The notes beneath the pieces were generated by a model. That model ran no database searches. It saw only the letters and a list, made by a program, of their open reading frames with translations, and had not been told where the DNA came from. Positions 1 to 64,000 of a DNA stretch of 64,000 nucleotides are shown piece by piece. The stretch comes from Streptomyces sp. Q6 (lineage in GTDB: Bacteria > Actinomycetota > Actinomycetes > Streptomycetales > Streptomycetaceae). Positions within the stretch are counted from its first letter, which is position 1, and each line of letters begins with the position of its first letter. The stretch lies in NCBI RefSeq assembly GCF_036967205.1, contig NZ_CP146023.1:1-64000 (forward strand), given 5' to 3'. Position numbers and translations under genes: made by a program.

Positions 1-226
1 CATCCCCGAACCGAAGAATCAGCGGGTCAACCGCCAACGCAAAGGCAGTAAGGGCGGTCGGCCCGCTGGATTCAACAAGACGATCTACAAGCGCAGGAAC
101 GAAGTCGAGCGGATGATCAACGCCCTCAAGAACTCCCGGGCCGTGGCCACCAGGTTCGACAAACGTGCCTACATCTTCCATGGCACGATCACCGTCGCCT
201 CGATTCGGCTCCGGCTCCGCTCATGA
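1..226. repeat. Direct repeat, copy A of a 226-bp transposase end
   Basis: Nearly identical (about 96%) to 5878-6103 in the same orientation. The two copies bracket about 5.65 kb holding a hypothetical gene, GNAT genes, marR/cupin and a DUF1707 gene. Confidence 0.85.
2..226 (+). pseudogene. C-terminal remnant of IS5-type transposase (copy A)
   Basis: The reading frame is open from the window edge and encodes the end of a DDE transposase of IS5 type: a basic stretch (KGSKGGRPAGF), then ERMINALKNSRAVATRFDKR, which resembles the conserved C-terminal Y/R-x-E-R-x-[IV]-[NG] catalytic Glu region. A second copy lies at 5878-6103 with about 9 mismatches in 226 bp. The 5' part is outside the window, so it may be complete further left. 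Both copies end at the same TGA, immediately beside unrelated genes, which marks an element terminus. Confidence 0.75.
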
Positions 227-691
227 CCGGCCACCCGCGTTCAAGTCGAGTGCGGGCGCCCGGCCGACCGCAGCAAAAAGGATGAGAGGCAGCTCCTTGT
301 CGGCCTGGCCGAGCGCCAGCCCGAGCCAACGATCGTTGTCGGGGAGCGGCCACACCTGCATGCTCACGGCCTGTTGGCTGAGGTAGTCGAGCGGCTCGGG
401 CACCGACTCTCCCTCGCAGCTGGCGCTGAGATACGGTCCGAGGTCCACGACAAACGCACTGCCCCACCGATCCGTCAGGCGTGCCGCCAGGCCGTCGAGG
501 CTGGCCCGCAGTTCGGCTTCGGCCTCAACCCAGGCCTGCCCGTCGTCGTCATCCCAGAAATCCCGACTGACCTGCAGTACGCGCACATGATGCTCTGGTC
601 CACCTTCCCCGGAGGCGTCGACATAGGTCACCTCCGGGAACGGCTGCACGGCCAGCGAGTCAATCGTCGAGAGGTACTCCAGGGTGGTCAT
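221..691 (-). CDS. Hypothetical acidic protein, C-terminus at IS junction
   Basis: A 156-residue soluble protein with no signal peptide or membrane segment. It is acidic, with a DDDDGQAW stretch near residue 50, and its codon use is typical of Streptomyces. I do not recognise the family. The ATG at 691 begins MTTLEYLSTID. The stop codon lies inside the end of the IS remnant at 1-226, so the last few residues (NAGGRS) may be provided by the junction and the original C-terminus may be lost. Function unknown. Confidence 0.6.
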   Translation of the reverse strand: MTTLEYLSTIDSLAVQPFPEVTYVDASGEGGPEHHVRVLQVSRDFWDDDDGQAWVEAEAELRASLDGLAARLTDRWGSAFVVDLGPYLSASCEGESVPEPLDYLSQQAVSMQVWPLPDNDRWLGLALGQADKELPLILFAAVGRAPALDLNAGGRS

Positions 692-775
692 GGGTGCAGG
701 CTATGGGACCGCGCAGACAACCTCCGCTGGCTGCACACACCAATGATCGGCCGGACAGCTCCTGGTAGGACTTCC

Positions 776-1889
776 TTAGAGGACGTTCCGGTTGAAGACT
801 TGATAGTTCATGAGTTGTGCCAAGTTATGGGCGTTTCGCCCGTTGCTCGTTTCGCGAGGTTGGAGATCATCGCGAGGCGGATCATACTCTCGGAGTGTGT
901 CGGTTTGGTCTCGTAGTCACGGGCGAGGCGGCGGTGCATCATGATCCATCCAAAACTCCGCTCCACAACCCACCGCCGCGGGATCACGGAGAAGCCTTTG
1001 ACCTGCTCGTTTCGCGGAATGACGTCGACGTCGATGCCGAGAGTGGCGCCGTGCTCGATCGCCTTCTTCTTGTAGCCGGTGCCGACCCATGCCTTGCGGA
1101 TGGTGGGGTGGTCGGCGGCGACTTGGGTGAGGAGCTGGATGCCGGCCTCGTTGTCCGAGACGCTGGCGGCGGTCACCATGACCAGCAGTAACAGGCCGAG
1201 GGTGTCGACGACGATGCTGCGTTTGCGGCCGACGATCTTCTTGCCGGCGTCGGTGCCCTGGGTGGCGGTGGGCACGCTGGTGGCGGTCTTGACGCTCTGG
1301 GCGTCGATGACGCAGGCGGTGGGCTCGGCGGTGCGTCCTGCCTGCTCACGCACCATCCGGTGGAGGTGGAGGCCGAGTCTCTCGATGGTGCCGTCCGCAG
1401 TTCAGGCGCTGAAGTAGCCGAACACCGTGGTGTGCGGCGGGAAGTCGTGGGGCAGGTAGCGCCAGGGGACGCCGGTCCGGTGAGGAAGAGGATCGCGTTC
1501 ATGACTTCTCGCAGGTCAGTGACCTTCCCGCCCAGGTTGAGCGAGGTCTTCTGCCGCTCGGCCCGCCAGGCCGTCAAGGTCGGTTCCATCAACGCCCAGC
1601 GGGCATCGGAGAGATCGCTCAGGTAGGGCTCGCGCTGCTGCGAAGAGGTCATGGGACCACTCATGCACGAGGTCCCCAACCGGGCATATCGCTCGATCGA
1701 GCGAGGCAAAAGCCAGCTTCAGGGATGTACTCGAACCGGACAGGAGCCATCGGCAGGAACTGGAATGAACCGCAAGGCCGGGCACGTTTTCCTTGAATGG
1801 GTATTTCGGCTATTCTTCCTGTACACGGCTAATCCCGGCGCGACCCAACTACCCCAAACCTACACATAGTTAGCACGAACGTCCTCTTA
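776..1889 (-). mobile_element. IS5-type insertion sequence with TTA target duplication
   Basis: The element runs from 779 to 1886. It starts GAGGACGTTC and ends with the perfect complement GAACGTCCTC, and it is flanked on both sides by TTA (776-778 and 1887-1889) within CTTAG. A TNA duplication is typical of several IS5 subgroups. The element holds one transposase gene on the minus strand, which is now broken. A related fragment of the same element sits at 23905-24037. Confidence 0.8.
808..1652 (-). pseudogene. Frameshifted IS5-type transposase
   Basis: The N-terminal part (start ATG at 1652, MTSSQQREPYLSDLSDARW) matches the DUF4096-type N-terminus of IS5 transposases. The downstream part (IDAQSVKT, GRKRSIVVDTLG, RRWVVERSFGW, HRRLARDYE) is the DDE catalytic half. 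The reading frame changes near 1480, and an in-frame TGA replaces the expected Trp near 1397 (GYFSA stop TADG). The protein is therefore not made as one chain. Confidence 0.8.
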
Positions 1890-1960
1890 GTGCTCCAGTG
1901 GTACGTCGCCATTCCTGCTGGTCCGAGGCGCTCTGTCGAGCCTGTCGGGCTGACGGCAGG

Positions 1961-2311
1961 TCAGATCAGGCGCAGGTCGATCCAGGGCACGGTGTCGCCC
2001 TCGCGCAGCAGATAACGATCAAACTCGACGAAGCCGTGCTGTTCGGCGAAGTGCAGCCCATCCGTAATGGAGGCCAGTACCACGGTCTCGATCACCTTGG
2101 CATCCAGCGCACGGGCCTGGCCTAGGGCGCGCTCGTAGAGTCGGGTGCCGAGGCCGCGGCGGCGGTGCTCGGGCAGGACACGAGCGATGACCGTGGCGGT
2201 GGCGCCGTTGTCCTCGGTGGGCGGGCGCACGGTGGTGCAGCCAATCAGGACGCCCTTCATCGGCGTGGTCACCGGTGAGGTCGCCGCCCACAGGACCGTC
2301 TCGGTTCGCAC
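1961..2311 (-). pseudogene. Truncated GNAT acetyltransferase
   Basis: This frame encodes the C-terminal two thirds of a GNAT N-acetyltransferase. It has a strand ending in GVLIGCTTVRPP, the acetyl-CoA loop RRRGLGTRLYERAL (R-x-x-G-x-G/A), and a terminal PWIDLRL. It aligns from LIGCTTVRPP to the end with the intact GNAT at 2553-3011 on the opposite strand. The first ~50 residues found in that gene are missing here and only a weak GTG at 2311 could start it. It is probably the remnant of a paralogue, although a short functional form cannot be excluded. Confidence 0.6.
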
Positions 2312-2552
2312 CTGCCCGGACGCCCTCGTCCTTGATCCACCCGGCCTCGCGCGGCTTTCCGAGAACGGTTAACAACCTGTTTGCGCATGCCCTGGTCGCC
2401 GCTTTCGCCACTGCCGGCAAGAACCTCCTCGACGCCGCCGCCCGCGCCTTCGTGAGCGAGGTCGTCGGCGACTGAGCGTCCAGTCCGCGCGACAGAGGCA
2501 TAGCCCGGTATCGCTGTTGACAAGGACTACCACCTGAGGATTTGCTGGCCCG

Positions 2553-3011
2553 ATGTCCCGCCTTCGCATCGAAAAGGTGGGCGGCGACGCCACGGTCCGT
2601 GACTGGCAGTACGTCCACAACCTCGTCATACCCACGCACCACCGGTCCTTCGACGAGGTGCGCGAACGTTCTCAGTACAACGTTCTTGAGGTCGCCTATC
2701 TCGACGAGACCCTGATCGGATGTACGACCGTTCGGCCACCCGCAAGCGAGACACCCGTGGCGACCGTCATCGCTCGTGTCCACCCCAAGCATCGTGGCCA
2801 GGGTCTCGGTGCAGAACTCTATGAGCGTGGTCTCACGCAGGCGAGGGACCTCGGCGCCGAGGCCATCGCGACCGTGGTACTGGCATCCAACACAGACGGC
2901 CTCCGCTTCGCGCAGCAGCGCGGATTCGTGAAGATCGACGAGTACCTGTTGCCGGGCGAGACGATCCCCTGGCTCGATCTCCGGCTGCAGGCCGACGGGG
3001 TCACCCGCTGA
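2553..3011 (+). CDS. GNAT family N-acetyltransferase
   Basis: A 152-residue protein with the single GNAT fold. The acetyl-CoA-binding motif A is visible as VIARVHPKHRGQGLGAELYE around residues 73-92. The C-terminal FVKIDEYLLPGETIPWLDL is typical of small stand-alone acetyltransferases. The acceptor is unknown. The start MSRLRIEKVGGD fits the family length. It has no operon partner and faces the truncated paralogue at 1961-2311, so the pair probably arose by duplication and inversion. Confidence 0.8.
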   Translation: MSRLRIEKVGGDATVRDWQYVHNLVIPTHHRSFDEVRERSQYNVLEVAYLDETLIGCTTVRPPASETPVATVIARVHPKHRGQGLGAELYERGLTQARDLGAEAIATVVLASNTDGLRFAQQRGFVKIDEYLLPGETIPWLDLRLQADGVTR

Positions 3012-3203
3012 ATCACCGGTACCTTGCCCACGAAGACAACACCGCACCGACGACCGCCCCGCCCGCACCCGCGCTGGCGGGGCGTCGCCGTCACGGGTCG
3101 TCGGTACCGTGAACGCCGCCTTCGTCGGCATTTTCGACGCCCGGCAACACACCCACCGGCGGCACAGCCGTGCTCGCCAGCTGGGTGAGGCTGCGTCCCG
3201 CAG

Positions 3204-3389
3204 CACAGGCGGTGGATCGTGGAGCAGGTCGACGGAACCCTGCTGCTGCACCGGCGCCTAGCCCGCGAGTACAACCACCGGCCCGACACCTCCGCCTCAC
3301 GCGCCCAGTGGGCTTCCAACGCGAACATGGCCCGCCGGCTGACCGCTCCGAGCTCCGCCTGGCGCGACACTATCGGGCTGGCCGTGTGA
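3204..3389 (+). pseudogene. IS5-type transposase C-terminal remnant
   Basis: The frame reads HRRWIVEQVDGTLLLHRRLA, then REY, PDTSASRAQWA and ARRLT before TGA at 3387. This is the conserved C-terminus of IS5-type transposases, as in the intact copy at 29574 (RWIAEQTFGTLMLHRRLARDYE). There is no 5' part. Confidence 0.65.
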
Positions 3390-3526
3390 GCGTCACCGAA
3401 CTCGTCGCCGACATCCCGTCCCGGCGCGAGGCGGCCACCGCCCGCGCCGAAGATCGGTCGAGAACAGCTACTGCCGCCAGACAGAGCGCAGTGATGTCTC
3501 GCGCTGGAGCCTGTGCTCGTCCCCGG

Positions 3527-4000
3527 TCACCACATCGGACGTAGAGGTGGGATCGCATCCCCGGCGAGTGCGCGGACGAGGGCTGCAAGTTCGCTGCGAG
3601 GGACTTCCAGGCCCGCTTCGCGGAGGTGGCCGGCCAACTCGCCTTCCAGGCCGTCCATGGTTCGGCCGGCCACGGCCATGTGCTCCATCGCCTTGCCCGT
3701 CAGGACGACGAGTCTGCGCCGACCGCCTGCAGGATGGGGCCGTCGTTCCACGTATCCGCGCTTCTCGAGGTCGTCGACGATCTGGCCGGCAGCCTGCTTC
3801 GTGACCCCCAACTGCTCTGCCAGCTCGCTGCTGGTCAGGCCGGATCCGTGCAGCACTTGGAAGACCAGGCCGTGCACGGGGCGAAGATCGGCGTAGCCGG
3901 CGGCGTCGAGACGGCTCACGAACTCCGAGAGGACGAGCTGGAAGGCCATCCCGAGAAGGAAGGTGAGCTCGGTGCGCTCGAGGGGGTCGCGGGGCTCCAT
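3527..4000 (-). CDS. MarR family transcriptional regulator
   Basis: A 157-residue winged-helix repressor. The recognition region reads LTSSELAEQLGVTKQAAGQI (about residues 60-79), followed by the wing (KRGYVERRPHPAGGRRRLVVLT). The ATG at 4000 (MEPRDPLERTEL) was chosen; a GTG at 4018 would add six residues. It is divergent from a cupin gene at 4074. The shared promoter region carries a perfect 14-bp inverted repeat (4025-4059), so autoregulation and control of the cupin gene are likely. The ligand is unknown. Confidence 0.85.
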   Translation of the reverse strand: MEPRDPLERTELTFLLGMAFQLVLSEFVSRLDAAGYADLRPVHGLVFQVLHGSGLTSSELAEQLGVTKQAAGQIVDDLEKRGYVERRPHPAGGRRRLVVLTGKAMEHMAVAGRTMDGLEGELAGHLREAGLEVPRSELAALVRALAGDAIPPLRPMW

Positions 4001-4024
4001 TAGCGCATCTTGACACACCTTTCG

Positions 4025-4059
4025 AAAGTAGCTTTACTCACCGCAAGTAAAGCTACTTT
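4025..4059. promoter_or_regulatory. MarR-type operator, perfect 14-bp inverted repeat
   Basis: AAAGTAGCTTTACT (4025-4038) and its exact complement (4046-4059) are separated by 7 bp. Each arm also contains an imperfect AGTA-N4-TACT dyad, as expected for dimeric winged-helix binding. It lies in the marR-cupin divergent gap, just upstream of the cupin ribosome site AGGAGG. Confidence 0.75.
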
Positions 4060-4073
4060 ACACAGGAGGTTCC

Positions 4074-4448
4074 ATGCGCGTCGTCAGTGAAACCGAGCAG
4101 CGATCCACCGTCACGGCGTCAGGGTCGATGTTCGCCCTGGCCGGCCCCAGTCAGGGGAGTACCGAAGTGAGCACCTGGCGGGTGGCGCTCGAAGAGGCCG
4201 TGTCCGGCCCGGTGCACATCATCGACCGCGAGCAGGTCTGGATGCCTTTCGCGGGCACGCTCGAGGTCGAGGTCGACGGCAGGACCGAGCACGTCAAGGC
4301 CGGACAGGCGCTCATCCTCTCCGCTGGCTCGGTGCGGCAGATCACCGCGATCGGCGGGCGAGCGGAGGCGTTGGTCGCCATGACCGTCGGGGGCAGCGCC
4401 ATGATGCCGGGCAGCGAGGACAAGATCCCTCTCCCCTGGGCTGCATGA
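4074..4448 (+). CDS. Small cupin-domain protein
   Basis: A 124-residue single-domain cupin. Conserved beta-barrel segments are visible: VHIIDREQVWMPFAGTLEVE in the first motif and VKAGQALILSAGSVRQITA in the second. The usual metal-binding His pair of cupin motif 1 is not evident, so it may bind a small molecule rather than act as an enzyme. A strong AGGAGG lies 7 bp upstream of ATG. It is divergent from the MarR gene and probably repressed by it. Confidence 0.75.
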   Translation: MRVVSETEQRSTVTASGSMFALAGPSQGSTEVSTWRVALEEAVSGPVHIIDREQVWMPFAGTLEVEVDGRTEHVKAGQALILSAGSVRQITAIGGRAEALVAMTVGGSAMMPGSEDKIPLPWAA

Positions 4449-4795
4449 CGCCTCCCGGCAGCCCGACCGGACCCCACGCGACTCCGCTGGTCCCGGTCCG
4501 GCTGCCTGACCGCGGATCGGCCGACCGGCACCCGGACTGTCCTTGTGGTGTGGCCATGCATCCCTCGCCATCAGCTCCGCCGGGGCCACCGCACTGGGGA
4601 CCGTGACCGAGTCCTGCGACGAGGGCGGCCTCCATGAGGGCCTCCGCCCGCAACGCCCGCCCGATCTGAGAGAGGGCCTTATCCGCCTGGCGGGGCCGCA
4701 GCGCGATCTGCACCACCCATGGCGCGGTCGACAGCAGCAGGGGGCGGCCGGGTCGCGGCGGCAGTGCATCACGTCCGCCGCGACACGGGCATCGG
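4449..4795. other. Gap with no recognised gene
   Basis: These 347 bp between the convergent cupin and DUF1707 genes show no frame with convincing homology or start context. I see nothing assignable. Confidence 0.5.
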
Positions 4796-5386
4796 TCATC
4801 GCCGCGTGTCGTTCCCTGCGGGTCCGCTCCTGGTGACGATGACGCCGAAGAGGGCGAGCCCCCGAATGGTGATCACCGGGGAGCCCTGCTCGGCCCGGCG
4901 GGCTGCACGCTTTCCGAACAGACCGAAAAGTCCTACGCCCCTGACGTCGACCTCGACGTCGTCGGGGACCGTGATCCGGGTTCCGCCCCACAGCGCCACG
5001 GCGCTGATCGTCGTCTCGTGGCTGACGAAGTGGGCGTCCCGCAGGTCCAGTCGTCCGCCTCCGAACATCGACCACGAGGTGAACCGGGGAGGAACGGTCC
5101 AAGCGCCGGCGCGGACGAACCCCCCGAAGACTCCGGCAGCGAAGCGCAAGGTGGGACGGCGGTCCGGCAGGTGCGCTGCCCTGCGGCCGGACGCAGGGAG
5201 GTCACGGATCGCGGGCTCCAACTCGGCGCGAGACGCCGCCTGGTAGATCGCACCGATGCGGTCGTCAAGTTCGACTGCTGTCAGGCGGCCTGCGGTGAAA
5301 GCCTCGCGAACCTGCTCCGCCGCCCGGTCGCGCTCGTCGTCGGAGACGCGGACCAGGTCGCCGGATCGCCCAACTTCATGAGTCAT
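4796..5386 (-). CDS. DUF1707 and LiaF-like domain protein
   Basis: A 196-residue protein. An N-terminal DUF1707 domain (VSDDERDRAAEQVREAFTAG, then RLTAVELDDRIGAIYQA, residues about 13-55) is followed by a beta-helix-like C-terminal region (FGGGRLDLRD, ALWGGTRITVPDDVEVDVRG, ALFGVIV) that resembles the cell-wall-active antibiotic response (LiaF C-terminal) fold. No membrane segment is seen. The start ATG at 5386 begins directly with the DUF1707 domain. A role in envelope-stress sensing is inferred from family only. Confidence 0.75.
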   Translation of the reverse strand: MTHEVGRSGDLVRVSDDERDRAAEQVREAFTAGRLTAVELDDRIGAIYQAASRAELEPAIRDLPASGRRAAHLPDRRPTLRFAAGVFGGFVRAGAWTVPPRFTSWSMFGGGRLDLRDAHFVSHETTISAVALWGGTRITVPDDVEVDVRGVGLFGLFGKRAARRAEQGSPVITIRGLALFGVIVTRSGPAGNDTRR

Positions 5387-5508
5387 GCACGCAATTCTCG
5401 CATGGGGCATGCCCGCCGAACTCTCCATCGCGGCATGGTGACGCTTGCGTCGTTGCGGTCGCCCTGCCGCCGACGGTTCGGGGCATCGGGGACCAGCCGG
5501 GCTGTGGG

Positions 5509-5840
5509 GTGACGGGCGGTGAGCGCGAGGGGGAACCCCAGCTCTCGGATCACGACGGTGCACCAGTCGGGAACTCCCGCCACATGCGACAGATGATCGA
5601 CGACGGGGACCGGCTGACGGTGTTCCTGCTGCCCGCCTACGCACCCGACCTCAACCCTGCCGAGGGCCTCTGGGCCGACGACAAACACAGCCTCGCCAAC
5701 CTTGCCGTCGGCCCTGGACCGCCCGGAAAACCTCGTCCGCAACCGCACCAAACGACTCCACTTACCGACCCCGCACCCTCGACGGCTGCATAGCCGGAAC
5801 CGGCCTCACCCTCCACACACCAACGTCACCTTGGCAAGCC
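5509..5840 (+). pseudogene. IS630-type transposase remnant
   Basis: RLTVFLLPAYAPDLNPAEGL is the conserved DDE-domain segment of IS630 transposases (catalytic Glu in NPAEGLW). In another frame it continues RPENLVRNRTKRL and then RTLDGCIAGTGL, so at least one frameshift is present. There is no N-terminal half here, but an IS630-type N-terminus occurs separately at 17427. Confidence 0.65.
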
Positions 5841-5848
5841 GAAGCCAG

Positions 5849-6103
5849 TACCTGCGACGGCGCCAGGTCAAGCACACCATCCCCGAACCGAAGAGCCAGC
5901 GGGTCAACCGCCGGCGCGAAGGCAGTAAGGGCGGTCGGCCCGCCGGATTCAACAAGACGATCTACAAGTGCAGGAACGAAGCCGAGCGGATGATCAACGC
6001 CCTCAAGAACTCCCGGGCCGTGGCCACCAGGTTCGACAAACGTGCCTACATCTTCCATGGCACGATCACCGTCGCCTCGATTCGGCTCCGGCTCCGTTCA
6101 TGA
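5849..6103 (+). pseudogene. IS5-type transposase C-terminal remnant (copy B)
   Basis: The encoded sequence LRRRQVKHTIPEPKSQ, then GGRPAGFNKTIYK and ERMINALKNSRAVATRFDKR, is the same as the remnant at 2-226. It directly follows the IS630 remnant and no start codon remains. Confidence 0.75.
5878..6103. repeat. Direct repeat, copy B of the 226-bp transposase end
   Basis: Same orientation as 1-226 with about 9 substitutions, all before the last base of the shared stop codon. Confidence 0.85.
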
Positions 6104-6113
6104 CGCGTCGCCC

Positions 6114-6521
6114 TTACGGGCCGAGCTCGTAGTCGAACCAGATCCGGTGGGTGCCGTCCGCGTCCACTGCCATGCCGCCGGCCCCAGTGATCCCGGCCAG
6201 CGCAGCCGTTCCACTGCCACGGACGATGACGAAGAACTCGTCCTGTCTCCCTTCGCCCAGGGTGGCCGCGGAGTGCGCGAAATTGAAGGTGCCTACCTGC
6301 CCGTGGAGCGTTCCCTCGAAGGACTCCATAGCGACATACGTCCCCGTCCCGCTGGACTGGTCGAACGCGGCGGTGAACAGGGTCGCAGAGCGACCGATGA
6401 TCTCGCCTTCGTACTGCTTCTCCATGGTGGAGACACCGACGGGCAGCGCCGTCTCGATCGCGGGGCTCGGCAACGGAATTGGGGTGAACTCGGCAACTTT
6501 GAACGTTCCTGAAGCTCGCAT
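6114..6521 (-). CDS. DUF3224 domain-containing protein
   Basis: A 135-residue protein made of one DUF3224 beta-barrel: it opens MRASGTFKVAEFTPIPL and later has SFEGTLHGQVGTFNFAHSA and IVRGSGTAALAGITGAGG. The start at 6521 fits the family; the upstream extension is rich in out-of-frame residues and was rejected. The family is widespread in actinobacteria and has no established biochemical role. The stop lies 10 bp from the IS remnant end. Confidence 0.85.
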   Translation of the reverse strand: MRASGTFKVAEFTPIPLPSPAIETALPVGVSTMEKQYEGEIIGRSATLFTAAFDQSSGTGTYVAMESFEGTLHGQVGTFNFAHSAATLGEGRQDEFFVIVRGSGTAALAGITGAGGMAVDADGTHRIWFDYELGP

Positions 6522-6773
6522 CCCTGGATCGTAGGCCCCACCACTGGCATCCTCACCGAGTATCCGTCCATGATCCGCCGGACAGGCCCTAGTGAACCGG
6601 GGTGGCCAAAGCAGCCCGACTGTCCCAAGCGAGGCGTCCTGCTTGTCACATCTGCCCATTCAGCAGTCCTTCTGTCACCAGAAAGATCCGTCGGGCTGCG
6701 CAGCAGAACTGCGAACTACGAGTTCGGCTCGGGACCTACGCTGGCGCTACCTTCCACCTTGCCTAGGAGTAGC

Positions 6774-7286
6774 GTGCCGCCTGCCTTCGTTCACCGGATC
6801 ACGAAGTACGACCCCGCCGACCGTGACGAACACGGCAGCTACCAGGGTGTGGAGGAGGCGGTCAGTGACCACGGGCCGGTCGAGGCCGCGTATCTGGAGG
6901 CGGTCGCCGCGTTCGCGGAAGCCGCGGGCATTGACCGGCTGGAGATCCGCGAGCCCTCCGTCACCGGGTTCGTCCGCTTCGGTGCCCAGCCGGCAGCCGA
7001 GGGGCACGGTCTAAGCGGTCTCTTCCCGGCCGACCTCACCGGTTACCACGACGGCGCCGAGGTCTTTCTGGAAGTGGCCCTGGAGCTGATCCGCGTCATG
7101 CTCCGTGAGCAAGGAGCCTGGTGCCGGCTGGAGGCGGGAGACGTCTTCGCCGTGCACGTCGGATGGGACCAGTACGTCTACGTGGGCAGCGACCGGCCCT
7201 GCGCAGGCGCCGCGGTCCGTACGCGGGAACTCGGCCTCTTCGCGGAACCGATGGAGGCGTCCCCCTACGCCGCGGAACAGAGGTGA
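6774..7286 (+). CDS. Conserved hypothetical protein, coupled upstream gene
   Basis: A 170-residue soluble protein starting at GTG 6774 (VPPAFVHRITKYDPADRD) with TAGGAG 6 bp upstream. It resembles actinobacterial proteins of unknown function that carry the HRITKYDPADRDEHG opening. No catalytic motif is recognisable. Its stop overlaps the next gene's GTG by 4 bp (GTGA), so the two are probably translated together and may act together. Confidence 0.75.
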   Translation: MPPAFVHRITKYDPADRDEHGSYQGVEEAVSDHGPVEAAYLEAVAAFAEAAGIDRLEIREPSVTGFVRFGAQPAAEGHGLSGLFPADLTGYHDGAEVFLEVALELIRVMLREQGAWCRLEAGDVFAVHVGWDQYVYVGSDRPCAGAAVRTRELGLFAEPMEASPYAAEQR

Positions 7287-7714
7287 CGAAGGCCGCCGAC
7301 GAAGGCTTCTGGACGTCGCTGCGAACCGAACTGGTGGCGCGACGAGGCCTGCTCCTGGAGGAGACCCACGTCGTCAACGCCACACGCTGGCACCGTCTCA
7401 CCGCGGAAAACCTCGACGCGGTGCGCGCCGGTCTCGGCCCCCGCGCCCTGCTGACCGTCTGGCCTGACCTGCAACCCGACGTCGGCACGGTCCTGGCCGC
7501 ACTACCGTCCGAATGGCACGTCGAGTTCGTCCGGGAGACGGAGGACGGAACGATCAGAGACGTGACCGTCGATGAGACCGAGTATCAGGAGCTCGTCGCC
7601 CTGGTGGCCGAGGCGCGAGCGGCCCGTGCCCTGTCCCTCTACGCCGACGAACGCGATCCACTCCTCCAAGCCGCTCTCCCCGACAGCGACGGCGTGCTGC
7701 GCGCACGATGGTGA
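7283..7714 (+). CDS. Conserved hypothetical protein, coupled downstream gene
   Basis: A 143-residue protein starting at the GTG that overlaps the upstream stop. It has no signal peptide or membrane segment and is rich in acidic residues and Ala/Leu helices. I do not recognise the family. The 4-bp overlap supports a two-gene operon with 6774-7286. Confidence 0.7.
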   Translation: MTKAADEGFWTSLRTELVARRGLLLEETHVVNATRWHRLTAENLDAVRAGLGPRALLTVWPDLQPDVGTVLAALPSEWHVEFVRETEDGTIRDVTVDETEYQELVALVAEARAARALSLYADERDPLLQAALPDSDGVLRARW

Positions 7715-7805
7715 CCCTGTTCATGAACACCGGCCCGATGAAACCCGCACGTCAGCATGCTGACCACCAGCTCGGAAGCTGGAGCGCACAATCACACTGA
7801 GCCCC

Positions 7806-7935
7806 TTCCAACCTGGCTGGCTGGGCGATGCGGATCGCTGGCGCTGGCACGTGCAGGGTGCTGGAACCGCTGCTTTGCGGGGTTGCCTGATCGACGGCCG
7901 AAACCTTCCTGGCCTGGGGCAACGCCAGGTTGGAA
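7806..7935. mobile_element. 130-bp MITE-like inverted-repeat element
   Basis: TTCCAACCTGGC at 7806-7817 is repeated inverted at 7924-7935. The same CTTCCAACCT end is seen at the left end of the IS remnant at 17011, and its complement at the right end of the remnant near 23881. A second short element with this end lies at 25604-25758. There is no coding capacity. It is probably a non-autonomous derivative mobilised by that IS type. Confidence 0.5.
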
Positions 7936-8079
7936 AGAGGTCATAGCGCTGCGCACCGAGGTACCCGAGACGACGTGGTGCGCCGGCCGACGAGCCGTTC
8001 GTCCGGTGGGTGGATCAGTGCTGCCGCTGGCAGCGCGTGCATGCAAGTACGAGGACGGCGGCAGGCCCGGTCTGTTGGA

Positions 8080-8802
8080 TCAGTGCAGGGTTCCGGTCTT
8101 GACCTGAGAAAGACCGTCGGTGACGGCGAAGGCGGAGATCCAGAGGATCACTTCGAGGACGAGGAACAGGAGCAGGGCACCCCACAGCAGGATGCCGGCC
8201 CAGCGCGGGATGCGCAGGGAGATCCGGCCGGGTCCTTCCGGAGCCACGCGGTGGCGCCACAGCCACACGAGCACAGCTGCGCGGACGGAGACGGCTGCGC
8301 AGGAGAGGACCACTTCGGCCCCGTGGCCCAGGCCCAGTGCTTGGTCGAGCGCGTGCATGAGCAGATTCGGCGCAATGAACCAGAGGACGGTGATCCACTT
8401 GCGTGAGGTCGTCCACCACGCGGACACGGCCAGGGTGGCCAGGCCGAGAAGGTTGAGAACCAGGACGGGGAAGTTCAGTTGCTCTCCGTGGCCCGCGATC
8501 TGCGCCAAGAGTCCGACGGTCGAGCCGAGAGCGAGCAGGGTCAGGACTGTGCGGGGGTTGCCGCGCACCTGATCGGGGGTCGACTGGGCATTCTCACGGA
8601 CGGCCGCCGTGGCGATGTCATGGGGGTCGCCGAGCTCGGCGAGGATCTGGTCGAGCTCGCCGGGCCGTTCGGCCAGAGCGACGGTGATGTGCTCGGAGAG
8701 GTCTGCCACCAAGTCTCTTCGGCGATCGGACGGCAGGGCTGAGGAGGCTCGATCGACGGCTGTCAGGTAACGGTTTATCTCAGGGTGGGTGGTGGTCTTC
8801 AC
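8080..8802 (-). CDS. HAAS-domain multi-pass membrane protein
   Basis: A 240-residue protein. The N-terminal helical HAAS/DUF1700-like domain (NRYLTAVDRASSALPSDRRR, then DLVADLSEHI, residues about 8-55) is followed by five to six hydrophobic segments (e.g. VLTLLALGSTVGLLAQIAG and ILLWGALLLFLVLEVILWI). GTG at 8802 overlaps the stop of the PadR gene by 4 bp. Family members pair with a PadR regulator and are thought to be its membrane partner. The pair here is probably co-transcribed from the palindrome-bearing promoter at 9179. Confidence 0.8.
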   Translation of the reverse strand: MKTTTHPEINRYLTAVDRASSALPSDRRRDLVADLSEHITVALAERPGELDQILAELGDPHDIATAAVRENAQSTPDQVRGNPRTVLTLLALGSTVGLLAQIAGHGEQLNFPVLVLNLLGLATLAVSAWWTTSRKWITVLWFIAPNLLMHALDQALGLGHGAEVVLSCAAVSVRAAVLVWLWRHRVAPEGPGRISLRIPRWAGILLWGALLLFLVLEVILWISAFAVTDGLSQVKTGTLH

Positions 8803-9164
8803 TGTCTTCTCCGGTCGGACGTCATGTCGGGGGTGATGAGGCGGTCGACTGCGTCGGTGAAGTCGGCCCACACTCCGGCGAAATCGGCGAGCGCCGCGTG
8901 GCCTTCCTCGGTGAGTGTGTAGTAGCGCCGCGGAGGACCGTTCTGCGATTCGCTCCAGTCGGTCGTCACCAGCGCCTCGCGTCGCAGCCGGGACAGCAGC
9001 GGGTAGACCGTGCCCTGGCTCGTTGCCAGTGCTCCGGTGTCCGCGAGTGCTCCCAGTAGTTCCGTGCCGTAGCGCGGGCCGTCACGCAGGAGGGACAGCA
9101 CGCAGTACTCAAGGACCCCCTTGCGGAGCTGGCTTAATGTCTTGCCAGGTTCCATGCGTTGCAT
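8799..9164 (-). CDS. PadR family transcriptional regulator 1
   Basis: A 121-residue PadR winged helix: LRKGVLEYCVLSLLRDGPRY, then TSQGTVYPLLSRLRREALVT as the recognition helix and wing, and RRYYTLTEEGHAAL. The start is ATG 9164 or the nearby ATG 9155, and no clear ribosome site separates them. It overlaps the HAAS membrane gene by 4 bp. The 17-bp palindrome 15 bp upstream suggests autoregulation. Confidence 0.85.
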   Translation of the reverse strand: MQRMEPGKTLSQLRKGVLEYCVLSLLRDGPRYGTELLGALADTGALATSQGTVYPLLSRLRREALVTTDWSESQNGPPRRYYTLTEEGHAALADFAGVWADFTDAVDRLITPDMTSDRRRQ

Positions 9165-9178
9165 GATAGGTAGGCGGT

Positions 9179-9195
9179 ATCTTGCAAAGCAAGAT
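9179..9195. promoter_or_regulatory. PadR operator palindrome
   Basis: ATCTTGC-AAA-GCAAGAT is a perfect 7-3-7 palindrome placed 15 bp before the PadR start codon. This is where a dimeric autorepressor would block transcription. Confidence 0.7.
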
Positions 9196-9550
9196 TCCCC
9201 TGAGCGGTAGTCCCGAGCGCACTTCGAGGGCGGCACACCAAGGGGTGGAGAACCCGGCGGCACCCCGCTGGCTGATGTCGAGGGCCGTGCCACGGGACGG
9301 TCGGGATAGCCAGGCACCCATCCGCGCGAAGGGCGCACTTGACTTCGGACCTCGGGGTTCGCCAGCAGTAGCGGCCGGGTCGCAGCCTTGATCGGCCTCA
9401 CGGTGAGGCGTGACCACCGCCGGCCGACGGCACGCCGCAATCCCGTGCTCGGCATGCCCCCCCCGCCCGGGCGGCCCGGTGGAGGGGGGCAGTGGTGTCA
9501 GCCGCTCGCGGCGGGCGGAGCGAAGGGACCGACTGGACGCATAGTCAAGT

Positions 9551-9568
9551 CGCCGATATATATAGGCG
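9551..9568. promoter_or_regulatory. Second PadR operator palindrome
   Basis: CGCC and GGCG flank an ATATATAT core (one mismatched pair) 2 bp upstream of the second PadR start. The AT-only core in a GC-rich genome is notable and probably overlaps the promoter -10 region. Confidence 0.55.
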
Positions 9569-9570
9569 TC

Positions 9571-9930
9571 ATGAGTGACAGTGATCGTTCTCAACCGATG
9601 CGGGAGCCCACGCTGCTCCTGATCGCCGCGCTGGCCGACGCGCCCCGGCACGGCTACGCCCTGATCGGTGAGGTGGCGCGCATTTCCGGCGGGCGGGTCA
9701 CCCTCCGGGCGGGCACCCTTTACGGCGCCCTGGACCGGCTGCTGCACCAGGGGCTGGTACGCGTGGACCGCGAAGAAGTCGTCGACGGACGGGCCCGCCG
9801 TACCTACGCCCTGACCGACGCCGGACGTGCAGCGCTCGACGTCGAGGTACAACGCATGGAAGCGATCACACGGGAAGCGCGCCGCAGGATGGGATCCCCG
9901 ACGGCCGGCCCCGTGGGAGCGACCGCATGA
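9571..9930 (+). CDS. PadR family transcriptional regulator 2
   Basis: A 119-residue PadR winged helix: REPTLLLIAALADAPRHGYA, then RAGTLYGALDRLLHQGLV and GRARRTYALTDAGRAAL. ATG 9571 (MSDSDRSQPM) was chosen over the long upstream extension. Its stop overlaps the next membrane gene (ATGA). It is oriented away from PadR 1, giving two independent PadR/membrane modules side by side. Confidence 0.85.
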   Translation: MSDSDRSQPMREPTLLLIAALADAPRHGYALIGEVARISGGRVTLRAGTLYGALDRLLHQGLVRVDREEVVDGRARRTYALTDAGRAALDVEVQRMEAITREARRRMGSPTAGPVGATA

Positions 9931-10847
9931 ACACACGTCTTGTGCAGTGGGCCGTCAAGACCCACCCGGCCCGCTACCGCGCCGAACTGGGGACGGAGCT
10001 GGAGGACACCGCCCTGGCCGCAGCCGCCGGCCGCGGATTCACCGCCATCGTTTCGGAGGCGGCTTCTCTCGCCGTACACGGCCTCCGGCTGCGGACGGGG
10101 CTCAGCTCCGACCGTTCGCCCGGGCGGATCCTGGCCGCCTCCGCGCCCGCGGCTCTGGCTTTGAGCATCGCCGGTCAGTCGGCCGATCGAGTCCTGCAGG
10201 CGAACATGTTCCAACGCGCCATGTCCTGGGACCAGATGAATCAGGCTTTCGGCACCCTGCCGGCCCTCGCGGGCGTGGCCCTGGCCGCCCTGGCCCTGGC
10301 CGCCCTCCTTCTGGGTCGGGTGTCGGCCGGCAGGATGCTGGCCTCCGCCGCCGCTGTCCTCGCAGTGGTGGCGGCGGTCACCTCCGCCTCGTACTGGGCC
10401 GAGCGCACCGGCATGGTCGCCCTTCCCCTGGTCGGCATGGGCGGCCCCCTGCTGGTCTGCGCCTTGTTGTGGCTCGCACCTCTGCGGCTCCTGCCGACGC
10501 CCGGCAATCGCACCGCGTGGCTGACCGCTGCCGCGGGAGTGCTGGCGTTCGCCGTGTTGTGCGAGATACCCGGAGCGAGCACGTGGGCCGTGGCAGACCT
10601 CGCCCTGCTGTTTGCCGGCGCGGCTGCCGTCCGCCGGACCCGGAGGGCAGCCATGATCGGGCTGGTCGCCCTGGCACCTTTGTATCCCCCTGCCCTGAAC
10701 CGTCTGTGGGAGGACTCTTCGGCGTTCGCCTCCCGCCTGGAGGCGGGACTGGTGGCGTCAGTCGTGACGGCGTTCGCGCTGGCTGTCGTCACCTACTTCA
10801 CCCGCTCCCGCCGCCCGGCCGGAGGGGACCGCGACCCGGCCCTCTGA
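9927..10847 (+). CDS. Multi-pass membrane protein paired with PadR 2
   Basis: A 306-residue protein. An N-terminal cytosolic part (THPARYRAELGTELEDTALA, typical of PadR-linked membrane proteins) precedes about eight hydrophobic helices (e.g. LAGVALAALALAALLLG and MVALPLVGMGGPLLVCALLW). Coupling by the ATGA overlap shows it is co-expressed with PadR 2. Function unknown; a membrane or stress sensor role is inferred from context. Confidence 0.75.
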   Translation: MNTRLVQWAVKTHPARYRAELGTELEDTALAAAAGRGFTAIVSEAASLAVHGLRLRTGLSSDRSPGRILAASAPAALALSIAGQSADRVLQANMFQRAMSWDQMNQAFGTLPALAGVALAALALAALLLGRVSAGRMLASAAAVLAVVAAVTSASYWAERTGMVALPLVGMGGPLLVCALLWLAPLRLLPTPGNRTAWLTAAAGVLAFAVLCEIPGASTWAVADLALLFAGAAAVRRTRRAAMIGLVALAPLYPPALNRLWEDSSAFASRLEAGLVASVVTAFALAVVTYFTRSRRPAGGDRDPAL

Positions 10848-11386
10848 CGGAGTTTGCGCCCAGGGTGCCACTCGGCCCAACCCGCCACGGCCCCTGAGCA
10901 CACTCGTCACGGCGGCCGTCTGTGTTGGCTGCGCGACCACCTGGGGCACCTCACCCGTGACAAGAGTGCGGCCCGAAGCAGTCGGCGGAGTACGACCTCT
11001 TCCACGGCCTCTCAGTCGACCCAACTGCCGCGTCCAGGGGCACTTTCGGCGACTTCACGTGCGACTCGGAGAGCTCGACGGAACGGAGTGCGACCAGCGC
11101 AGACTGATCTCATGCCTGCGGCCGTTGCGCTCCCGAGCGCATCGGTGCCGTTCTGGCAGGTGGAGTCGGGTTGCCCGGTGACCGCATGGGTCATCAACGG
11201 GTCGCTGTGGGCGGGGTTGCGGGGGCAAGGGGGTAATGAGCGTGACGGTCTTCCCGGGCGGGACGTGACGTTGCCGGTCGCGCGACCCTCTTGGCGCGCG
11301 CCGAGGGAGCGGATCATGGCCGCTGTTCGCCGGACAGCGCGCGCCGTCCACTCATTTTTGCCCTTTTGCAGCTTGAATCTGACGAT
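10848..11386. other. Long intergenic region
   Basis: 539 bp between the PadR 2 module and the alkyl sulfatase gene. I see no credible gene. The 3' end holds a relatively AT-rich stretch (about 11345-11386) that is the likely promoter of the alkyl sulfatase. Confidence 0.45.
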
Positions 11387-13279
11387 ATGACTCCTACTTC
11401 TCAGGGTGCGCAGTCGTCCATCGCCAGGCAGCAGGCGGACCTCAGGGATCGCCTGCCGTTCTCCGACCGGCAGGATTTCGAGGACGCGGCGCGGGGGCTG
11501 ATCGCCCGTCGCGTTCCGAGTGCCGTCACCAGTGAGGACGGGCGGGTCGTGTGGGACAACGACACGTACGCCTTCCTCAAGGGCGAGGCTCCCGACACGG
11601 TGAACCCGAGCTTGTGGCGCCAGTCGCAGCTGGTCGCCGAGCAGGGGCTGTTCGAGGTGGTCGAGGGCATCTACCAGGTGCGTGGCCTGGATCTGTCGAA
11701 CATCACGTTCGTTGAGGGCACCACCGGCGTGATCGTGATCGACCCGCTGATCTCCACCGAGACCGCCGCGGCGGCACTGGCCCTTTACCGCGAGCACCGC
11801 GGCGAGCGCCCGGTCACCGGAATCGTCTACACCCACTCGCACGTCGACCACTTCGGCGGCGTCAAGGGCGTCACCACCCAGGAGGACGTGGATGCCGGGC
11901 ACGTCCCGGTCCTCGCGCCGGAGGGCTTCACCGAGCACGCCGTCGCCGAGAACGTGTACGCGGGCACCGCCATGGGCCGCCGGGCCGCCTACATGTACGG
12001 CGCCGCGCTCGCCCGGGGCCCGCAGGGCGCGGTCGGCGCCGGGCTCGGCCAGACGACCTCGACCGGCACGGTGACCCTGATCCCGCCGACCCTGGAGATC
12101 ACAGCGACGGGCCAGGAGGAGACCGTCGACGGGGTGCGCATGGTCTTCCAGATGGCACCCAACACCGAAGCGCCGGCCGAACTCCTGATCCACTTCCCCG
12201 ACTTCCGCGCCCTGTGCACGGCCGAGGACGCCACCCACACCCTGCACAACCTGCTGACCCTGCGCGGCGCGGTGGTCCGCGACCCGCACGCCTGGTCGCA
12301 CGCGCTCACCGAGGCGGTCGATCTGTTCGGCGAGACCACGGACGTGGCGTTCGCCTCGCACCACTGGCCGACCTGGGGCAAGGAGCGCGTCGTGGCGTTC
12401 CTGGAGATCCAGCGCGACCTGTACGGCTATCTCCACGACCAGTCACTACGCCTGATCAACAAGGGCTGGACCGGCACCGAGATCGCCGAGTACCTGAAGC
12501 TGCCGCCGGCCCTGGAGAACGCCTGGAACACGCACGGCTACTACGGCTCGGTCAGCCACAACCTCAAGGCGCTCTACCAGCGCTACATGGGCTGGTTCGA
12601 CGGCAACCCGGCTCACCTGTGGCAGCACCCGCCCGTCGAGGCGGGCAGGCGCTACGTCGAGTTCATGGGCGGCGCCGACGCGGTGGTGGACAAGGCGCGC
12701 GGCTCGTTCGAGGCGGGCGACTTCCGCTGGGCGGCCGAGGTGCTCAGTCACGTCGTCTTCGCCCAGCCCGACCACGCGGCGGCCCGCGAACTGCTCGCCG
12801 ACACCTTCGAACAGCTCGGCTACGGCGCCGAGAACGGCACCTGGCGCAACTTCTATCTCTCCGGCACCACCGAACTGCGCGAGGGCCAGTTCGGCACCCC
12901 CACCGTCACGGCATCGGCCGACATCGTCGCCAACCTCACCCCCACGATGCTCTTCGACGCCATCTCCATCCAGGTCGACGGACCCAAGGCCTGGGACGAG
13001 GACCTCACGATCGACGTCCACCTCACCGACGCCGACGAGCGCTACCGTCTGCGCCTGGTCAACGGGGTCCTCAGTTATACCGCCGCATCCCAGAAGACGG
13101 CCGCCGACGTCACGCTCACCAGCACGGTCCGCGCCCTGTCCGAACTGGCCGTCACCGGGCTGACGCCGGAGGGCCTTGACCGGGCGGGTGTCCAGGTCGA
13201 GGGAGACGCGTCGGCACTGCACCGGCTCACCGCCGTACTCGACCCCGGCGACCAGGACTTCCCCATCGTCACCCCCTGA
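11387..13279 (+). CDS. Alkyl sulfatase, MBL fold (SdsA type)
   Basis: A 630-residue enzyme of the SDS-hydrolase (class III alkylsulfatase) family. Parts in order: a metallo-beta-lactamase domain with the Zn motif THSHVDHFGG (residues about 147-156); the dimerisation domain beginning near HHWPTWG; and a C-terminal SCP2-like domain (from about residue 520) that binds aliphatic chains. It cleaves alkyl sulfates such as dodecyl sulfate to alcohol and sulfate. No signal peptide is visible, so it is probably cytosolic, unlike Pseudomonas SdsA1. ATG 11387 gives the family length. A decayed SulP-type transporter follows, a plausible former sulfate-handling partner. Confidence 0.9.
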   Translation: MTPTSQGAQSSIARQQADLRDRLPFSDRQDFEDAARGLIARRVPSAVTSEDGRVVWDNDTYAFLKGEAPDTVNPSLWRQSQLVAEQGLFEVVEGIYQVRGLDLSNITFVEGTTGVIVIDPLISTETAAAALALYREHRGERPVTGIVYTHSHVDHFGGVKGVTTQEDVDAGHVPVLAPEGFTEHAVAENVYAGTAMGRRAAYMYGAALARGPQGAVGAGLGQTTSTGTVTLIPPTLEITATGQEETVDGVRMVFQMAPNTEAPAELLIHFPDFRALCTAEDATHTLHNLLTLRGAVVRDPHAWSHALTEAVDLFGETTDVAFASHHWPTWGKERVVAFLEIQRDLYGYLHDQSLRLINKGWTGTEIAEYLKLPPALENAWNTHGYYGSVSHNLKALYQRYMGWFDGNPAHLWQHPPVEAGRRYVEFMGGADAVVDKARGSFEAGDFRWAAEVLSHVVFAQPDHAAARELLADTFEQLGYGAENGTWRNFYLSGTTELREGQFGTPTVTASADIVANLTPTMLFDAISIQVDGPKAWDEDLTIDVHLTDADERYRLRLVNGVLSYTAASQKTAADVTLTSTVRALSELAVTGLTPEGLDRAGVQVEGDASALHRLTAVLDPGDQDFPIVTP

Positions 13280-13376
13280 ACCACAGCCTCCGGGGCGTCC
13301 ACATCACGTCGCCGCCGAGCTCATGTGCGCACGGCGCGGCGGCGACGCACACACTTGCATCACGCGGAGAGCGCCC

Positions 13377-15070
13377 ATGGCCGACAGCCCACCAGCCGAG
13401 AGCGCCCCCGAGCCTGCCGGGAGTGTGCCATCGCCGAGCACCGCAGGCGGCCTCGGCCGACCGACACCGCGCGACATCGTGTCAGGCTTCTCCTGAGGGC
13501 ATGGCCCACGCCGGCATCGGGTGGATTCGCCGCGCCGCTCGGCCTGTGGTCCGGCGCCGTCCCCACCGTCGTCGGCTCGGTGTTCGCCCGCACCGCTTTG
13601 ATGGTCACCACGCTCACCAGCGCGATCGCCCTGTCGTCGCGCAGCGTGCTGACCGCCGCGGGTCTCGACCCCGGTGACCTCGGAGCCCTGGCCGCGCTCA
13701 CGGTCCTCGTCGGCGTGATCATGCTTGCCATGGGGCTGCTGAAGCTCGGCTCGGTGCTGTCGTTCGTGTCGACGGCCGTGATGACCGGCTTCACCACCGG
13801 GATCACGCTGCAGATCGTCACCGGCGTCCTCAAGGACGCCACCGGCTACACGCCCACCCCGCACAACACCCTCGCCAAGGTCGTCGACTCCCTTGTCCAC
13901 ATCGGCGACGGGGACGGCACCACTGTGCTGGTCGCCGTCGCGACCCTGGCCGCCTGGGCCGCCTTTCGCGCCGTCAGAAGGCTGGAGTCGTACGCAACGC
14001 TCCTTGCCCTGCTCGCCGTGACCCTGGTCTGCCTGATCACGGGCCGGACGTGGAACTGGTCAAGGACATCGCGGCGATCCCCCGCGCGTTGCCGCCGTGC
14101 TCCCTGCCCGACCTCGAATCCGTTCCCGAACTTGCGGCAGGCGCCTTCGCCATCGCGCTGGTCGCGCTCGCCCAGGCCGCCGGGATCAGCGCCGCCGGTC
14201 GCCAACCCGGACGGCACCCGCCCTGATGCGTCCAGGGACTTCACCGCCCAAGGCCTCGCCAACATCGCCGGAGGCTTCTTCCCGGCCCTGCCCACCGGCG
14301 GCTCCCTCTCCCCTACCGGACTCGGCACCAGCGCGGGCGCGCAGAGCCGCTGGTCCAGGATCTTCGCCGGCGTTTAGCTCGCCGTCCTCGTCCTTGTCGT
14401 CGGGCCGTACGCGGGGCAGATCCCGATGGCTGTCATCGGCGGGCTGCTCCTGGTCATCGGCGGCGAGCTGATCGCGGGGCGAGTCGGTGACATCGTCCTG
14501 GTTCTGCGCACCTCGTGGCTGTCGGCGGCCGCCACGATCCTGACGTTCCTGGCCACCACCCAACTGGCCCTGCAGTACGCGATCTTCCTTGGTGCCGGTC
14601 TGTCGATCCTCCTGCACGCGGTCGCCGAATCCCGGCGCGGCCGCCTGGCCCAGCTCATCCCGGACGGCGATGGCCCCTGGCACACCGGCTCGCTGAACCC
14701 CCGCCGGAAGTCCCCAGCGGGCGCACCACCGTTCTGCACTATGCCGGCGGCGGCTTCTTCGCCGAGGTGAACCGCCTCGCGGACGAGTGGCCCGACCCTC
14801 ACGGCGCCCACCACGCGGCGATCGCCCTGTCCCTACGCGGATCAGCCGGCATCCCGTCCGCGACGTTCCTCAAGGCCCACGAGCGTGCCTGCCTTCGCCT
14901 GCGCGAACAAGGTGTCCACCTCATCCTGTGCGGCGTCCCGCGTCCCGCGGCCCATGTACGACTTGCTCGAACGCTCCGAAATCCTTGAGGTCCTCGGCGC
15001 GAACGCGGTCTTCATCGAGACCGAACAGCTCAGGGCGTCCCTGACCGCGGCCTACACGGAGGCCGAACGA
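13377..15070 (+). pseudogene. SulP-type anion transporter with STAS domain, decayed
   Basis: The start ATG 13377 opens a short frame (MADSPPAESAPEPAG to TPRDIVSGFS) that ends in TGA. Another frame carries the transporter helices (LMVTTLTSAIALSSRSVL, VLSFVSTAVMTGFTTGITLQ) until about 14040. Later pieces in other frames give GGFFPALPTGGSLSPTGLG, AVIGGLLLVIGGELIAGRV and a STAS-like C-terminus (VFIETEQLRASLTAAYTEAE). At least four frame changes and an in-frame TAG near 14375 show it is dead. It follows the alkyl sulfatase in the same direction. Confidence 0.8.
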
Positions 15071-15071
15071 C

Positions 15072-15180
15072 CATCGAGAGGTGATCGATGCCATCGCCTG
15101 GAGGTTTCAGACCGGGGCGCAGTGGGTGCAGTTGCCGGAGAAGTACGGCAACTGGCGGGGCGTCTTGGCGCTGCGGGCTG
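15072..15180 (+). pseudogene. IS5-type transposase N-terminal remnant
   Basis: REVIDAIAWRFQTGAQWVQL then PEKYGNWRGV is the N-terminal substrate-free segment of an IS5-type transposase. It abuts the end of the SulP pseudogene and has no catalytic part. Confidence 0.6.
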
Positions 15181-15230
15181 TGGCGCAATCACCAACTGCT
15201 GTACCCGAGAACGACATCGAGGGGCGGTGG

Positions 15231-15611
15231 TCAGCGGTGCGCTGCCGCCAGGGTTGCGGTAACGACTGCGGGTTCGCTTCCGGTGAGGTCGGCGATGCGG
15301 GCGACGGTGAGGTGGAGTCGTTCGTGAAGCAGGAGGGTGTCTTGCTGAGGGTTGCTGCTCGTTCCGGTGCGAACGGTGACGAAGTGGGTGTGCAGGTCCC
15401 AGGCGTAGGCGGCGGGGTTGGGCTCCGTGACGGCCCGGGGCCAGTCCGCAGCGATGAGGGCGAAGGTGTGCGCGACGGCGATGCGCGCCTCGTCCGCGGG
15501 CAGGTGCGCTGCGGCGTAGGCGAGGTATCCGGGCTGCTGGAGTTCGTAGAAGGCGAGGAAGGCGTCGGACAGCATCTTCACTGCAGGCCTGGCGGGGTCA
15601 CGGCGGGGCAT
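15231..15611 (-). CDS. Small sigma-factor-like helix-turn-helix protein
   Basis: A 126-residue protein, start ATG 15611 with GGAAGGAGA 9 bp upstream. The C-terminal part (LTVARIADLTGSEPAVVTAT) looks like a region-4-type helix-turn-helix. The N-terminal part (LSDAFLAFYELQQPGYLAYA) resembles the small sigma-70-like proteins found beside XRE regulators in Streptomyces. It has no complete region 2, so it is unlikely to be a full sigma factor. It lies 52 bp downstream of the XRE gene in the same direction, probably as one operon. Confidence 0.6.
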   Translation of the reverse strand: MPRRDPARPAVKMLSDAFLAFYELQQPGYLAYAAAHLPADEARIAVAHTFALIAADWPRAVTEPNPAAYAWDLHTHFVTVRTGTSSNPQQDTLLLHERLHLTVARIADLTGSEPAVVTATLAAAHR

Positions 15612-15663
15612 GCGCGGACGTCTCCTTCCCTGGCGTCGGGGCACGGCCGGTGTTCTATGGCGT

Positions 15664-16674
15664 TCAGCCGAAGGCCTCGGCGAGGGCGCTGCTGGTCCCG
15701 ACGCTTTCGCAGCCGGGGGTGTTGGATGCGTGGGCGGCGGAGGCGGTGCGCCACAGCGGCTGAAGGTCCTCGGCGGAGCAGGACAGGGTGCGGGCGAGCA
15801 GGCGGACGGTCTCCCAGGAGGGCACGCCGGGCCCGGTGAAGCTCATCTGCAGGTGTCGTTCGGTGAGTTCGGGGCGGCCCGCCTTGAGGAGGTCGGCGTC
15901 GGCGGGGTTGCCGACCGCCAGGCGCAGGGCGCACAGGTGGTCGCGCAAGTACTGGACCGGGTCGGTGCCCACGGGCGGGGAGGTGGCGAAGGCAGCGTTC
16001 CACAGGGGGCGCAGCAGGTCGGGCTCGCGGCCGCACAGTTCGGTCATTTTGGTGACGTAGCGCCAGGACAGGGTGCGCTCGCCGGACAGGAGCCGGGAGA
16101 CGTAGGAGGGGGTGAAGCCCATTTGCTGGGCGAGTGCCTTCTGGGTGAGGGCGTTCTTGCGCAGGAGGAAGGACAGGGCGGCGAGCAGCCGGCGGTAGTC
16201 CTGTGGGGAGGCTGCCTGGTCGCGGCGGCGCGAGCCGGGTCCTTGGCCGGCTGCCGGGCGGGTGCGGTGGCTCAGGCGTTGCTCGGTGAGGGCGGGGTGG
16301 TGTTTTTTGCGCAGCCGCTCCAGGCTGAGTCCGATGGCCGCAGCGAGTTGTTCGGGAGACTCCCCGCGGCTGCGGCCGCGGCCGACCGCTGCGCTTTCGA
16401 GGTCGTCCATGAGGCGCTGGACCAGTGCTTTGAACGTCATCACCTGTTGGGTGGGGGCGTCGGAGAAGACGGTGTCGCGGAGTTCGACAACCGTCTGGAA
16501 GAGGTCTTCGGCGATGTCGTAGGAGTGCTCGCGGTAGAAGACCTCCCCGCTGGGAGGGTCGGGCGGCTGGCTGCGGTGCGGTGTGGGCGGCGGAGCGGTT
16601 TGGCGGCCTGCCCTGGCGGGTCGGTCGGCGGGGCCGTGGGCGGGAAGGGGTGCGGACAGGGTTTCGGAAGCCAT
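15664..16674 (-). CDS. XRE-type helix-turn-helix regulator
   Basis: A 336-residue protein. The N-terminal ~45 residues are Pro/Ala-rich and probably disordered. A helical region follows, then a central HTH (LTQKALAQQMGFTPSYVSRL, then LSGERTLSWRYVTKM, residues about 175-210) and a C-terminal helical part with LRDHLCALRLAVGN and VRLLARTLSCSAEDLQPLW, which looks like a second HTH-like repeat. ATG 16674 was chosen with GAGGGA upstream. It is likely co-transcribed with 15231-15611. Ligand and targets unknown. Confidence 0.75.
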   Translation of the reverse strand: MASETLSAPLPAHGPADRPARAGRQTAPPPTPHRSQPPDPPSGEVFYREHSYDIAEDLFQTVVELRDTVFSDAPTQQVMTFKALVQRLMDDLESAAVGRGRSRGESPEQLAAAIGLSLERLRKKHHPALTEQRLSHRTRPAAGQGPGSRRRDQAASPQDYRRLLAALSFLLRKNALTQKALAQQMGFTPSYVSRLLSGERTLSWRYVTKMTELCGREPDLLRPLWNAAFATSPPVGTDPVQYLRDHLCALRLAVGNPADADLLKAGRPELTERHLQMSFTGPGVPSWETVRLLARTLSCSAEDLQPLWRTASAAHASNTPGCESVGTSSALAEAFG

Positions 16675-16832
16675 TGCGAGTGGTCCCTCGTTTCGGGATG
16701 CCGCGGGTTGTCGGCTGGGCGAGCGTGCCCGTTCGTGGGGTATGCGGATGCGGAGGCGTGGGGACGGCCGGGGCCAGGCCCGCGGGCCGTCCCCACGTTG
16801 CAGTGCGGCCGGCCGTGGCCCGCCGTGCACGG

Positions 16833-17018
16833 TCAGCGCAGCTGAATGCGCCGGTAGACGGCGTAGGAGCCGCGTGCGGCGGTCATCGCCATGGCAACGG
16901 CAGCGCAGGTTGGGTAGTCAACTCGTCCGGTGGCCAGGGTCCATGGGGCCAGGAGCAGGGCGATAAGCGTGTTGGCGCGCACGATGACTGCGATGGCAAC
17001 CCACTGAGGCTCTTCCAA
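16833..17018 (-). pseudogene. 5'-truncated small membrane protein
   Basis: The frame encodes about 61 residues with two hydrophobic stretches (VAIAVIVRANTLIALLLAPW, then YPTCAAVAMAMTAARGSYAV) and a basic tail. The only possible start (TTG 17018) falls inside the terminal repeat of the IS remnant beginning at 17011. An insertion therefore most likely removed the 5' end of a larger gene. Confidence 0.45.
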
Positions 17019-17365
17019 CCTGTCGAGTGCGACGGTGAGTTGGACGGCTCTGCAGAACGACGAAGCTCCTGATAGACGAGTTGTCGACCAGGATCAACCG
17101 TCGCTCCAGGAGCTGCGTGTGCTTGCCTACCCGTCGGCCATCGATCTGTCCACCGCGCACCTGCGCCACCTGAGCCGGGAGCTCGCGGCACGACGCCAGC
17201 AGACAGGCAGCCGGTGGCGACGGCTGGCTCCCCGACGTCAGGCCCTGCTTGCCCTGGCCCATCTGCGGTGCGGCGACACGTATGCGCAGCTCGAGGCGAT
17301 GGCGACAGCCCGCACGCAGGCGTACGTGATCCTGGACGGCACCGTACTGGGAAGTTCTTGAGTTA
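17011..17365 (+). pseudogene. Remnant of IS5-superfamily element (IS112-like), N-terminal part
   Basis: The left end CTTCCAACCTGTCGAG (about 17012) is followed by a frame encoding VLAYPSAIDLSTAHLRHLSR, then RRLAPRRQALLALAHLRCGD and TYAQL. This then jumps to QAYVILDGTVL, where the related remnant at 23396 has KAFVILDGTLL. An internal deletion removed about 35 residues and the catalytic half is absent. Confidence 0.65.
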
Positions 17366-17426
17366 CTGACTCTTTCCGCTTGGTGTCGGGGCTGACGGCG
17401 GATGATCCCTGCGGTACGTCGTTGGT

Positions 17427-17530
17427 ATGCGGTACGCGCAGGGCGGCGGGCTGACCGCCGCGGAACGGAAGAAGCCAGAGCAGATCAGGTGTGAGGCTGC
17501 TGAGTGCTTTGCGCGGGGCGAGCTGACGGT
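17427..17530 (+). pseudogene. IS630-type transposase N-terminal remnant
   Basis: MRYAQGGGLTAAERKKPEQI, then RCEAAECFARGE, matches the opening of IS630 transposases (helix-turn-helix leader). It is cut off by the IS3 fragment that follows on the other strand, so this copy is a target of a later insertion. Confidence 0.6.
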
Positions 17531-17980
17531 CGAACAGCGCATTCGCACGGACGGCTTCCTCAAACTCCGCATCGGTGACCGGCCTCTCCAGCCAGCGGTA
17601 GTAGGGCTGTCGGGCGAGCTTGAGGACCCGGCACGTGGCCGTGACGGGAACTCCGCCGGCGGCAAGCTCTTTCACGAGCGGGTAGATCCTTTTCCCGGAA
17701 GATGCGCCTGCGACAGATAGGCCGCAGCCCGGCGCAGGACCTCATTCTCCTGCTCCAGCAGCTTGATCCGCCGACGTGCCTCCCGCAGTTCCGCGCTCTC
17801 CTGGCCGGTCGTTCCGGGCCTGGTCCCGTCGTCGATGTCTGCCCGGCGCATCCACTTCCACAGCGTCATCGCATGGACCCCGAAGTCGGCGGCCACCTGC
17901 TCGACCGTCACACCCGGGCCACGGTTCCTCGCGATCCGCACGACGTCCTCGCGGAACTCTTTCGGATAAGGCTTGGGCAC
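17531..17980 (-). mobile_element. IS3-type remnant: orfA plus truncated orfB
   Basis: OrfA (17672-17980, GTG start, VPKPYPKEFREDVVRIARNR) is complete: an HTH_Tnp_1 domain, VEQVAADFGVHAMTLWKWMR, and a leucine zipper (LREARRRIKLLEQENEVLRR). OrfB starts at 17675, overlapping OrfA by 4 bp (MKELAAGGVPVTATCRVLKL), and breaks after about 45 residues. The DDE core is missing, so the element cannot move by itself. It interrupts the IS630 remnant at 17427. Confidence 0.75.
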
Positions 17981-18013
17981 AGCGACATCCTTCCCACCCA
18001 CCCCACAGGGCAA

Positions 18014-18408
18014 GCCAGTTCAGATGTCACCCGATCGTGCAGCAGACCCAATTGTCGACCCGCGCCTGTGACCTGCTGGAAGAGCGCGGGATGTGAAGGA
18101 GGCCAGAGGCTACCTCGCGGGCGGGGCGTGGCGGCCCAGAGTTCGTGCCGTTCGGGCGGGCCTCCGGGCAGCGAGGGCATGGCGGTCGGCCCTCATCGAA
18201 CCACGCTCGTGACCACCGGCTCCATGTGGACGCCCGGCCCGCTCCCCACGGCCGGCGGGGCCAGTTGAGGCGCGTGGGAGCGGCCGTTGCGGCGCACGCG
18301 GTGAAGAGTGACCGGCGTGGGTGCTCCCGGAGTTATCCACACCTTCGTCTCCCACCCTGCGCCAGCGACGGATACCCCCGATGACGAAACAGCGGTCGTG
18401 GCATCTGT
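18014..18408. other. Gap with no recognised gene
   Basis: About 395 bp between the IS3 remnant and the SDR pseudogene. Several short frames are open but none shows a family motif. Confidence 0.4.
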
Positions 18409-19145
18409 TCAACGCCCGAGCATCGCTCCACCATTGCTGTTCAAAAATTCGCCCGTGATGTAGCGGGCTTCGGGAGAGGCCAGAAAGGCGACAGCGGCGG
18501 CGATGTCGTCTGGTTCTCCGACCTCGCCGAGCAGAGTCTGGGCTCGTCGTCTGGCGAGCTCCTCCTCATCTGCGGGTACATCGACGAACTCGGTGCCTGC
18601 GACGAAGCCGGGGACCACCACATTGGCTGTGGCACCGTGCGGCCCCAACTGCTGTGCCAGCGCGTGGTTCCAAGCCAGTAGAGCCGCCTTCACCGCCCCG
18701 TAGGAGCCGTTCCCCCGCAGCGCAGCGAGGGAACTGAGAGTGACCACCCTGCCTCCGGGGCGTGTCAGGCGTGGCGGGAGCGCCTCGGTGAGCAGGACCG
18801 CTGGCAGAACGTTGTTGTCGAAGTCCCGCCGCCACCGCTCGGCGACTTCCTTCAGGCCGCCCTCCCGTGAAGGTGTGCCCCGCCTGCCCGCGTTGTTCAC
18901 CAGGACATCGACACGCTCGGGGAGTTCACCCAGTTTCTGTTCAACCTCTTCCGGTACAGACAGGTCGACCGCGATGGCCTGCACCGGGTGGGCCCCATCA
19001 ATCTCCTGGCCGCCTCGCGCAAGACCTCCGCTCGCCTTCCCAGGATGGTCACCCTGTCGCCCTGCCCGGCGAACCTCCCGGCGATGGCCCGACCGATCCC
19101 AGTGCCACCGCCGCTGATCACTACCGTACGATCCGTCCCACCCAT
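18409..19145 (-). pseudogene. SDR oxidoreductase broken by one frameshift
   Basis: The N-terminal frame (start 19145, MGGTDRTVVISGGGTGIGRA) has the Rossmann GxxxGxG motif. Near 18990 the frame shifts by one base and continues VQAIAVDLSVPEEVEQ, then VDVLVNNAGRRG, VVTLSSLAALRGNGSYGAVK (YxxxK: Tyr and Lys present) and YITGEFLNSNGGAM. The two halves together make a normal ~245-residue classical SDR. A single-base error in the sequence is the alternative to true inactivation. Confidence 0.75.
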
Positions 19146-19784
19146 CAGCCCCCCCCCCGAGCTTGTCGCCTATACCGCCCTCACCATGCCACGAGGGCCG
19201 TCATCCCGATGACCACCTCCAAGCGAACGGGACCGTGCGCTGAGTGGGTTTTGCAAGATTTCGTCAGGACACTGGCGAAGGAGCGCAGGAAGGGCAGGTC
19301 AGCACCGGGTTCGAGTGATTCAGACCGTCAACTTCTCGTCGTTACCCCGCGAACACGACGAGGAGGGAGGCGAAGGTGCGGATCTGGCGTCACCTCGCCG
19401 ACAACACGCTCGGCGGCCGTCCCGTGTGGATCGAGCTGAGTGTGGGGTGTCCCATGTCACCGCTGTGCCTTCCGCCCCGATCCGTGATGGCGAACGCGCC
19501 ATGTTTCGCATCACCCCGCCTGACCGACGAGCACGCCAATGTGCGCCTCGCGCTGGAGAACTGCCTGGCGTCGGCGCCGGGCGTGGCCCAAATACTCCAG
19601 CTGTAGTTCGTGATCTTGCTGCTGGGCGTGACTGAGGGCGCTGGTTGGCTACCGAGGGTCTCAGCTGGCCGATGTGCGTGTTGCGGCCGAGGGGTCTGGG
19701 GCGTCAGGGCGTTTCTGAGCCCGTCGGGACGGCAGCAGTGGGCCCCGCGCCCCAGCTGTCGGTGGCTGCACGTACGGTCTGCGC
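19146..19784. other. Long region without recognised gene
   Basis: 639 bp with a poly-C run near 19150 and short open frames only. No family motif, tRNA or clear repeat was seen. Confidence 0.4.
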
Positions 19785-20465
19785 ATGACTGATCAGTGGT
19801 GGGTGGGTGGGCGTCGGCGGGTCGAGGCGGCGGGTGCAGGGCCTTCTGGCAGCAAGGTGTTCGGGGCATTGGGGCACAGGTGGATAGTGGAGGACCCGCT
19901 TACCCAGGGCGATCTTGCCGAACTCGAGGCTCAGATGGGCGTGCGGCTGCCAGAGGAGTACCGGTCCTTCCTGCTCCACGTCGGCGCGGGCGGCGCCGGC
20001 CCCGCGTATGGCCTGTTCCCGGTCCGGCGGGTGCAAGGCCGCTGGCGTTGGGAAGGCGACGGCGCGGACCTGGCCGACCTGTCGAGGCTTGCTGAGCCAT
20101 TCCCCGACCAAGGCCCGGACCCGAAGCTGCTCGATGACCTTCTTGCCCAACGCCCCGAGGAGGAGGACTTCGACGACATCGAGGACTTCGACGACGCCAT
20201 CGAGGCATGGGATGAGCGGTGGGAGGTCGTCATGTTCGCCCCGGAGCGCACTGCTGGCGCCATCGTGATCTCTCACCAGGGCTGCGCCCAGAGAGAGTGG
20301 CTGATCATCAGCGGCAGCCACCGCGGCACGGTCTGGTCCGACTGCAGGGTGGACGACGTAGACCTCGCCCCGCTGCTCGACGGCGACGGTATGTCGGTGA
20401 CATTCGCCCGCTGGTACACCGACTGGTTGGAGAAAGCCGAGCGCACAGCCATGTCGGCTCCGTAG
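19785..20465 (+). CDS. SMI1/KNR4 family protein
   Basis: A 226-residue protein with the SMI1/KNR4 (SUKH) fold. TQGDLAELEAQMGVRLPEEY, then RSFLLHVGAGGAGPAYGLFP is the diagnostic opening, and a very acidic insert (EEEDFDDIEDFDDAIEAWDE) precedes the C-terminal strands. SUKH proteins often act as immunity proteins for nuclease toxins, but no toxin gene is adjacent, so this may be an orphan immunity or housekeeping member. The start ATG 19785 gives MTDQWW. Confidence 0.85.
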   Translation: MTDQWWVGGRRRVEAAGAGPSGSKVFGALGHRWIVEDPLTQGDLAELEAQMGVRLPEEYRSFLLHVGAGGAGPAYGLFPVRRVQGRWRWEGDGADLADLSRLAEPFPDQGPDPKLLDDLLAQRPEEEDFDDIEDFDDAIEAWDERWEVVMFAPERTAGAIVISHQGCAQREWLIISGSHRGTVWSDCRVDDVDLAPLLDGDGMSVTFARWYTDWLEKAERTAMSAP

Positions 20466-20580
20466 GCCCGCCGGCTTGTGCTGTTGAGCGTTGCGGTTGG
20501 TCAAACGGGCTAAGTGGGGCCCTCAGCCACAGTGGGGCCGGTGCGGAAACGGGTGCGGCCACCGTTGATCATCGTGAGTT

Positions 20581-20793
20581 GTGTGGACAAACGAGGAGAC
20601 GGCAGCCGCAGGTCACAGAATAGATCCCGCCCATTGGCGCGAGGCGTTCGAGGTGGCTATGAGCCGGATTGCGGACCGGTTCGCCCGGGTCGAACCTCGC
20701 CTGCGGGCCGGGCGGTTGGTGCTGGGCCTGTTGTCGGACCTGCCGCGCAAAAACTGCTGGACGATCGCGGAGTGGACCGGGGAGAGGACCCGG
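20581..20793 (+). pseudogene. IS701-type transposase N-terminal remnant
   Basis: ARVEPRLRAGRLVLGLLSDL then PRKNCWTIAEWTGE is the conserved N-terminal block of IS701 transposases. The frame runs directly into an unrelated gene on the other strand after about 70 residues. The catalytic part is absent. Confidence 0.75.
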
Positions 20794-21006
20794 TCACGCC
20801 GCCTCATAGCGGTGGGCTCGGCCACCGCGCCACTTCACCCACGCCGGATCATCCAGCAGCCCCTCCCCGGCCTCCAGCCCGGCACGACGCAGGAACTCGA
20901 CGACATCGTGGTCCGAGTGCGCGAGGCCGAGGATCTGTCCGCGCGCGGTCACCCGCCGGCCGCCGGTACCGAGCGGCGGGTGCACGACTATCGGGGCACT
21001 CGTCAT
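20794..21006 (-). CDS. Small conserved hypothetical protein
   Basis: A 70-residue protein (MTSAPIVVHPPLGTGGRRVT, then ARGQILGLAHSDHDVVEFLR) resembling short Streptomyces proteins of unknown function. The start is ATG 21006 with GGAGG immediately upstream, a spacing that is unusually short. The stop codon abuts the IS701 remnant, so the last residues (HRYEAA) may have been changed by the junction. Confidence 0.6.
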   Translation of the reverse strand: MTSAPIVVHPPLGTGGRRVTARGQILGLAHSDHDVVEFLRRAGLEAGEGLLDDPAWVKWRGGRAHRYEAA

Positions 21007-21257
21007 ACCTCCAGGGTGCGTTCTCAGGCCAGCAGAGGCATCTGGACCTCCGCGCACCCAGGAACACAGACGAGCCTGAGGGTGTGGCCGCCGCGTGAAG
21101 GCGGGCCGGAGATGTGCAGGACTTCGTCAACCCGGGAGGACTTGGGCGCAACGTGGCAGAGCGCAGCTCGTTGCCTCCCTGAGACCAGCTGCGGAACCCA
21201 TCGCGTGGACGAGCGAGCGGGGAAGTGCACACCCCGCAGCCGGACTCTTCCCCTGGG

Positions 21258-21293
21258 ACCTGGCCCCGCTTCCTCGAACCAGCGGGGCCAGGT
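21258..21293. terminator. Hairpin A: 13-bp perfect stem, 10-nt loop
   Basis: ACCTGGCCCCGCT (21258-21270) pairs exactly with 21281-21293. It has no trailing T run. First of three close hairpins. Confidence 0.6.
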
Positions 21294-21321
21294 GCTCCCC
21301 GACCGCCGACGACCGGGGAGC
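21294..21321. repeat. Hairpin B: 8-bp stem, 12-nt loop
   Basis: GCTCCCCG (21294-21301) pairs with CGGGGAGC (21314-21321). It starts directly after hairpin A. Its loop (ACCGCCGACGAC) resembles that of hairpin C. Confidence 0.6.
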
Positions 21322-21406
21322 GACTGACATCGGCGGTGCACGGGGTCCAGGTGCACAGTCGACTTGCCATGAACTACCGGCTCACGCCCGCGTACGGATG
21401 CAGCGT

Positions 21407-21450
21407 GAACTGTGAACCCCCGGCCGCCGACGGTCGGGGGTTCACAGTTC
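21407..21450. terminator. Hairpin C: 16-bp perfect stem, 12-nt loop
   Basis: GAACTGTGAACCCCCG (21407-21422) pairs exactly with 21435-21450. It is a very stable stem about 60 bp before the left end of the ISL3 element, so it may be a bidirectional terminator of the lost neighbouring gene. Confidence 0.65.
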
Positions 21451-21508
21451 GTACAGCGCAACACTGCTTGAGGCTGTCACGCCCTCCTGACAGCGGCCAG
21501 TTGAGATT

Positions 21509-23150
21509 GGCTCTTCGGCACTTTCCGTGAAGCCGTTGATCTTGGGGTAGCCCTCCCCGGTGGGGGATCATGCGTGTGGCCTGCTGAAAGTTCTGTTCCC
21601 GTACCTGTCCGGTGTGGCCGTCGACCAGACGTCCCGGAGCGACAGCTCCGTACGCTTCATCGTCAGATGCACGGCGCCGACGGCGCGGTGTCCCGCGTGC
21701 GGAACGGCTGCGGGTCGTGTCCACAGCCGCTACGTACGCAGACCGGCCGACACGGCGGTCGGCGGACAACCCGCCGTGATCAACCTGCAGGTCCGTCGCT
21801 TCTTCTGCGGCAACGACGCGTGTCAGAAGAAGACATTCGCCGAGCAGGTCGAGGGGCTCACCTTCCGCTACGGACGCCGGACCGTGCTCCTCCAACAAGC
21901 TCTGGAACAGGTGGCGTTGATGCTGGGCGGGGCGGCCGGTGAACGTCTCGCGGCCAGGTTGTCCATGCCGGTCAGCGGTTCCACACTTCTGCGGCTGATC
22001 CGACGGCTGGAACTGCCGGCGGTACCTGCGGTCGAGGTCTTGGGCGTCGACGAGTTCGCCTTCCGTCGAGGCCGCAAGTTCGGCACGATCCTCATCGACA
22101 TGCACTCGCGCCGCCCCGTGGACGTGCTGCCCGACCACACGGCGGACACGTTCGCCGCCTGGCTCCAGGACCGTGACCATGTCCGCACCGTCTGCCGTGA
22201 CCGCAGCGGGTCGTTCGCCGAAGGCGCCCAACGCGCCCTGCCCGGCGTCCCGCAGGTCGCCGACAGATGGCACGTCCTCCATAACCTGGCGACCGCCGTC
22301 GAGAAGGCGATCCGCCGTCATCGCCCCTGCCTCCAACCGCCCGAATCCGAACCCGATCTTGGCCCTGCCACCGAGCGGCAAGAGCCCGTGGTCACCCGCA
22401 CCGAGGAGAACACCCGAGCCCGGTGGCAACAGATCCACCCCCTCTACGTGAAGGGCATGAAGATCGACGCAATCAGCCAGGTCACCGGCTATGACCGCAC
22501 CACTGTCCGCCGATACGCCCGGGCTGCATCTCCAGAGGAACTCATCCGGTCCCGGCCCCGGCGCCGCACCACGCTGGACATGCACAAGCCCTATCTGCTC
22601 GCTCGCTGGACCGAGGGCTGCGACAACGCGCGGTCCTGCGCGACGAGATCGCCGCCCGCGGCTACACCGGCTCCCGCAAGACCGTCCGTCGCTTCCTCAA
22701 CTCCCTGGGCACCAGGACCAATCCGTCCCCCGCGTCGGCGCCCCCGCTGGCCGTCGCCGACGTCGTGCGCTGGGTCATCGGACGGCCGGAGAACCAGAGC
22801 GAGACCGCCCGGCAACACCTCAAGGACCTCTGCGATCGTTGCGGATACATAGCCGCCACGAACCGCCTCGCCCGCAGCTTCGCCACGATCCTGCGACGCC
22901 GTGACGGCCACCGTCTCATCAGCTGGCTCAAGGAAGTCGAGCAGAGCGAACTCAAGGAGCTGCACGTCTTCGCCAACGGTGTGCGCAAGGACCTCGCAGC
23001 CGTCACCGCCGGCCTGACCGTCCCCTGGAACTCCGGCGCCGTCGAAGGGCACGTCAACCGGATCAAGATGCTCAAGCGCCAGCACTACGGGCGCGCTGGA
23101 TTCGAACTCCTCAAGCGCCGCATCCTCCTCGCCAGTTGACCGGCTCGCGG
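21509..23150 (+). mobile_element. ISL3-type element, right end lost
   Basis: The left end GGCTCTTCGGCACTTTCCGT (from 21509) is the characteristic ISL3-family terminal repeat. No matching complement is found after the transposase, where a different IS remnant begins near 23155. The element is therefore truncated on the right. Confidence 0.75.
21560..23139 (+). pseudogene. ISL3-type transposase with frameshift
   Basis: Zinc-finger N-terminus (APTARCPACGTAAGRVHSRY, then FFCGNDACQKKTFAEQ), the DDE core beginning VLGVDEFAFRRGRKFGTILI, then VCRDRSGSFAEGAQRALPGV and VADRWHVLHNL. Near 22631 one extra base shifts the frame; the C-terminal third continues in another frame (VLRDEIAARGYTGSRKTVRR to GAVEGHVNRIKMLKRQHYGR) to TGA at 23137. 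All catalytic motifs are preserved, so the inactivation is recent. Confidence 0.85.
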
Positions 23151-23154
23151 AGCT

Positions 23155-23889
23155 CCTGGCAGACACGGGTGATCTTGGTCGAGAACCCGTCTACCAGGAG
23201 CTTCGTCATTGCGCAGGTGTCCAACCGCAGCCTGCGGTTCCTGACCGGGCAACTGGCATTGAGGCGACGGGACGGTGCGGTGACACCTACGCCCGGCTCG
23301 CCGCCGGGTTCGGCATCGGGATCGCGACCGTCTACCGCTACATACGCGAGGCCGTCGACCTCCTGGCAGCCCTCGCACCGACCCTGCCCGAAGCGATGGA
23401 GACGATCCAGGAGAAGGCGTTCGTCATCCTTGACGGCACCCTGCTGCCGATCGACCGCATCGCCGCCGACACCCCGTACTACTCCGGGAAACACAAACGC
23501 CACGGCATGAACGTTCAGGTCCTCACCGATCCGTTCGGACGGCTGCTCTGGGCGTCACCGGCTCTGCCCGGCTCGACCCACGACCTGACCGCCGCCAGGC
23601 AGCACGGGATCATCGACGCCCTGGTCGACGCAGGGCTCAGCTGCTGGGCGGACAAGGCGTATCAAGGCGCCGGCGGGCCCGTTCGGGTGCCGTTTCGTGG
23701 TCGTCGCCTCAAGAGGTGGAAGCGCCGTCACAACACCACCCACGCCAAGATTCGTTGCGTTGGCGAGCAGGCCATGGCCACCCTGAAGGGCTGGCGCCTT
23801 CTGCGGAAACTCCGCTGCAGCACCAATCGGATCACCGACGTGGTGAAGGCCGTCCTCGTCCTTCACCATGCGTCAGCATGAGGTTGGAA
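23155..23889 (+). pseudogene. Remnant of IS5-superfamily element (IS112-like), C-terminal part
   Basis: The catalytic part is intact: KAFVILDGTLLPIDRIAADT, YYSGKHKRHGMNVQVLTDPF, GSTHDLTAAR, KAYQGAGGPVRVPFRGRR and a C-terminal Glu helix (AMATLKGWRLLRKLRCSTNR). The N-terminal ~50 residues are scrambled, and the first ~55 bp (23160-23215) resemble the start of the 17011 copy in inverted orientation. The right end is AGGTTGGAAAG near 23881. Confidence 0.75.
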
Positions 23890-23904
23890 AGCGCTCACGC
23901 ACGC

Positions 23905-24037
23905 CACGCTCATCCGCCGCCCCGAAAGCATGATCCGCCCGACAATGATCTCCAACCTCGCAGAACGGGCCACGGGAGACACATCCATAACCTGATATGA
24001 ACCATGAACTACCGCTTCGTGCGGGACGTCCTCTCAA
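23905..24037 (+). pseudogene. Terminal fragment of an IS5-type element
   Basis: ESMIRPTMISNLAERATGDT matches the C-terminus of the transposase at 808-1652 (ESMIRLAMISNLAKRATGET). The terminal sequence GGACGTCCTC (to 24037) matches that element's end. It lies next to, and partly inside, the TetR gene that follows. Confidence 0.7.
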
Positions 24038-24614
24038 AGTCGGAGGAGGCGGCGCGGAGCAAGGCTGCCATCGACCGGCCGGCCACCCGCAGCGGTTCTG
24101 GATCACGGGCAGCTCGGCCGAGCATGAATGCGCCCTCCAACATCATGACCATGGAGTACGCGAGGGACCGTGCTGCGCTTGGGTCGTCCACCCATCGGCC
24201 GAACCAACGCGTCGCCGCGGCGATCCACTCCGCGAAGACCTCCGCAGTCGCGGCACGCAGTTCGTCGTTACTGCTCGCGACTTCCAGGGCCACGGTGCCG
24301 ATGGGGCACGCGTCGGCATAGTCAGCCGCGGCAAGGTCGTCCGCAGCCGCTTCAAATGCATGCACGAGTGATTCCGCAGGATCCGAGACGCTGTCCAGCA
24401 GGGTCATGACCAGTCGGCCGTACTCGGCTCCGGACGTGCGGATCATGTCCTCGGCCAGCTGCTGCTTACCGCCCGGGAAGAAGTGATAGATCGAGCCGAA
24501 CGGCGCGTCAGCTGCTGTCGCGATCCGCTTCAAGCCGGTGGCCGCGTAGCCGTGCCGCCGGAACAGCACCGCGGCGGCGTGCTGGATCCTGGCTCGCGTA
24601 TCCGACTGTCCCAT
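24009..24614 (-). CDS. TetR family transcriptional regulator
   Basis: A 201-residue repressor. The N-terminal HTH reads RIQHAAAVLFRRHGYAATGL, then KRIATAADAPFGSIYHFFPG (residues about 9-48), followed by a TetR_C ligand domain of YxaF/LmrA-like type (AACPIG-like segment ADACPIGTVALEVASS). The last seven codons (RTSRTKR stop) lie inside an IS5 end, so the original C-terminus was replaced; the fold itself looks complete. It is divergent from the hydrolase at 24677 with an operator in between. Confidence 0.85.
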   Translation of the reverse strand: MGQSDTRARIQHAAAVLFRRHGYAATGLKRIATAADAPFGSIYHFFPGGKQQLAEDMIRTSGAEYGRLVMTLLDSVSDPAESLVHAFEAAADDLAAADYADACPIGTVALEVASSNDELRAATAEVFAEWIAAATRWFGRWVDDPSAARSLAYSMVMMLEGAFMLGRAARDPEPLRVAGRSMAALLRAASSDFERTSRTKR

Positions 24615-24647
24615 TGTTTTCCGCCTCCCTCGCCTCCAAACTATCAG

Positions 24648-24659
24648 TAGAACGCTCTA
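24648..24659. promoter_or_regulatory. TetR operator
   Basis: TAGAACGCTCTA is a near-perfect dyad (10 of 12 positions symmetric) of the TAGA-N4-TCTA type used by YxaF/LmrA-like TetR proteins. It sits midway between the TetR gene and the hydrolase. Confidence 0.7.
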
Positions 24660-24676
24660 TCAAGAGAGGCGTCGAG

Positions 24677-25552
24677 ATGCCGCGGATCCAGTTGTCGTAC
24701 GGACCGGTCGACTACCAGGACACCGGTGGAGACGGGCCGGTACTGGTGTTCTGCCATGGACTGCCGATGAACGAGTCCCAGTGGCGCAAGGTGATCCCGA
24801 TGCTGGGCGGCTATCGCTGTGTCCTGCCCACCTTGCCTCTGGGAGGGCACCGTCAGCCGATGAACCCGGATGCCGACCTCTCCCAGCGCGGGGTCGCCCG
24901 GCTTCTGGGTGAGTTCATCGAACGGCTCGGTCTGCACCGGGTGACTCTCGTGCTCAATGACTGGGGCGGCGGCCAGTTCCTGGTGTCCGAGGGGCGGGAC
25001 CAGCACATCGAGCGCCTGGTGCTGGTGGCCTGCGAAGCATTCGACAATTTCCCTCCGGGACCGGCAAAGGCCATGGCGCACGTGTGCAAAATGCCAGGCG
25101 GCGTCTGGCTCCTGACGCGTCTCATGCGCATCCCTGCCTTCCGCCACAGTCGGCACGGGTACGGCGGAATGAGCCTGCGCGGGATTCCCGACGAGATCAT
25201 GGACGGCTGGTTCGCCCCCGCCAGTCGCGACAAAGCCATCCGAAGGGACTTCGCCAAGTTCGCCACCGGAGCACCCGGACGCAAGACCTTGCTCGCCTGG
25301 GCCGAGCTCCTGCGAGGCTACGACCGCCCGGTACTGGTCGTATGGGCGACCGAGGACAAGCTGATGCCGCGCGAACACGGCCCCCGGCTGGCCGAGCTGT
25401 ACCCGCAGGGCCGACTGGTCGAGATCACCGACTCCTCCACTCTCATCCCCGAGGACCAGCCCGAACAACTTGCCCAGGTACTCACCGCATTCCTGATCCA
25501 AACCGGCGCAGCGCCGGCCCGGGTACAGCCGCTGAGAGGAGATTCCGCATGA
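24677..25552 (+). CDS. Alpha/beta hydrolase with Asp nucleophile
   Basis: A 291-residue alpha/beta-hydrolase. The oxyanion segment is VFCHGLP near residue 28, and the nucleophile elbow reads LVLNDWGGGQ with Asp, as in haloalkane dehalogenases and epoxide hydrolases. The usual catalytic His loop reads DSSTLIPEDQPE with Ser-Thr in place of Gly-His, so activity may differ from the classical enzymes. ATG 24677 with AGAGAGG upstream. It is divergent from TetR, which probably represses it. Confidence 0.8.
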   Translation: MPRIQLSYGPVDYQDTGGDGPVLVFCHGLPMNESQWRKVIPMLGGYRCVLPTLPLGGHRQPMNPDADLSQRGVARLLGEFIERLGLHRVTLVLNDWGGGQFLVSEGRDQHIERLVLVACEAFDNFPPGPAKAMAHVCKMPGGVWLLTRLMRIPAFRHSRHGYGGMSLRGIPDEIMDGWFAPASRDKAIRRDFAKFATGAPGRKTLLAWAELLRGYDRPVLVVWATEDKLMPREHGPRLAELYPQGRLVEITDSSTLIPEDQPEQLAQVLTAFLIQTGAAPARVQPLRGDSA

Positions 25553-25603
25553 AGAACCGTCAGTTCATGATCTGTGCCAGCTGATGGATGCACCTCCCGT
25601 GAC

Positions 25604-25758
25604 CCTGCTCCAACCTGCCGGGCCAGCTTGCTCGTTGGCCTGACAGCGCGAAAAAGCCCCTGTTAGACGGGTTTTCGACCCAGAGAACCGGATCCACCAG
25701 AGGCTTCACGTGATGGACCACCGCGGCGGCATCAACCTGTCCGGCAGGTTGGAACAGG
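25604..25758. mobile_element. 155-bp MITE-like inverted-repeat element
   Basis: The left end CCTGCTCCAACCTGCCGG (25604-25621) matches the complement of 25741-25758 at 17 of 18 positions. Inside, CCTGTTAGACGGGTTTTCGA resembles the subterminal sequence CTCCTGATAGACGAGTTGTC of the IS remnant at 17011. It looks like an internally deleted derivative of that element. Confidence 0.55.
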
Positions 25759-25767
25759 CTCAGCGCT

Positions 25768-26079
25768 TCACTTCACGTAACCGCTGTAGATGAACCCGGA
25801 CCTGTGGATACTGCCGGCCGGTTCAGTGTCGATGTTGTCCGAGGTCGCATACCAGAGGTTGCCGTACTTGTTGATACAGCGGTAGTACGTGTGGACGAGA
25901 GCGCCCGCGTGGATGGTGTACCAGACAGGGGCGCTTCCGTACGGACCGCTGTGGACCGGGGTCGGCTCGAGCGTTCTCACGGCGGTCCCAGAACCCTCAC
26001 AGGTTCGTCGTCGACCTGCGGCGCTGGTCGCAGGGTCACCCGAACTCGACGGTCTCACCACGGACCCGCCATGCGTCAC
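25768..26079 (-). CDS. SH3-like domain protein, probably N-terminally truncated
   Basis: The last 70 residues (PYGSAPVWYTIHAGALVHTY, then YRCINKYGNLWYATS) look like a bacterial SH3-type domain found in secreted Streptomyces proteins. The first 40 residues are low-complexity and there is no signal peptide, which such proteins normally have. The gene may thus be a 3' fragment. It ends 10 bp from the MITE-like element. Confidence 0.5.
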   Translation of the reverse strand: MTHGGSVVRPSSSGDPATSAAGRRRTCEGSGTAVRTLEPTPVHSGPYGSAPVWYTIHAGALVHTYYRCINKYGNLWYATSDNIDTEPAGSIHRSGFIYSGYVK

Positions 26080-26534
26080 CGCGGCATGGCATCGGGGCCC
26101 GCCTCCAAAACCGCCATCAGCTCCGCGAAGCGCCGGTCCTGCGCTGTTCCCGCAGCCAGCTCGCTCAGCGCATAGGCCGTGGTCTTGAAACCGTCAGCGT
26201 GATGGAACTCCACGCCCCACGCACCCAGCCGCACCGAGGCCACCTCGTCCAGTGCCAGGTGTTGGGTCCCCCACGGATTGACCGTGGCAATCCCGTCAGG
26301 GCCGACCTCAAGCCGGACCCGGAGAATCGTCCACCAGAAAAACAGCGCCACGCCGACGGCAAGCCCCGACCACACCCCGGCCAGCCGTGCCGTCTCCACA
26401 TCTGGAGAGGAAGCCCACCCCGCCCAGCCACAGAGCGCCTTCACCGCAACAACAGCCGGGATGGCCCAGCCCGCCACGCGAGCCGTCCCGCCCACCCGCC
26501 ACACCGACACCAAGTCCCCACCCCGGTCATCCAT
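26076..26534 (-). CDS. PH-domain-like membrane protein
   Basis: A 152-residue protein. Two hydrophobic helices (VAGWAIPAVVAVKALCGWAG and AGVWSGLAVGVALFFWWTIL) precede a C-terminal PH-like domain (RLEVGPDGIATVNPWGTQHL, then LDEVASVRLGAWGVEFHHAD). ATG 26534 was preferred over GTG 26552. This layout is common in actinobacterial DUF/PH-type proteins of unknown function. It overlaps the start of the downstream SH3-like frame by 4 bp. Confidence 0.75.
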   Translation of the reverse strand: MDDRGGDLVSVWRVGGTARVAGWAIPAVVAVKALCGWAGWASSPDVETARLAGVWSGLAVGVALFFWWTILRVRLEVGPDGIATVNPWGTQHLALDEVASVRLGAWGVEFHHADGFKTTAYALSELAAGTAQDRRFAELMAVLEAGPDAMPR

Positions 26535-26683
26535 GCCTGCATTGTGAACCACCCAGCTCGGCCCACCACAGGGCCACCCCTCGACCGCCAGAAGGAGCCC
26601 GGCCGGCCTCGGAGCTCGAGGACCGAGGCCGACCCAACGGCAGGTGCGAGCGGCGTCACATCCAACGCCTCTGCCGGGATCTC

Positions 26684-27358
26684 TCAGCAGGTGACGACGC
26701 GTTCGGCCTCATCGCGGTGTATGTGCAGGTCCCAGTAGTGGGAGGCGATTTGCTCCGCCGGGGCCGTCGGCGCTCCGGGCGGGCCGTCGGTGCCGACCCA
26801 TACGCCGATGGCGATGTGTGCGGCCTGGACCCCAGATTGGGCCAGTTCCTTGTGCAGGCCGAGAACCCAGTTGCGCAGCGCGGCCTGGGCGGCGTTGAGG
26901 TTGCCGAGCATCGGGACGGGGTCGGCCGAGCCGGCGCCGTTGGTGTAGAGCAAGGTACCCGTGCCGGCCTCTCGCATCGCGGGGAGCACGGCCCGGGTGG
27001 CGGTGATGGCCCCGTGGAGCAGGACGTCCATGGCCCACTGCACATCGGACGGTAGGGTCAGGGACGGGGCGGTGAGCGACACGGATTCGAGGCTGACGGC
27101 CGGGGAGTATTCCAGGACGTCGATGCCGCCGAAGCGGGTTGCGGCGTTCTTGAGTGCCTGGGTGAGCGCGTCATGGTCGAGCACGTCCGCGGGGAACGCG
27201 TCGGCGGTGATGCCCTCGGCGCCGAGCCGGACGACCAGTTCGTCGAGCTTGTCGCGGTTACGGGCGATGAGTGCGACGTCGAAACCGCGGGAGCCGAAGG
27301 TACGGGCGATGGCCAGGCCCATACCGGGGCCGGCGCCGACAATGGCGATGCTGGGCAC
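26684..27358 (-). CDS. SDR family oxidoreductase lacking the YxxxK motif
   Basis: A 224-residue Rossmann protein. MPSIAIVGAGPGMGLAIART carries the GxGxGxG-like nucleotide-binding motif, and an N-Y-A-like segment is seen in EYSPAVSLESV. Where classical SDRs have Tyr-x3-Lys, the sequence reads NLNAAQAALRNW, so the catalytic Tyr and Lys are absent. It may bind a cofactor without standard dehydrogenase chemistry. It is followed in the same direction by no close partner; the cupin gene lies 109 bp upstream. Confidence 0.8.
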   Translation of the reverse strand: MPSIAIVGAGPGMGLAIARTFGSRGFDVALIARNRDKLDELVVRLGAEGITADAFPADVLDHDALTQALKNAATRFGGIDVLEYSPAVSLESVSLTAPSLTLPSDVQWAMDVLLHGAITATRAVLPAMREAGTGTLLYTNGAGSADPVPMLGNLNAAQAALRNWVLGLHKELAQSGVQAAHIAIGVWVGTDGPPGAPTAPAEQIASHYWDLHIHRDEAERVVTC

Positions 27359-27467
27359 AGGGAATCATCCTTTGCTGGGAGATCGGTCGGGACGGGGCGG
27401 ATCAGACGGCTGCGGGCGCGACGTGCCGTGCGCGCCAGCCCCTACTGCGGCGAGTGCGGCGATGCCG

Positions 27468-27941
27468 TCACCGTTCCTGGTCGTCGACGAAGTGGTTGTC
27501 GTGCGCTTCGTGGAACCTGCCCAGGTCACGCTCGTCCACGGTGGCGAGCTGCGCGAAGTACTCCTCCCGCGGTACGCCGGGCGAGAGGACCATGAGCAGG
27601 ACGGCGGGCTCGGCGAGCTGCTTGCGGAGTGCGTGGACGTCACCCGCAGCCGCGTGCGCGGTGTCGCCGCGCCGCAGTGTTCGCCAGAACTGTCCGTCGA
27701 AATAGTCGATCTCGCCTTCTTCGACGATGAAAGTCTCGCTGAAGGTCGTGTGAAAGTGCGGGGCCGGTCCACGGCTGGCGGGGGCCATGTGCCACCGGTA
27801 GATGCTCACGTTCCCGCTGGTCTCCGCCGCAGCGGCGAGGACTTCGATGGTCGATCCGCCGGCGCCGAGCCGCAGGGGTCGCGTCGCTCGGGCTGGCCCG
27901 GGTTGCGGGACCAGCCGTACTGTCGGTTCCTTGTTCGTCAT
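27468..27941 (-). CDS. Cupin domain-containing protein
   Basis: A 157-residue cupin with clear metal-binding motifs: GPAPHFHTTFSETFIVEEGE (His-x-His and Glu of motif 1) and AAAGDVHALRKQ (His of motif 2). ATG 27941 (MTNKEPTVRLVPQ). It is divergent from the ArsR gene at 28008 with a 66-bp gap, and it probably lies under that regulator together with the SDR downstream. The substrate is unknown. Confidence 0.8.
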   Translation of the reverse strand: MTNKEPTVRLVPQPGPARATRPLRLGAGGSTIEVLAAAAETSGNVSIYRWHMAPASRGPAPHFHTTFSETFIVEEGEIDYFDGQFWRTLRRGDTAHAAAGDVHALRKQLAEPAVLLMVLSPGVPREEYFAQLATVDERDLGRFHEAHDNHFVDDQER

Positions 27942-28007
27942 GGCCCGAGTCTCAGGGCTTTGCCGCGTCGCTCGCGCTCGCTTCGGCGGTGGCCTAACAA
28001 TAGGGGC

Positions 28008-28976
28008 GTGATCCGTTATCGACTGGGCGCCGGGGCCGCGAGCGTGCGGTGGGCGATGTCGCCGATCCACGAAGTAGTCAGTCTTGCCCAGCTCTTGACC
28101 GAGCCGCAGCGCCACCCGCTGTTCCACTCCTGGCTGCGCCGTCGCCGCCTCAGACTTTCGTTCCCGGACCTGAGGGCGCTCACCGTCTTCATGGCCGATG
28201 GCACGTACCGGCCCGACTTCCTCGACCCGTCGCCGATGTCCAGTGAGCCGACGTTCGAGGAAGGCATGGCGGCCCTTCTCGCCGCGCCGACGGACCAGAC
28301 GTACGCCGAGTTGGCCGACGCCACGACAGGGCAGAAGGCTCCGGTGCGCCGCGAGTTGCTCGACGATCCCGACCGAGCCAGGTCCCGGGCCGCCGATGCG
28401 CTGTACCGACTGTGGAAAACGGCAGTGGAACCGGAATGGCCCTCCATGCGCCAGGCGCTTCGCGCCGAGATGCTGGACCGGGCCCTCCAGGTCAACCGCG
28501 AGGGGCTGCGCGCCGTCCTTCCGCGGCTGCACCCTTCCGCCGCATGTGAAGGCGACACGATTACGGTCGACAAGGCTGTCGACATCGACGTCGACTGTTC
28601 CGAGCGTCAGGGGCTCATTCTCGTCCCGTCGCTGTTCATCACCGACCGGATACAGTGCACCACCTCGGACCACTGGACGCCGGCGATCTATTACCCGGCA
28701 TCCGGGAGGTACTTGTGGTCGCCCCCTGCCACGGCGAGGTCGCTCGACCGTCTCCTGGGCAGGACTCGGTCAAGGATCCTGGCAGCGCTGACCACGCCGC
28801 TGCAGACGACCGTGGTAGCCAGACTGGTGAACGTCGCCCCGCCGACGGCCAGCGAACACCTGGCCGTCCTGCGGGACGCCGGACTGATCGACAGCATCCG
28901 CTCCGGCCGCACGGCCACACACGAGCTCACCGAGGCGGGACGCACCCTCCTGGACGCAGCCTCGCCGCGGTCATGA
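28008..28976 (+). CDS. ArsR-type regulator with DUF5937-like domain
   Basis: A 322-residue protein. The long N-terminal domain (VIRYRLGAGAASVRWAMSPI, then HEVVSLAQLL) is of the DUF5937 type, and the C-terminal winged helix reads RSRILAALTTPLQTTVVARL, then PTASEHLAVLRDAGLIDSIR. GTG 28008 has no ribosome site but TAACAATA lies 6-13 bp before it, so the transcript may be leaderless. It is divergent from the cupin/SDR genes and probably controls them. Confidence 0.8.
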   Translation: MIRYRLGAGAASVRWAMSPIHEVVSLAQLLTEPQRHPLFHSWLRRRRLRLSFPDLRALTVFMADGTYRPDFLDPSPMSSEPTFEEGMAALLAAPTDQTYAELADATTGQKAPVRRELLDDPDRARSRAADALYRLWKTAVEPEWPSMRQALRAEMLDRALQVNREGLRAVLPRLHPSAACEGDTITVDKAVDIDVDCSERQGLILVPSLFITDRIQCTTSDHWTPAIYYPASGRYLWSPPATARSLDRLLGRTRSRILAALTTPLQTTVVARLVNVAPPTASEHLAVLRDAGLIDSIRSGRTATHELTEAGRTLLDAASPRS

Positions 28977-29151
28977 CGACGCGTGCGGGCCATCGTCCCA
29001 CCTGGCGCGATCAGACCGCGCTCCCCAGCACGAAGGGCTTACCGCACCCACATCAGGGCCCATGAGGGAGACGATTACCGAGCGTGCCCTCTCCACACCA
29101 AATGGACCAGAGCCCGTTCTGAGTGGGTGTTCTGTGGGCTTTCGCCGGGTG

Positions 29152-29556
29152 TCAGTCCGGGGGCGGGGTTGGCTGCGGTAGCTGGAAGAGGCCGGGCTCG
29201 GGTTCGGTGAGGATGCCGCGGCTGACCAGGCGTTTCAGTTTGGCGCGGGTGCCTTCGACGTGCCGGGGCTCGGTGCCGGTGTCCAGGGCGAGGCAGACGT
29301 CCTTGGGGTGCAGTCCGTCCGCGGTGTTCTCGAAGAGGGCGAGGATCTGGCGGTAGGCCGAGGGCAGCGGGGCGAGGCCGCCGGGAAGGTCCGGGCCGAT
29401 CTCCAGGATGGTTTCCCGGGTGATCTTCAGTCGCTCCAGAGCCTGTTCGGCGGCCGTGAGTTGGGCGGTGAGCTCGGCGATCTGGGTGCGGAGCCGGTTC
29501 GCGAGGTCACGGCCGGCGGCCTCGCGTATCTCGATCTGTTCCAGGAACTCCTGCAT
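29152..29556 (-). CDS. IS passenger: coiled-coil plus winged-helix protein
   Basis: A 134-residue protein. The N-terminal coiled coil (EIREAAGRDLANRLRTQIAE, then LTAQLTAAEQALERLKITRE) is followed by a winged-helix-like region (SAYRQILALFENTADGLHPK to EGTRAKLKRLVSRGIL). ATG 29556 with GGGAG 7 bp upstream matches the start of its paralogue. It lies 17 bp after the transposase stop and inside the element's inverted repeats. A paralogue (51699-52226) accompanies an ISKra4-type transposase. I infer a DNA-binding or regulatory role in transposition; the family has no known function that I can name. Confidence 0.7.
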   Translation of the reverse strand: MQEFLEQIEIREAAGRDLANRLRTQIAELTAQLTAAEQALERLKITRETILEIGPDLPGGLAPLPSAYRQILALFENTADGLHPKDVCLALDTGTEPRHVEGTRAKLKRLVSRGILTEPEPGLFQLPQPTPPPD

Positions 29557-29573
29557 GCTCAACTCCCACACGA

Positions 29574-30431
29574 TCATGCCGGTCCGGGCCGGCGGGCCGG
29601 TGGCGGGTCCCGCCAGGTGGGAGTGGTGGTGGCGGTGAGCCGGTGGGTCATGACGTCGGTCATCGACCAGCGGATCCAGGACGCCGAACTGGCGGGCAGG
29701 GTCTCGTAGTCGCGGGCCAGGCGGCGGTGCAGCATGAGGGTGCCGAAGGTCTGCTCGGCGATCCACCGTTTCGGGGCCGGGGCGAACCCCTTGGTCTGCG
29801 GATCCCGGGACACCACCTCGACGTCGATGCCCAGTGACCGGCCGTGCTCGATGACGGCGTTCTTGAACCCGGCATCGACCCAGCTCTTCACCACGCCGGG
29901 GTTGTCGGCGGCCACCTTGTCCAGCAGCGTGATCCCGATGGCGTTGTCGTGCACGCTCGCGGCGACCACGATCACCGCGATGAGCAGACCGAGCACATCG
30001 GTGGCGATGCCCCGCTTGCGGCCCCGGCTCTTCTTGCCCGGATCCAGGCCGGTCGTCTCCTTCGGGGCGTTGAGCGAGACGTGCACGGTCTGGGAGTCCA
30101 TCACGACCGCGGACGGGTCCTCGCGCCGGCCTTTCGACTCGCGGACCTGCCAGCGCAGCAGGTCGTGGATGGTCTGGTCGGTGCCGTCGTCGCGCCACAG
30201 CCCGAAGTAGTAGTAGACCGCGGTGTAGGGCGGAAGGTCGTGCGGCAGATAGCGCCACTGGCAGCCGACCCGGGCCTGGTACAGGATCGCGTTGACGATC
30301 TCCCGCATCTCGTACCGGCCCTCATGGCCGCTGACCGAACGGTGCTGCCCCTTCCAGGCCGTGATGACCGGCCGGATCAACTCCCATGCCTCGTCCGACA
30401 GATCGCTCGGGTACGGCTGCCGATCAGCCAC
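29574..30431 (-). CDS. IS5-type transposase, intact
   Basis: A 285-residue transposase starting at GTG 30431 (VADRQPYPSDLSDEAWELIR). The N-terminal domain includes VNAILYQARVGCQWRYLPHD. The DDE domain shows the first Asp in VVMDSQTVHV, the second in VVAASVHDNAIG/WVDAGFKNAV, and the Glu region in KRWIAEQTFGTLMLHRRLAR. No frameshift or stop was found. The extension after RRLTATTTPTWRD is short and proline-rich. Confidence 0.9.
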   Translation of the reverse strand: MADRQPYPSDLSDEAWELIRPVITAWKGQHRSVSGHEGRYEMREIVNAILYQARVGCQWRYLPHDLPPYTAVYYYFGLWRDDGTDQTIHDLLRWQVRESKGRREDPSAVVMDSQTVHVSLNAPKETTGLDPGKKSRGRKRGIATDVLGLLIAVIVVAASVHDNAIGITLLDKVAADNPGVVKSWVDAGFKNAVIEHGRSLGIDVEVVSRDPQTKGFAPAPKRWIAEQTFGTLMLHRRLARDYETLPASSASWIRWSMTDVMTHRLTATTTPTWRDPPPARRPGPA

Positions 30432-30514
30432 GTCTCCAGCACACCGCAGAAGCGGCCAACCGCAACCCCTCAAACCGGACAACCGGCCACGACGACTCGC
30501 AGAACACCCACTGA

Positions 30515-31033
30515 GATACATAGCCACTCGCGGACGCGACGACGGTCCGCATCCCGCGCCGACAACCCCGAAGTCTTCGAAGAACTCACCGTGCTCCCGG
30601 TCCCGTAACGGCTCTCGGCGCACGGCCACGGCCAGCGCGGCGGCCACGGTCAGCACCGACGATGCCGTCATGGCCGAGTGCACACGCCGGCACAGCACGC
30701 GATTCGCCATGAAGGAAGGTGATCGCAATGTGCACCGGGTACAGGATGCGTGGCCACCCAGATCGGCGGGGGTGGTGAGCCAGTACGCCTCGTTCAGCAC
30801 CACCATGGGCGCTGCGCTCTCGTGTGAATCAGCATGCATGGCCGGGCCAACGCCCCATCCGGCGCGCAGACATGGTCCCCTGGGCAATCGCCAGCCCCCG
30901 CCAGGCCGATCACCGATACGGATCGCCGCACAGCGTGGACATCGTTCAACAGCGGTCCAGCCGATGTTCCTCTGGAACTGCATCACCGCTGCTTGTCATC
31001 AGCCCCCTCGGACAGCTCCCGGTGTGCGCACCG
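30515..31033. other. Gap with no recognised gene
   Basis: 519 bp between the IS element and the hypothetical membrane gene. It contains the first copy of a ~70-bp imperfect direct repeat (30840-30911; second copy 31684-31771). No gene is convincing. Confidence 0.4.
30840..30911. repeat. Imperfect direct repeat, copy 1
   Basis: GGCCGGGCCAACGCCC, then CAGACATGGTCC and GGGCAATCGCCAGCCC are shared in order with 31684-31771. The second copy has a 9-bp CGCCAGGTT-type expansion. The repeats flank the gene at 31034-31504. Confidence 0.6.
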
Positions 31034-31504
31034 TCAGACAGCGGCGAGGCTCGCTCGGGCCGCAGCCATGAAGGCACGCTTGTGCTCCTCGACATGCTCG
31101 TTGACCTCGCTGTCGCCGATCTCGCGCCACACCGCCTGGTTCAACGCCCGCGCGTACGCCTGCACCGGAGCGTGAAGATCGGCGTGGCACAGAAGCACCA
31201 GGTGCCGTTCAGCGATCCAGAGTCTGCCCATCACCGAGGACGCGGTGCCGTGCCACGCCTCGTCCTCACCCCACGTGTGCGGGCGCCGATACGCCACACC
31301 CTCCGCCTCCTGGACACACGCCAGATAATCCTTGATGGTCTGCAGTTGCTCGGCCCGCCGCGCCTGACGCCCGGCATCGACCTGACGGCGCTCCTCCAAC
31401 ATTTCGGTAGAACGCTGGACGGCCCGCTGCGACAAAGCCGTCAGAACACCACCCAGCACGACACCCAACAAAGAAAACAACGGCGCCCGCACCCCAGCCG
31501 CCAC
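31034..31504 (-). CDS. Hypothetical membrane-anchored protein
   Basis: A 156-residue protein with one N-terminal membrane segment (PLFSLLGVVLGGVLTALSQR), then a helical, probably coiled-coil region (STEMLEERRQVDAGRQARRA) and a soluble C-terminus. Such proteins are frequent in Streptomyces plasmids and accessory islands and have no assigned function. The start is a GTG-type codon at 31504. It is flanked by imperfect direct repeats. Confidence 0.65.
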   Translation of the reverse strand: MAAGVRAPLFSLLGVVLGGVLTALSQRAVQRSTEMLEERRQVDAGRQARRAEQLQTIKDYLACVQEAEGVAYRRPHTWGEDEAWHGTASSVMGRLWIAERHLVLLCHADLHAPVQAYARALNQAVWREIGDSEVNEHVEEHKRAFMAAARASLAAV

Positions 31505-31985
31505 CCCGTCCCCCCTCCCCAGCCCGTCTGTAGGCAGTCTCGGCAGTCAAGCACGAGCCTGTCCAGCCGCATCCTGAACACGTGCCCGCACTACACCCTC
31601 TGCCCTGCGCACACACCTGTCCGCGGGCCTGCAGCAGAAGCGGGTTCGTGCGCACGACCGGCTCGACTCCGTCTCCCTGCCAAGGCCGGGCCAACGCCCG
31701 AACACTGCACCCAGACATGGTCCGGCGGGCAATCGCCAGCCCTCGCCAGGTTCGCCAGGCCGATCGCCAGGCCGAAGCCCTGGAGCGGCTGGTCGTGTGA
31801 GGCCTCGGCAGTGCGAGCGGGTGGACCCTCGACGCACTCCAAGGGGCCCGGTAGTCGTCCCGCACCCCTCCAGAACGTCAGGTCCGCACCGAAGAGGGCG
31901 CGGACCTGACGGTGTTCGCGACGGCGCGCCGCGGATTCCATAACGGGGCAGTGGGTTGTTCAACGCTCCCAATGGAAGTACGCGG
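31505..31985. other. Gap with second copy of direct repeat
   Basis: 481 bp holding the second copy of the imperfect repeat (31684-31771). Open frames exist but none looks like a known protein. Confidence 0.4.
31684..31771. repeat. Imperfect direct repeat, copy 2
   Basis: Pairs with 30840-30911. It carries an extra TTCGCCAGG unit. Confidence 0.6.
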
Positions 31986-32153
31986 CTACCCCTGAGGCCG
32001 ACCAGAGCGATGAGCGTAGATCACCGTGGCCAGTGCCATGACTACGCAGCCACAGGCCACGAACATGACGGCCGCCTCGCTGCTCGCGATGAAGAGCGCA
32101 ACGCTCACCACAGCCAGCACTGCCGTGAGCACATACGAAGCTGTCCGAGACAT
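31986..32153 (-). CDS. Small two-helix membrane protein
   Basis: A 55-residue protein (MSRTASYVLTAVLAVVSVAL, then IASSEAAVMFVACGCVVMAL) made almost entirely of two hydrophobic helices with a basic tail (HRSGRPQG). ATG 32153 has GCAGGA 4 bp upstream. No family assignment. Confidence 0.55.
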   Translation of the reverse strand: MSRTASYVLTAVLAVVSVALFIASSEAAVMFVACGCVVMALATVIYAHRSGRPQG

Positions 32154-32235
32154 TGGTCCTGCCTTTCTTCCCGCTGATGGATGCACCGGTGAATATCCTC
32201 GGCGCGCCCACCAGCCGGAATTCAAAGGGCCTGGG

Positions 32236-32317
32236 TTTTGCCCCTGTTTGTGGACATCTCTTGAGGATCAGATCCCACGATCTGATCCTCAAGAGATGTC
32301 CACAAACAGGGGCAAAA
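32236..32317. repeat. Perfect palindrome, 39-bp arms and 4-nt spacer
   Basis: The arm 32236-32274 (starts TTTTGCCCCTGTTTGTGGAC, ends GGATCAGATC) is exactly complementary to 32279-32317, with CCAC between. Beyond one mismatch the pairing continues for 2 bp. Such a long perfect arm usually marks two IS ends joined head to head, or a site able to extrude a cruciform. Confidence 0.9.
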
Positions 32318-32875
32318 ACCACCCGTCCTGTACCCCTGATCCACGATGCACGAGTCCATGAACAGTGCATCCGAAGCCGGTCAGTTGTGAGTTCCTGTTC
32401 CCGGCAAACCACGTCGGGTTGAACCGCGCATCAAGGCTCTGACAATGCCGCGTCAAGAACGTGTATGGTTCCTTGCGGTGTGCCGGGAAGTCTGGTCGGC
32501 GAATTCGAGACCCCTCCGGGGTTCCGATTTCAGGAGAGCTCTCTTCGCTGATCGGGGGAATCCGGCCGTGGCCCTCACCGCCGTCTTCGGTGTCGCCTTC
32601 CTCGTCGCAGTGCCACTGTCCGGTCTGACGGTGCACGCCGGCGTCACCGATCGCCTGCCGCTTCGAAGTCGAGGACACCCACGGTGTGACCGAACGTCGG
32701 CACACCGACAGCGGCGTCGAGACAGAAGCCCCTAGCAAGGATCACGGCGACGGATCAGTTGCCTCGGCACCGATCCCGACGTGCGTACGCCGGCCCCCGC
32801 GAACGCGACGGCGACCGTGGCGAGTTGGCGGGCCCGTCACCCTGCCCACCTCATGAAACGTCCCATCGGAGGACC
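32318..32875. other. Region with a possible broken membrane gene
   Basis: A plus-strand frame from about 32445 encodes NPAVALTAVFGVAFLVAVPL, a membrane-helix-like segment. The frame then becomes arginine-rich, while a shifted frame reads FEVEDTHGVTERRHTDSGVE. This suggests the 3' part of a frameshifted membrane protein, not identified further. Confidence 0.3.
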
Positions 32876-34174
32876 GTGAACGACTGGCACGGCTGGGCGG
32901 CGATCATTGTTTTCGTCGGTGCCTACGTCTTGATCATCAGCGAGAAGGTCCACCGTGTCGCCGCCGCTCTCGGTGGTGCAGGGCTGATGCTGGCCATCGG
33001 TGCCACGGACGACGAATCGGCCTTCTACTCGACCGGTTCCGGCATCGACTGGAACGTCATCTTCCTGCTCATGGGCATGATGATGATCGTCGGCGTGCTG
33101 AAGAAGACTGGCATGTTCGAGTACCTGGCCATCTGGGCCGTGAAGCGAGCGCACGCCAGACCGTTCCGTGTGATGGTCATGCTCGTCGTCATCACTGCCA
33201 CGGCCTCCGCGCTGCTCGACAACGTCACGACCGTCCTCCTCGTCGCGCCGGTCACCCTGCTGGTGTGCGAGCGACTCGCCCTGCCTGTGGCCCCGTTCCT
33301 GATCGCCGAGGTCTTCGCTTCCAACGTCGGCGGCATCGCCACTCTCGTCGGCGATCCGCCCAACATCATCATCGCCAGCCGCGCGCAGCTGACGTTCAAC
33401 GACTTCCTGGTACATCTCGCTCCCCTGGCGGCTGTCCTGACGGCAGTGCTGGTACTGCTGTGCCGGATCATGTTTCGCAAGGCATTCGTCTACGACGAGG
33501 ACCGGGCCGCCGAGGTGATGGCACTGGAGGAACGGGAGGCCATCAAGAACCCCCGCCTTCTCGTGCAGGGTCTTGTCGTCCTGGCCCTCGTGGTCGCCGG
33601 GTTCGTGCTGCACCCGGTCGTGCACTACGAGCCCAGCGTCGTCGCCCTGCTCGGCGCCGGTCTCCTGGTCGCCGTCTCGACAGTCGAGACCGGTGACGTG
33701 CTCAGCGAGGTGGAATGGCCCACCCTCGCCTTCTTCGCCGGGCTCTTCGTCATGATCGGCGGCCTCATCGAGACCGGCGTCATCGGCGAGATCTCCAAAG
33801 CGCTCGCCGATGTCATCGGCGGTAGCGAACTCGGTGGATCCATGGTCATGCTGGGCGCGTCCGCGGTCCTGTCCGGCGTCGTCGACAACATCCCGTACGT
33901 CGCCACCATGGCCCCGATCACGGCCGATCTGGTCCGCGACATGGGCGGCGCCGGTGATCACGTCATGTGGTGGGCGCTGGCCCTGGGAGCCGACCTCGGG
34001 GGCAACGCCACCGCCATCGGTGCCAGCGCCAACGTCGTCGTGCTTGGTATCGCCGAGCGCAACCGACAGCCCATCTCCTTCTGGGAGTTCACCAAGTACG
34101 GGCTCGTCGTCACGGCCGTCACGGTGGCGATCTCGGCGACGTACATCTGGCTGCGCTACTTCGCTCTGACCTGA
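32876..34174 (+). CDS. ArsB/NhaD (SLC13-like) ion transporter
   Basis: A 432-residue membrane protein with about eleven hydrophobic segments and the conserved family signatures VFASNVGGIATLVGDPPNII (residues about 143-162) and LGADLGGNATAIGASANVVV (about 375-394), which form the transport core. It probably exchanges Na+ or anions for protons; the substrate cannot be told from sequence. GTG 32876 is preceded by GGAGG at 5 bp. No arsenic genes are nearby. Confidence 0.85.
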   Translation: MNDWHGWAAIIVFVGAYVLIISEKVHRVAAALGGAGLMLAIGATDDESAFYSTGSGIDWNVIFLLMGMMMIVGVLKKTGMFEYLAIWAVKRAHARPFRVMVMLVVITATASALLDNVTTVLLVAPVTLLVCERLALPVAPFLIAEVFASNVGGIATLVGDPPNIIIASRAQLTFNDFLVHLAPLAAVLTAVLVLLCRIMFRKAFVYDEDRAAEVMALEEREAIKNPRLLVQGLVVLALVVAGFVLHPVVHYEPSVVALLGAGLLVAVSTVETGDVLSEVEWPTLAFFAGLFVMIGGLIETGVIGEISKALADVIGGSELGGSMVMLGASAVLSGVVDNIPYVATMAPITADLVRDMGGAGDHVMWWALALGADLGGNATAIGASANVVVLGIAERNRQPISFWEFTKYGLVVTAVTVAISATYIWLRYFALT

Positions 34175-34674
34175 ACCGCGTCACTGCCGTCGCGAGGACC
34201 GGCAATCTCGTCCAGGCCGACGAGCTGCTGCTGCGCGCCGTCGAACGCACCCGCCCGGCGCGGCGAGACACCCGACGCGGGCTTGGGCGCCCTCGCTCTG
34301 CCCTTCCACGACTGCCAACGAGCCCGCCGGGGGGCAGCTTGGGAAGCAATGATGACGTTGTTCCCGACCTCTGATGGACGAGAGCCCCCTACGAGGGCGC
34401 CACCAGCCGCCGCGCGATCGTCCTGATGACCCTACGGCCTCCGGCTTCGCCGGTGCCATGATTGGACGTCAGGTCCCCGTCGAACGCAGTGTCCTGCCGT
34501 TCGCGGCACTCCAGGTCGCCGGACATCCGCAGCCGGGGGCCATAGCATCGCCGAGTGCTTCCGGCCTGGCCATGGCGCGTCCTCGCCACACCGCCACCGC
34601 CGTCTCGCCGAACCTCTCCGGAGCACACCAGCCCACCCCGGCTGAGCGCCACCGACCCTCCCCAGGAGCTGACC
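34175..34674. other. Gap with no recognised gene
   Basis: 500 bp between the transporter and the CBS gene. I see no convincing frame or structured RNA. Confidence 0.4.
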
Positions 34675-35169
34675 ATGCGAGCACGCGACCTCGCCATCCC
34701 CTACCTGACCGTGGACGTGAACAGTGATGCCACCGCGGCCGCCCGCCTCATGGCCGAACATCAGCTGCCCGGCCTCCTCGTTCTCGGCACCGACGGTGCG
34801 CCCAAGGCGATCCTTCCTGCTTCCCAGCTGGTCAAAGCGCTCGTACCGGCCTACGTGATCGAGGATCCGACTCTGGCCGCGGTCGTCGACGAGAAACATG
34901 CGGACCGTATCTGCGAGGCCTTGGCCGGACGCAGCGTCGCCGACTGTCTCCCCGCACAGTCCGGGCCGCCGCCGGTCGCCGTACCCGACGACACGGCGCT
35001 GGAAGTGGCCGCGCTCATGGCTCAGGCCCGCAGTCCCCTCGTCGCGGTCGTGGAGACGGCAAAGGACGGCCCGCACCTCCTGGGCGTGATCACCGCATCC
35101 CACCTTCTGCACGAACTGCTGGCCGGTGAAGAGCCAGACGGCAGCCAACCGACTCCACCCGTCGTATGA
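34675..35169 (+). CDS. CBS-domain protein
   Basis: A 164-residue protein made of a pair of CBS motifs (ARDLAIPYLTVDVNSDATAA, then LLVLGTDGAPKAILPASQLV; second repeat VAVPDDTALEVAALMAQARS to LLGVITASHLLHELL). CBS pairs bind adenine nucleotides. ATG 34675 has CCAGGAG upstream. It probably senses energy state, possibly for the ArsB/NhaD-like transporter just upstream in the same direction; that link is inferred only from position. Confidence 0.8.
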   Translation: MRARDLAIPYLTVDVNSDATAAARLMAEHQLPGLLVLGTDGAPKAILPASQLVKALVPAYVIEDPTLAAVVDEKHADRICEALAGRSVADCLPAQSGPPPVAVPDDTALEVAALMAQARSPLVAVVETAKDGPHLLGVITASHLLHELLAGEEPDGSQPTPPVV

Positions 35170-35264
35170 CGAAGTAGGCTCACCGGCCGGACGACCGTTG
35201 CGCCCCGTGCTGCTCCACAGCCGGTGGGGATGCGGCAGCGAGTGGCGCGTACCGCACTGCCGCA

Positions 35265-35774
35265 TCAGGCGGCGTTGGCGCGTTCCAGCTCGCGTTGGAG
35301 GTTCTGCAGCGTCCTGTCGATGTTCCGTATCTGGAAGTCCGCGAACGTCTGCCCCCGAGTGACGATCCGGTCGAAGACCTGCGCGGCGAGATCGGGCCAG
35401 GCGCGCCGGTCGTCGGTCCAGGTCTCCGTCACGCGCGTGCCGTGGTCAGTCGCCTCGAACCGGTACTCCCACGTAGCGATCGGCCCGCGCAGACGCGGGC
35501 GACGGGCACCGATCGCATGGACACGGAACGCGAATCGGCTCCCCGGCTCGGCCACGGTGACGGTGCACCGTGTGACCCACCGGAACCGTCCCCTCTTGTT
35601 GCGCCCGACGAACGAGGTCCCTGGCACCGCCGGTCCGACCGGAGCAGCACCCGTCGTGCCCCGGTTCTCCGGGCTCCACCGGCCCATGTCTTCAGGACGA
35701 CTCACGGCCTGATAGGCGACCTCGGGCGTCACCCCGATGTCGATGCTCCTGCGCACCGTGAATACGCGGCTCAT
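35265..35774 (-). CDS. SRPBCC family protein (polyketide cyclase-like)
   Basis: A 169-residue START-like fold: FTVRRSIDIGVTPEVAYQAV, DMGRWSPENRG, then SRFAFRVHAI, ATWEYRFEATDHGTRVTETW and a long C-terminal helix (FADFQIRNIDRTLQNLQREL). Members bind hydrophobic ligands and many are of unknown role. ATG 35774. It is convergent with the CBS gene. No sigma-type motif of the 37-47 kb group was found upstream. Confidence 0.8.
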   Translation of the reverse strand: MSRVFTVRRSIDIGVTPEVAYQAVSRPEDMGRWSPENRGTTGAAPVGPAVPGTSFVGRNKRGRFRWVTRCTVTVAEPGSRFAFRVHAIGARRPRLRGPIATWEYRFEATDHGTRVTETWTDDRRAWPDLAAQVFDRIVTRGQTFADFQIRNIDRTLQNLQRELERANAA

Positions 35775-35937
35775 TTCAGGGTCCTCTCGATCGGAACAGA
35801 TAACTGCTGAAGAGCGGGGATCGTGGGCCCGACGGTTTCGCGGCTCGCACGTGGTTCAGAGACGCGGCTTTGCCGAGTCCAGTGGCGACTTGTTGTCACG
35901 GGTCCGTCGGCAGCCAGTGGCCGGCTCCGCCCGATGG

Positions 35938-37149
35938 TCATCCGGTGTGGTGCAGCGACGGGTTGACCCAGCGTGGCCGGGGCGGGTCGAGGACGCGTTC
36001 GGCGTGGGTGAGTGGTGTCTGGGGGTGCTCCGCGGGGAGTGGATCGTGCGCCAGGCTGAGTGGCCGGTTGTGTTCCTCCAGGGTGCCCACGGTGTCGCGG
36101 ACGAAGGCGGGGGGACCCGCGACGTAGACGTGACGGGCGGCCAGGGAGCGCTCACCGGCCAGATGGTCCTGGAACGCACGCTGGAACCCGCGGACCCGGT
36201 CCGGGTCCCGTGGCCACCACCAGTGGCAGGTCAACTGGTGGTGACGGCTCTCGAGCTGGGCAAGGTGGGACTGGTCGTAGAAGTGGTCACGGCTACGGGC
36301 CACTATGTGCAGGTCAATGGTGCGCGCCGGGAAACGTTGCACCTGCTCGCTGAGGACGGCACGGGCCGGAGCCCACCCCGTGCCTGCCGCGATCAGGGTC
36401 AGCGGTCCCGTGTCCTGCGTGGTCCAGCCGTCCCCGCCAGGCGAGGACAGGGTGAGGGACTGCCCGGTAAAGGTGTGGTCGCACAGCAGCGCGCTCAAAG
36501 CCCCATGGGGAGTGCGGGCGACGTGGAGTTCCACCTCGCCGCGTGTCGCGTCGTCGCCCGGGCGCACCAACGAGTAGGGACGCCACACGCCGCGCAGTTC
36601 CGGGTGGTGGACGGCCGCGTACTGACCGGGCCGGAAGGCGTAGGGCTGGTCGGGCACCGTCTGCAGGACCACCGTGTGCCCGGTGCGGTCCAGGCGGCGG
36701 GAGACGACGGTTGCCTCCCAGCTCGCCGGGCGCCGTGCGTCCTTGTCCTGCTGGGCCGCGGCCAGCATGGTGTCCATCGCCATGCCGTACACGTTCGTCC
36801 AGGCCCGTTCGGTGTCCTCGCTCCAGGTCCGGGGAGTGTGCTCGGCGATCGATGCGATCAGGCTCTGTCCGACGCTGAGGTAATCGCGCCGGGCGATGCC
36901 GTACCGGCGGTGGTCACGACCCAGCCGTTGGAGGTAGGACACCGTGGCGGGACGGTCGAGATGCGTGATGACGTGCAGCAGCGCGTTCAGCAGCCGCTCG
37001 TGCTGCTCCCCGAGTTCGGCAGGGAAGAGCCGACGCAGGTCCGGTCTGCTGCCGAACAGGTGCGCATAGAAGTACCGGACCACGTGCACTCCGCGGGCCG
37101 ATGCTCGCTGCAGACTGTCCTGCACTATGGCCACGTCCTGCTCGTCCAC
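35938..37149 (-). CDS. Flavohemoglobin-like protein
   Basis: A 403-residue protein with two parts. The globin domain (residues about 1-135) reads VQDSLQRASARGVHVVRYFY, with the likely proximal His in RLGRDHRRYGI. The reductase part has an FAD motif (RPYSLVRPG, R-x-Y-S) and an NAD-binding motif (LIAAGTGWAPARAVL). Flavohemoglobins oxidise NO to nitrate or act in redox sensing. The GTG start at 37149 follows GGGGAGC. It is the first gene downstream of a CCAATCC-type promoter motif at 37189-37217. Confidence 0.85.
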   Translation of the reverse strand: MDEQDVAIVQDSLQRASARGVHVVRYFYAHLFGSRPDLRRLFPAELGEQHERLLNALLHVITHLDRPATVSYLQRLGRDHRRYGIARRDYLSVGQSLIASIAEHTPRTWSEDTERAWTNVYGMAMDTMLAAAQQDKDARRPASWEATVVSRRLDRTGHTVVLQTVPDQPYAFRPGQYAAVHHPELRGVWRPYSLVRPGDDATRGEVELHVARTPHGALSALLCDHTFTGQSLTLSSPGGDGWTTQDTGPLTLIAAGTGWAPARAVLSEQVQRFPARTIDLHIVARSRDHFYDQSHLAQLESRHHQLTCHWWWPRDPDRVRGFQRAFQDHLAGERSLAARHVYVAGPPAFVRDTVGTLEEHNRPLSLAHDPLPAEHPQTPLTHAERVLDPPRPRWVNPSLHHTG

Positions 37150-37188
37150 TACCGCTCCCCCTCGTCGTGCCTACCGTCCCCTGCCAGG

Positions 37189-37217
37189 AATCCGGGACCC
37201 CAGCCCCGACGGATTGG
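37189..37217 (-). promoter_or_regulatory. SigK-type promoter before flavohemoglobin
   Basis: On the minus strand CCAATCC, 15 nt, CCGGATT. The expected transcription start is about 33 nt before the GTG. Confidence 0.75.
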
Positions 37218-37268
37218 TCTACTCCACAAGGAAATCTGCGGGGGCGTCGCTGGAGTTCGGGCGCGGGT

Positions 37269-37949
37269 TCAGGACTCGGGGTCGAGGCGGGCGTAGACGA
37301 CGGTGTTGTCGGCGTAGGAGTGACCGCTGTATGTGCCGGCGCAGGTGATCAGTCGCAGTGCGGCGTAGTCGACGTTGCCGTAGACGTCGATGGAGGGGAA
37401 GTCCTTCTTGGCGTACTGCTCGGTGCGGGAGACGGTGAAGCGGGCGGTGGAGCCGTCCTTGCGGTGCACGTACACGTGGTCGCCTGCCTTCAGGCGGGCG
37501 AGCTGGAAGAAGACTGCCTTGGTCTCATTCCACGTGACGTGACCGGCGATGACGGCCGGGCCTCTGGCGCCGGGGGTGGGGCCGGGTGTGTACCAGCCCA
37601 CGCGAGCCGGGTCCTTGGGAGTCTGCATGGCCCGGTGCGCATCCAGAGCCAGGCGTTCCAGCGAAGTGTCGACGCCTATCGCCGGGATGGACAGGCGCGT
37701 CGGCGCCGACGCGGCCATCACTGCAGGACGCTCGTCGTGGTGCGGCGAGCTGCTGTTCCCCGCCGCTGAGGGCGGCGCGGACCGACGAGCAGGTTCCTGC
37801 GCGGGATGGGCAACGGGAGGTGCGGGCTGTTGCCGCAACAGGCCTACGACCAGGGCGGTGGCACCCAGCAGCAGGAGCACGGCGGCCGCCGTGGCCGACA
37901 GCGAGCGCTGTCGGCCACGGCGCAGCCGCCTGAACAGGCGGGAATCCAT
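37269..37949 (-). CDS. Class F-type sortase
   Basis: A 226-residue sortase. It has an N-terminal membrane anchor (LSATAAAVLLLLGATALVVG) and a Pro/Ala linker. The catalytic residues are His in VIAGHVTWN, Cys in LRLITCAGTYSG and Arg in VVYARLD. Sortases join surface proteins to the wall or lipid II. ATG 37949 lies 7 bp after the CHRD gene stop; a GTG at 37985 would overlap it. Its only clear neighbour is the CHRD protein, which lacks an obvious LPxTG signal, so the substrate is uncertain. Confidence 0.85.
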   Translation of the reverse strand: MDSRLFRRLRRGRQRSLSATAAAVLLLLGATALVVGLLRQQPAPPVAHPAQEPARRSAPPSAAGNSSSPHHDERPAVMAASAPTRLSIPAIGVDTSLERLALDAHRAMQTPKDPARVGWYTPGPTPGARGPAVIAGHVTWNETKAVFFQLARLKAGDHVYVHRKDGSTARFTVSRTEQYAKKDFPSIDVYGNVDYAALRLITCAGTYSGHSYADNTVVYARLDPES

Positions 37950-37956
37950 CGCCGTG

Positions 37957-38766
37957 TCAGCGGGCGTTGTCGCCGAGGTGGGCACGGCGTCGGCGTGCCA
38001 CCGTGAGCGCGCCGGCCGCGGCGAGGGCCGCTCCGCCGCCGGCGATCAGGCCCGGTGCTTCGATGCCGGCGGTGCTGCCCGATCCGGTTTCGACACCGCC
38101 CGCCGGCATGGAGCCGACCGCTGCCCCCTGGACCATGCCGCAGTCCGTCGGTGCGGTCGCTTCCTGCGGAAGCTTCGGGTCGAGTTCGCTCTTGCCCTTG
38201 CCGAAGTCGTACTTGTCGTTGTGGTTGGGATCGATGCCGTGCTGGACCACATGCAGGTCCTTGATGTGGTCGGCGACCTCCTGCGACACGGTGATCGTGC
38301 GCTCGTAGGAGAGTTTGCCGCTCTTGTCCGCGACCGGCATCCGGTCGACGGCCAGACCGCTCTTCTTGGACGTGTCGCCCTTGGTGGTCAAGGAGATGTT
38401 GATGTCGCCGTAGACCGGAAGGCCCTCGGCGGTGGTGACGATGCCGTCCTTGTTCTTGTCCGCGGACGCGTCCGGGCAGTGGAAGTCATGGCCGTCGGTG
38501 GAACCGTGGATGTGCTGTGCGTGGGGCTGGCCGGGCACGAGTCCGGACGCTTCGATCTTCACGGTGAGCCGGGTGCCGTCGAGCATGAGCATCGCCGTGC
38601 CCTTGGCGCCGGAGTTGTTCAGCGAGGCCAGGTCGATCTGGTACGTGTCGCCGGAGCCACTTGCCGCGGTGTGGCCGGTGTGCGCGCCGGCGGGAACAGC
38701 GGCCAGGGCGAGAGCCGCGGGAACGGCGGCAAGGGCGGTCAGTCGTGCGGTGTGACGGGCTATCAC
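37957..38766 (-). CDS. Secreted CHRD-domain protein with C-terminal anchor
   Basis: A 269-residue protein. GTG 38766 starts a signal peptide (ARLTALAAVPAALALAAVPA, then GAHTGH). The CHRD-like beta domain (NNSGAKGTAMLMLDGTRLTV, then GQPHAQHIHGSTDGHDFHCP with a His-rich metal-like site) spans about residues 40-200. The C-terminus has a membrane segment (LIAGGGAALAAAGALTVA) and an RRRR stop-transfer tail. Co-transcribed with the sortase. Under the motif at 38838-38867. Confidence 0.8.
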   Translation of the reverse strand: MIARHTARLTALAAVPAALALAAVPAGAHTGHTAASGSGDTYQIDLASLNNSGAKGTAMLMLDGTRLTVKIEASGLVPGQPHAQHIHGSTDGHDFHCPDASADKNKDGIVTTAEGLPVYGDINISLTTKGDTSKKSGLAVDRMPVADKSGKLSYERTITVSQEVADHIKDLHVVQHGIDPNHNDKYDFGKGKSELDPKLPQEATAPTDCGMVQGAAVGSMPAGGVETGSGSTAGIEAPGLIAGGGAALAAAGALTVARRRRAHLGDNAR

Positions 38767-38837
38767 AGCAAGCCTCTTTCCTGTGCCGTTCAGCGATCTG
38801 CCGACGGCTTCGGACTCCACAAGCTTCTGACTCCCCT

Positions 38838-38867
38838 ATTCCGGAGGCCTACCGGGAGGCGGATTGG
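38838..38867 (-). promoter_or_regulatory. SigK-type promoter before CHRD-sortase operon
   Basis: Minus strand: CCAATCC, 16 nt, CCGGAAT. The predicted leader is about 65 nt. Confidence 0.75.
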
Positions 38868-39436
38868 TCGCATCGTGGTCGGTCTGTTGAGCGGCGTGTG
38901 TGTCTGCGGGTTCCTGAGGTGTGTGCGAGATGGCTCTCAAGACGGCTTCCCTCAGCTCCGCGGGCGGCGTCACCGGGCACGGTTCAGGGCTCAAGTGGCA
39001 GGTCGCGAGGCGCATTTCGCCTCGGTCACACGCACGTTGCTTCCTGCTGCCGCGGCAGGCCCGGGCCCTGAACCGGCAACCAGCCGCAGGCTCGGCCCGT
39101 ACCCGCCTCATCAACGACGCGAACAGGATGTGCACTCTCACGGCTGCTCCCCCGGAGTAATCGACCTGGCCGCTGAAGCGGCAGGTATCACCGCTTTCCT
39201 GCGGCGGCCGTTGCCTCGCCTTATCGGGCGGTGTGGTGTGGGTCGGTGTGCCCGCCGGTAATCCGGCGGCCTGTGCCCCACGGCTTGGTCTTCGCACAAG
39301 CCGTCACTCTTTCGCCCCGCACACTGCCCTCCAGATCGTGGAATACCGGCAGCCCGGCGGCGCTGCCACCAGGGACCGCGCCGCTCTGCCTGCTACTGCT
39401 GCCGCAGGCCCCTTCATCCCTCGATGGCGTGAACGA
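38868..39436. other. Gap between divergent promoters
   Basis: About 570 bp separate the divergent CHRD and sulfite-oxidase promoters. No gene with a convincing motif was found. Confidence 0.4.
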
Positions 39437-39465
39437 CCAATCCAGGCGCAGCGCAAGAACGGATT
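39437..39465 (+). promoter_or_regulatory. SigK-type promoter, leaderless, before sulfite-oxidase-like gene
   Basis: CCAATCC, 15 nt, ACGGATT. The -10-like box ends 7 bp before the ATG at 39473, so the predicted transcript begins at or next to the start codon. This agrees with the lack of a ribosome-binding site. Confidence 0.8.
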
Positions 39466-39472
39466 CCCGCAC

Positions 39473-41146
39473 ATGGACGACGACTCGACCCCCACGCATC
39501 TGCGCGGCATCAAACGCCTGTCTCTGGGCGCACTGAGCGGACTGCTCGCCGGTTATGCGGCGATCGCGGTCGCCGAGCTGGTCTCCGCGGCGGTGCGGCC
39601 CGAATCGGGTCCGGTCATCGCGGTTGGCGGGGCGGCGATCGACCGCACCCCGCCGGCGGTCAAGGACTGGGCGATCCGGCAGTTCGGCACGAACGACAAG
39701 CTGGTGCTGCAACTGGGCATTCTGGCCGTGCTGACCGTGCTCGCCCTCGTGCTGGGGGCGCTCGCCGCACGATGGCGGCTGATCGGTTCCCTCGGTGTCC
39801 TCGCGTTCGGCGTCGTCGGTGCCCTGGCCGCCACCAGCAGGCCCGACTCCACCAGCATCACCGACGCGCTGCCCTCCGCCGTCGGCGCCATCGCCGGCGC
39901 CTGCCTGCTCTACTACTTGACCGGCCGCCTTGGACGCACGGCGAACGTCGCCGGCCGGGCCACCGTCCCTCCAGGCTCGGTTTCGGAAGACTCCGCGGCG
40001 CAGGCACTGGATGACACAGCCCCCGTACATGACGCTGACGGCTCAGGCGGGTCGGGGTGGGACCGGCGCGGGTTCATCCTGGCCGCGACCGCCGCGGCCG
40101 CGGCTTCCACCGGTGCCGGGCTCGCGGGCCGGGCGCTGAACGGGTCCCAGGGCCAGAACGCCGTCGCCTCCCGGAAGGACGTCGTGATCCCCGCCCCGGC
40201 GTCGAAGGCGGCCCCGGTGCCGCGCGGCGCGGCCCTGCGGATCAAGGACATCAGCCCGTTCATGACGCCCAACGGTGACTTCTACCGCGTCGACACCGCA
40301 CTGGTCGTCCCGAAGGTCGACGCCACCAGCTGGAAGCTGCGTATCCACGGCAAGGGCGTCGAGCGCGAACTGACCGTCTCCTTCGCCGACTTGCTGAAGA
40401 TGCCGCTCATCGAACGCAACATCACCCTCACCTGCGTCTCCAACGAGGTCGGCGGCCCCTACGTCGGCAACGCCCGCTGGATCGGCGTCCGCCTGACCGA
40501 CCTCCTCAAGCAGTGCGGGGTGAAACCGCCGTCGAAGGGCGGGCCCGCGGACCAGCTGGTGGCGCGGTCGGTGGACGGGATGACCATCGGCAGCCCGGTC
40601 GAGGACGTGATGGACGGCCGCGACGCGATGCTCGCCCTCGGCATGAACGGCCAGCCGCTGCCCTTCGAGCACGGTTTCCCCGTACGCATGATCGTGCCCG
40701 GGTTGTACGGCTACGTGTCGGCCTGCAAATGGATCCAGGACATCGAGCTGACCACGTTCGACGCCTACGACTCGTACTGGGTCAAGCGGGACTGGGCACA
40801 GAAGGCGCCCATCAAGACCGAGTCCCGCATCGACACCCCCAAGCCCTTCGCCCGCCCGAAAGCCGGCACCGTGATGGTCGCCGGAGTTGCCTGGGCGCAG
40901 CACCGCGGCATCGACAAGGTCGAGATCCGCGTCGACGACGGGCCCTGGGAAGAAGCACGCCTCGCCACCGAGGACACCCGCGACACCTGGCGCCAGTGGT
41001 CCTACCCCTGGGACGCCACCAAGGGCGGCCACACCCTGACCGTCCGGGCCACCGACCGCACCGGCGAGACCCAGACCGAGCAGCGCACCCCCACCATCCC
41101 CGACGGCGCCTCCGGATGGCACTCCGTCGTCGTCACCGTCGACTGA
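39473..41146 (+). CDS. Membrane-anchored sulfite-oxidase-like molybdoenzyme
   Basis: A 557-residue protein. Four membrane segments at the N-terminus (e.g. LGALSGLLAGYAAIAVAEL, LVLQLGILAVLTVLALVLGA) are followed by an RRGF sequence before a hydrophobic stretch (DRRGFILAATAAAAAS), like a Tat-type signal. The molybdopterin domain has the Mo-ligand Cys in ITLTCVSNEVGG (about residue 321), followed by VGNARWIGVRLTDLL, and a C-terminal Mo-co dimerisation domain (AGTVMVAGVAWAQHRGIDKV). It resembles YedY/SorT-type oxidoreductases; the substrate (sulfite or protein methionine sulfoxide) is not shown by sequence. Confidence 0.85.
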   Translation: MDDDSTPTHLRGIKRLSLGALSGLLAGYAAIAVAELVSAAVRPESGPVIAVGGAAIDRTPPAVKDWAIRQFGTNDKLVLQLGILAVLTVLALVLGALAARWRLIGSLGVLAFGVVGALAATSRPDSTSITDALPSAVGAIAGACLLYYLTGRLGRTANVAGRATVPPGSVSEDSAAQALDDTAPVHDADGSGGSGWDRRGFILAATAAAAASTGAGLAGRALNGSQGQNAVASRKDVVIPAPASKAAPVPRGAALRIKDISPFMTPNGDFYRVDTALVVPKVDATSWKLRIHGKGVERELTVSFADLLKMPLIERNITLTCVSNEVGGPYVGNARWIGVRLTDLLKQCGVKPPSKGGPADQLVARSVDGMTIGSPVEDVMDGRDAMLALGMNGQPLPFEHGFPVRMIVPGLYGYVSACKWIQDIELTTFDAYDSYWVKRDWAQKAPIKTESRIDTPKPFARPKAGTVMVAGVAWAQHRGIDKVEIRVDDGPWEEARLATEDTRDTWRQWSYPWDATKGGHTLTVRATDRTGETQTEQRTPTIPDGASGWHSVVVTVD

Positions 41147-41258
41147 CTCCTGGCCAAAGCGCACTTCGGGCCCTGATTCGAGTAGAAGGGGAACGCTGTG
41201 CGTTACTGGTGACTTTGACCTGCTCTGCCGCTGCCCAGCGGTGTTCGGAAGGCGGCAC

Positions 41259-41843
41259 ATGACACACCCCAGGCCGATCAGGCCCGGCCCAACCCGTGGA
41301 CCTGATCTGCAGGAACAGCTCGCCCTCGTCGCGCAGGGGGATCGCGATGCGTTCTCCGTCATCTATGACGCGGTGGCTGCGCCCGTGTTCGGCGTCGTGT
41401 GCAAACTGCTGCGCGATCATGCCCAGTCCGAGGAAGTCGCCCAGGAAGTCCTCGTCGAGGTCTGGCGTACCGCGGCGCGCTACCGGGCGGATCGGGGCAC
41501 GGTCCTGAACTGGGTGCTCACCTTGGCGCACCGCCGCACTGTCGACCGGATCCGCTCGGTGGAGGCGGCTGCCGCGCGCGACCACCGCGTCGCGCTGCTC
41601 GATCAGGTCCCGGAGTTCGACGAGGTGAGTGAACAGGTGGAGGGGCGGTTGGAGCGGGAACAGCTGCGGCGCTGCCTGCGTTCCCTGAGTGTGATCCAGC
41701 GTCAGTCGGTGACGTTGGCGTACTACCAGGGCCTCACGTACAAGGAGGTCGCCGAGACACTGTCCGCGCCGTTGGGCACCGTCAAGACCCGGCTGCGTGA
41801 CGGTCTCATCCGGCTTCGCGACTGCTTGGGGGTGACCGTATGA
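41259..41843 (+). CDS. sigK: ECF sigma factor, SigK (ECF19) type
   Basis: A 194-residue ECF sigma factor. Region 2 (LALVAQGDRDAFSVIYDAVA, then AQSEEVAQEVLVEVWRTAAR) and region 4 (LRSLSVIQRQSVTLAYYQGL, then TYKEVAETLSAPLGTVKTRL) are both complete. ATG 41259 follows GGAAGGCGGC. It overlaps the RskA-type gene by 4 bp. It lies 112 bp after the molybdoenzyme gene in the same direction, and no own copy of the promoter motif was seen, so read-through from 39437 is plausible. It probably drives the motif-bearing genes around it. Confidence 0.9.
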   Translation: MTHPRPIRPGPTRGPDLQEQLALVAQGDRDAFSVIYDAVAAPVFGVVCKLLRDHAQSEEVAQEVLVEVWRTAARYRADRGTVLNWVLTLAHRRTVDRIRSVEAAAARDHRVALLDQVPEFDEVSEQVEGRLEREQLRRCLRSLSVIQRQSVTLAYYQGLTYKEVAETLSAPLGTVKTRLRDGLIRLRDCLGVTV

Positions 41844-42589
41844 CCGCCCCGACCGACCTGCACACGCTGACGGGCGCCTACGCGCTGGATGCCCTCGACG
41901 AGGACGAGCGCGTCGCGTTCGAGCAGCACCTTGCCAAGTGCGAGGACTGCGCCCAGGAGGTACGTGAGCTGACGGCGACCGCTGGACGGCTGGCCCTCGC
42001 GGCCACGATGCCGGCACCGCCCCGCCTCAAGGCCCAGGTGCTGGAGCAGATCGCCGGTGTGCGCCAGGAGCGCCCTCATTCTGCGGTGACGGCCTTGTCG
42101 CGCACAGCGCGTCGCGGGCACGCCATGCGCTGGGCGCTCGCCGCCTGTGTCGCCGCTGCTGCCGCTCTCGGCGGCACGACGCTGTGGCAGCACCAGCAGG
42201 CCGACGAAGCCCGTCAACAGGCCGAGGCCGCGCAGCGCCAGGCCGACCAGATCAATGAGGTGCTCGCCGCCCCGGACGCCACAGTGACCTCGACCGCCGT
42301 CGGCGGCGGGGCGCGCGGCTCCGTGGTCGTCTCGCACGACAGCGACAAGGCCGTCTTCATCGCCTCCGGCATGGCGAAGCCGCCGGAGGGCAAGGTGTAC
42401 CAACTGTGGTTCACCGACGGCGATCAGATGCGCCCGGCCGGCCTGATGAACCCATCCCGGGCGAGCCAGAGCGTCCTGATGACGGGCGCCGTCGACAAGG
42501 CGTCCGGCGTGGGCGTCACCCTCGAACCGGACGGCGGATCAAAGCAGCCCACCACCCAGCCGGTGGCCCTGCTGCAGCTTCCCGCCTGA
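41840..42589 (+). CDS. rskA: RskA-type anti-sigma factor
   Basis: A 249-residue protein. The zinc-binding anti-sigma motif is HLAKCEDCAQEV (His-x3-Cys-x2-Cys, residues about 31-38). A membrane segment (MRWALAACVAAAAALGGTTL, about 95-114) follows, then the extracytoplasmic RskA domain (VFIASGMAKPPEGKVYQLWF). It holds the sigma factor until a signal from outside triggers release, usually by regulated proteolysis. The start overlaps sigK (ATGA). Confidence 0.9.
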   Translation: MTAPTDLHTLTGAYALDALDEDERVAFEQHLAKCEDCAQEVRELTATAGRLALAATMPAPPRLKAQVLEQIAGVRQERPHSAVTALSRTARRGHAMRWALAACVAAAAALGGTTLWQHQQADEARQQAEAAQRQADQINEVLAAPDATVTSTAVGGGARGSVVVSHDSDKAVFIASGMAKPPEGKVYQLWFTDGDQMRPAGLMNPSRASQSVLMTGAVDKASGVGVTLEPDGGSKQPTTQPVALLQLPA

Positions 42590-42614
42590 TCGACCCCGCC
42601 CTTCCTGGGCATGA

Positions 42615-42645
42615 TCAAGGGGTGCACCATCGGTGCACCCCTTGA
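42615..42645. terminator. Bidirectional terminator
   Basis: TCAAGGGGTGCACC (42615-42628), ATC loop, and its exact complement (42632-42645): a 14-bp stem between the convergent rskA and fasciclin genes. Confidence 0.8.
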
Positions 42646-42686
42646 CTCCCCTTTTCCCTCCGACTGCGCGCCGTTCGGTCGTACAG

Positions 42687-43268
42687 TCAGCTCTTGGGCA
42701 TCAGGACGGTGTCGATGATGTGGACGGTGGCGTTCGAGGTCTGCACATTGCCGCAGACGATGTTCGCGGTGTCGTTGACCTTGTACTTCTCGCCCGATCC
42801 GGACGTGGTGAGCATGCCGCCCTCCAGCGTCTTGAAGCTGCCGTCAGCCAGCTTGTCCTGCGTGGCCTTCTCCCCGACCACGTGGTAGGTCAGGATCTTG
42901 GTCAGCTGGGCCTTGTCGTTGAGGACCTTGTCCAGATCCGCCTTCGGGATCTTCGCGAACGCCTCATTGGTCGGCGCGAACACCGTGATGTCCTTCGCGT
43001 TGTTCAGCGTGTCCACCAGACCGGCCTTCTTCACCGCCGCCACCAGCGTCGACAGGTCCGGGTTGTGCGAGGCGGCCGTCGCCACCGGGTCCTTGGCCAT
43101 GCCGTCGAAGGAACCCGCACCGTCCTTGGGCACGGAGGAACAGGCCGGCCCGAACGGGCCCGTCATGTCGTCGGCCGACGCCGCCGGGGCCAGCGCCGCC
43201 AGCGAGAACGGCAGCGCGAGCGCCGCCCCTCCGACCAGGATCCGGGTGCTTACGCGATGAGCGGTCAT
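42687..43268 (-). CDS. Secreted fasciclin-domain protein
   Basis: A 193-residue protein with a signal peptide (LVGGAALALPFSLAALAPAA) and one fasciclin (FAS1) domain: NPDLSTLVAAVKKAGLVDTL, ITVFAPTNEAFAKIPKADLD and ILTYHVVGEKATQDKLADGS. It is homologous to MPT70/MPT83 of mycobacteria. ATG 43268 follows AAAGGAG. Its promoter motif is at 43383-43411. It shares a long identical core with the fasciclin lipoprotein at 44695, so the two are recent paralogues. Confidence 0.9.
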   Translation of the reverse strand: MTAHRVSTRILVGGAALALPFSLAALAPAASADDMTGPFGPACSSVPKDGAGSFDGMAKDPVATAASHNPDLSTLVAAVKKAGLVDTLNNAKDITVFAPTNEAFAKIPKADLDKVLNDKAQLTKILTYHVVGEKATQDKLADGSFKTLEGGMLTTSGSGEKYKVNDTANIVCGNVQTSNATVHIIDTVLMPKS

Positions 43269-43382
43269 GATCAACACTCCTTTGCGGCGGGCGAGCGGGC
43301 TCGCCGGGCCCCCGAGCAGCCCGGGGCCGGTGAGAGCGCGGGCTACCGGGGGTCGGCGCGTCATTCGCGCCCTCACATCGAG

Positions 43383-43411
43383 AATTCGTCACCACGCAAG
43401 GGGCGGATTGC
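43383..43411 (-). promoter_or_regulatory. SigK-type promoter before fasciclin gene
   Basis: Minus strand: GCAATCC, 15 nt, ACGAATT. It is weaker than the consensus but in the same arrangement. Confidence 0.6.
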
Positions 43412-43438
43412 CCCGATTTGAGAATTTCGAGGATTTCG

Positions 43439-43468
43439 GCAATCCAGGGCGGGTGCTGGTGCCGGATT
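43439..43468 (+). promoter_or_regulatory. SigK-type promoter before SH3/DUF4383 genes
   Basis: GCAATCC, 16 nt, CCGGATT, about 95 bp before the SH3-protein ATG. It is divergent from the fasciclin promoter 30 bp away. Confidence 0.7.
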
Positions 43469-43563
43469 CCCGGTGGAGGGCGCACCCGATGGTGCGGCGC
43501 CATTTCACACTCGGACCCGCGGGCGCACGGGACGGGAGGGGAGATCCGAGGAGGAGTCTGGCC

Positions 43564-44016
43564 ATGAACCGATCGAAGATCCGCACCCGGGCCTGCGCCG
43601 CCGCCCTGACAGGGGCCTTCGCCCTGACCGGCCTCGCCGCCAGCGGCAGCGCCCACGCCTCCGGCTGGGACCCGGACGACTGGGGGCCCGGCAGCTCCTG
43701 GTCGGAGTCTTGGACCTGGTCGGGGTCCTGGACGGTATCCGCGGCCGGGGCCTGGTCCTGGTCCGGAAACGGGCATGCCGACCATATCGCTCCGGCCGTC
43801 GTGACGGCACGGACCGAGGTCTACGTCCGTGACGCGCCGACCGTGCACGCGAAGGCGACCGCCACGCTGCCCGCGGGTTCCCATATCCGGCTGTTCTGCC
43901 AGACCGACGGTGGCCACGCGGACGGAACGTCCACCTGGTACTTCGACAACGACGCCCACGGCTGGATCAGCGCCGCCCATGTCCGGCCCACCGGCTGGCA
44001 GCCGCCCAGTTGCTGA
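43564..44016 (+). CDS. Secreted SH3-like protein with Trp/Ser/Gly-rich linker
   Basis: A 150-residue protein with a signal peptide (ALTGAFALTGLAASGSAHAS). A linker full of Trp-Ser repeats follows (SWSESWTWSGSWTVSAAGAW). The C-terminal SH3-like domain reads RTEVYVRDAPTVHAKATATL, then WYFDNDAHGWISAAHV. It is cell-surface exposed; the domain probably binds cell-wall material. ATG 43564 follows GAGGAG. The DUF4383 gene is 42 bp downstream. Confidence 0.8.
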   Translation: MNRSKIRTRACAAALTGAFALTGLAASGSAHASGWDPDDWGPGSSWSESWTWSGSWTVSAAGAWSWSGNGHADHIAPAVVTARTEVYVRDAPTVHAKATATLPAGSHIRLFCQTDGGHADGTSTWYFDNDAHGWISAAHVRPTGWQPPSC

Positions 44017-44058
44017 CAGCTGCCCGTATCCGCCAGGAGGGGCAAGGAGGTTCTCGCC

Positions 44059-44559
44059 ATGACCACACTGCACGCCGGCCCCCACGCCCGACCGCGGGTG
44101 AAGCTCGACGATCACCTGCCGGTCGACCACCGCCTGAGCCGGGTCTACCGGCTCAGCGCCGGAACCATGGGCCTGTTCCTCGTGACGTTCGGCGTCCTGG
44201 GGCTCATCCGCCGGATCGGCTTCTTCGACACCGGCACCAACACCGCCCTCGGCCTCAACACCAACGGGGCCCTGAGTGTCCTTTCCCTGGTGGTCGGCGG
44301 CGTGCTCCTGGCGGCCGCCGTCCGCGGCGGCAACGCCGCGTCCACCGTCAACATGGTGCTCGGGATCGGCTTCCTGCTGGCCGGATTGGCGTTCCTGTTC
44401 GCGCTGGACAGCCGGTTCAACTTTCTCAACTTCCGCATGCAGAACGTCCTGTTCAGCTTCGCCGTCGGACTGCTGCTGATGACCGGCGGCATGTACGGAA
44501 GAGTCAGCGGGGGCCTCCCTCACGACAACCCGTACTGGCTCTCCCGGCACCCGGGCTGA
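44059..44559 (+). CDS. DUF4383 membrane protein
   Basis: A 166-residue protein with four hydrophobic segments (e.g. AGTMGLFLVTFGVLGLIRRI and SVLSLVVGGVLLAAAVRGGN) and the DUF4383-type sequence ASTVNMVLGIGFLLAGLAFL. No function is known for the family. It probably belongs to the SH3-protein operon and so to the same regulon. Confidence 0.85.
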   Translation: MTTLHAGPHARPRVKLDDHLPVDHRLSRVYRLSAGTMGLFLVTFGVLGLIRRIGFFDTGTNTALGLNTNGALSVLSLVVGGVLLAAAVRGGNAASTVNMVLGIGFLLAGLAFLFALDSRFNFLNFRMQNVLFSFAVGLLLMTGGMYGRVSGGLPHDNPYWLSRHPG

Positions 44560-44613
44560 CCAGGGCGTACGGGGGCTCTCCTCCCCTTGGGTTTCACTCT
44601 TTCGAGGAACCGA

Positions 44614-44642
44614 CCAATCCGCGGCGGCGACCGCACCGGATT
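44614..44642 (+). promoter_or_regulatory. SigK-type promoter before fasciclin lipoprotein
   Basis: CCAATCC, 15 nt, CCGGATT; a near-perfect match to the set. About 52 bp before the ATG. Confidence 0.8.
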
Positions 44643-44694
44643 CCCGGCGATGGAGGCGGATGGCCTTCACAGTTCTGATCGTTGAGGGATTTTC

Positions 44695-45345
44695 ATGCAG
44701 ACTCGCCTTCGTCGTGCCGCCGTCGTCGTCGCCGCCGCGGCCATGCTGCCGCTGGCGCTGACCGCCTGCTCCGACAGCGATTCCAAGGACAAGGCCTCCG
44801 ACAGCGCGTCCTCGGCTGCGTCGAAGGGGTCGGACAAGGCCAGCCCTTCCGACGACATGAGCACCGCCGATGAGCCGTTCGGCTCGGCCTGTTCCTCTGT
44901 GCCGAAGGACGGCGCCGGCTCCTTCGACGGCATGGCCAAGGACCCGGTCGCCACCGCCGCCTCCAACAACCCGGCCCTGTCGACCCTGGTCACCGCGGTG
45001 AAGAAGGCCGGCCTGGTCGACACCCTGAACAACGCCGAGAACATCACCGTGTTCGCGCCCACCAACGACGCCTTCGCCAAGATCCCGAAGGCCGACCTGG
45101 ACAAGGTCCTCAGCGACAAGGCCCAGCTCACCAAGATCCTGACCTACCACGTCGTGGGCCAGAAGCTGGCGCCCAAGGACCTGGAGAAGGGCTCCTTCGA
45201 CACTCTGGAGAAGTCGAAGCTCACCACCTCCGGCTCCGGCGAGAACTACAAGGTCAACGACAGCGCCAACGTCGTCTGCGGCAACGTCAAGACCGCCAAC
45301 GCCAACGTCTACATCATCGACTCCGTCCTCATGCCCAAGAGCTGA
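44695..45345 (+). CDS. Fasciclin-domain lipoprotein
   Basis: A 216-residue lipoprotein: the signal peptide ends in a lipobox (LPLALTAC, Cys at about residue 23), then a Ser/Asp-rich linker. The FAS1 domain (about residues 65-215: NPALSTLVTAVKKAGLVDTL, ITVFAPTNDAFAKIPKADLD, ENYKVNDSANVVCGNVKTAN) is close to that of 42687-43268. It corresponds to MPT83-type proteins, with the secreted paralogue corresponding to MPT70. The MPT70/MPT83 genes are SigK targets in mycobacteria. Confidence 0.9.
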   Translation: MQTRLRRAAVVVAAAAMLPLALTACSDSDSKDKASDSASSAASKGSDKASPSDDMSTADEPFGSACSSVPKDGAGSFDGMAKDPVATAASNNPALSTLVTAVKKAGLVDTLNNAENITVFAPTNDAFAKIPKADLDKVLSDKAQLTKILTYHVVGQKLAPKDLEKGSFDTLEKSKLTTSGSGENYKVNDSANVVCGNVKTANANVYIIDSVLMPKS

Positions 45346-45637
45346 CGGACCACGAGCCGACAGAGCCGAGCAGAGGGAAGACGGGAAACCTGCGCCCCTC
45401 CTTCCTGCTGTCACCCACAGAAATCGGGGGCAGCACAAAAGAGGGGAACAGTTCCGGGCCGCTTGAGCGGTGGCCTCCCGACGGTTGTGTCCGGTGGGCG
45501 AGGCGGACGGCGATTCGGAAGCGCAGTCGCCGGCCGCCTCGTCCACCTTCTTCGTCTCCTGGCCATCTCCGAGAGGTTTGCGGACAGGGCCTCGCCGAGA
45601 GCTCGCAGCACGTTCAACTGAAGTGGGAAATGCGCGG

Positions 45638-45946
45638 GTGGACGTACTGAATGTGCTGGCCTGCCTACCCATTGGGGTGGTGGCGGCCACCCTGGGGCGC
45701 CTCCTGGACACCGGCAGGCCCCGCGTGTCGGTCATGTGGACGATGGCGACCGCCGTACTGGCCGCGCTCATCGGCACGGGCGGTGCGTTCCTTGTCGCGC
45801 CCGCCTGATTTGCGGGTGGCGGCTGGATCTGTCTGATCCTTCAGGCCGGCCCCGCCATCGCTGCCGTGCTCTGTACGGAGTTCATCAGGCCCCGCAGCCA
45901 GACACCTCCGCCTCGATCCCCGGGGCCCGCCCCGCCGAAGACCTGA
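45638..45946 (+). pseudogene. Small membrane protein with in-frame TGA
   Basis: GTG 45638 starts a frame with two helices (VLACLPIGVVAATLGRLLDT, SVMWTMATAVLAALIGTGGA) ending at TGA 45806-45808. If that TGA is ignored, the frame continues with GGGWICLILQAGPAIAAVLC, then SQTPPPRSPGPAPPKT to a second stop at 45944. The open continuation with a third hydrophobic helix suggests a premature stop in a ~102-residue gene. Family unknown. Confidence 0.5.
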
Positions 45947-46260
45947 CATCCATGGTGCCCGCACGACCATGCAGCCCTTTTCCGACTCGCCGCGAACACC
46001 GGAGACCGGTCGAGGCGGGCCGGCACCGTCCGCAGCGGGTTTGGCGGATCATCAGATGGTTCCGGCCGGTCATGCTGTGGCGGGCGCACGAGTCCGCCCT
46101 GTCTCCCACCACGGGCCCGGTCCAGCGGCCTACAGAGGGCGCGTCATGCAGCATTCATACGCACCACATCCCCGGCGCCGCGTGATGCTGCGGCACCGGG
46201 TTGCGCGATACAGCGGAGGGGCCCCTGACGGGCCGACCGCCGGTACCTACGGGCGGTGGA

Positions 46261-46590
46261 CTACTTCCACATGCCCCTGTCGGCGTCGTGGTTCATCGAG
46301 CCGTGGTGGCCCATGTGGCCCTCGTCCCAGGCGTGATGGCCCCAGTTGCCCGAGCCGTTGGCGCAGCTGTTGCCGAAAGCCGGGTTGAGCAGGCCGATGA
46401 GGTTGACAGTGTTGCCGCAGGCGTTGACCGGGACGTGGACCGGCACCTGGAGGACGTTGCCGGACAGCACCCCGGGCGACCCCACAGCGGCGCCCTGAGC
46501 TCCGGCGTCCGCGGACGCCGCGCCCGCACCGGCCAGGACCGAACCGCCGATGGCCACCGCGATCGCCGCACTCTTCAGCACACGAGACAT
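46261..46590 (-). CDS. Chaplin
   Basis: A 109-residue secreted protein. The signal peptide (LKSAAIAVAIGGSVLAGAGA) is followed by one chaplin domain with the two conserved Cys (PVHVPVNACGNTVNLIGLLN, then AFGNSCANGSG), and a His-rich tail (HHAWDEGHMGHHGS). Chaplins assemble into surface-active amyloid films on aerial hyphae. ATG 46590 follows GGAG. The tail is longer than in ordinary short chaplins, and a promoter motif lies upstream at 46664-46693. Confidence 0.85.
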   Translation of the reverse strand: MSRVLKSAAIAVAIGGSVLAGAGAASADAGAQGAAVGSPGVLSGNVLQVPVHVPVNACGNTVNLIGLLNPAFGNSCANGSGNWGHHAWDEGHMGHHGSMNHDADRGMWK

Positions 46591-46663
46591 GAAACGCTCC
46601 ACACTTCCGCACGGTCCCCTCCCCCTGAGGTCGGGGACGAGAAGCGGTTGGCTTCTCACTGGC

Positions 46664-46693
46664 CATCCGGAGCGTCCCTGAGGGCTGGATTGG
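46664..46693 (-). promoter_or_regulatory. SigK-type promoter before chaplin
   Basis: Minus strand: CCAATCC, 16 nt, CCGGATG. Confidence 0.7.
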
Positions 46694-47044
46694 CTGCACG
46701 GCTGGAGTTCACCCGTCCGGACTACATGCCACCCGTCGGCGCCCGTTTCAAGTCGGTGGCCCACCGGCGTCCGGAAGACACAACTCATCGGCGCATGCTG
46801 TATTTCCACGGCCCTTTCGACGAGCGCGACGTCGATACCCCAACCCGCGCCCGCCCTGGCCGTCGAAAACTGGTGAACACCGCGTACGACTTGATGGGGC
46901 ATCCCCCAGTGGAGCGCCCCTGCTGACGGTCCTCGACGCCGCGAACCGACCCCGCGCACTCGCCCAGATCTGCCTGTGCCTCACCGCAGTGTCACAAGGA
47001 TCGGGGCGACGTCATCGCGAGTTGCCCGCCTTCTTGCAGCAGTG
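46694..47044. other. Gap with no recognised gene
   Basis: 351 bp between the chaplin promoter and the SRPBCC stop. Nothing recognisable. Confidence 0.4.
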
Positions 47045-47530
47045 TCAACCCGTCGCACCCGCCGGAGACTTCTCGACGGTACGCGCGAGGATGCCGAGCG
47101 TCGCGCGCAGGCCAGCCTCCGGGATCACCGGAAAGACGCCCGCCTCGCGGTACCTGTCATCAATCTTGCTCCAGTCGTAGTACGACGTGACGACCGTGGC
47201 GGAATCGGAGGGTTCGAGCCGGTAGCCGTACAAGTGACGGATAGGCGGCTGGATGGTGCCCGAGATCGTCCATTCCAGCAGGGCGTCGCGTTCGAAACGC
47301 GTGATGATCACAGTCACGTCGTAGCGGCCCATGGGCAGGTCACCCAGTGCCTCCCGGTCCATGTGCACAACGAACTCGTCCCCGACCGCTCCCACGGGGT
47401 CGCCCTGCGCGGACTGCAGCATGCCCGAGCTGTCGATGCTCACATGTCCCTGCGGAGAACGCAGCACATCGAAGATCGCAGAGGGCGAGGCGGCGATGTG
47501 ACGCGTGACTTCGAAGCGTTCAGCTGTCAT
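47045..47530 (-). CDS. SRPBCC family protein
   Basis: A 161-residue START-like protein: FEVTRHIAASPSAIFDVLRS, GDEFVVHMDREALGDLPMGR, then LEWTISGTIQPPIRHLYGYR. The gene is preceded, about 140-165 bp upstream, by a weaker two-box motif (47667-47695), so it may belong to the same sigma regulon as 37-46 kb. The role is unknown; the fold binds hydrophobic ligands. Confidence 0.8.
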   Translation of the reverse strand: MTAERFEVTRHIAASPSAIFDVLRSPQGHVSIDSSGMLQSAQGDPVGAVGDEFVVHMDREALGDLPMGRYDVTVIITRFERDALLEWTISGTIQPPIRHLYGYRLEPSDSATVVTSYYDWSKIDDRYREAGVFPVIPEAGLRATLGILARTVEKSPAGATG

Positions 47531-47666
47531 CCCTCCACCCTTGCACTCCCCCGTCGATCGTCCTACTGCCGGGGCGCCTGAATCTCGCAGGGCACCGCAC
47601 GCGCCCGCCGATTACGGAGCAGTGGAGAATTCCTACACCTACAGCAATAGACATTGACGGCTATGA

Positions 47667-47695
47667 CATACGGAGCAGATACCGTTCCGGATTGG
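47667..47695 (-). promoter_or_regulatory. Possible SigK-type promoter before SRPBCC gene
   Basis: Minus strand: CCAATCC, 15 nt, CCGTATG. The second box is the weakest of the set. Confidence 0.45.
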
Positions 47696-47699
47696 TTCA

Positions 47700-48174
47700 C
47701 ATCACCGAATCCCTTCGATCGGCTCAGCGGCGACCTTTCCTGCCGCGCGGGGAAACGCTTCACCACTCAGGCAAGAGAACGAATTGCGCATGTTCGATGC
47801 GGTATCTACGAGCATCATCCGACCTGTTGAACGGCGTTGCAGTGCCACGTTTCACGTCCCCCGACCGCCAGTCGCGCCTGGGTGAGCGCCGACACTCATC
47901 CCTCTTTCGGCGCAACGCCCGTACGCACCCTGCATAACTTCTGGAGGTCCACTCTTCGCGCACAGGGGCCTCCTACCTGCGGTTCCCGAAGTTTCCGAAG
48001 TGCGACTCATGAATCGCGGCGCGAGAAATGGTCACTTGCGATGCGGCTCCCGTGCTTTTCTCCGTCAAGACATTTCCCATGTCTCGCAGTGAAGTCAGAC
48101 TCTGATTGGCCGTCAGGTCCACAGCGCGCTGTTGGCGACGGGCCGGCCCGCACTGCGTCCACACCGCGCCAACC
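47700..48174. other. Region without recognised gene
   Basis: 475 bp of lower GC than the surroundings. No convincing frame is seen; the upstream part of the fragment at 48175 may once have lain here. Confidence 0.4.
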
Positions 48175-48354
48175 GGCCCTGGCACCGTCGTGGCTGTCGA
48201 CGTACAGCTGTTCACCGAAATCGGCGAGTGCCCTGGCGAGGTCCTGGTCTTCGCGCAAGGCGGCTACCTCTCATGGCTGGAGGTCTGCTCTTGGAGCGAT
48301 GACGTCGAGGTGAATCTCGCCGCGGCGCGGCGCTGGCTACAGCCACCGTCCTGA
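48175..48354 (+). pseudogene. C-terminal fragment of a conserved hypothetical protein
   Basis: Reads VAVDVQLFTEIGECPGEVLV, then FAQGGYLSWLEVCSWSDDVE, which resembles the C-terminus of a common actinobacterial protein of unknown function. There is no N-terminal part or start. It is convergent with the truncated nitrilase fragment, overlapping its end. Confidence 0.4.
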
Positions 48355-48564
48355 ACCCGAGCCGACAACAGCCGGCGGTCTCGGACCCTGACGCCGCCAC
48401 CACGAGCCGTCCGACATCACGAGTTCAAGTTCAGTAGCTGCTTCGCGCACCATTGAGGCTGCCCGAAGTGAGTTGCCTTGCACGTCCGCAGGCGTTGCTT
48501 CCGCCTGAAGGACGGCGAGCCGGAGGGGTTCGGTGGGAAGACCTGTCAGGGTGTGCGTACTCAT
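48337..48564 (-). pseudogene. Nitrilase (carbon-nitrogen hydrolase), N-terminal fragment
   Basis: MSTHTLTGLPTEPLRLAVLQ, then AEATPADVQGNSLRAASMVR, is the first strand-helix unit of carbon-nitrogen hydrolases (nitrilase/amidase). The frame then runs into unrelated sequence, without the catalytic Glu-Lys-Cys. It starts with ATG overlapping the deaminase stop by 4 bp, so it was the last gene of the operon with 48561-49931 and has been truncated. Confidence 0.65.
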
Positions 48565-49037
48565 TGGACTCTCTCGCTCCGAAGCAAGTGCGTGTTGGGT
48601 TGCATGGCGGCCACGGCCAGTTCCGGTAGCTCGACGACTTCGATGCCTCTCTCTTCGAGGAGGTACCTGCCTTGGCATTTGGTGACGAACGTGTCCGGCT
48701 CGCGCCAGGCGAACACGACCCTGGAAATGCCCGAGTCCAGAATGATCTGGGTGCAGCTCCGGGGCCGAGAAGCACGCTTGGAGCACGGCTCCAGGCTCGT
48801 GTAGAGGGTGGCCCCCCGGAGGCGCTCGTCATCGTGGTCGAGCTTGGCCAGTGCGCCCTCCTCCGCGTGCACCACGGGGTCGGATTCGCGACTGTATCCT
48901 CGGGAAATTTCCACGCCGGCCGCGTCGAAGACGATTGCACCCACGCTGAAGGCACCGTTGGACTGCGGGCACAACCGGGCCAGTTGTACCGCCTTGGTAA
49001 GTCGTAGGGCGTCGATGCCCGGGTACAGGTTGGTCAT
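48561..49037 (-). CDS. RibD-type deaminase domain protein
   Basis: A 158-residue cytidine-deaminase-fold protein. Its zinc motifs are HAEEGAL (His-Ala-Glu, residues about 58-60) and PCSKRASRPRSC (Pro-Cys-x8-Cys), the spacing used by the pyrimidine deaminase half of RibD. It stands alone rather than fused to the reductase, which is encoded just upstream with a 4-bp overlap. In riboflavin synthesis these two activities convert the pyrimidine precursor in turn; here the substrate may differ because no other riboflavin genes are adjacent. Confidence 0.85.
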   Translation of the reverse strand: MTNLYPGIDALRLTKAVQLARLCPQSNGAFSVGAIVFDAAGVEISRGYSRESDPVVHAEEGALAKLDHDDERLRGATLYTSLEPCSKRASRPRSCTQIILDSGISRVVFAWREPDTFVTKCQGRYLLEERGIEVVELPELAVAAMQPNTHLLRSERVQ

Positions 49038-49714
49038 GCGGCGCCCCGGGGGGCGTAGCGGTGCAGCACTGTGTCTCCGAGTTGCTGGACGTCGATGAGC
49101 TTCATGCGTCGTTTTGCACCGCCTGGGAAGCGGGCGGGGCGCAGGAATCGAGGTGCTTTCTCTGCTCCCACCAGCACGGGCGCGTGGGCCACGTGCAGTT
49201 CGTCAGCCAAGTCCTCCTTGAGGAACTGTGTGTGGATGCTGCCTCCTCCCTCGACCAGAAGGCGGCGGACGCCTCGTGCTGCCAAGTCGTCGAGGATCGC
49301 GGGGAGGCCCAAGGCAGGCCCCAACTCCACGATCTCGGCCGCCCCTCGGAACTGCTGTCGCACGGCCTCGGGCACGCATCGGGTGTAGACCGTCTTCCGT
49401 CCACCGCAGTGCCAGAAGCGGAGTCCAGGGTCGAGGTCGCCGCTCGCGGTGACCACCACCTTCAGCGGGTGGGCCGGGAGGCCTCGCGCCAGGCGCGCCG
49501 CCCGGCGCTGCTCAGAGCCGACCAGGAGGCGCGGGTTGTCCTGACGCAGTGTGCCGGCACCTATCAGGAGGGCGTCGCACTCCGCCCTGACCGCGTCGAC
49601 CCGGTCGAAGTCTTCCGCGCTGGACAGCAACAGGCGCTGCGATGATGTGTCGTCGATGTAGCCGTCGATCGAGACCGCGACACTGCCGTCGTCGGCGTGG
49701 ATCTCCCACCTCAT
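49034..49714 (-). CDS. RibD C-terminal (DHFR-like) reductase
   Basis: A 226-residue reductase of the RibD C-terminal family: VAVSIDGYIDDTSSQRLLLS, DALLIGAGTLRQDNPRLLV, then RRLLVEGGGSIHTQFLKEDL (NADPH-binding GGG) and APVLVGAEKAPRFL. ATG 49714 was chosen because homologues begin near here; a TTG at 49750 would add 12 residues. The stop overlaps the deaminase start. A small acidic peptide gene lies 49 bp upstream. Confidence 0.85.
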   Translation of the reverse strand: MRWEIHADDGSVAVSIDGYIDDTSSQRLLLSSAEDFDRVDAVRAECDALLIGAGTLRQDNPRLLVGSEQRRAARLARGLPAHPLKVVVTASGDLDPGLRFWHCGGRKTVYTRCVPEAVRQQFRGAAEIVELGPALGLPAILDDLAARGVRRLLVEGGGSIHTQFLKEDLADELHVAHAPVLVGAEKAPRFLRPARFPGGAKRRMKLIDVQQLGDTVLHRYAPRGAA

Positions 49715-49763
49715 CTCCCCGTAGTGCGTGATGCTTTTGACGGGGTCCAAGACGCGGTGTGCC

Positions 49764-49931
49764 CTATTTCGCGGGAATGCTGTCGTCGGGTCCCTGGTTG
49801 TGGTCGGGTCCGCCGTCGAGGCCGTACAGGCCGCCGTCGTAGTAGATGCCGTCGCCGATTGCGTACGGGTCGTCGGCGATCTGACCGTCGTACTCCTCCG
49901 GGTAGATGCCGATGATGTGCATGTCCGTCAT
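49764..49931 (-). CDS. 55-residue acidic Gly/Tyr-rich peptide
   Basis: A short gene with a strong ribosome site (AAGGGAG, 7 nt before ATG 49931). The peptide MTDMHIIGIYPEEYDGQIAD is followed by a Gly/Asp/Tyr-rich half (IYYDGGLYGLDGG, HNQGPDDS). It has no signal peptide, Cys, Ser/Thr-rich core or helical hydrophobic segment. It is the first gene of the operon with the RibD-type reductase and deaminase. Possible roles are a ribosomally made peptide precursor, a carrier or a small regulator; the sequence alone does not decide. Confidence 0.65.
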   Translation of the reverse strand: MTDMHIIGIYPEEYDGQIADDPYAIGDGIYYDGGLYGLDGGPDHNQGPDDSIPAK

Positions 49932-50089
49932 GGTGAGCTCCCTTCGCAGGTGATGTCCCGGCCGGCTGACCGGGCGGGACCGCGGGCTGAGCCGTGCTGC
50001 GGTCTTCTCGTGCCGCGGCCGTCAGCCCGGCCTTCTGTGCGGCGACCGTATCGGCTTTGGGTGCGGATCCTCTGAAGTGTCGGTCATGA

Positions 50090-51632
50090 TCAAGCGGTGA
50101 GGTGGTATTTCTGCTGGTCAGGGCTTGAGTAGAGGCGCTGGTGTTCACGGGCCGCATGCATGATCCAGTAGTCCTCGAAGTCGCCGTTCGTGATGAGCGC
50201 GCGGAGTTGGAGGATGGCTTCGGCGCCATCGAGTCCCCAGCGGGCTCCGGTGATGTCGAGGCGGTCGGCGATCAGGTGGCGGCAGGCGCCCTCGACGGCG
50301 CCGGTGGCGATCGGCCAGCCGGCCGCGAGGGCGGTGTCGTAGCGGAGTTGGTCGAGGTGCCCGGTGAGGTAGCGGGCGCAGGTGGTGACAGCGTCTCGGC
50401 GGGCGGGGGGGGGAAGCTGTTCGGCTGCGGCCTGGGCGGTTATCTCGGTGGCGGCGCGGTCGGCGTGTCCGGCGAGGATCGCGGTGAGTTTGTCCGCGGC
50501 CCAGGTCTCGGCCTCGCGGCCGCCGACTGGATGGAAGGCGTGCGCGGCTGTCCAGCAGTACTCCGCGACGTGCACGAAGTCGAGCAGGACGTGGACAGCC
50601 TGGCCGCGCCGGGCCGCTTCGTCGTGGATCAGGTCGAGTTGGTGGCGGGCGCCGTCGACGAGCACGATCCAGTCCCGCAGGTGCTGCGGGTCGCGGGCGG
50701 CGGCCTGGGCAAAGGCGTCGGCGACGACCTGCTCCGGGGGACGGATCACCGAGGCGGTGCACCATTTCCGCTGCGCTTTCGGTCCCGGCCGTGGCGGCCG
50801 GGCCTCGCTGCGCCCGCCGGGCGGGTGGACGATGTCGTGCGGCCGAACGCGGGGCCGGAAGAACGTCGAAGACGCAGGCCACCGTCGCCATCCGCTTCCG
50901 GTTGGGTTTCTCCCCCGGGGCCAGGCGTCCGCGCCGCCCGGCCGCCGCGCTCTTGGCCGCGGCCCGTCGGGGGGCCTCGCGCAGGGCCTCGGGCCGCATC
51001 ACCACCCCCTTCCCGTCGACCTGGATGATCAGCGGCATCTCGCGGGTGCATGGGATGGGGATCTTCGCCGCGTAGTAGGCGGCAATGTCCACGGCGGAAG
51101 CGATCACCAGTTCTTTGAGACGGCGTTTGCCCAGCACCTTGCCGCACCTTCGCTCGATCGCGGCGGCGGCCTGGTCGAACGAACCGCGGACCGCTTCCAG
51201 GACCGCGAGCCGGATCAGCCCGCGTGAGTGCCGGCCCGCGGGCAGTGACAACGTCTCGTCCGCTGGATGCACGTTGGCAACGCCTCTGCCTCGATAGGCG
51301 ATCCGGGTCACCCGCACCGGCCCGAACACGCAGGTCAGCCACCGGCCATGGTCCCTCTCGCGCCAGGTCCTCACCTGTCCTTCCGGACCGCGTACCACCG
51401 CCTGTCCTGCGTCCGCGCGCACGGCGTTCTCTTCCCTCTCCGCCAGCTTGTCGAGGTGATCTTGCATCAACTGCCGCAGCAGTTCGCGTCCTTGCCGCTC
51501 GAGCAGCAGCTCCAGCTCGTCATGGGTCATGCCCCGCGCCGGGGCACCGGCCAGCGTCGAGATGAGGCGTTCGAAGGCGTCACGGGAGGCGATGTACGGA
51601 TCAGGCTCGGATAAGGCGTCGTACTGTTCCAC
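50090..51632 (-). pseudogene. ISKra4-type transposase with frameshift
   Basis: The N-terminal part (start at 51632, MEQYDALSEPDPYIASRDAF) contains VRVTRIAYRGRGVANVHPAD and VDGKGVVMRPEAL (first Asp). Near 50850 the frame changes; the rest (PRVRPHDIVHPPGGRSEARP, then DWIVLVDGARHQLDLIHDEA and VEGACRHLIADRLDITGARW) continues to 50090. All catalytic regions survive, so a single indel inactivated it, unless a ribosomal frameshift restores it. Confidence 0.8.
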
Positions 51633-51698
51633 CGGGCTCTTCTTTCAGCGGATCCGATGTGGTTGGCACCCTCGAATCTAGAGAGAAGAGCCCCTTGG

Positions 51699-52226
51699 TC
51701 ACCGGGAGTTGGCCCGCTCCCGGCCCGGACCTTGTCGGGCGAGGGTGAACTGCCCCGGCGTGTCCTCGTCGAGCCAGCCGCGCTCCACCAGACGCTTCAG
51801 CTTTCCCCGGGTCCCCTCGATCTTTCCGGTCGTCGTCGGCAAACCGATCCGCGGCACGATCTGCTTGGCATGCACCGGTCCCGGCGCATCCGCGATGACC
51901 TCCACAATGTCGCGGTAAACATCCGGCAACACCGCGACGACGAGGCCCTCACGCCACGGCGGCACCATCATCACCCCCACCCCATGGGGCGCCGACGCTT
52001 CGTTCGCCTCCGGCGCTTCCTCCGCCGCAAGGTCCGGTTCGGCCCCCGCGGCCGACAGGTCCGCCAAAACTTGCGCCACGGTCTCCCGCGTGATCTCCAG
52101 CCGCGACAGATCCTCCCGCGCCCCCTCCAGGCGCCGAGTCAACTCCGCGACTTCAGACTGGAGTTCCTCCACGCGTCGCCGAGCTGCGGCCTCCCGCGCC
52201 TGAAGCTCTTCCGGCAAAGACACCAT
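51699..52226 (-). CDS. IS passenger: coiled-coil plus winged-helix protein (paralogue)
   Basis: A 175-residue protein. The N-terminal coiled coil (EELQAREAAARRRVEELQSE, then LEGAREDLSRLEITRETVAQ) and a C-terminal winged-helix-like part (VLPDVYRDIVEVIADAPGPV, then EGTRGKLKRLVERGWLDEDT) align with the passenger of the IS5-type element at 29152-29556 (ITRET and EGTR.KLKRLV.RG shared). An acidic insert lies in the middle. It lies 66 bp upstream of the transposase start and is oriented with it. Transposition-related role inferred. Confidence 0.7.
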   Translation of the reverse strand: MVSLPEELQAREAAARRRVEELQSEVAELTRRLEGAREDLSRLEITRETVAQVLADLSAAGAEPDLAAEEAPEANEASAPHGVGVMMVPPWREGLVVAVLPDVYRDIVEVIADAPGPVHAKQIVPRIGLPTTTGKIEGTRGKLKRLVERGWLDEDTPGQFTLARQGPGRERANSR

Positions 52227-52305
52227 GGCGCCCCACCTCCACCTGGCAACGGTAGAGGCGCTCCGACCCGATTACCCCGCGCTCGGCGAACGGTTCCCCA
52301 ACAGG

Positions 52306-52818
52306 TCAGACGAGGCGTCGAAGCTGCACCAGGATGAACGACGTCTGCGGATCCGGCTCAACGTACGTGCCACGAACCCCATATCGCCCCAGCTCCAGTT
52401 CCACACGCAGATGATTCTCCGGCTCCAGCTCACCGCCCGGCCACGCCGCATCGAACAAGACGACGGCCCCCGGCACGTCCCACCGCTGCTCAGGTTCCCA
52501 TACGGCCTCGGCGAGCGCGGCATCAATGCCGGCGAGCAGTTCTGCTTCCGACTCTGCAGCACACCACCGAAAGAACACCCCGTGCTCGGGAAGAAAGGAC
52601 GTGGAGGCAGGCTCGTCACCGAGGACCAGCGCGAGCGACTGCCCCACCGTGACCAGGCCCCCGTACGCGTCAACACCGCAGGCCCTGTCGTAGTCCGTCT
52701 CCAGCCCGGCACCGTCTGCACCGGACCACGAAGACAACGCCACCGCGGGCACCGCGATCAACGGCCCACCGCCAGACTCCACCCACTCAACCGCACCCGG
52801 ATCCCCGTACCTCGCCAT
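52306..52818 (-). CDS. Immunity 21 family protein
   Basis: A 170-residue protein with the Imm21 pattern: VEWVESGGGPLIAVPAVALS, then GADGAGLETDYDRACGVDAY, SLALVLGDEPASTSFLPEHG and VVLFDAAWPGGEL. Imm21 proteins neutralise nuclease-type polymorphic toxins in their hosts. No toxin gene is adjacent; it lies between the inverted repeats of the ISKra4-type element, upstream of the passenger gene in the same direction. It may therefore be cargo, protecting cells that carry the element. Confidence 0.8.
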   Translation of the reverse strand: MARYGDPGAVEWVESGGGPLIAVPAVALSSWSGADGAGLETDYDRACGVDAYGGLVTVGQSLALVLGDEPASTSFLPEHGVFFRWCAAESEAELLAGIDAALAEAVWEPEQRWDVPGAVVLFDAAWPGGELEPENHLRVELELGRYGVRGTYVEPDPQTSFILVQLRRLV

Positions 52819-52920
52819 GCGCGAAAACTACAGGCCGCCACTGACAACAAGCACACCAGGCGGCACGCATCACATCCCAGGCGCCGACGCTCCATTCCCC
52901 TTCAGAGGATCCGCACCCAA

Positions 52921-53092
52921 CTCGCTTGACCCGCTGGTCCTGCCCATCGAGGCGATCGAACTCGACGCCTTCCGCGCCCGGTACGCCGGGCACACCTTCT
53001 GGTGCGGGCTGTGGCTGGGCGGCTGTGGCCGCCAGTTGACCACGAAGTTGTACGTCGACCGGGTCTGTTCCCTGTCAAGTCCTGCGTGTTGA
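52921..53092 (+). pseudogene. CoiA-like protein fragment
   Basis: DPLVLPIEAIELDAFRARYA, then FWCGLWLGGCGRQLTTKLYV and DRVC, looks like the Cys-rich N-terminal part of CoiA-type competence-related proteins. The frame begins in the inverted repeat of the ISKra4-type element and diverges after DRVC, so both ends are missing. Low confidence in the name. Confidence 0.35.
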
Positions 53093-53125
53093 GTTCAATG
53101 GCTGCACCCGGCGCGGCGCCGATGT

Positions 53126-53977
53126 TCAGTGTGCGGCTGTGGCTACGCGGTCGCGGAGCAGGGCGAGCTTCTCGGCCGCGCCGGTGTCCGGGGCGGCCCA
53201 GTTCAACACGATGTGTAAGTCGGCGCGTTCGATGGTCATGATGTCGCAGTCTAGGACGATCTCGCCGAGCTCGGGGTGGACGACCGTCTTGTGTGAACGC
53301 CCGATCGGCAGGGTTTCGTAGCGGGTCCAGAGATCGGCGAAGCGTCGGTTGGACTCCCGCAGCCCGTTGATCAGCTCGGTCACGGCGCGGTCATCCGGGT
53401 ACCGGTCAGCGGCCCGGCGCAGGTCGGACACCATCATGCGCTCGAAGGCGTCGGCGTGTGCGGCGCCGCGCTCGATGCGGGAAGCGCCGGGTACGGGCGG
53501 GGCGGCGAAGTGCCCCCAGATCAGATTGCTCGACCGGGCATCGGCGTCGACCGGGCTGCCGAACAGCTCGGCCCAGAGCGGGTTGCTCTGCACGATGTCC
53601 CAGGAGGCGGTGAAGACGGCCAGCGGGGTGTCGCTCATCCGATCGATCATGCGCTGCACGCCGGGCGGCACCTCACGTGGCACCGTCCCGGACGGCGGGA
53701 CGACCGCGCCTGCCAGCCGGTAAAGCAATTCGCGCTCCACGGCATTGAGCCGCAGGGTCTGTGCGAAGGCCGCCAGCACCTGGGGAGAGGGATTCTTCGC
53801 ACGGCCCTGTTCGAGCTGCACGAGGTAGTCGACGGAGATGCCGGCCAAAACCGCCAGCTCCTCACGGCGCAGGCCCGGAACCCGCCGGTTTCCCGCAACC
53901 GGCAGACCGACCGTGGCCGGGCCGATGCGCTCCCTCCACGCCCGCAGTGCTGGGCCGAGCTCGGTGTGAGTGGTCAT
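53126..53977 (-). CDS. XRE-type regulator with MmyB-like ligand domain
   Basis: A 283-residue protein. The N-terminal HTH (RREELAVLAGISVDYLVQLE, then QGRAKNPSPQVLAAFAQTLR, residues about 37-77) is followed by the MmyB-like ligand-binding domain (MSDTPLAVFTASWDIVQSNP, LWAELFG, ADRYPDDRAVTELINGL). ATG 53977. It is divergent from the F420-type oxidoreductase at 54157, with TGGTA-N7-TACCA (54012-54028) in the gap, and probably controls it. This regulator/oxidoreductase arrangement is common in Streptomyces. Confidence 0.85.
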   Translation of the reverse strand: MTTHTELGPALRAWRERIGPATVGLPVAGNRRVPGLRREELAVLAGISVDYLVQLEQGRAKNPSPQVLAAFAQTLRLNAVERELLYRLAGAVVPPSGTVPREVPPGVQRMIDRMSDTPLAVFTASWDIVQSNPLWAELFGSPVDADARSSNLIWGHFAAPPVPGASRIERGAAHADAFERMMVSDLRRAADRYPDDRAVTELINGLRESNRRFADLWTRYETLPIGRSHKTVVHPELGEIVLDCDIMTIERADLHIVLNWAAPDTGAAEKLALLRDRVATAAH

Positions 53978-54011
53978 GAATCCAGTATGAGCCTGCTGGT
54001 GAGGGGCTGGG

Positions 54012-54028
54012 TGGTACTGGCGCTACCA
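54012..54028. promoter_or_regulatory. Candidate operator for the XRE regulator
   Basis: TGGTA and TACCA are 7 bp apart in the divergent gap, a dyad of the size expected for an XRE dimer. Weak evidence because the arms are short. Confidence 0.35.
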
Positions 54029-54156
54029 GGGACGACAACGCCTGGTGCACCCCAGGGGCCAAGCCGAGTATCGACGTGTCAGTCCAAGTGCGTCAGAGGC
54101 ACGGCGGAACCCTGCCGCCTTACTCGCGGCGCCTTTTATGTAAGGAGATACCCAAG

Positions 54157-54957
54157 ATGGCACCCACCATCGGAATCATCGGCTCTGGTCTGGTCGGCGG
54201 CTCCGTCGCCCGGCTGGCGGTCGAGGCCGGCTACAGCGTTGTGCTCAGCAATTCACGAGGCCCGGAATCGATCGCGGAACTCGTATCGGAGCTCGGTCCG
54301 CTGGCGCGCGCCGCAACGGTCGATGAGGCGATCGAGGCCGGCGACATCATTGCCCTCCCCGTGCCGCTCGCGAGTTTCGAGGCCCTGTCGGCCGACAAGC
54401 TGGCCGGGAAGGTCGTCCTGGACCAGACGAACTACTACCCGGAGTTCTGGCGCAACGCCGAGCTCGATGCGGGGAAGCTCACCTCGAGTGAACTCGTGCA
54501 GAGCCACCTCAAGGACTCCCTGGTGGTGAAGGGCCTGCACAATCTGGACTGGAACCACATGTACTCCAACGCCCGCCCGAAGGGCGACGCTGAGCGGACG
54601 ACCTTGCCGATCGCGGGCAACGATCCCGCTGCCAAGGAGGCGGTGACGCGGTTCTTGGAAGCGGTCGGCTACGACGTGGTCGATGCCGGATCGCTCGCGG
54701 AGAGCTGGCGGATCGAGCCCGAGACGCCCATCTACTTCTGGCCGTACGCCCCTGCCATCCCGGACGGGATCACTGGGGATGAGGAGAAGCGCTTCTACCT
54801 TGAGCACCCGGTCCCGCCTGTCTCGCCCGAAGCCGCCCGCACGATGATCGACAGCGCGGAGCGGCCGTCACCCGTCGGTGGCACGCTGGCGGGGATGCCT
54901 CCTGCCCACGTCGCCATCTTCATGGACCAGGCGAGCGCCAACACCGTGAACAAGTAG
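54157..54957 (+). CDS. NADPH/F420-type oxidoreductase (NAD(P)-binding)
   Basis: A 266-residue Rossmann protein of the NADP oxidoreductase, coenzyme F420-dependent family: MAPTIGIIGSGLVGGSVARL (GxGxxG, residues 8-13), then VVLSNSRGPESI (Ser-Arg for the NADP phosphate) and LVVKGLHNLDWNHMYSNARP. ATG 54157 follows TAAGGAGA. It probably reduces a small substrate under control of the divergent XRE regulator. The C-terminal extension (MIDSAERPSPVGGTLAGMPP) is longer than in classical Fno. Confidence 0.85.
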   Translation: MAPTIGIIGSGLVGGSVARLAVEAGYSVVLSNSRGPESIAELVSELGPLARAATVDEAIEAGDIIALPVPLASFEALSADKLAGKVVLDQTNYYPEFWRNAELDAGKLTSSELVQSHLKDSLVVKGLHNLDWNHMYSNARPKGDAERTTLPIAGNDPAAKEAVTRFLEAVGYDVVDAGSLAESWRIEPETPIYFWPYAPAIPDGITGDEEKRFYLEHPVPPVSPEAARTMIDSAERPSPVGGTLAGMPPAHVAIFMDQASANTVNK

Positions 54958-55072
54958 TACTCGGGCGCGCCGAGTGCCGTCCTGCGGCAGTCGGCGCGCC
55001 GATCCCTGAGTCCCTCGTCGCATGCCGACCCGGCGTTCGCCGTCCGCACGGCTGGGGTGCGAGCGGGTGCGG

Positions 55073-56065
55073 CTATCCCAGCCTTGCCTGTTGGCGTGCC
55101 TCGTCGCGGAAGTGTCGAGGAGAAGCCCCGACCACGCGCCGGAATGCCGTACTGAAGGCGCTCTCGGATTCGTAGCCCGTTGCGGCGGCCAGCTCGGAGA
55201 TGGATCGGGTGTCGGTGCGCAGCGCGTCACGTGCCAGGCTCATCCGCCATTCGATGAGGTATGTCAGGGGAGCGGTGCCGACTTTGGCTTTGAAGGCCGC
55301 GGCGAACGCGGAACGTGACATGTGGCTGATTGCGGCGAGCTCGTCGAGGGTCCAGCGTCGGCCCACGTCCGCATGCATGGCGCGCAGGGCCGCTCCGATG
55401 CCGTCCTCGACCAGGGCGCCGAGCCAGCCGACCGGTTGATCGGTCTGATCGGCGTGGACGCGCAGCATGTGGACGAGGATGAGTTGTGCGAGGTGCTCCA
55501 GTACCAGGGAGCGGCCGACGCCGGCGGATTCCATTTCCGCGACCGTGAGGGCGGAGAGGTTCGACAGGAGTGCTCCGCACGGGTCGCCGGCCCGGACGAG
55601 GACGATGGGCGGCAGCACGTCGAAGAGTACGGAGGCGTTGGCCTGCTCGAAGACGAAGTCGATGCAGCAGACGTAGGTGTCCTCATCGGCCACGGGGCCG
55701 ATGCGGACCTCGCCGTCGTTCTCGTTCTCGTGAAAAGCAGTGGCCTGGCCTGGCGCCGGATCGCGGGTGCTGGCCAGTGTGTAGGAGGGCGGGTTGTTGA
55801 GCAGGAAGAAGTCGCCCTTACGCAGCAGTACCGGCTCGCAGCCGTCGAGGGCCATCCAGCACTCGCCCTCGAGGACGACGCCCAGCTTCACGTGCGTATA
55901 GGGATCGAAGCGCACCGCCCAGGGGGAGGCGGCGTGCACCCGGGCCGGGACGACCGCCTGTGTGCGCAGCAGGCGCAGTACGTCGACGATCGGGTCGCCT
56001 GATCCGACAGACTCAACCCGCCTGGACGATGCGTAAAGTTTCTCGGAAGGCACGTTATTCATCAT
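55073..56065 (-). CDS. AraC family transcriptional regulator
   Basis: A 330-residue AraC regulator. The N-terminal cupin-like ligand domain (PIVDVLRLLRTQAVVPARVH, then LRKGDFFLLNNPPSYTL) is followed by two HTH units (WTLDELAAISHMSRSAFAAA, SISELAAATGYESESAFSTA). ATG 56065 or GTG 56053 are the possible starts; the conserved 43-bp block at 56020-56062 covers these first codons. It is divergent from the alpha/beta hydrolase and likely controls it and the downstream SDR promoter, which carries a second copy of the block. Confidence 0.8.
   Translation of the reverse strand: MMNNVPSEKLYASSRRVESVGSGDPIVDVLRLLRTQAVVPARVHAASPWAVRFDPYTHVKLGVVLEGECWMALDGCEPVLLRKGDFFLLNNPPSYTLASTRDPAPGQATAFHENENDGEVRIGPVADEDTYVCCIDFVFEQANASVLFDVLPPIVLVRAGDPCGALLSNLSALTVAEMESAGVGRSLVLEHLAQLILVHMLRVHADQTDQPVGWLGALVEDGIGAALRAMHADVGRRWTLDELAAISHMSRSAFAAAFKAKVGTAPLTYLIEWRMSLARDALRTDTRSISELAAATGYESESAFSTAFRRVVGASPRHFRDEARQQARLG
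56020..56062. promoter_or_regulatory. Conserved 43-bp block, site 1
   Basis: GCCTGGACGATGCGTAAAGT, then CACGTTAT, matches site 2 (57132-57174) at 34 of 43 positions with no gap. It is 31 bp before the hydrolase ATG and overlaps the AraC start. Candidate AraC binding and promoter site. Confidence 0.65.
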
Positions 56066-56093
56066 ACGTGCGTGCGTTCCTACGGTTAACTCC

Positions 56094-57008
56094 ATGAGCA
56101 ACGCACAGACGGTACCGGCAACCGGCACCCCCACCACAGACGCACTGCCTGCCAAGAACTACAGGATGATCGATGTCCTCGGTCACCAGCTACGGGTGTA
56201 TGACGAGGGGGCGACCGACGCGCCGACCCTGGTCATGTTCCACGGCGCCCCGCACAACTCGCTCGAATTCCGCTTCAACGTCCCCGCGCTCGTCCAGGCC
56301 GGATACCGCGTCGTCATCCCGGAGCACCTGGGAGCCGGCGGATCCGACCGCCCCGAGGGCGTCGAGCTGTACTCGGGCTATCACGACTACGAGCGCGCCC
56401 TGGCGGTCGTGGACGCCCTGGGCATCGACATGTTCTATGCCGAGGGCGGCGACCGCGGAAGCCTCCCGCTGTGGATGCTCGCCGCCCTGAATCCGGAGCG
56501 GGTCCTCGGGCTCATCTCGGAGAACGTCAGCCACCTCAACGGCTTCTTCATCGATCCCGCCCTCGATCAGCGCAAGCGGTCCTGGTACATGTCCTACTTC
56601 CAGTTCGAAGCTGCCGAAGAGGCGCTTCGCGCAAACGACTGGGCGCTGGCCAGGGAGTTCTTCGACTGGCACCCGGACATGGAGCACATCATCGCCGACT
56701 GGGAACGGCCCAACGGCCTCAAGGCCAGCTGGCTCAACTGGTACCACGCGACCGTCAACCCCGACCGTGCTCCCAAGGCGGAGCCGCTGCCCGACGTGAC
56801 GGTGCCCGTCCTGCAGCTCTACTCCATGAACGACCCCTACATCGGTCCGGAGCAGCTGATCACCGGCCGCGAGTTCATCAAGGGCCCCTTCACCCTCAAG
56901 CGCATCGGAGGCGCCGGGCACTTCATCGCCCGCAACGCCCCCGACGTGTTCAACCGCGAGGTCATCAAGTGGCTCGGCGACCGCGAGAGTGAGCGTCTCG
57001 GTAACTGA
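56094..57008 (+). CDS. Alpha/beta hydrolase (epoxide hydrolase-like)
   Basis: A 304-residue alpha/beta-hydrolase with an oxyanion segment (VMFHGAPHNS, H-G-x-P), an Asp-type nucleophile elbow (EGGDRGSLP), a cap (LNPERVLGLISENVS onward), and a catalytic His near RIGGAGHFIARNAP. Asp instead of Ser fits epoxide hydrolase or dehalogenase chemistry. ATG 56094 has no strong ribosome site. The divergent AraC gene probably controls it; the SDR downstream has a copy of the same regulatory block. Confidence 0.85.
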   Translation: MSNAQTVPATGTPTTDALPAKNYRMIDVLGHQLRVYDEGATDAPTLVMFHGAPHNSLEFRFNVPALVQAGYRVVIPEHLGAGGSDRPEGVELYSGYHDYERALAVVDALGIDMFYAEGGDRGSLPLWMLAALNPERVLGLISENVSHLNGFFIDPALDQRKRSWYMSYFQFEAAEEALRANDWALAREFFDWHPDMEHIIADWERPNGLKASWLNWYHATVNPDRAPKAEPLPDVTVPVLQLYSMNDPYIGPEQLITGREFIKGPFTLKRIGGAGHFIARNAPDVFNREVIKWLGDRESERLGN

Positions 57009-57131
57009 CGCCGGCCGAGATGTCCTGGGCCCGTTCGCGGGACGGGCTCAGGACGACCTGCCTCAGAGGGCTGCAGTCTGCCCGCGCGACGCTCGCGCGC
57101 AGGGCAGCAGCTCTCGCCGCCGTTCCCCCTT

Positions 57132-57174
57132 GCCTGGACGATCCGTAATGTCTCTTGGACTTCACGTTATGGAT
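57132..57174. promoter_or_regulatory. Conserved 43-bp block, site 2
   Basis: GCCTGGACGATCCGTAATGT, then CACGTTAT: same orientation and spacing as site 1. It lies between the hydrolase stop and the truncated SDR gene. Confidence 0.65.
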
Positions 57175-57348
57175 TGCGCTGAACCCCATCCCTCACAGTG
57201 AAGGACATGGGGCGCCCGGAACGTACATACCGAGCGAGAGACCTTAACGAAGCCCGGCTTCCCCGCAGCGCTCGCTGCCCGGATCGACCGAAGCGGGGCG
57301 CAGCCCCGCTCCTTCAACAGCCACATCTTGCCCAGTAAGGAAATACTT

Positions 57349-57639
57349 GTGTCAAAGTCGCTCGCTGGAAAGACCGCCCTCGTCACCGGAGGCTCCCGCG
57401 GTATCGGGCGCTCGATAGCCGAGCGCCTCGCGGAGGAAGGCGCGCTCGTCGCGCTCACCTACAACGCCAGCAAACACGGCGCCGACGAGACAGTCGCAAC
57501 GATCGAGAAGGCCAGCGGAAGCGCTTTCGCGGTCCACGCACGAATAGCAGTTCCTGCCGGTCAGAGGGACCTCGGCTCTCGTCAGCCGCGTGTCGTGCGC
57601 CCGGCCGCCGGGTCGCTTCCGGACACCCTGCTTCGGTAG
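57349..57639 (+). pseudogene. SDR oxidoreductase, truncated
   Basis: GTG 57349 (AAGGAA 7 nt upstream) opens VSKSLAGKTALVTGGSRGIG, then RSIAERLAEEGALVALTYNA, the Rossmann half of a classical SDR. After about residue 64 (AVHARI) the sequence changes to an unrelated Arg/Pro-rich frame that stops at 57639. The YxxxK half is missing. A rearrangement junction near 57540 is likely. Confidence 0.75.
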
Positions 57640-58149
57640 TCAGCGTAAGGCGGCGGGGGGGCAGGTGGAGTTCGCGGGCGGCTTCGGCGCTGGTCATGAG
57701 ATCCCCCGCTCTCCGCCATCAGCGCAGACGCCGACAGCGGCGGCGATGAAGGTGAGGACACATCGGCTGTCATACCGGCCAGCCCACACCCCGGCCCTGA
57801 TCAAGACCACAGGAACACTCATCGCCACGACAGCCAGCCACCTGCTGTGCTAGCCCGAACCCTCACTCCGCAGCTGCCAGTTGGTCACCCCGTGACAGCC
57901 AAGATCTCGCCGTGAACCACACAGAACACGCCGGAAAGCCCGCAAGCCCGCACGTCCAGGATCGCTGACGCCCAACCCACCGTCACCACACCGATCATTC
58001 ACAGCACTGCTCCCAGCAGGACCGGGCGAAGGAGCCGGCGCAGGCGGCCTGTTTGTCCCTGCCCGCCCCTACCGTCGATGCCATGACCACGTCCTCACAG
58101 TACCCGGGGCGGAACGTTGCACACGGCCGGGAGAGACGGCAACGATGAC
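57640..58149. other. Gap with no recognised gene
   Basis: 510 bp of junction-rich sequence. A minus-strand frame begins MTSAEAARELHLPPRR (excisionase/MerR-like) near 57697 but is not supported further. Confidence 0.3.
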
Positions 58150-58287
58150 GTGACGCGCAGGCACCTGGAGGTGTTCTGGGAGCTCGCAGACCGCAGCATC
58201 CAGGAGGACATGGCGCATGTCCTGGAGTACCTGACCCGCAAGATCCATGACCCGGCCGAGGATCTGGGCAGCCGGCCCTGGGCCTGA
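58150..58287 (+). CDS. Small helical hypothetical protein
   Basis: A 45-residue frame (VTRRHLEVFWELADRSIQED, then MAHVLEYLTRKIHDPAEDLG) forms an amphipathic, charged helix. It may be the tail of a longer gene whose 5' part is lost, because the frame is open upstream. Family unknown. Confidence 0.3.
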   Translation: MTRRHLEVFWELADRSIQEDMAHVLEYLTRKIHDPAEDLGSRPWA

Positions 58288-59189
58288 GGATCGTCTGGCG
58301 TTACCCGGATGCTGCGCGCGGGAGGCTGTCGGGCATGCCGCCTCGGGAGGCGGCCGCCTTCGCGGGAGGAGCGTCGGCTGCCCCTGCCCAAGGGCCGTGT
58401 GCCAGCGGCCTGTTGAGAGGGTAGGTGCGCCTCGGGTTCTGTCACGCGGTCGCCTGCGACCGTGCGCTGGAAACACATCCCACCCCTTCGGGGGGAGAAA
58501 AAATGCCTCAGTACTGCCACGTCGCATTCTGCATGTTCCCTGTTGGCGGTTCGCACTCAGCCTGAGGCACTCCCCTCGAACGAGCATGGGATGGTCGACC
58601 GTGCTTCCTGCAGGGTGGACTGCGCGCCTGCTTTGCGCCTGCTGCCTGTCCTTCTCGACGTCGTCTTGTCCACGCCGGCCTGGCTGGTGTGGCCGTTTCT
58701 GCCGGCGGAACGGCAGAAAGTGGTGCTGGAGATGGTGCGTGAGCTGATCAACTGGACCTACGGGACCAATCGTCCGTGAGGCGCAGCACCCGGTGGCAGT
58801 TGCCGGAGCCGGGTGGCATCCCGCCGAGGAGATGCGTTCACGTCACCCGAGGGTGCAGCCGTACACGGTCCCTGTGCGGACCGCTCAGCACACGGGGCGG
58901 TGCCGTCGCGTGTGCCGGTGTGCCTGCAGCTCAGCGGGCCGCCAGGTGCGCGCCGCGCGCTGGCCGACGTGCGCAGCGGCGGCCTGCCGGACGGGCGCGA
59001 GCCTGCCCCCTCACTACGGGAGATCAGGTATTGCAGGAGCTTGACGATGCTGCCCGAGAGGGACTGGGTCTGTGGAATCACCTATTGCGGTGACCCTCGG
59101 GCGCGCTGGCCGAGCGCAGGAGGTGTCCTGCGGTATCCGAAGGGGAGACGGCGTGGGCCGTCAAGAGCCTGCAGAGAGCGGATACAGCG
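58288..59189. other. Long region, one weak frame
   Basis: About 900 bp. A plus-strand frame ending at 58779 finishes WLVWPFLPAERQKVVLEMVR and then ELINWTYGTNRP; this is protein-like but I cannot assign it. Nothing else is recognisable before the nuclease gene. Confidence 0.3.
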
Positions 59190-60158
59190 ATGCACCACAG
59201 AGGCAAGGCACTGCTGATGTGCCTCATGGCGAGCGCGGGACTGACGCTGAGCGGACCGGCATCGGCGGGTGCCGCCACCGACGACGTGCACGTGGTGCGT
59301 GAACCCGTGCGGGCGGCGGCAGGCCCTGCGTGCCGGCCCACCCCGACGCGCTTCACTTACTGCGAGAAGGCCACCAACACCTTGCTCGTGTTCGAGAAGA
59401 AGAGGCTGGTGGGCCGGGCGGACGTCGTGGTCACGCAGGCCTTCGAACTCAAGGCCACCAGCCGCGACTTCGCCGAGGACCTGCGCGCGGAGGTCACGGC
59501 CGCCACCGGCCGGGCGGTCGGCGCCACCTTGACGCTGAGCGCGTCGTGCACCGGGACCTGCAAGGCCACCGAGAAGTTCCCGAAGATGACCATGCAGGTG
59601 GGCCAGAAAGCCACCACCACCATCAACTACCACGACACGACGGCATCGCAGAACGTCACGCGCACCAGCTACGCGCTCACGGCCCGCAAGGGGCCGCTGT
59701 CGGCGGCCTCCCAGTGGAAGTCACCCTCCTACCGGTGCGACCAGCAGATCGGCCGGTCCGCCGGATGCGTGTTTCCCACGGTGAAGCCCGTGCTGACCTC
59801 CATGAGCACCCTCCCGGAGATCGCCAAGAACATCCGCCGGATCCAGGACTCCGGCCCGCACCACTACGGCGACCGTACCCGCGGCAACCCGCTCACCCGC
59901 ACCACCAGCGCGACGATCGAACGTGCCAACCGCAGTCGGGCGTGTCCGGCCTCGCGCAAGCGGCCCGCGGGCATGAGCTGCGACGAGTACCCCTTCGCCC
60001 GCAGCAACCAAGGCGCCTCGCGTGTTCCACGCAAGGACTGGGGATGGGCCTGGGTGCCTGCCGGCGAGCAGAACCGCCAAGGCGGGCTCCTGTCGTCCTT
60101 CTACAGCGCCAACCGCGTCCTCAACCACGACGCCTACTGGGTTCAGGTGCCCCGATGA
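59190..60158 (+). CDS. Secreted NucA/NucB-type nuclease
   Basis: A 322-residue protein. It has a signal peptide (LLMCLMASAGLTLSGPASAG, cleavage near residue 28), then a ~200-residue beta-rich region of unknown type. The C-terminal DNase NucA/NucB domain (from about residue 235) has the signature CDEYPFARSNQG (Cys about 264, catalytic Asp/Glu) and EQNRQGGLLSSFYSANRVLN. The enzyme should be exported and cut DNA. ATG 59190 gives the best signal peptide. It overlaps the next gene by 4 bp. Confidence 0.85.
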   Translation: MHHRGKALLMCLMASAGLTLSGPASAGAATDDVHVVREPVRAAAGPACRPTPTRFTYCEKATNTLLVFEKKRLVGRADVVVTQAFELKATSRDFAEDLRAEVTAATGRAVGATLTLSASCTGTCKATEKFPKMTMQVGQKATTTINYHDTTASQNVTRTSYALTARKGPLSAASQWKSPSYRCDQQIGRSAGCVFPTVKPVLTSMSTLPEIAKNIRRIQDSGPHHYGDRTRGNPLTRTTSATIERANRSRACPASRKRPAGMSCDEYPFARSNQGASRVPRKDWGWAWVPAGEQNRQGGLLSSFYSANRVLNHDAYWVQVPR

Positions 60159-60673
60159 ACACCGCGACCGCCCTCGTGTGGACGAGCGACCACCAGTACT
60201 ACGTGTACGGGGACGACTTCGACCCCGCCGGGTTCTCCTACACCGGCTTCAACGGGCTCCTCGCCCCCCTCTCCCCCGGCCGGGGCATCACCGAACCCGG
60301 CACCTTCGCCCTGGTCATGACCGGCACCGAACTCGGCCCGGTCCGCGTCACCCTCACCCAGCACTCCGCCCCTCCCCCACCACCTGACCTGGACGCCTGG
60401 GACGACATCGTCGAAGCCAGCCTCCTCCTGCCCGGAACCAACCCCGGCATCACCGACGCCCACGACAACGACCCCCTGCCACCCCTCACCCGCATCGCCG
60501 GCGTCCCCAGCCGCATCCGCGTCCACGCACGCGGCCGCGACCTGGGACACCGCCAACTCATCATCGACGGCGACGAACCCCTCGAAGAACACCTCATCGA
60601 CGTCTGGCCCGCCCCCACCGCGCCCCTGCATGTCTGGAAGACCACCGACGGCTACGGAGCCACCCTGCGCTGA
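60155..60673 (+). CDS. Candidate immunity protein for the nuclease
   Basis: A 172-residue cytosolic protein with no signal peptide, starting at an ATG that overlaps the nuclease stop (ATGA). It is acidic with a Pro-rich central part (APPPPPDLDAWDDIVEASLL) and an acidic C-terminus (DGDEPLEEHLIDVWPAP). The family is unknown to me. Overlap with a secreted nuclease, acidic charge and cytosolic location fit an immunity or inhibitor protein; this is inferred, not shown. Confidence 0.6.
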   Translation: MNTATALVWTSDHQYYVYGDDFDPAGFSYTGFNGLLAPLSPGRGITEPGTFALVMTGTELGPVRVTLTQHSAPPPPPDLDAWDDIVEASLLLPGTNPGITDAHDNDPLPPLTRIAGVPSRIRVHARGRDLGHRQLIIDGDEPLEEHLIDVWPAPTAPLHVWKTTDGYGATLR

Positions 60674-60798
60674 CACGACGAGGAACGCACGCGGCCGCCG
60701 GTTCCGGCAGAAGACGGTGCGCGAGGTGCCGTGCTGAGGGGAGGGGGCAACGGCCGGGCGGATGTACGGGATAGAGCCGATGCCAGGCGCGCGGGTGT

Positions 60799-61108
60799 TC
60801 AGTCTTGAGCCGGGGCAAGGTGCTCGAAGGCTGGCGCGGAGGAACCCACGTCGGTAAGGAGGTAGACGTCAGGGGCGTACTTGCCAGCTGTGCGCAGCCC
60901 GTGCAGTTCTCGTCTGGCTACCGTCAGGGGGGCGGTGTTCCATGCTGGAGCAGCGGTCGCGAGGACAAGGCGGTGTGCGGTAACCGTCTGGCAGCCGTCG
61001 AGGAGTTTGCACAGCTCTCTCTTGATGTCGCGGTGGGTGTCGCCCAGAGCGTTGGTCTTCTTGGCTTCGCCGAGCCAGATTTCGTCTGCGTCGGCCGATG
61101 GCGCTACC
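60799..61108 (-). pseudogene. C-terminal fragment, PD-(D/E)xK-like protein
   Basis: The minus-strand frame encodes ADADEIWLGEAKKTNALGDT, then REELCKL-type helices and a stop at 60799. The D-x-I-x-x-G-E-A-K arrangement resembles the active site of PD-(D/E)xK nucleases. Upstream the frame breaks, so the 5' part is missing. It points away from the nuclease/immunity pair. Confidence 0.4.
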
Positions 61109-61278
61109 GCCGGGCAGCGTCGTAGCCGACCTTAGGTCTGCCTCTCACCCGCCACCTACACGGTTCCGCCATCTGGGTGAACGGGGTGGCGTGGAGACCG
61201 CCCTCCACAAACGCCTCTCGGAACCTCGTCCGGCCGCTGCTTCACGGAGTGCCACGGGAACAGCAGTGGCTCCCCCGG

Positions 61279-61303
61279 CTTCGTGGGTCGCAGACCCACG
61301 AAG
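61279..61303. terminator. Hairpin, 11-bp stem with GCA loop
   Basis: CTTCGTGGGTC (61279-61289) and its complement (61293-61303) with a 3-nt loop. No T-run follows. Located about 80 bp before the split gene start. Confidence 0.6.
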
Positions 61304-61429
61304 GCCCGCCTCGTGCATGTGCACTCCCGCCGCCCCAGTGCTCCAATAGAAGTACTCGGGGACGCCCTCATAGGGAGTGCGCCGTGGGGTTCATCAACAA
61401 AGCCAAGGGCGACGAAGCCGCTAAGAACA

Positions 61430-62308
61430 GCTAACACAATGACTGGAGTTGCCGGTGGGTGATGAGGCAGCAGGCCAGTTTGAGGAAGGCTTCGTGGATG
61501 TCGGCTCGGCGTTCCCAGCGGACGCGGAGTCGTCGGAAGCCGTGCAGCCAGGCGAAGGTACGTTCCACGACCCATCGGTAGATGCCAAGTCCGGTGCCAT
61601 GGCGGGTGTTTCGGCGGGCGATGGCGGGCACGATGCCGCGAGCTCGAACCTGATCGCGGTAGATGTCGTGGTCGTAGCCACGATCGGCGAAGAGCGAGTC
61701 GGGCTTGCGCCGGGGGGGCCGATGCGGCCACGGATGGGTGGGATGGCGTCGAGCAGGGGCAGTAGCTGTGTGACGTCGTTGCGGCTGCCGCCGGTGAGGA
61801 TGACGGCGAGCGGGGTGCCGTGCCCGTCGGTGATCACATGGTGCTTGGAGCCTGCCCTGCCCCGGTCGACCGGCGAGGGGCCCGTGTGGAGCCCCCTTTT
61901 AGGGCCCTGACGTGGGAGGAGTCGACGACGCAGCGGACCAGTCCAGCCGTGCGGCCGCATTCAGTTCGGCCAGCAGCACCTCGTGGAGTTGCTGCCAGAC
62001 GCCGGCCTCGTTCCAGTCCCGCAGCCGGCGCCAACACGTCATGCCCGAGCCGAAGCCGAGCTCCTGCGGGAGGTGTTCCCACTGGATGTCGGTGTGCAGG
62101 ACGTACAGGATCCCGCACAGCACCTGGCGGTCCGGGACCGGCAGGCGACCGGGGTAGCGGAACCGCCGCTCCTTCTTCGGCAGCAGCGGCTCGATCCGCT
62201 CCCAGAGATCATCCGGCACGATCCACGGTGAAGTCCCCATGGCTCGGACAACGCCCAACTGCCCTGTCAGGCACGGCTACCAGGCGCGATGCACCTCATT
62301 GTGTTAGC
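61430..62308 (-). mobile_element. IS5-type element (IS427-like), inserted in a gene
   Basis: GCTAACACAATGA (61430-61442) is repeated perfectly inverted at 62296-62308. The length of 879 bp and two overlapping frames are typical of the IS427 subgroup. No unambiguous target duplication was seen. It interrupts the gene at 61384-62557. Confidence 0.8.
61431..62258 (-). pseudogene. IS5-type transposase in several frames
   Basis: OrfA (start 62258, MGTSPWIVPDDLWERIEPLL, then GGTS-like WEHLPQELGFGSGMTCWRRL) stops at 61899. The DDE part continues in other frames: VVDSSHVRALKGG (first Asp), TGPSPVDRGRAGSKHHVITD, and VERTFAWLHGFRRLRVRWER (Glu region). One shift lies at CCTAAAAGGGGGC, a likely slippage site, and a second at a seven-base G run near 61712. 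The element may use programmed frameshifting for the first but looks inactivated by the second. Confidence 0.7.
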
Positions 62309-62557
62309 CGTTCTAAGGCTGCTCAGCACGCACTAGACGCAGGCAATTCCGTCCTGGTGTACAAGTTCATCGAGGCATCCACCAACTCTATGAGCACCGC
62401 CCCGATGACCGGCCTGGCCGAGCAGATTCAAGCGGTCGAAGATCTCGGATGGAAGCTCGACAAGATGACTGCGGCCGAAGGCAAAGCCCTCACGGGAGAG
62501 CGCATCGCCCTCATCTGCCTGTTCCGCAGAGCTGCCAGCGCCGCCGGCCAGACGTAG

Positions 62558-62831
62558 CGGCCCACACGAGGAAGTGCACATCTGCGTCTCTGCCCCCCCC
62601 GTCGCTCGATGCCGTGGGCCCCACCGGTCGGCCCCAGGGTTCGAGGACTGGGGCCGACCGGGAGCAGCGGCAGTGCACCCCACCACCTCGACCTGGCAAC
62701 GAACAACCAGGATGGGTGTCACGGTTCGCACGGAGCCGTGTTGACGCCGGAAGGAGCGGGCCCGACGCTCGCACATCGGGCCCGAGTGGCATCACGAGTG
62801 GAGCGTGGAGCCGCTGGCCGTGGTGCTGTGC
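62558..62831. other. Gap with no recognised gene
   Basis: 274 bp between the split gene and the membrane protein. No convincing gene or RNA. Confidence 0.4.
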
Positions 62832-64000
62832 TTACGAGTCCTTCGAGACGATCACGTTCTGAGTCGTGCTCGGTCGCAGTTTGAGGCCCTGCATGGCGAG
62901 GATCGAAGCGAGCCCCCACGCGATCGTGGCAAGGCCGGCCGCGACCTGACGCGCTTCGCCCGGCGTGCCTGACCACACCATGACGATGGTGGCCGCACCC
63001 CACAGCACCCAGGTCGTCCGTGCGCCCAGGCCGCCGAACAAGAAGCTCAGCCCCAGCGCCGTCGCACCGCTGGCGATCCACAGCAGATGCAGCGCGGAAA
63101 CGGACAGCGGGAGCCCCGCGGAGTGCGCGGTCAGGTACGCGTTGACCGGCTGCTCGATCGTGGCGACCACACCGTCCCAGTGCCATCCCTTGGGCGTCTG
63201 CCACGTACGTGCCGTGTGGACAACGGTGTTCGACACCACACCAGCCAAGGCGATGACGACCAGGAAGGCCCCGAGCAGGACGATCATCTTGATCCAGATC
63301 GCGGTCTCTCTCCAGCCGCCCGTCAGGGAGTCCCCCACTTCCTGCCGCCGTGCCTCGAACCATTCCCGGTCGCTCACGACAACCGGCGCCGTCATCCCCA
63401 TCACGGCCGCTGGCGCGTGGTGGGCGCGCACAGGGGCCTTGAAGTCCGCACCGAGTTCTCCGACCAGCTCCTGCACCAGGCGGACCACGCTCCGGTCGTG
63501 ACCGAAGACGGCGTAGCAGGCGCAGAGCGCGGTTGCGGGCAGGAGGGGAAACAGCCACCAGGCGCTCCACGCCACCGAGCATTGGACGCTCAGTGCGGCA
63601 CCGACTGCGGCGAGTGCGGCGCTCAGGAACCGTCCCACCCGTACGGCCATCGCCCGGGTGCTGATGGTGATGTGCCAGGGCACCGGCTCGCGGCGGAAAC
63701 CGGCGCGGAACGCCGGCCACAGCTGTGCGAGCGGGCTCCACGGGTCACTGACCAGGACGACGCCTGCCAGCATCAGTACGCCGAGGAGGAACTTCCAGCC
63801 GTCTGCGCCGGACCGGTCGGCCGCCAGGTACAGGGCCGCCGCCGACATCATGGACAGGCACCCCAGGGAGCGTCCCAGCAGATGGCAGCCGGTGCGCAGC
63901 CGGTCGAGCGTCTGCAGCGCCGTTCGGCGCGGCCCGGTCAGGCTCCATTCGTCGCTGACCGTGTCCCGACGCTGCTGGCCGTCGTTGAGGAAACCTTCCG
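62832..64000 (-). CDS. Multi-pass membrane protein, 5' end beyond window
   Basis: The frame stays open to the window edge, so only the C-terminal ~390 residues are present. It has several membrane helices (WKFLLGVLMLAGVVLVSDPW, WWLFPLLPATALCACYAVF, ATTWVLWGAATIVMVW-like) and a soluble stretch containing RLVQELVGELGADFKAPVRA. No family is recognised. An ATG at 63851 exists but upstream coding sequence (EGFLNDGQQRRDTVSDEWSL) shows the true start is outside. Confidence 0.65.
   Translation of the reverse strand, partial: EGFLNDGQQRRDTVSDEWSLTGPRRTALQTLDRLRTGCHLLGRSLGCLSMMSAAALYLAADRSGADGWKFLLGVLMLAGVVLVSDPWSPLAQLWPAFRAGFRREPVPWHITISTRAMAVRVGRFLSAALAAVGAALSVQCSVAWSAWWLFPLLPATALCACYAVFGHDRSVVRLVQELVGELGADFKAPVRAHHAPAAVMGMTAPVVVSDREWFEARRQEVGDSLTGGWRETAIWIKMIVLLGAFLVVIALAGVVSNTVVHTARTWQTPKGWHWDGVVATIEQPVNAYLTAHSAGLPLSVSALHLLWIASGATALGLSFLFGGLGARTTWVLWGAATIVMVWSGTPGEARQVAAGLATIAWGLASILAMQGLKLRPSTTQNVIVSKDS

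Follow-up and report, generated by a model that had tools for sequence, protein, structure and literature searches.

The mycobacterial sigma factor SigK and its anti-sigma factor RskA form the closest described system. As set out in PMC7509140, their regulon comprises mpt70, mpt83 and dipZ together with the Rv0449c-sigK-rskA cluster, SigK sites are conserved among Actinobacteria, and the distribution of SigK amounts to about 35% in each of the ECF18 and ECF19 groups. A redox effect on the cysteine pair of SigK is also reported (PMC7509140). In the tuberculosis bacterium, two surface antigens are under the control of SigK. In the papers drawn on here (PMC7509140, PMC8914203, PMC9205884, PMC1949818 and PMC9861118), the signal sensed by mycobacterial SigK is described as obscure, a BldM motif is connected with chaplin regulation in Streptomyces, and the 'SigK' of S. 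coelicolor (SCO6520) is a SigB homologue and not an ECF SigK, so that it has only its name in common with the protein analysed below. Among the matches listed from the CC-licensed PMC literature, no title or abstract opening describes the Streptomyces regulon presented here.

Streptomyces sp. Q6 carries this set on its second replicon (C2, 386 kb), within the 64-kb stretch of DNA that was analysed (the window). Eight units, surface-protein and redox genes or putative operons, have in common a site of the form CCAATCC-N15/16-[CA]CGGATT/CGAAT. We read the sequence, as the best explanation, as a SigK/RskA regulon like that of mycobacteria, probably autoregulated and with Streptomyces-specific surface targets. 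The likeness to mycobacteria extends to a SigK-model sigma factor with its cysteine pair, an overlapping RskA-type anti-sigma factor and fasciclin-domain targets, and to judge by the sites it may include autoregulation. The mycobacterial SigK consensus is a related pair, CCATCC / CCGAAT; in the sites described here the -35 element mostly reads CCAATCC, and the usual spacer is 15 nt. Unlike in mycobacteria, the targets include a molybdoenzyme, a sortase substrate, a chaplin and DUF4383, most of the set is found on two replicons, and a Pfam scan of 16 window proteins shows no dipZ-like gene. Elsewhere in the same genome, and again unlike the mycobacterial cluster, a sigK-rskA pair with its own promoter lies on the strand opposite to a neighbouring FAD oxidoreductase gene and faces it. 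BldN is a regulator in Streptomyces chaplin control. As under BldM/BldN, the chaplin gene would be under specific control, but it has a SigK-type site, which is kept in the relative G059 and before the own-genome paralogue at C1:35 kb.

Predicted promoter sites and their genes

All eight sites read as predicted, at their positions and on their strands, and each lies 5' of a start on the correct strand, 7-136 nt ahead of the start codon. We consider it very probable that an ECF sigma factor of SigK type, held by its anti-sigma factor RskA, uses them as promoters. A perfect match to the strict motif (CCAATCCN{14,17}MCGRAWT) at 37189-37217 on the minus strand stands 39 nt before the GTG of a flavohemoglobin-like gene (35938-37149, minus), whose product has globin and FAD/NAD reductase domains in Pfam and scores 116.6 bits against the NO-inducible flavohemoprotein model, under its cut-off of 432. 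Also on the minus strand, the site at 38838-38867 lies 71 nt from the start codon of a secreted CHRD-like protein with a GVDTG sorting domain (37957-38766; GVDTG domain 32.4 bits, cut-off 29; CHRD match 21.9 bits, under the Pfam cut-off of 24.1), which forms a unit with a class F sortase (37269-37985, minus; 184.4 bits, cut-off 166). This site is kept in G059 and in the chromosomal copy of the set, there without its genes; the CHRD/sortase homologue in L176, the sole distant one among 80 loci (46% and 34% identity), has no site.

On the plus strand, the site at 39437-39465 is placed 7 nt before the ATG of a membrane-anchored molybdopterin oxidoreductase resembling sulfite dehydrogenases (39473-41146, plus; Oxidored_molyb in Pfam, anchor seen by eye). 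The mRNA of this molybdoenzyme is probably leaderless, and the protein scores 124.2 and 115.3 bits against the SorA and SoxC models, below their cut-offs of 600 and 420. Directly behind follow sigK (41259-41843, plus; alternative upstream GTG at 41241) and rskA (41840-42589, plus), which are probably transcribed from the same promoter; in the window sigK has no site of its own, only the one in front of the molybdoenzyme gene.

Two sites depart from the predicted CCAATCC spelling, which holds in general, and begin GCAATCC. One, at 43383-43411 (minus), lies 114 nt from the start codon of a secreted fasciclin protein (42687-43268, minus; Fasciclin in Pfam) and is kept in L110, L111 and G059. The other, at 43439-43468 (plus), lies 95 nt before an open reading frame for a secreted protein (43564-44016, plus) that was labelled SH3-like in the original prediction and has no Pfam match, only a weak GsmA match (22.7 bits, cut-off 240). 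The next gene in this unit encodes a DUF4383 membrane protein (44059-44559, plus; Pfam), and in L111 and G059 the site stands directly before DUF4383. A fasciclin lipoprotein (44695-45345, plus; Fasciclin in Pfam, lipobox LTAC by eye) is preceded by a site at 44614-44642 (plus; motif and matrix match), 52 nt from its start codon. The chaplin gene (46261-46590, minus; ChpA-C domain) has its site at 46664-46693 (minus; motif match), at a distance of 73 nt. Finally, the site at 47667-47695 (minus), 136 nt from the start codon of an SRPBCC-like protein (47045-47530, minus; Polyketide_cyc2 27.2 bits, cut-off 27.4), is as weak as had been claimed: its -10 element, CCGTATG, has two mismatches to the pattern used, and it scores 17.7. 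The SRPBCC homologues in G059 have sites scoring 20.2 (intact gene) and 19.3 (5'-truncated gene).

The sites thus stand before redox, molybdoenzyme and surface-protein genes, as proposed. The proposed link to NO would depend on the single flavohemoglobin site, for which no close orthologue was found for comparison.

Identity of SigK and RskA

The window SigK scores 274.6 bits against the NCBIfam SigK model NF007228, above its cut-off of 226, and its best solved relative is SigK in PDB 4nqw (E 2.1e-42). Aligned with 4nqw, it keeps the cysteine pair that matches Cys133/Cys183 of M. tuberculosis SigK; the pair is invariant in 8/8 sequences and, among named SigK, in 80/80. RskA has RskA_C (108.6 bits), RskA_N (30.7 bits) and zf-HC2 domains, and the start of its gene overlaps the sigK stop. 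A further feature of SigK regulons, fasciclin genes with SigK-type sites, is found twice in the window, as judged by the sites, which are kept in L110, L111 and G059. Among the 13 window proteins at 35.9-47.7 kb scanned with Pfam, two of which have no match at all, there is no regulator besides SigK and RskA.

Frequency of the motif

The strict motif has four occurrences in the window, where 100 shuffled versions average 0.00, and it is found nine times in the 8.95-Mb genome, where the half-sites in swapped order give no match; equal frequency in random DNA, which would have spoken against the prediction, is thus not seen for the strict motif. Each of the nine matches is no more than 12 kb away from a SigK homologue; one of these homologues is truncated. 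The loose motif (up to 2 mismatches) is less striking, with 14 rows in the window, which fall at 11 separate places, where 20 first-order Markov controls give 0-8 rows each (mean 4.5). A weight matrix was built from nine own-genome sites; its scan of the window is partly circular, since seven of them come from the window, and all 12 matches scoring at least 15 fall at 37187-47695.

In 100 other genomes of the genus, 22 of 43 strict matches lie within 12 kb of SigK, compared with 0 of 26 for the swapped half-sites, and DNA this close to SigK makes up about 0.3% of the genomes. The swapped background is 26 matches in 101 genomes, about 0.26 per genome. A reversed pattern was dropped as the main control in favour of swapped half-sites, because it reads CCTAACC, the CTAA of which is expected to be rare in GC-rich coding DNA; it gave one match in the same 101 genomes. 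When 42 of the matches in other genomes were read out, 28 preceded a gene of a recognised family (21 assigned by blastp, 7 by hand): molybdoenzyme in 14 cases (one broken), SigK in 6, fasciclin in 5, FAD-oxidoreductase in 2 and CHRD in 1. The other 14 had no recognised family gene behind them, in agreement with the swapped-control background. In the class sample, the raw count of genomes with a strict match is 70 of 296, and these matches look scattered.

Conservation at SigK loci

At 80 named SigK loci, where a matrix score of at least 16 was taken as a strong site, such sites precede SigK in 66/89 cases and the molybdoenzyme in 38/44 but RskA in 0/78; the matrix gives 199 matches at this threshold and its swapped form 39. 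The spacer is 15 nt in 275 of the 315 matches scoring at least 12. Of 49 fasciclin genes, no more than 11 are themselves preceded by a site of at least 16, and 35 lie directly behind a molybdoenzyme gene. In G059, seven of the eight target types still have their sites. For the molybdoenzyme test in the class sample, 30 loci were taken from 162 matching genomes, one being the window's own and one lacking upstream DNA; sites of at least 16 were found in 8/14 loci of the same genus and in 2/14 testable loci of other genera (L274 and L280).

AATCC-N17-GGATT is an inverted repeat, so the sites could instead be operators bound by a dimeric transcription factor, repressor or activator. Perfect sites are indeed partly symmetrical and score on both strands, and the reverse orientation scores better in 8 of 44 molybdoenzyme upstream regions and for 6 of 49 fasciclin genes (8 forward). 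However, the sites before sigK almost all point the same way (62 forward, 1 reverse and 17 without a site among 80), and most of those in front of the molybdoenzyme are forward as well (30 forward, 8 reverse, 1 tie and 5 without a site among 44). The halves are also unequal, the 30 forward molybdoenzyme sites all having CCAATCC while GGATT is found in 12 and GAAT in 13, and in 29 of them an in-frame start follows the -10 element after 6 nt (27) or 7 nt (2). These counts, together with SigK and RskA being the only regulators in the Pfam scan, make operators very unlikely.

Support for reading the eight sites as a single SigK-type ECF promoter set comes from the rarity of the motif across the genome and its concentration near SigK genes elsewhere in the genus, from conservation before orthologous genes in other strains with rskA as the negative, and from orientation, the fixed 6-7 nt molybdoenzyme spacing and SigK family membership.

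SigK paralogues and the second copy

ECF sigma factors have promoter features in common, and there are many of them per Streptomyces. It is nevertheless highly improbable that the promoters serve another ECF sigma factor and lie near SigK by coincidence: a SigK-like sigma factor, 60% identical and encoded beside DUF4331 genes, does use the same promoter grammar, and its clade could contribute, but across genomes the sites cluster at SigK genes and also stand directly before sigK. Within SigK itself the choice is wider. Three more intact SigK genes of this genome come with the same or a near-identical grammar, which is why the regulon cannot be credited to the window SigK alone; the predicted single promoter set of SigK type is supported, and tying it to 'this SigK' is too narrow. 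Sites here read CCAATCC or CCCATCC with CCGAAT or CCGGAT, beside CCATCC / CCGAAT in mycobacteria; the SigK at C1:8.18 Mb has CCCATCC promoters. One own-genome sigK-rskA pair adjoins an FAD amine-oxidase, CMAS and DUF1295 set, a gene content like that of Rv0449c-Rv0444c, and both the oxidoreductase gene and sigK have a site in front of them.

A second copy on the main chromosome (C1) covers most of the set at 94.6% identity, the CHRD-sortase and flavohemoglobin genes being absent from it. Given the further SigK genes with like grammar, cross-regulation between the C2 and chromosomal sets is probable, and a sigma/anti-sigma/promoter set on two replicons offers a natural test of cross-talk. There is a negligible probability that chance, together with inheritance through the duplication, accounts for most of the motif: its loose form is no rarity in GC-rich DNA, the strict one has its background, and the chaplin and SRPBCC regions of both own copies are nearly identical, so that their sites are not independent, but the swapped control, the clustering at SigK, the named-locus counts and the independent conservation of sites in other genomes, where the spacers differ, contradict this.

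Proposed mechanism

Under the SigK-type reading, sigK would be co-transcribed with the molybdoenzyme gene from the 39437-39465 promoter and in this way be autoregulated. The extracytoplasmic part of RskA may perceive an envelope or redox signal and let SigK go, and freed SigK would transcribe its own operon and the surface set: two fasciclin proteins, the molybdoenzyme, the GVDTG-tagged CHRD protein with its class F sortase, the DUF4383, SH3-like and SRPBCC proteins, the chaplin and, probably, the flavohemoglobin. A Streptomyces with the same kind of sigma factor, cysteine pair and targets and a wider regulon is a safe host in which to study the signal sensed by SigK and the function of fasciclin proteins, and the set points to the molybdoenzyme as their partner.

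A more speculative and rather doubtful extension is a portable SigK regulon. Several Streptomyces SigK paralogues with one grammar would together control an envelope module able to pass from one replicon to another, its core of an extracytoplasmic molybdoenzyme and fasciclin adhesins would be the functional counterpart of DipZ-MPT70/MPT83, and lineage-specific surface genes (chaplin, sortase with substrate, DUF4383 and flavohemoglobin) would have been recruited by promoter gain. If so, the ancestral task of SigK would be the redox upkeep of fasciclin surface proteins. Against portability, plasmids L190-L192 are all typed non-mobilizable, and the same holds for 8 of the 14 matching plasmid records.

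Further matches

Four relaxed matches in the genome lie away from SigK genes. One precedes a transposase-like open reading frame, as judged by eye (L012), one lies within an open frame (L016), one has no gene (L017), and one is within an open frame and also just 5' of a DUF4331 gene (L015). In the window, an additional, weaker candidate site that the original prediction did not list reads CCAAGCC-N15-CCGGATT at 39260-39288 on the minus strand (score 18.7); its counterpart in the chromosomal copy also scores 18.7, and that in L110 is weaker, at 14.8.

Promoter sites around the sigK-rskA pair

The gene set of the window encodes a flavohemoglobin-like protein, a class F sortase with a GVDTG-tagged CHRD-like protein, a molybdopterin oxidoreductase, SigK, RskA, two fasciclin proteins, SH3-like and DUF4383 proteins, a chaplin and an SRPBCC-like protein. 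The eight sites of this set, with a CCAATCC-type -35 and a CCGGATT-type -10 box, read as in the original prediction apart from small corrections: the fasciclin and SH3-DUF4383 sites begin with GCAATCC, and the SRPBCC -10 box is CCGTATG. Within the window sigK lacks a site of its own. It starts 94-112 nt behind the molybdoenzyme gene and is overlapped by rskA, and no terminator-like element was found on the + strand between the molybdoenzyme gene and sigK; the two genes are predicted to be co-transcribed. A ninth, weaker site (39260-39288) faces the other way from the molybdoenzyme gene, towards 400 bp in which no convincing gene is seen.

A strict form of the motif matched nine times in the whole genome, compared with none for a control with the half-sites swapped, and all nine matches lie near SigK homologues. 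Relaxing the pattern gave 18 matches, seven in the window, five in the copy of the cluster on the main contig C1, one each at C1:34 kb and C1:90 kb, and four elsewhere. The C1:34-kb match precedes a molybdoenzyme paralogue whose neighbours are a truncated sigK (C1:32 kb) and a chaplin paralogue that also carries a site; the C1:90-kb match is immediately upstream of a sigK.

Across 101 Streptomyces genomes including our own, the strict pattern yielded 52 matches in 25 genomes and the swapped control 26 in 24, which means that roughly half of those in other genomes could be background. Proximity to a SigK gene tells the two apart: 9/9 strict matches in our genome, 22/43 in the others and 0/26 controls lie at most 12 kb from a SigK homologue, where about 0.3% is expected. 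We read out 42 of the 43 matches in other genomes, the omitted one having the same sequence as another in its genome. Of these, 28 (21 assigned via blastp, seven by hand) precede genes for a molybdoenzyme (14, one broken), SigK (6), fasciclin (5), an FAD oxidoreductase (2) or CHRD (1), and the other 14 precede no gene of a recognised family.

Conservation of the sites and their target genes

In another Streptomyces genome (G059), sites precede the genes for the molybdoenzyme, both fasciclins, DUF4383, the chaplin (protein 94% identical) and the CHRD-sortase; its SRPBCC gene is present intact, with a site scoring 20.2 located 133 nt upstream, and as a 5'-truncated copy with a site scoring 19.3. 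In two further loci, L110 and L111, the molybdoenzyme gene, the two fasciclin genes and the SH3/DUF4383 unit have likewise kept their sites. Comparing 3 to 8 sites for each of four genes gives 88-100% identity in the boxes and 52-71% in the spacers, the box values being biased upward because all these sites were selected by motif. Across the other 100 genomes no flavohemoglobin relative exceeds 41% identity, so the evidence for the site of this gene is its perfect match, its rarity and its position.

We then considered the loci, up to 20 kb around SigK each, of the best 80 of 571 SigK relatives, which lie on 79 Streptomyces contigs and one Streptomycetaceae contig. A weight matrix built from nine sites of our genome, seven of them in the window, gave 199 matches scoring at least 16, against 39 with the swapped matrix, and 315 against 152 at a score of at least 12; in 275 of the 315 the spacer is 15 nt. 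Sites scoring at least 16 precede 38/44 molybdoenzyme, 66/89 SigK-like and 11/49 fasciclin genes and, in the small groups, 1/4 DUF4383 and 1/1 SH3 genes, but none of 78 rskA, one CHRD and one sortase genes. Since 35 of the 49 fasciclin genes stand immediately behind a molybdoenzyme gene, an operon accounts for most of those without their own site. Only 2 of the 80 SigK genes share the window arrangement, in which sigK follows a molybdoenzyme gene.

Among the remaining matches scoring at least 17, 25/53 precede one protein family, which we read as FAD amine-oxidases, Pfam having been run on the member from our genome. The gene of this member lies at C1:83.8 kb and has a site scoring 20.0. Behind it come a CMAS-family enzyme and DUF1295 and next, on the other strand, rskA and the C1:90-kb sigK, which has a site of its own. 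The gene content of this C1:83.8-90-kb cluster is presumably that of the mycobacterial sigK cluster, in a different orientation. In M. tuberculosis, autoregulation via the Rv0449c promoter is reported (PMC7509140).

Molybdoenzyme-fasciclin pairs with SigK-type sites also occur on plasmids of other Streptomyces (L190-L192). Only in L192 does a SigK homologue lie near the pair (73%), and it has its own site; for the other two pairs the nearby sigma genes are distant (29-30%). The two genes of the L190 pair are separated by an IS5-type transposase. Certain secreted enzymes are reported to fuse a fasciclin and a molybdopterin-oxidoreductase domain (PMC1949818), which supports a working partnership of these two core products.

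SigK sites are described as conserved among Actinobacteria (PMC7509140), and SigK-RskA with fasciclin targets is an already known kind of system. As far as the library searches and the papers they listed show, the set of Streptomyces targets, its occurrence on two replicons and the shared grammar are new.

The sites are more consistent with promoters than with operators

The perfect site, AATCC-N17-GGATT, is an inverted repeat, as would suit an operator. However, orientation is nearly fixed upstream of sigK (62 forward, 1 reverse, 17 none) and mostly forward upstream of the molybdoenzyme gene (30 forward, 8 reverse, 1 tie, 5 none); upstream of fasciclin genes it is 8 forward, 6 reverse and 35 none. 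Moreover, in the forward molybdoenzyme sites CCAATCC is constant while the -10 box varies (GGATT in 12/30, GAAT in 13/30), and in 29/30 an in-frame start lies 6-7 nt past the -10 box (7 nt in the window). Together these features favour promoters, and a leaderless molybdoenzyme message.

Several SigK proteins share one promoter grammar

The window sigma factor passes the NCBIfam SigK model (274.6 bits, cut-off 226), and among solved structures its best match is 4nqw, an ECF SigK. The SigK cysteine pair is kept in 8/8 and 80/80 relatives; its oxidation state reportedly affects the SigK-RskA complex (PMC7509140). Intact SigK genes of this genome lie in the window on C2, at C1:872 kb, C1:90 kb and C1:8.18 Mb. 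At the last locus (L287) both sites, 6670-6698 and 9803-9831, have CCCATCC as -35 box; they precede that sigK itself and a molybdoenzyme gene with an internal deletion, behind which lies a fasciclin gene. The change from CCAATCC hints at co-evolved specificity.

A clade of SigK-like sigma factors, about 60% identical, is encoded next to DUF4331 genes. Among 30 loci sampled in the genus (L290-L319; 50 genomes had a match), 26 score at least 14.0 upstream of DUF4331, mainly with CCAATCC-N15-CCGAAT (25/29 excluding the gene that prompted the search), and 26 have a divergent SigK-like sigma gene inside the 1.5 kb examined. Sigma and DUF4331 are apparently a separate pair using the same grammar. 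With several SigK genes and this clade sharing it, the grammar reads as clade-wide, and several sigma factors probably serve the window regulon. Of the proposal of one SigK-type regulon, the common motif clustering at SigK genes stands, but a single sigma factor probably does not. We infer from sequence the SigK dependence, signal, redox role and cross-talk of the window regulon.

Most of the cluster is present on two replicons

The window is the initial 64 kb of C2 (385,579 bp), which we infer to be a plasmid; C1 has 8,566,166 bp. Window positions 38824-48164 recur on C1 at about 869-879 kb, with 94.6% identity across 8.65 kb and 98.9% across the final 0.7 kb. In the 20 kb read around this copy (L009) the CHRD promoter is retained, and no CHRD, sortase or flavohemoglobin homologue was found. 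Identity is about 85-96% up to 45.2 kb, rises to 99-100% for 2 kb (45201-47200) including the chaplin, and is 91% in the following 400-base bin and 99% beyond; the rise across 45201-47200 suggests recent gene conversion between the C2 and C1 copies. Left of the gene-less CHRD promoter, L009 6621-7240 matches a different part of the window (20791-21405, 92.9%), so the duplication break point is not simple. At the C1:34-kb locus (L010), the truncated sigK (2127-2519) lies behind the molybdoenzyme paralogue, alongside the chaplin paralogue with its site at 4910-4939; these appear to be the remains of another cluster copy near the chromosome end.
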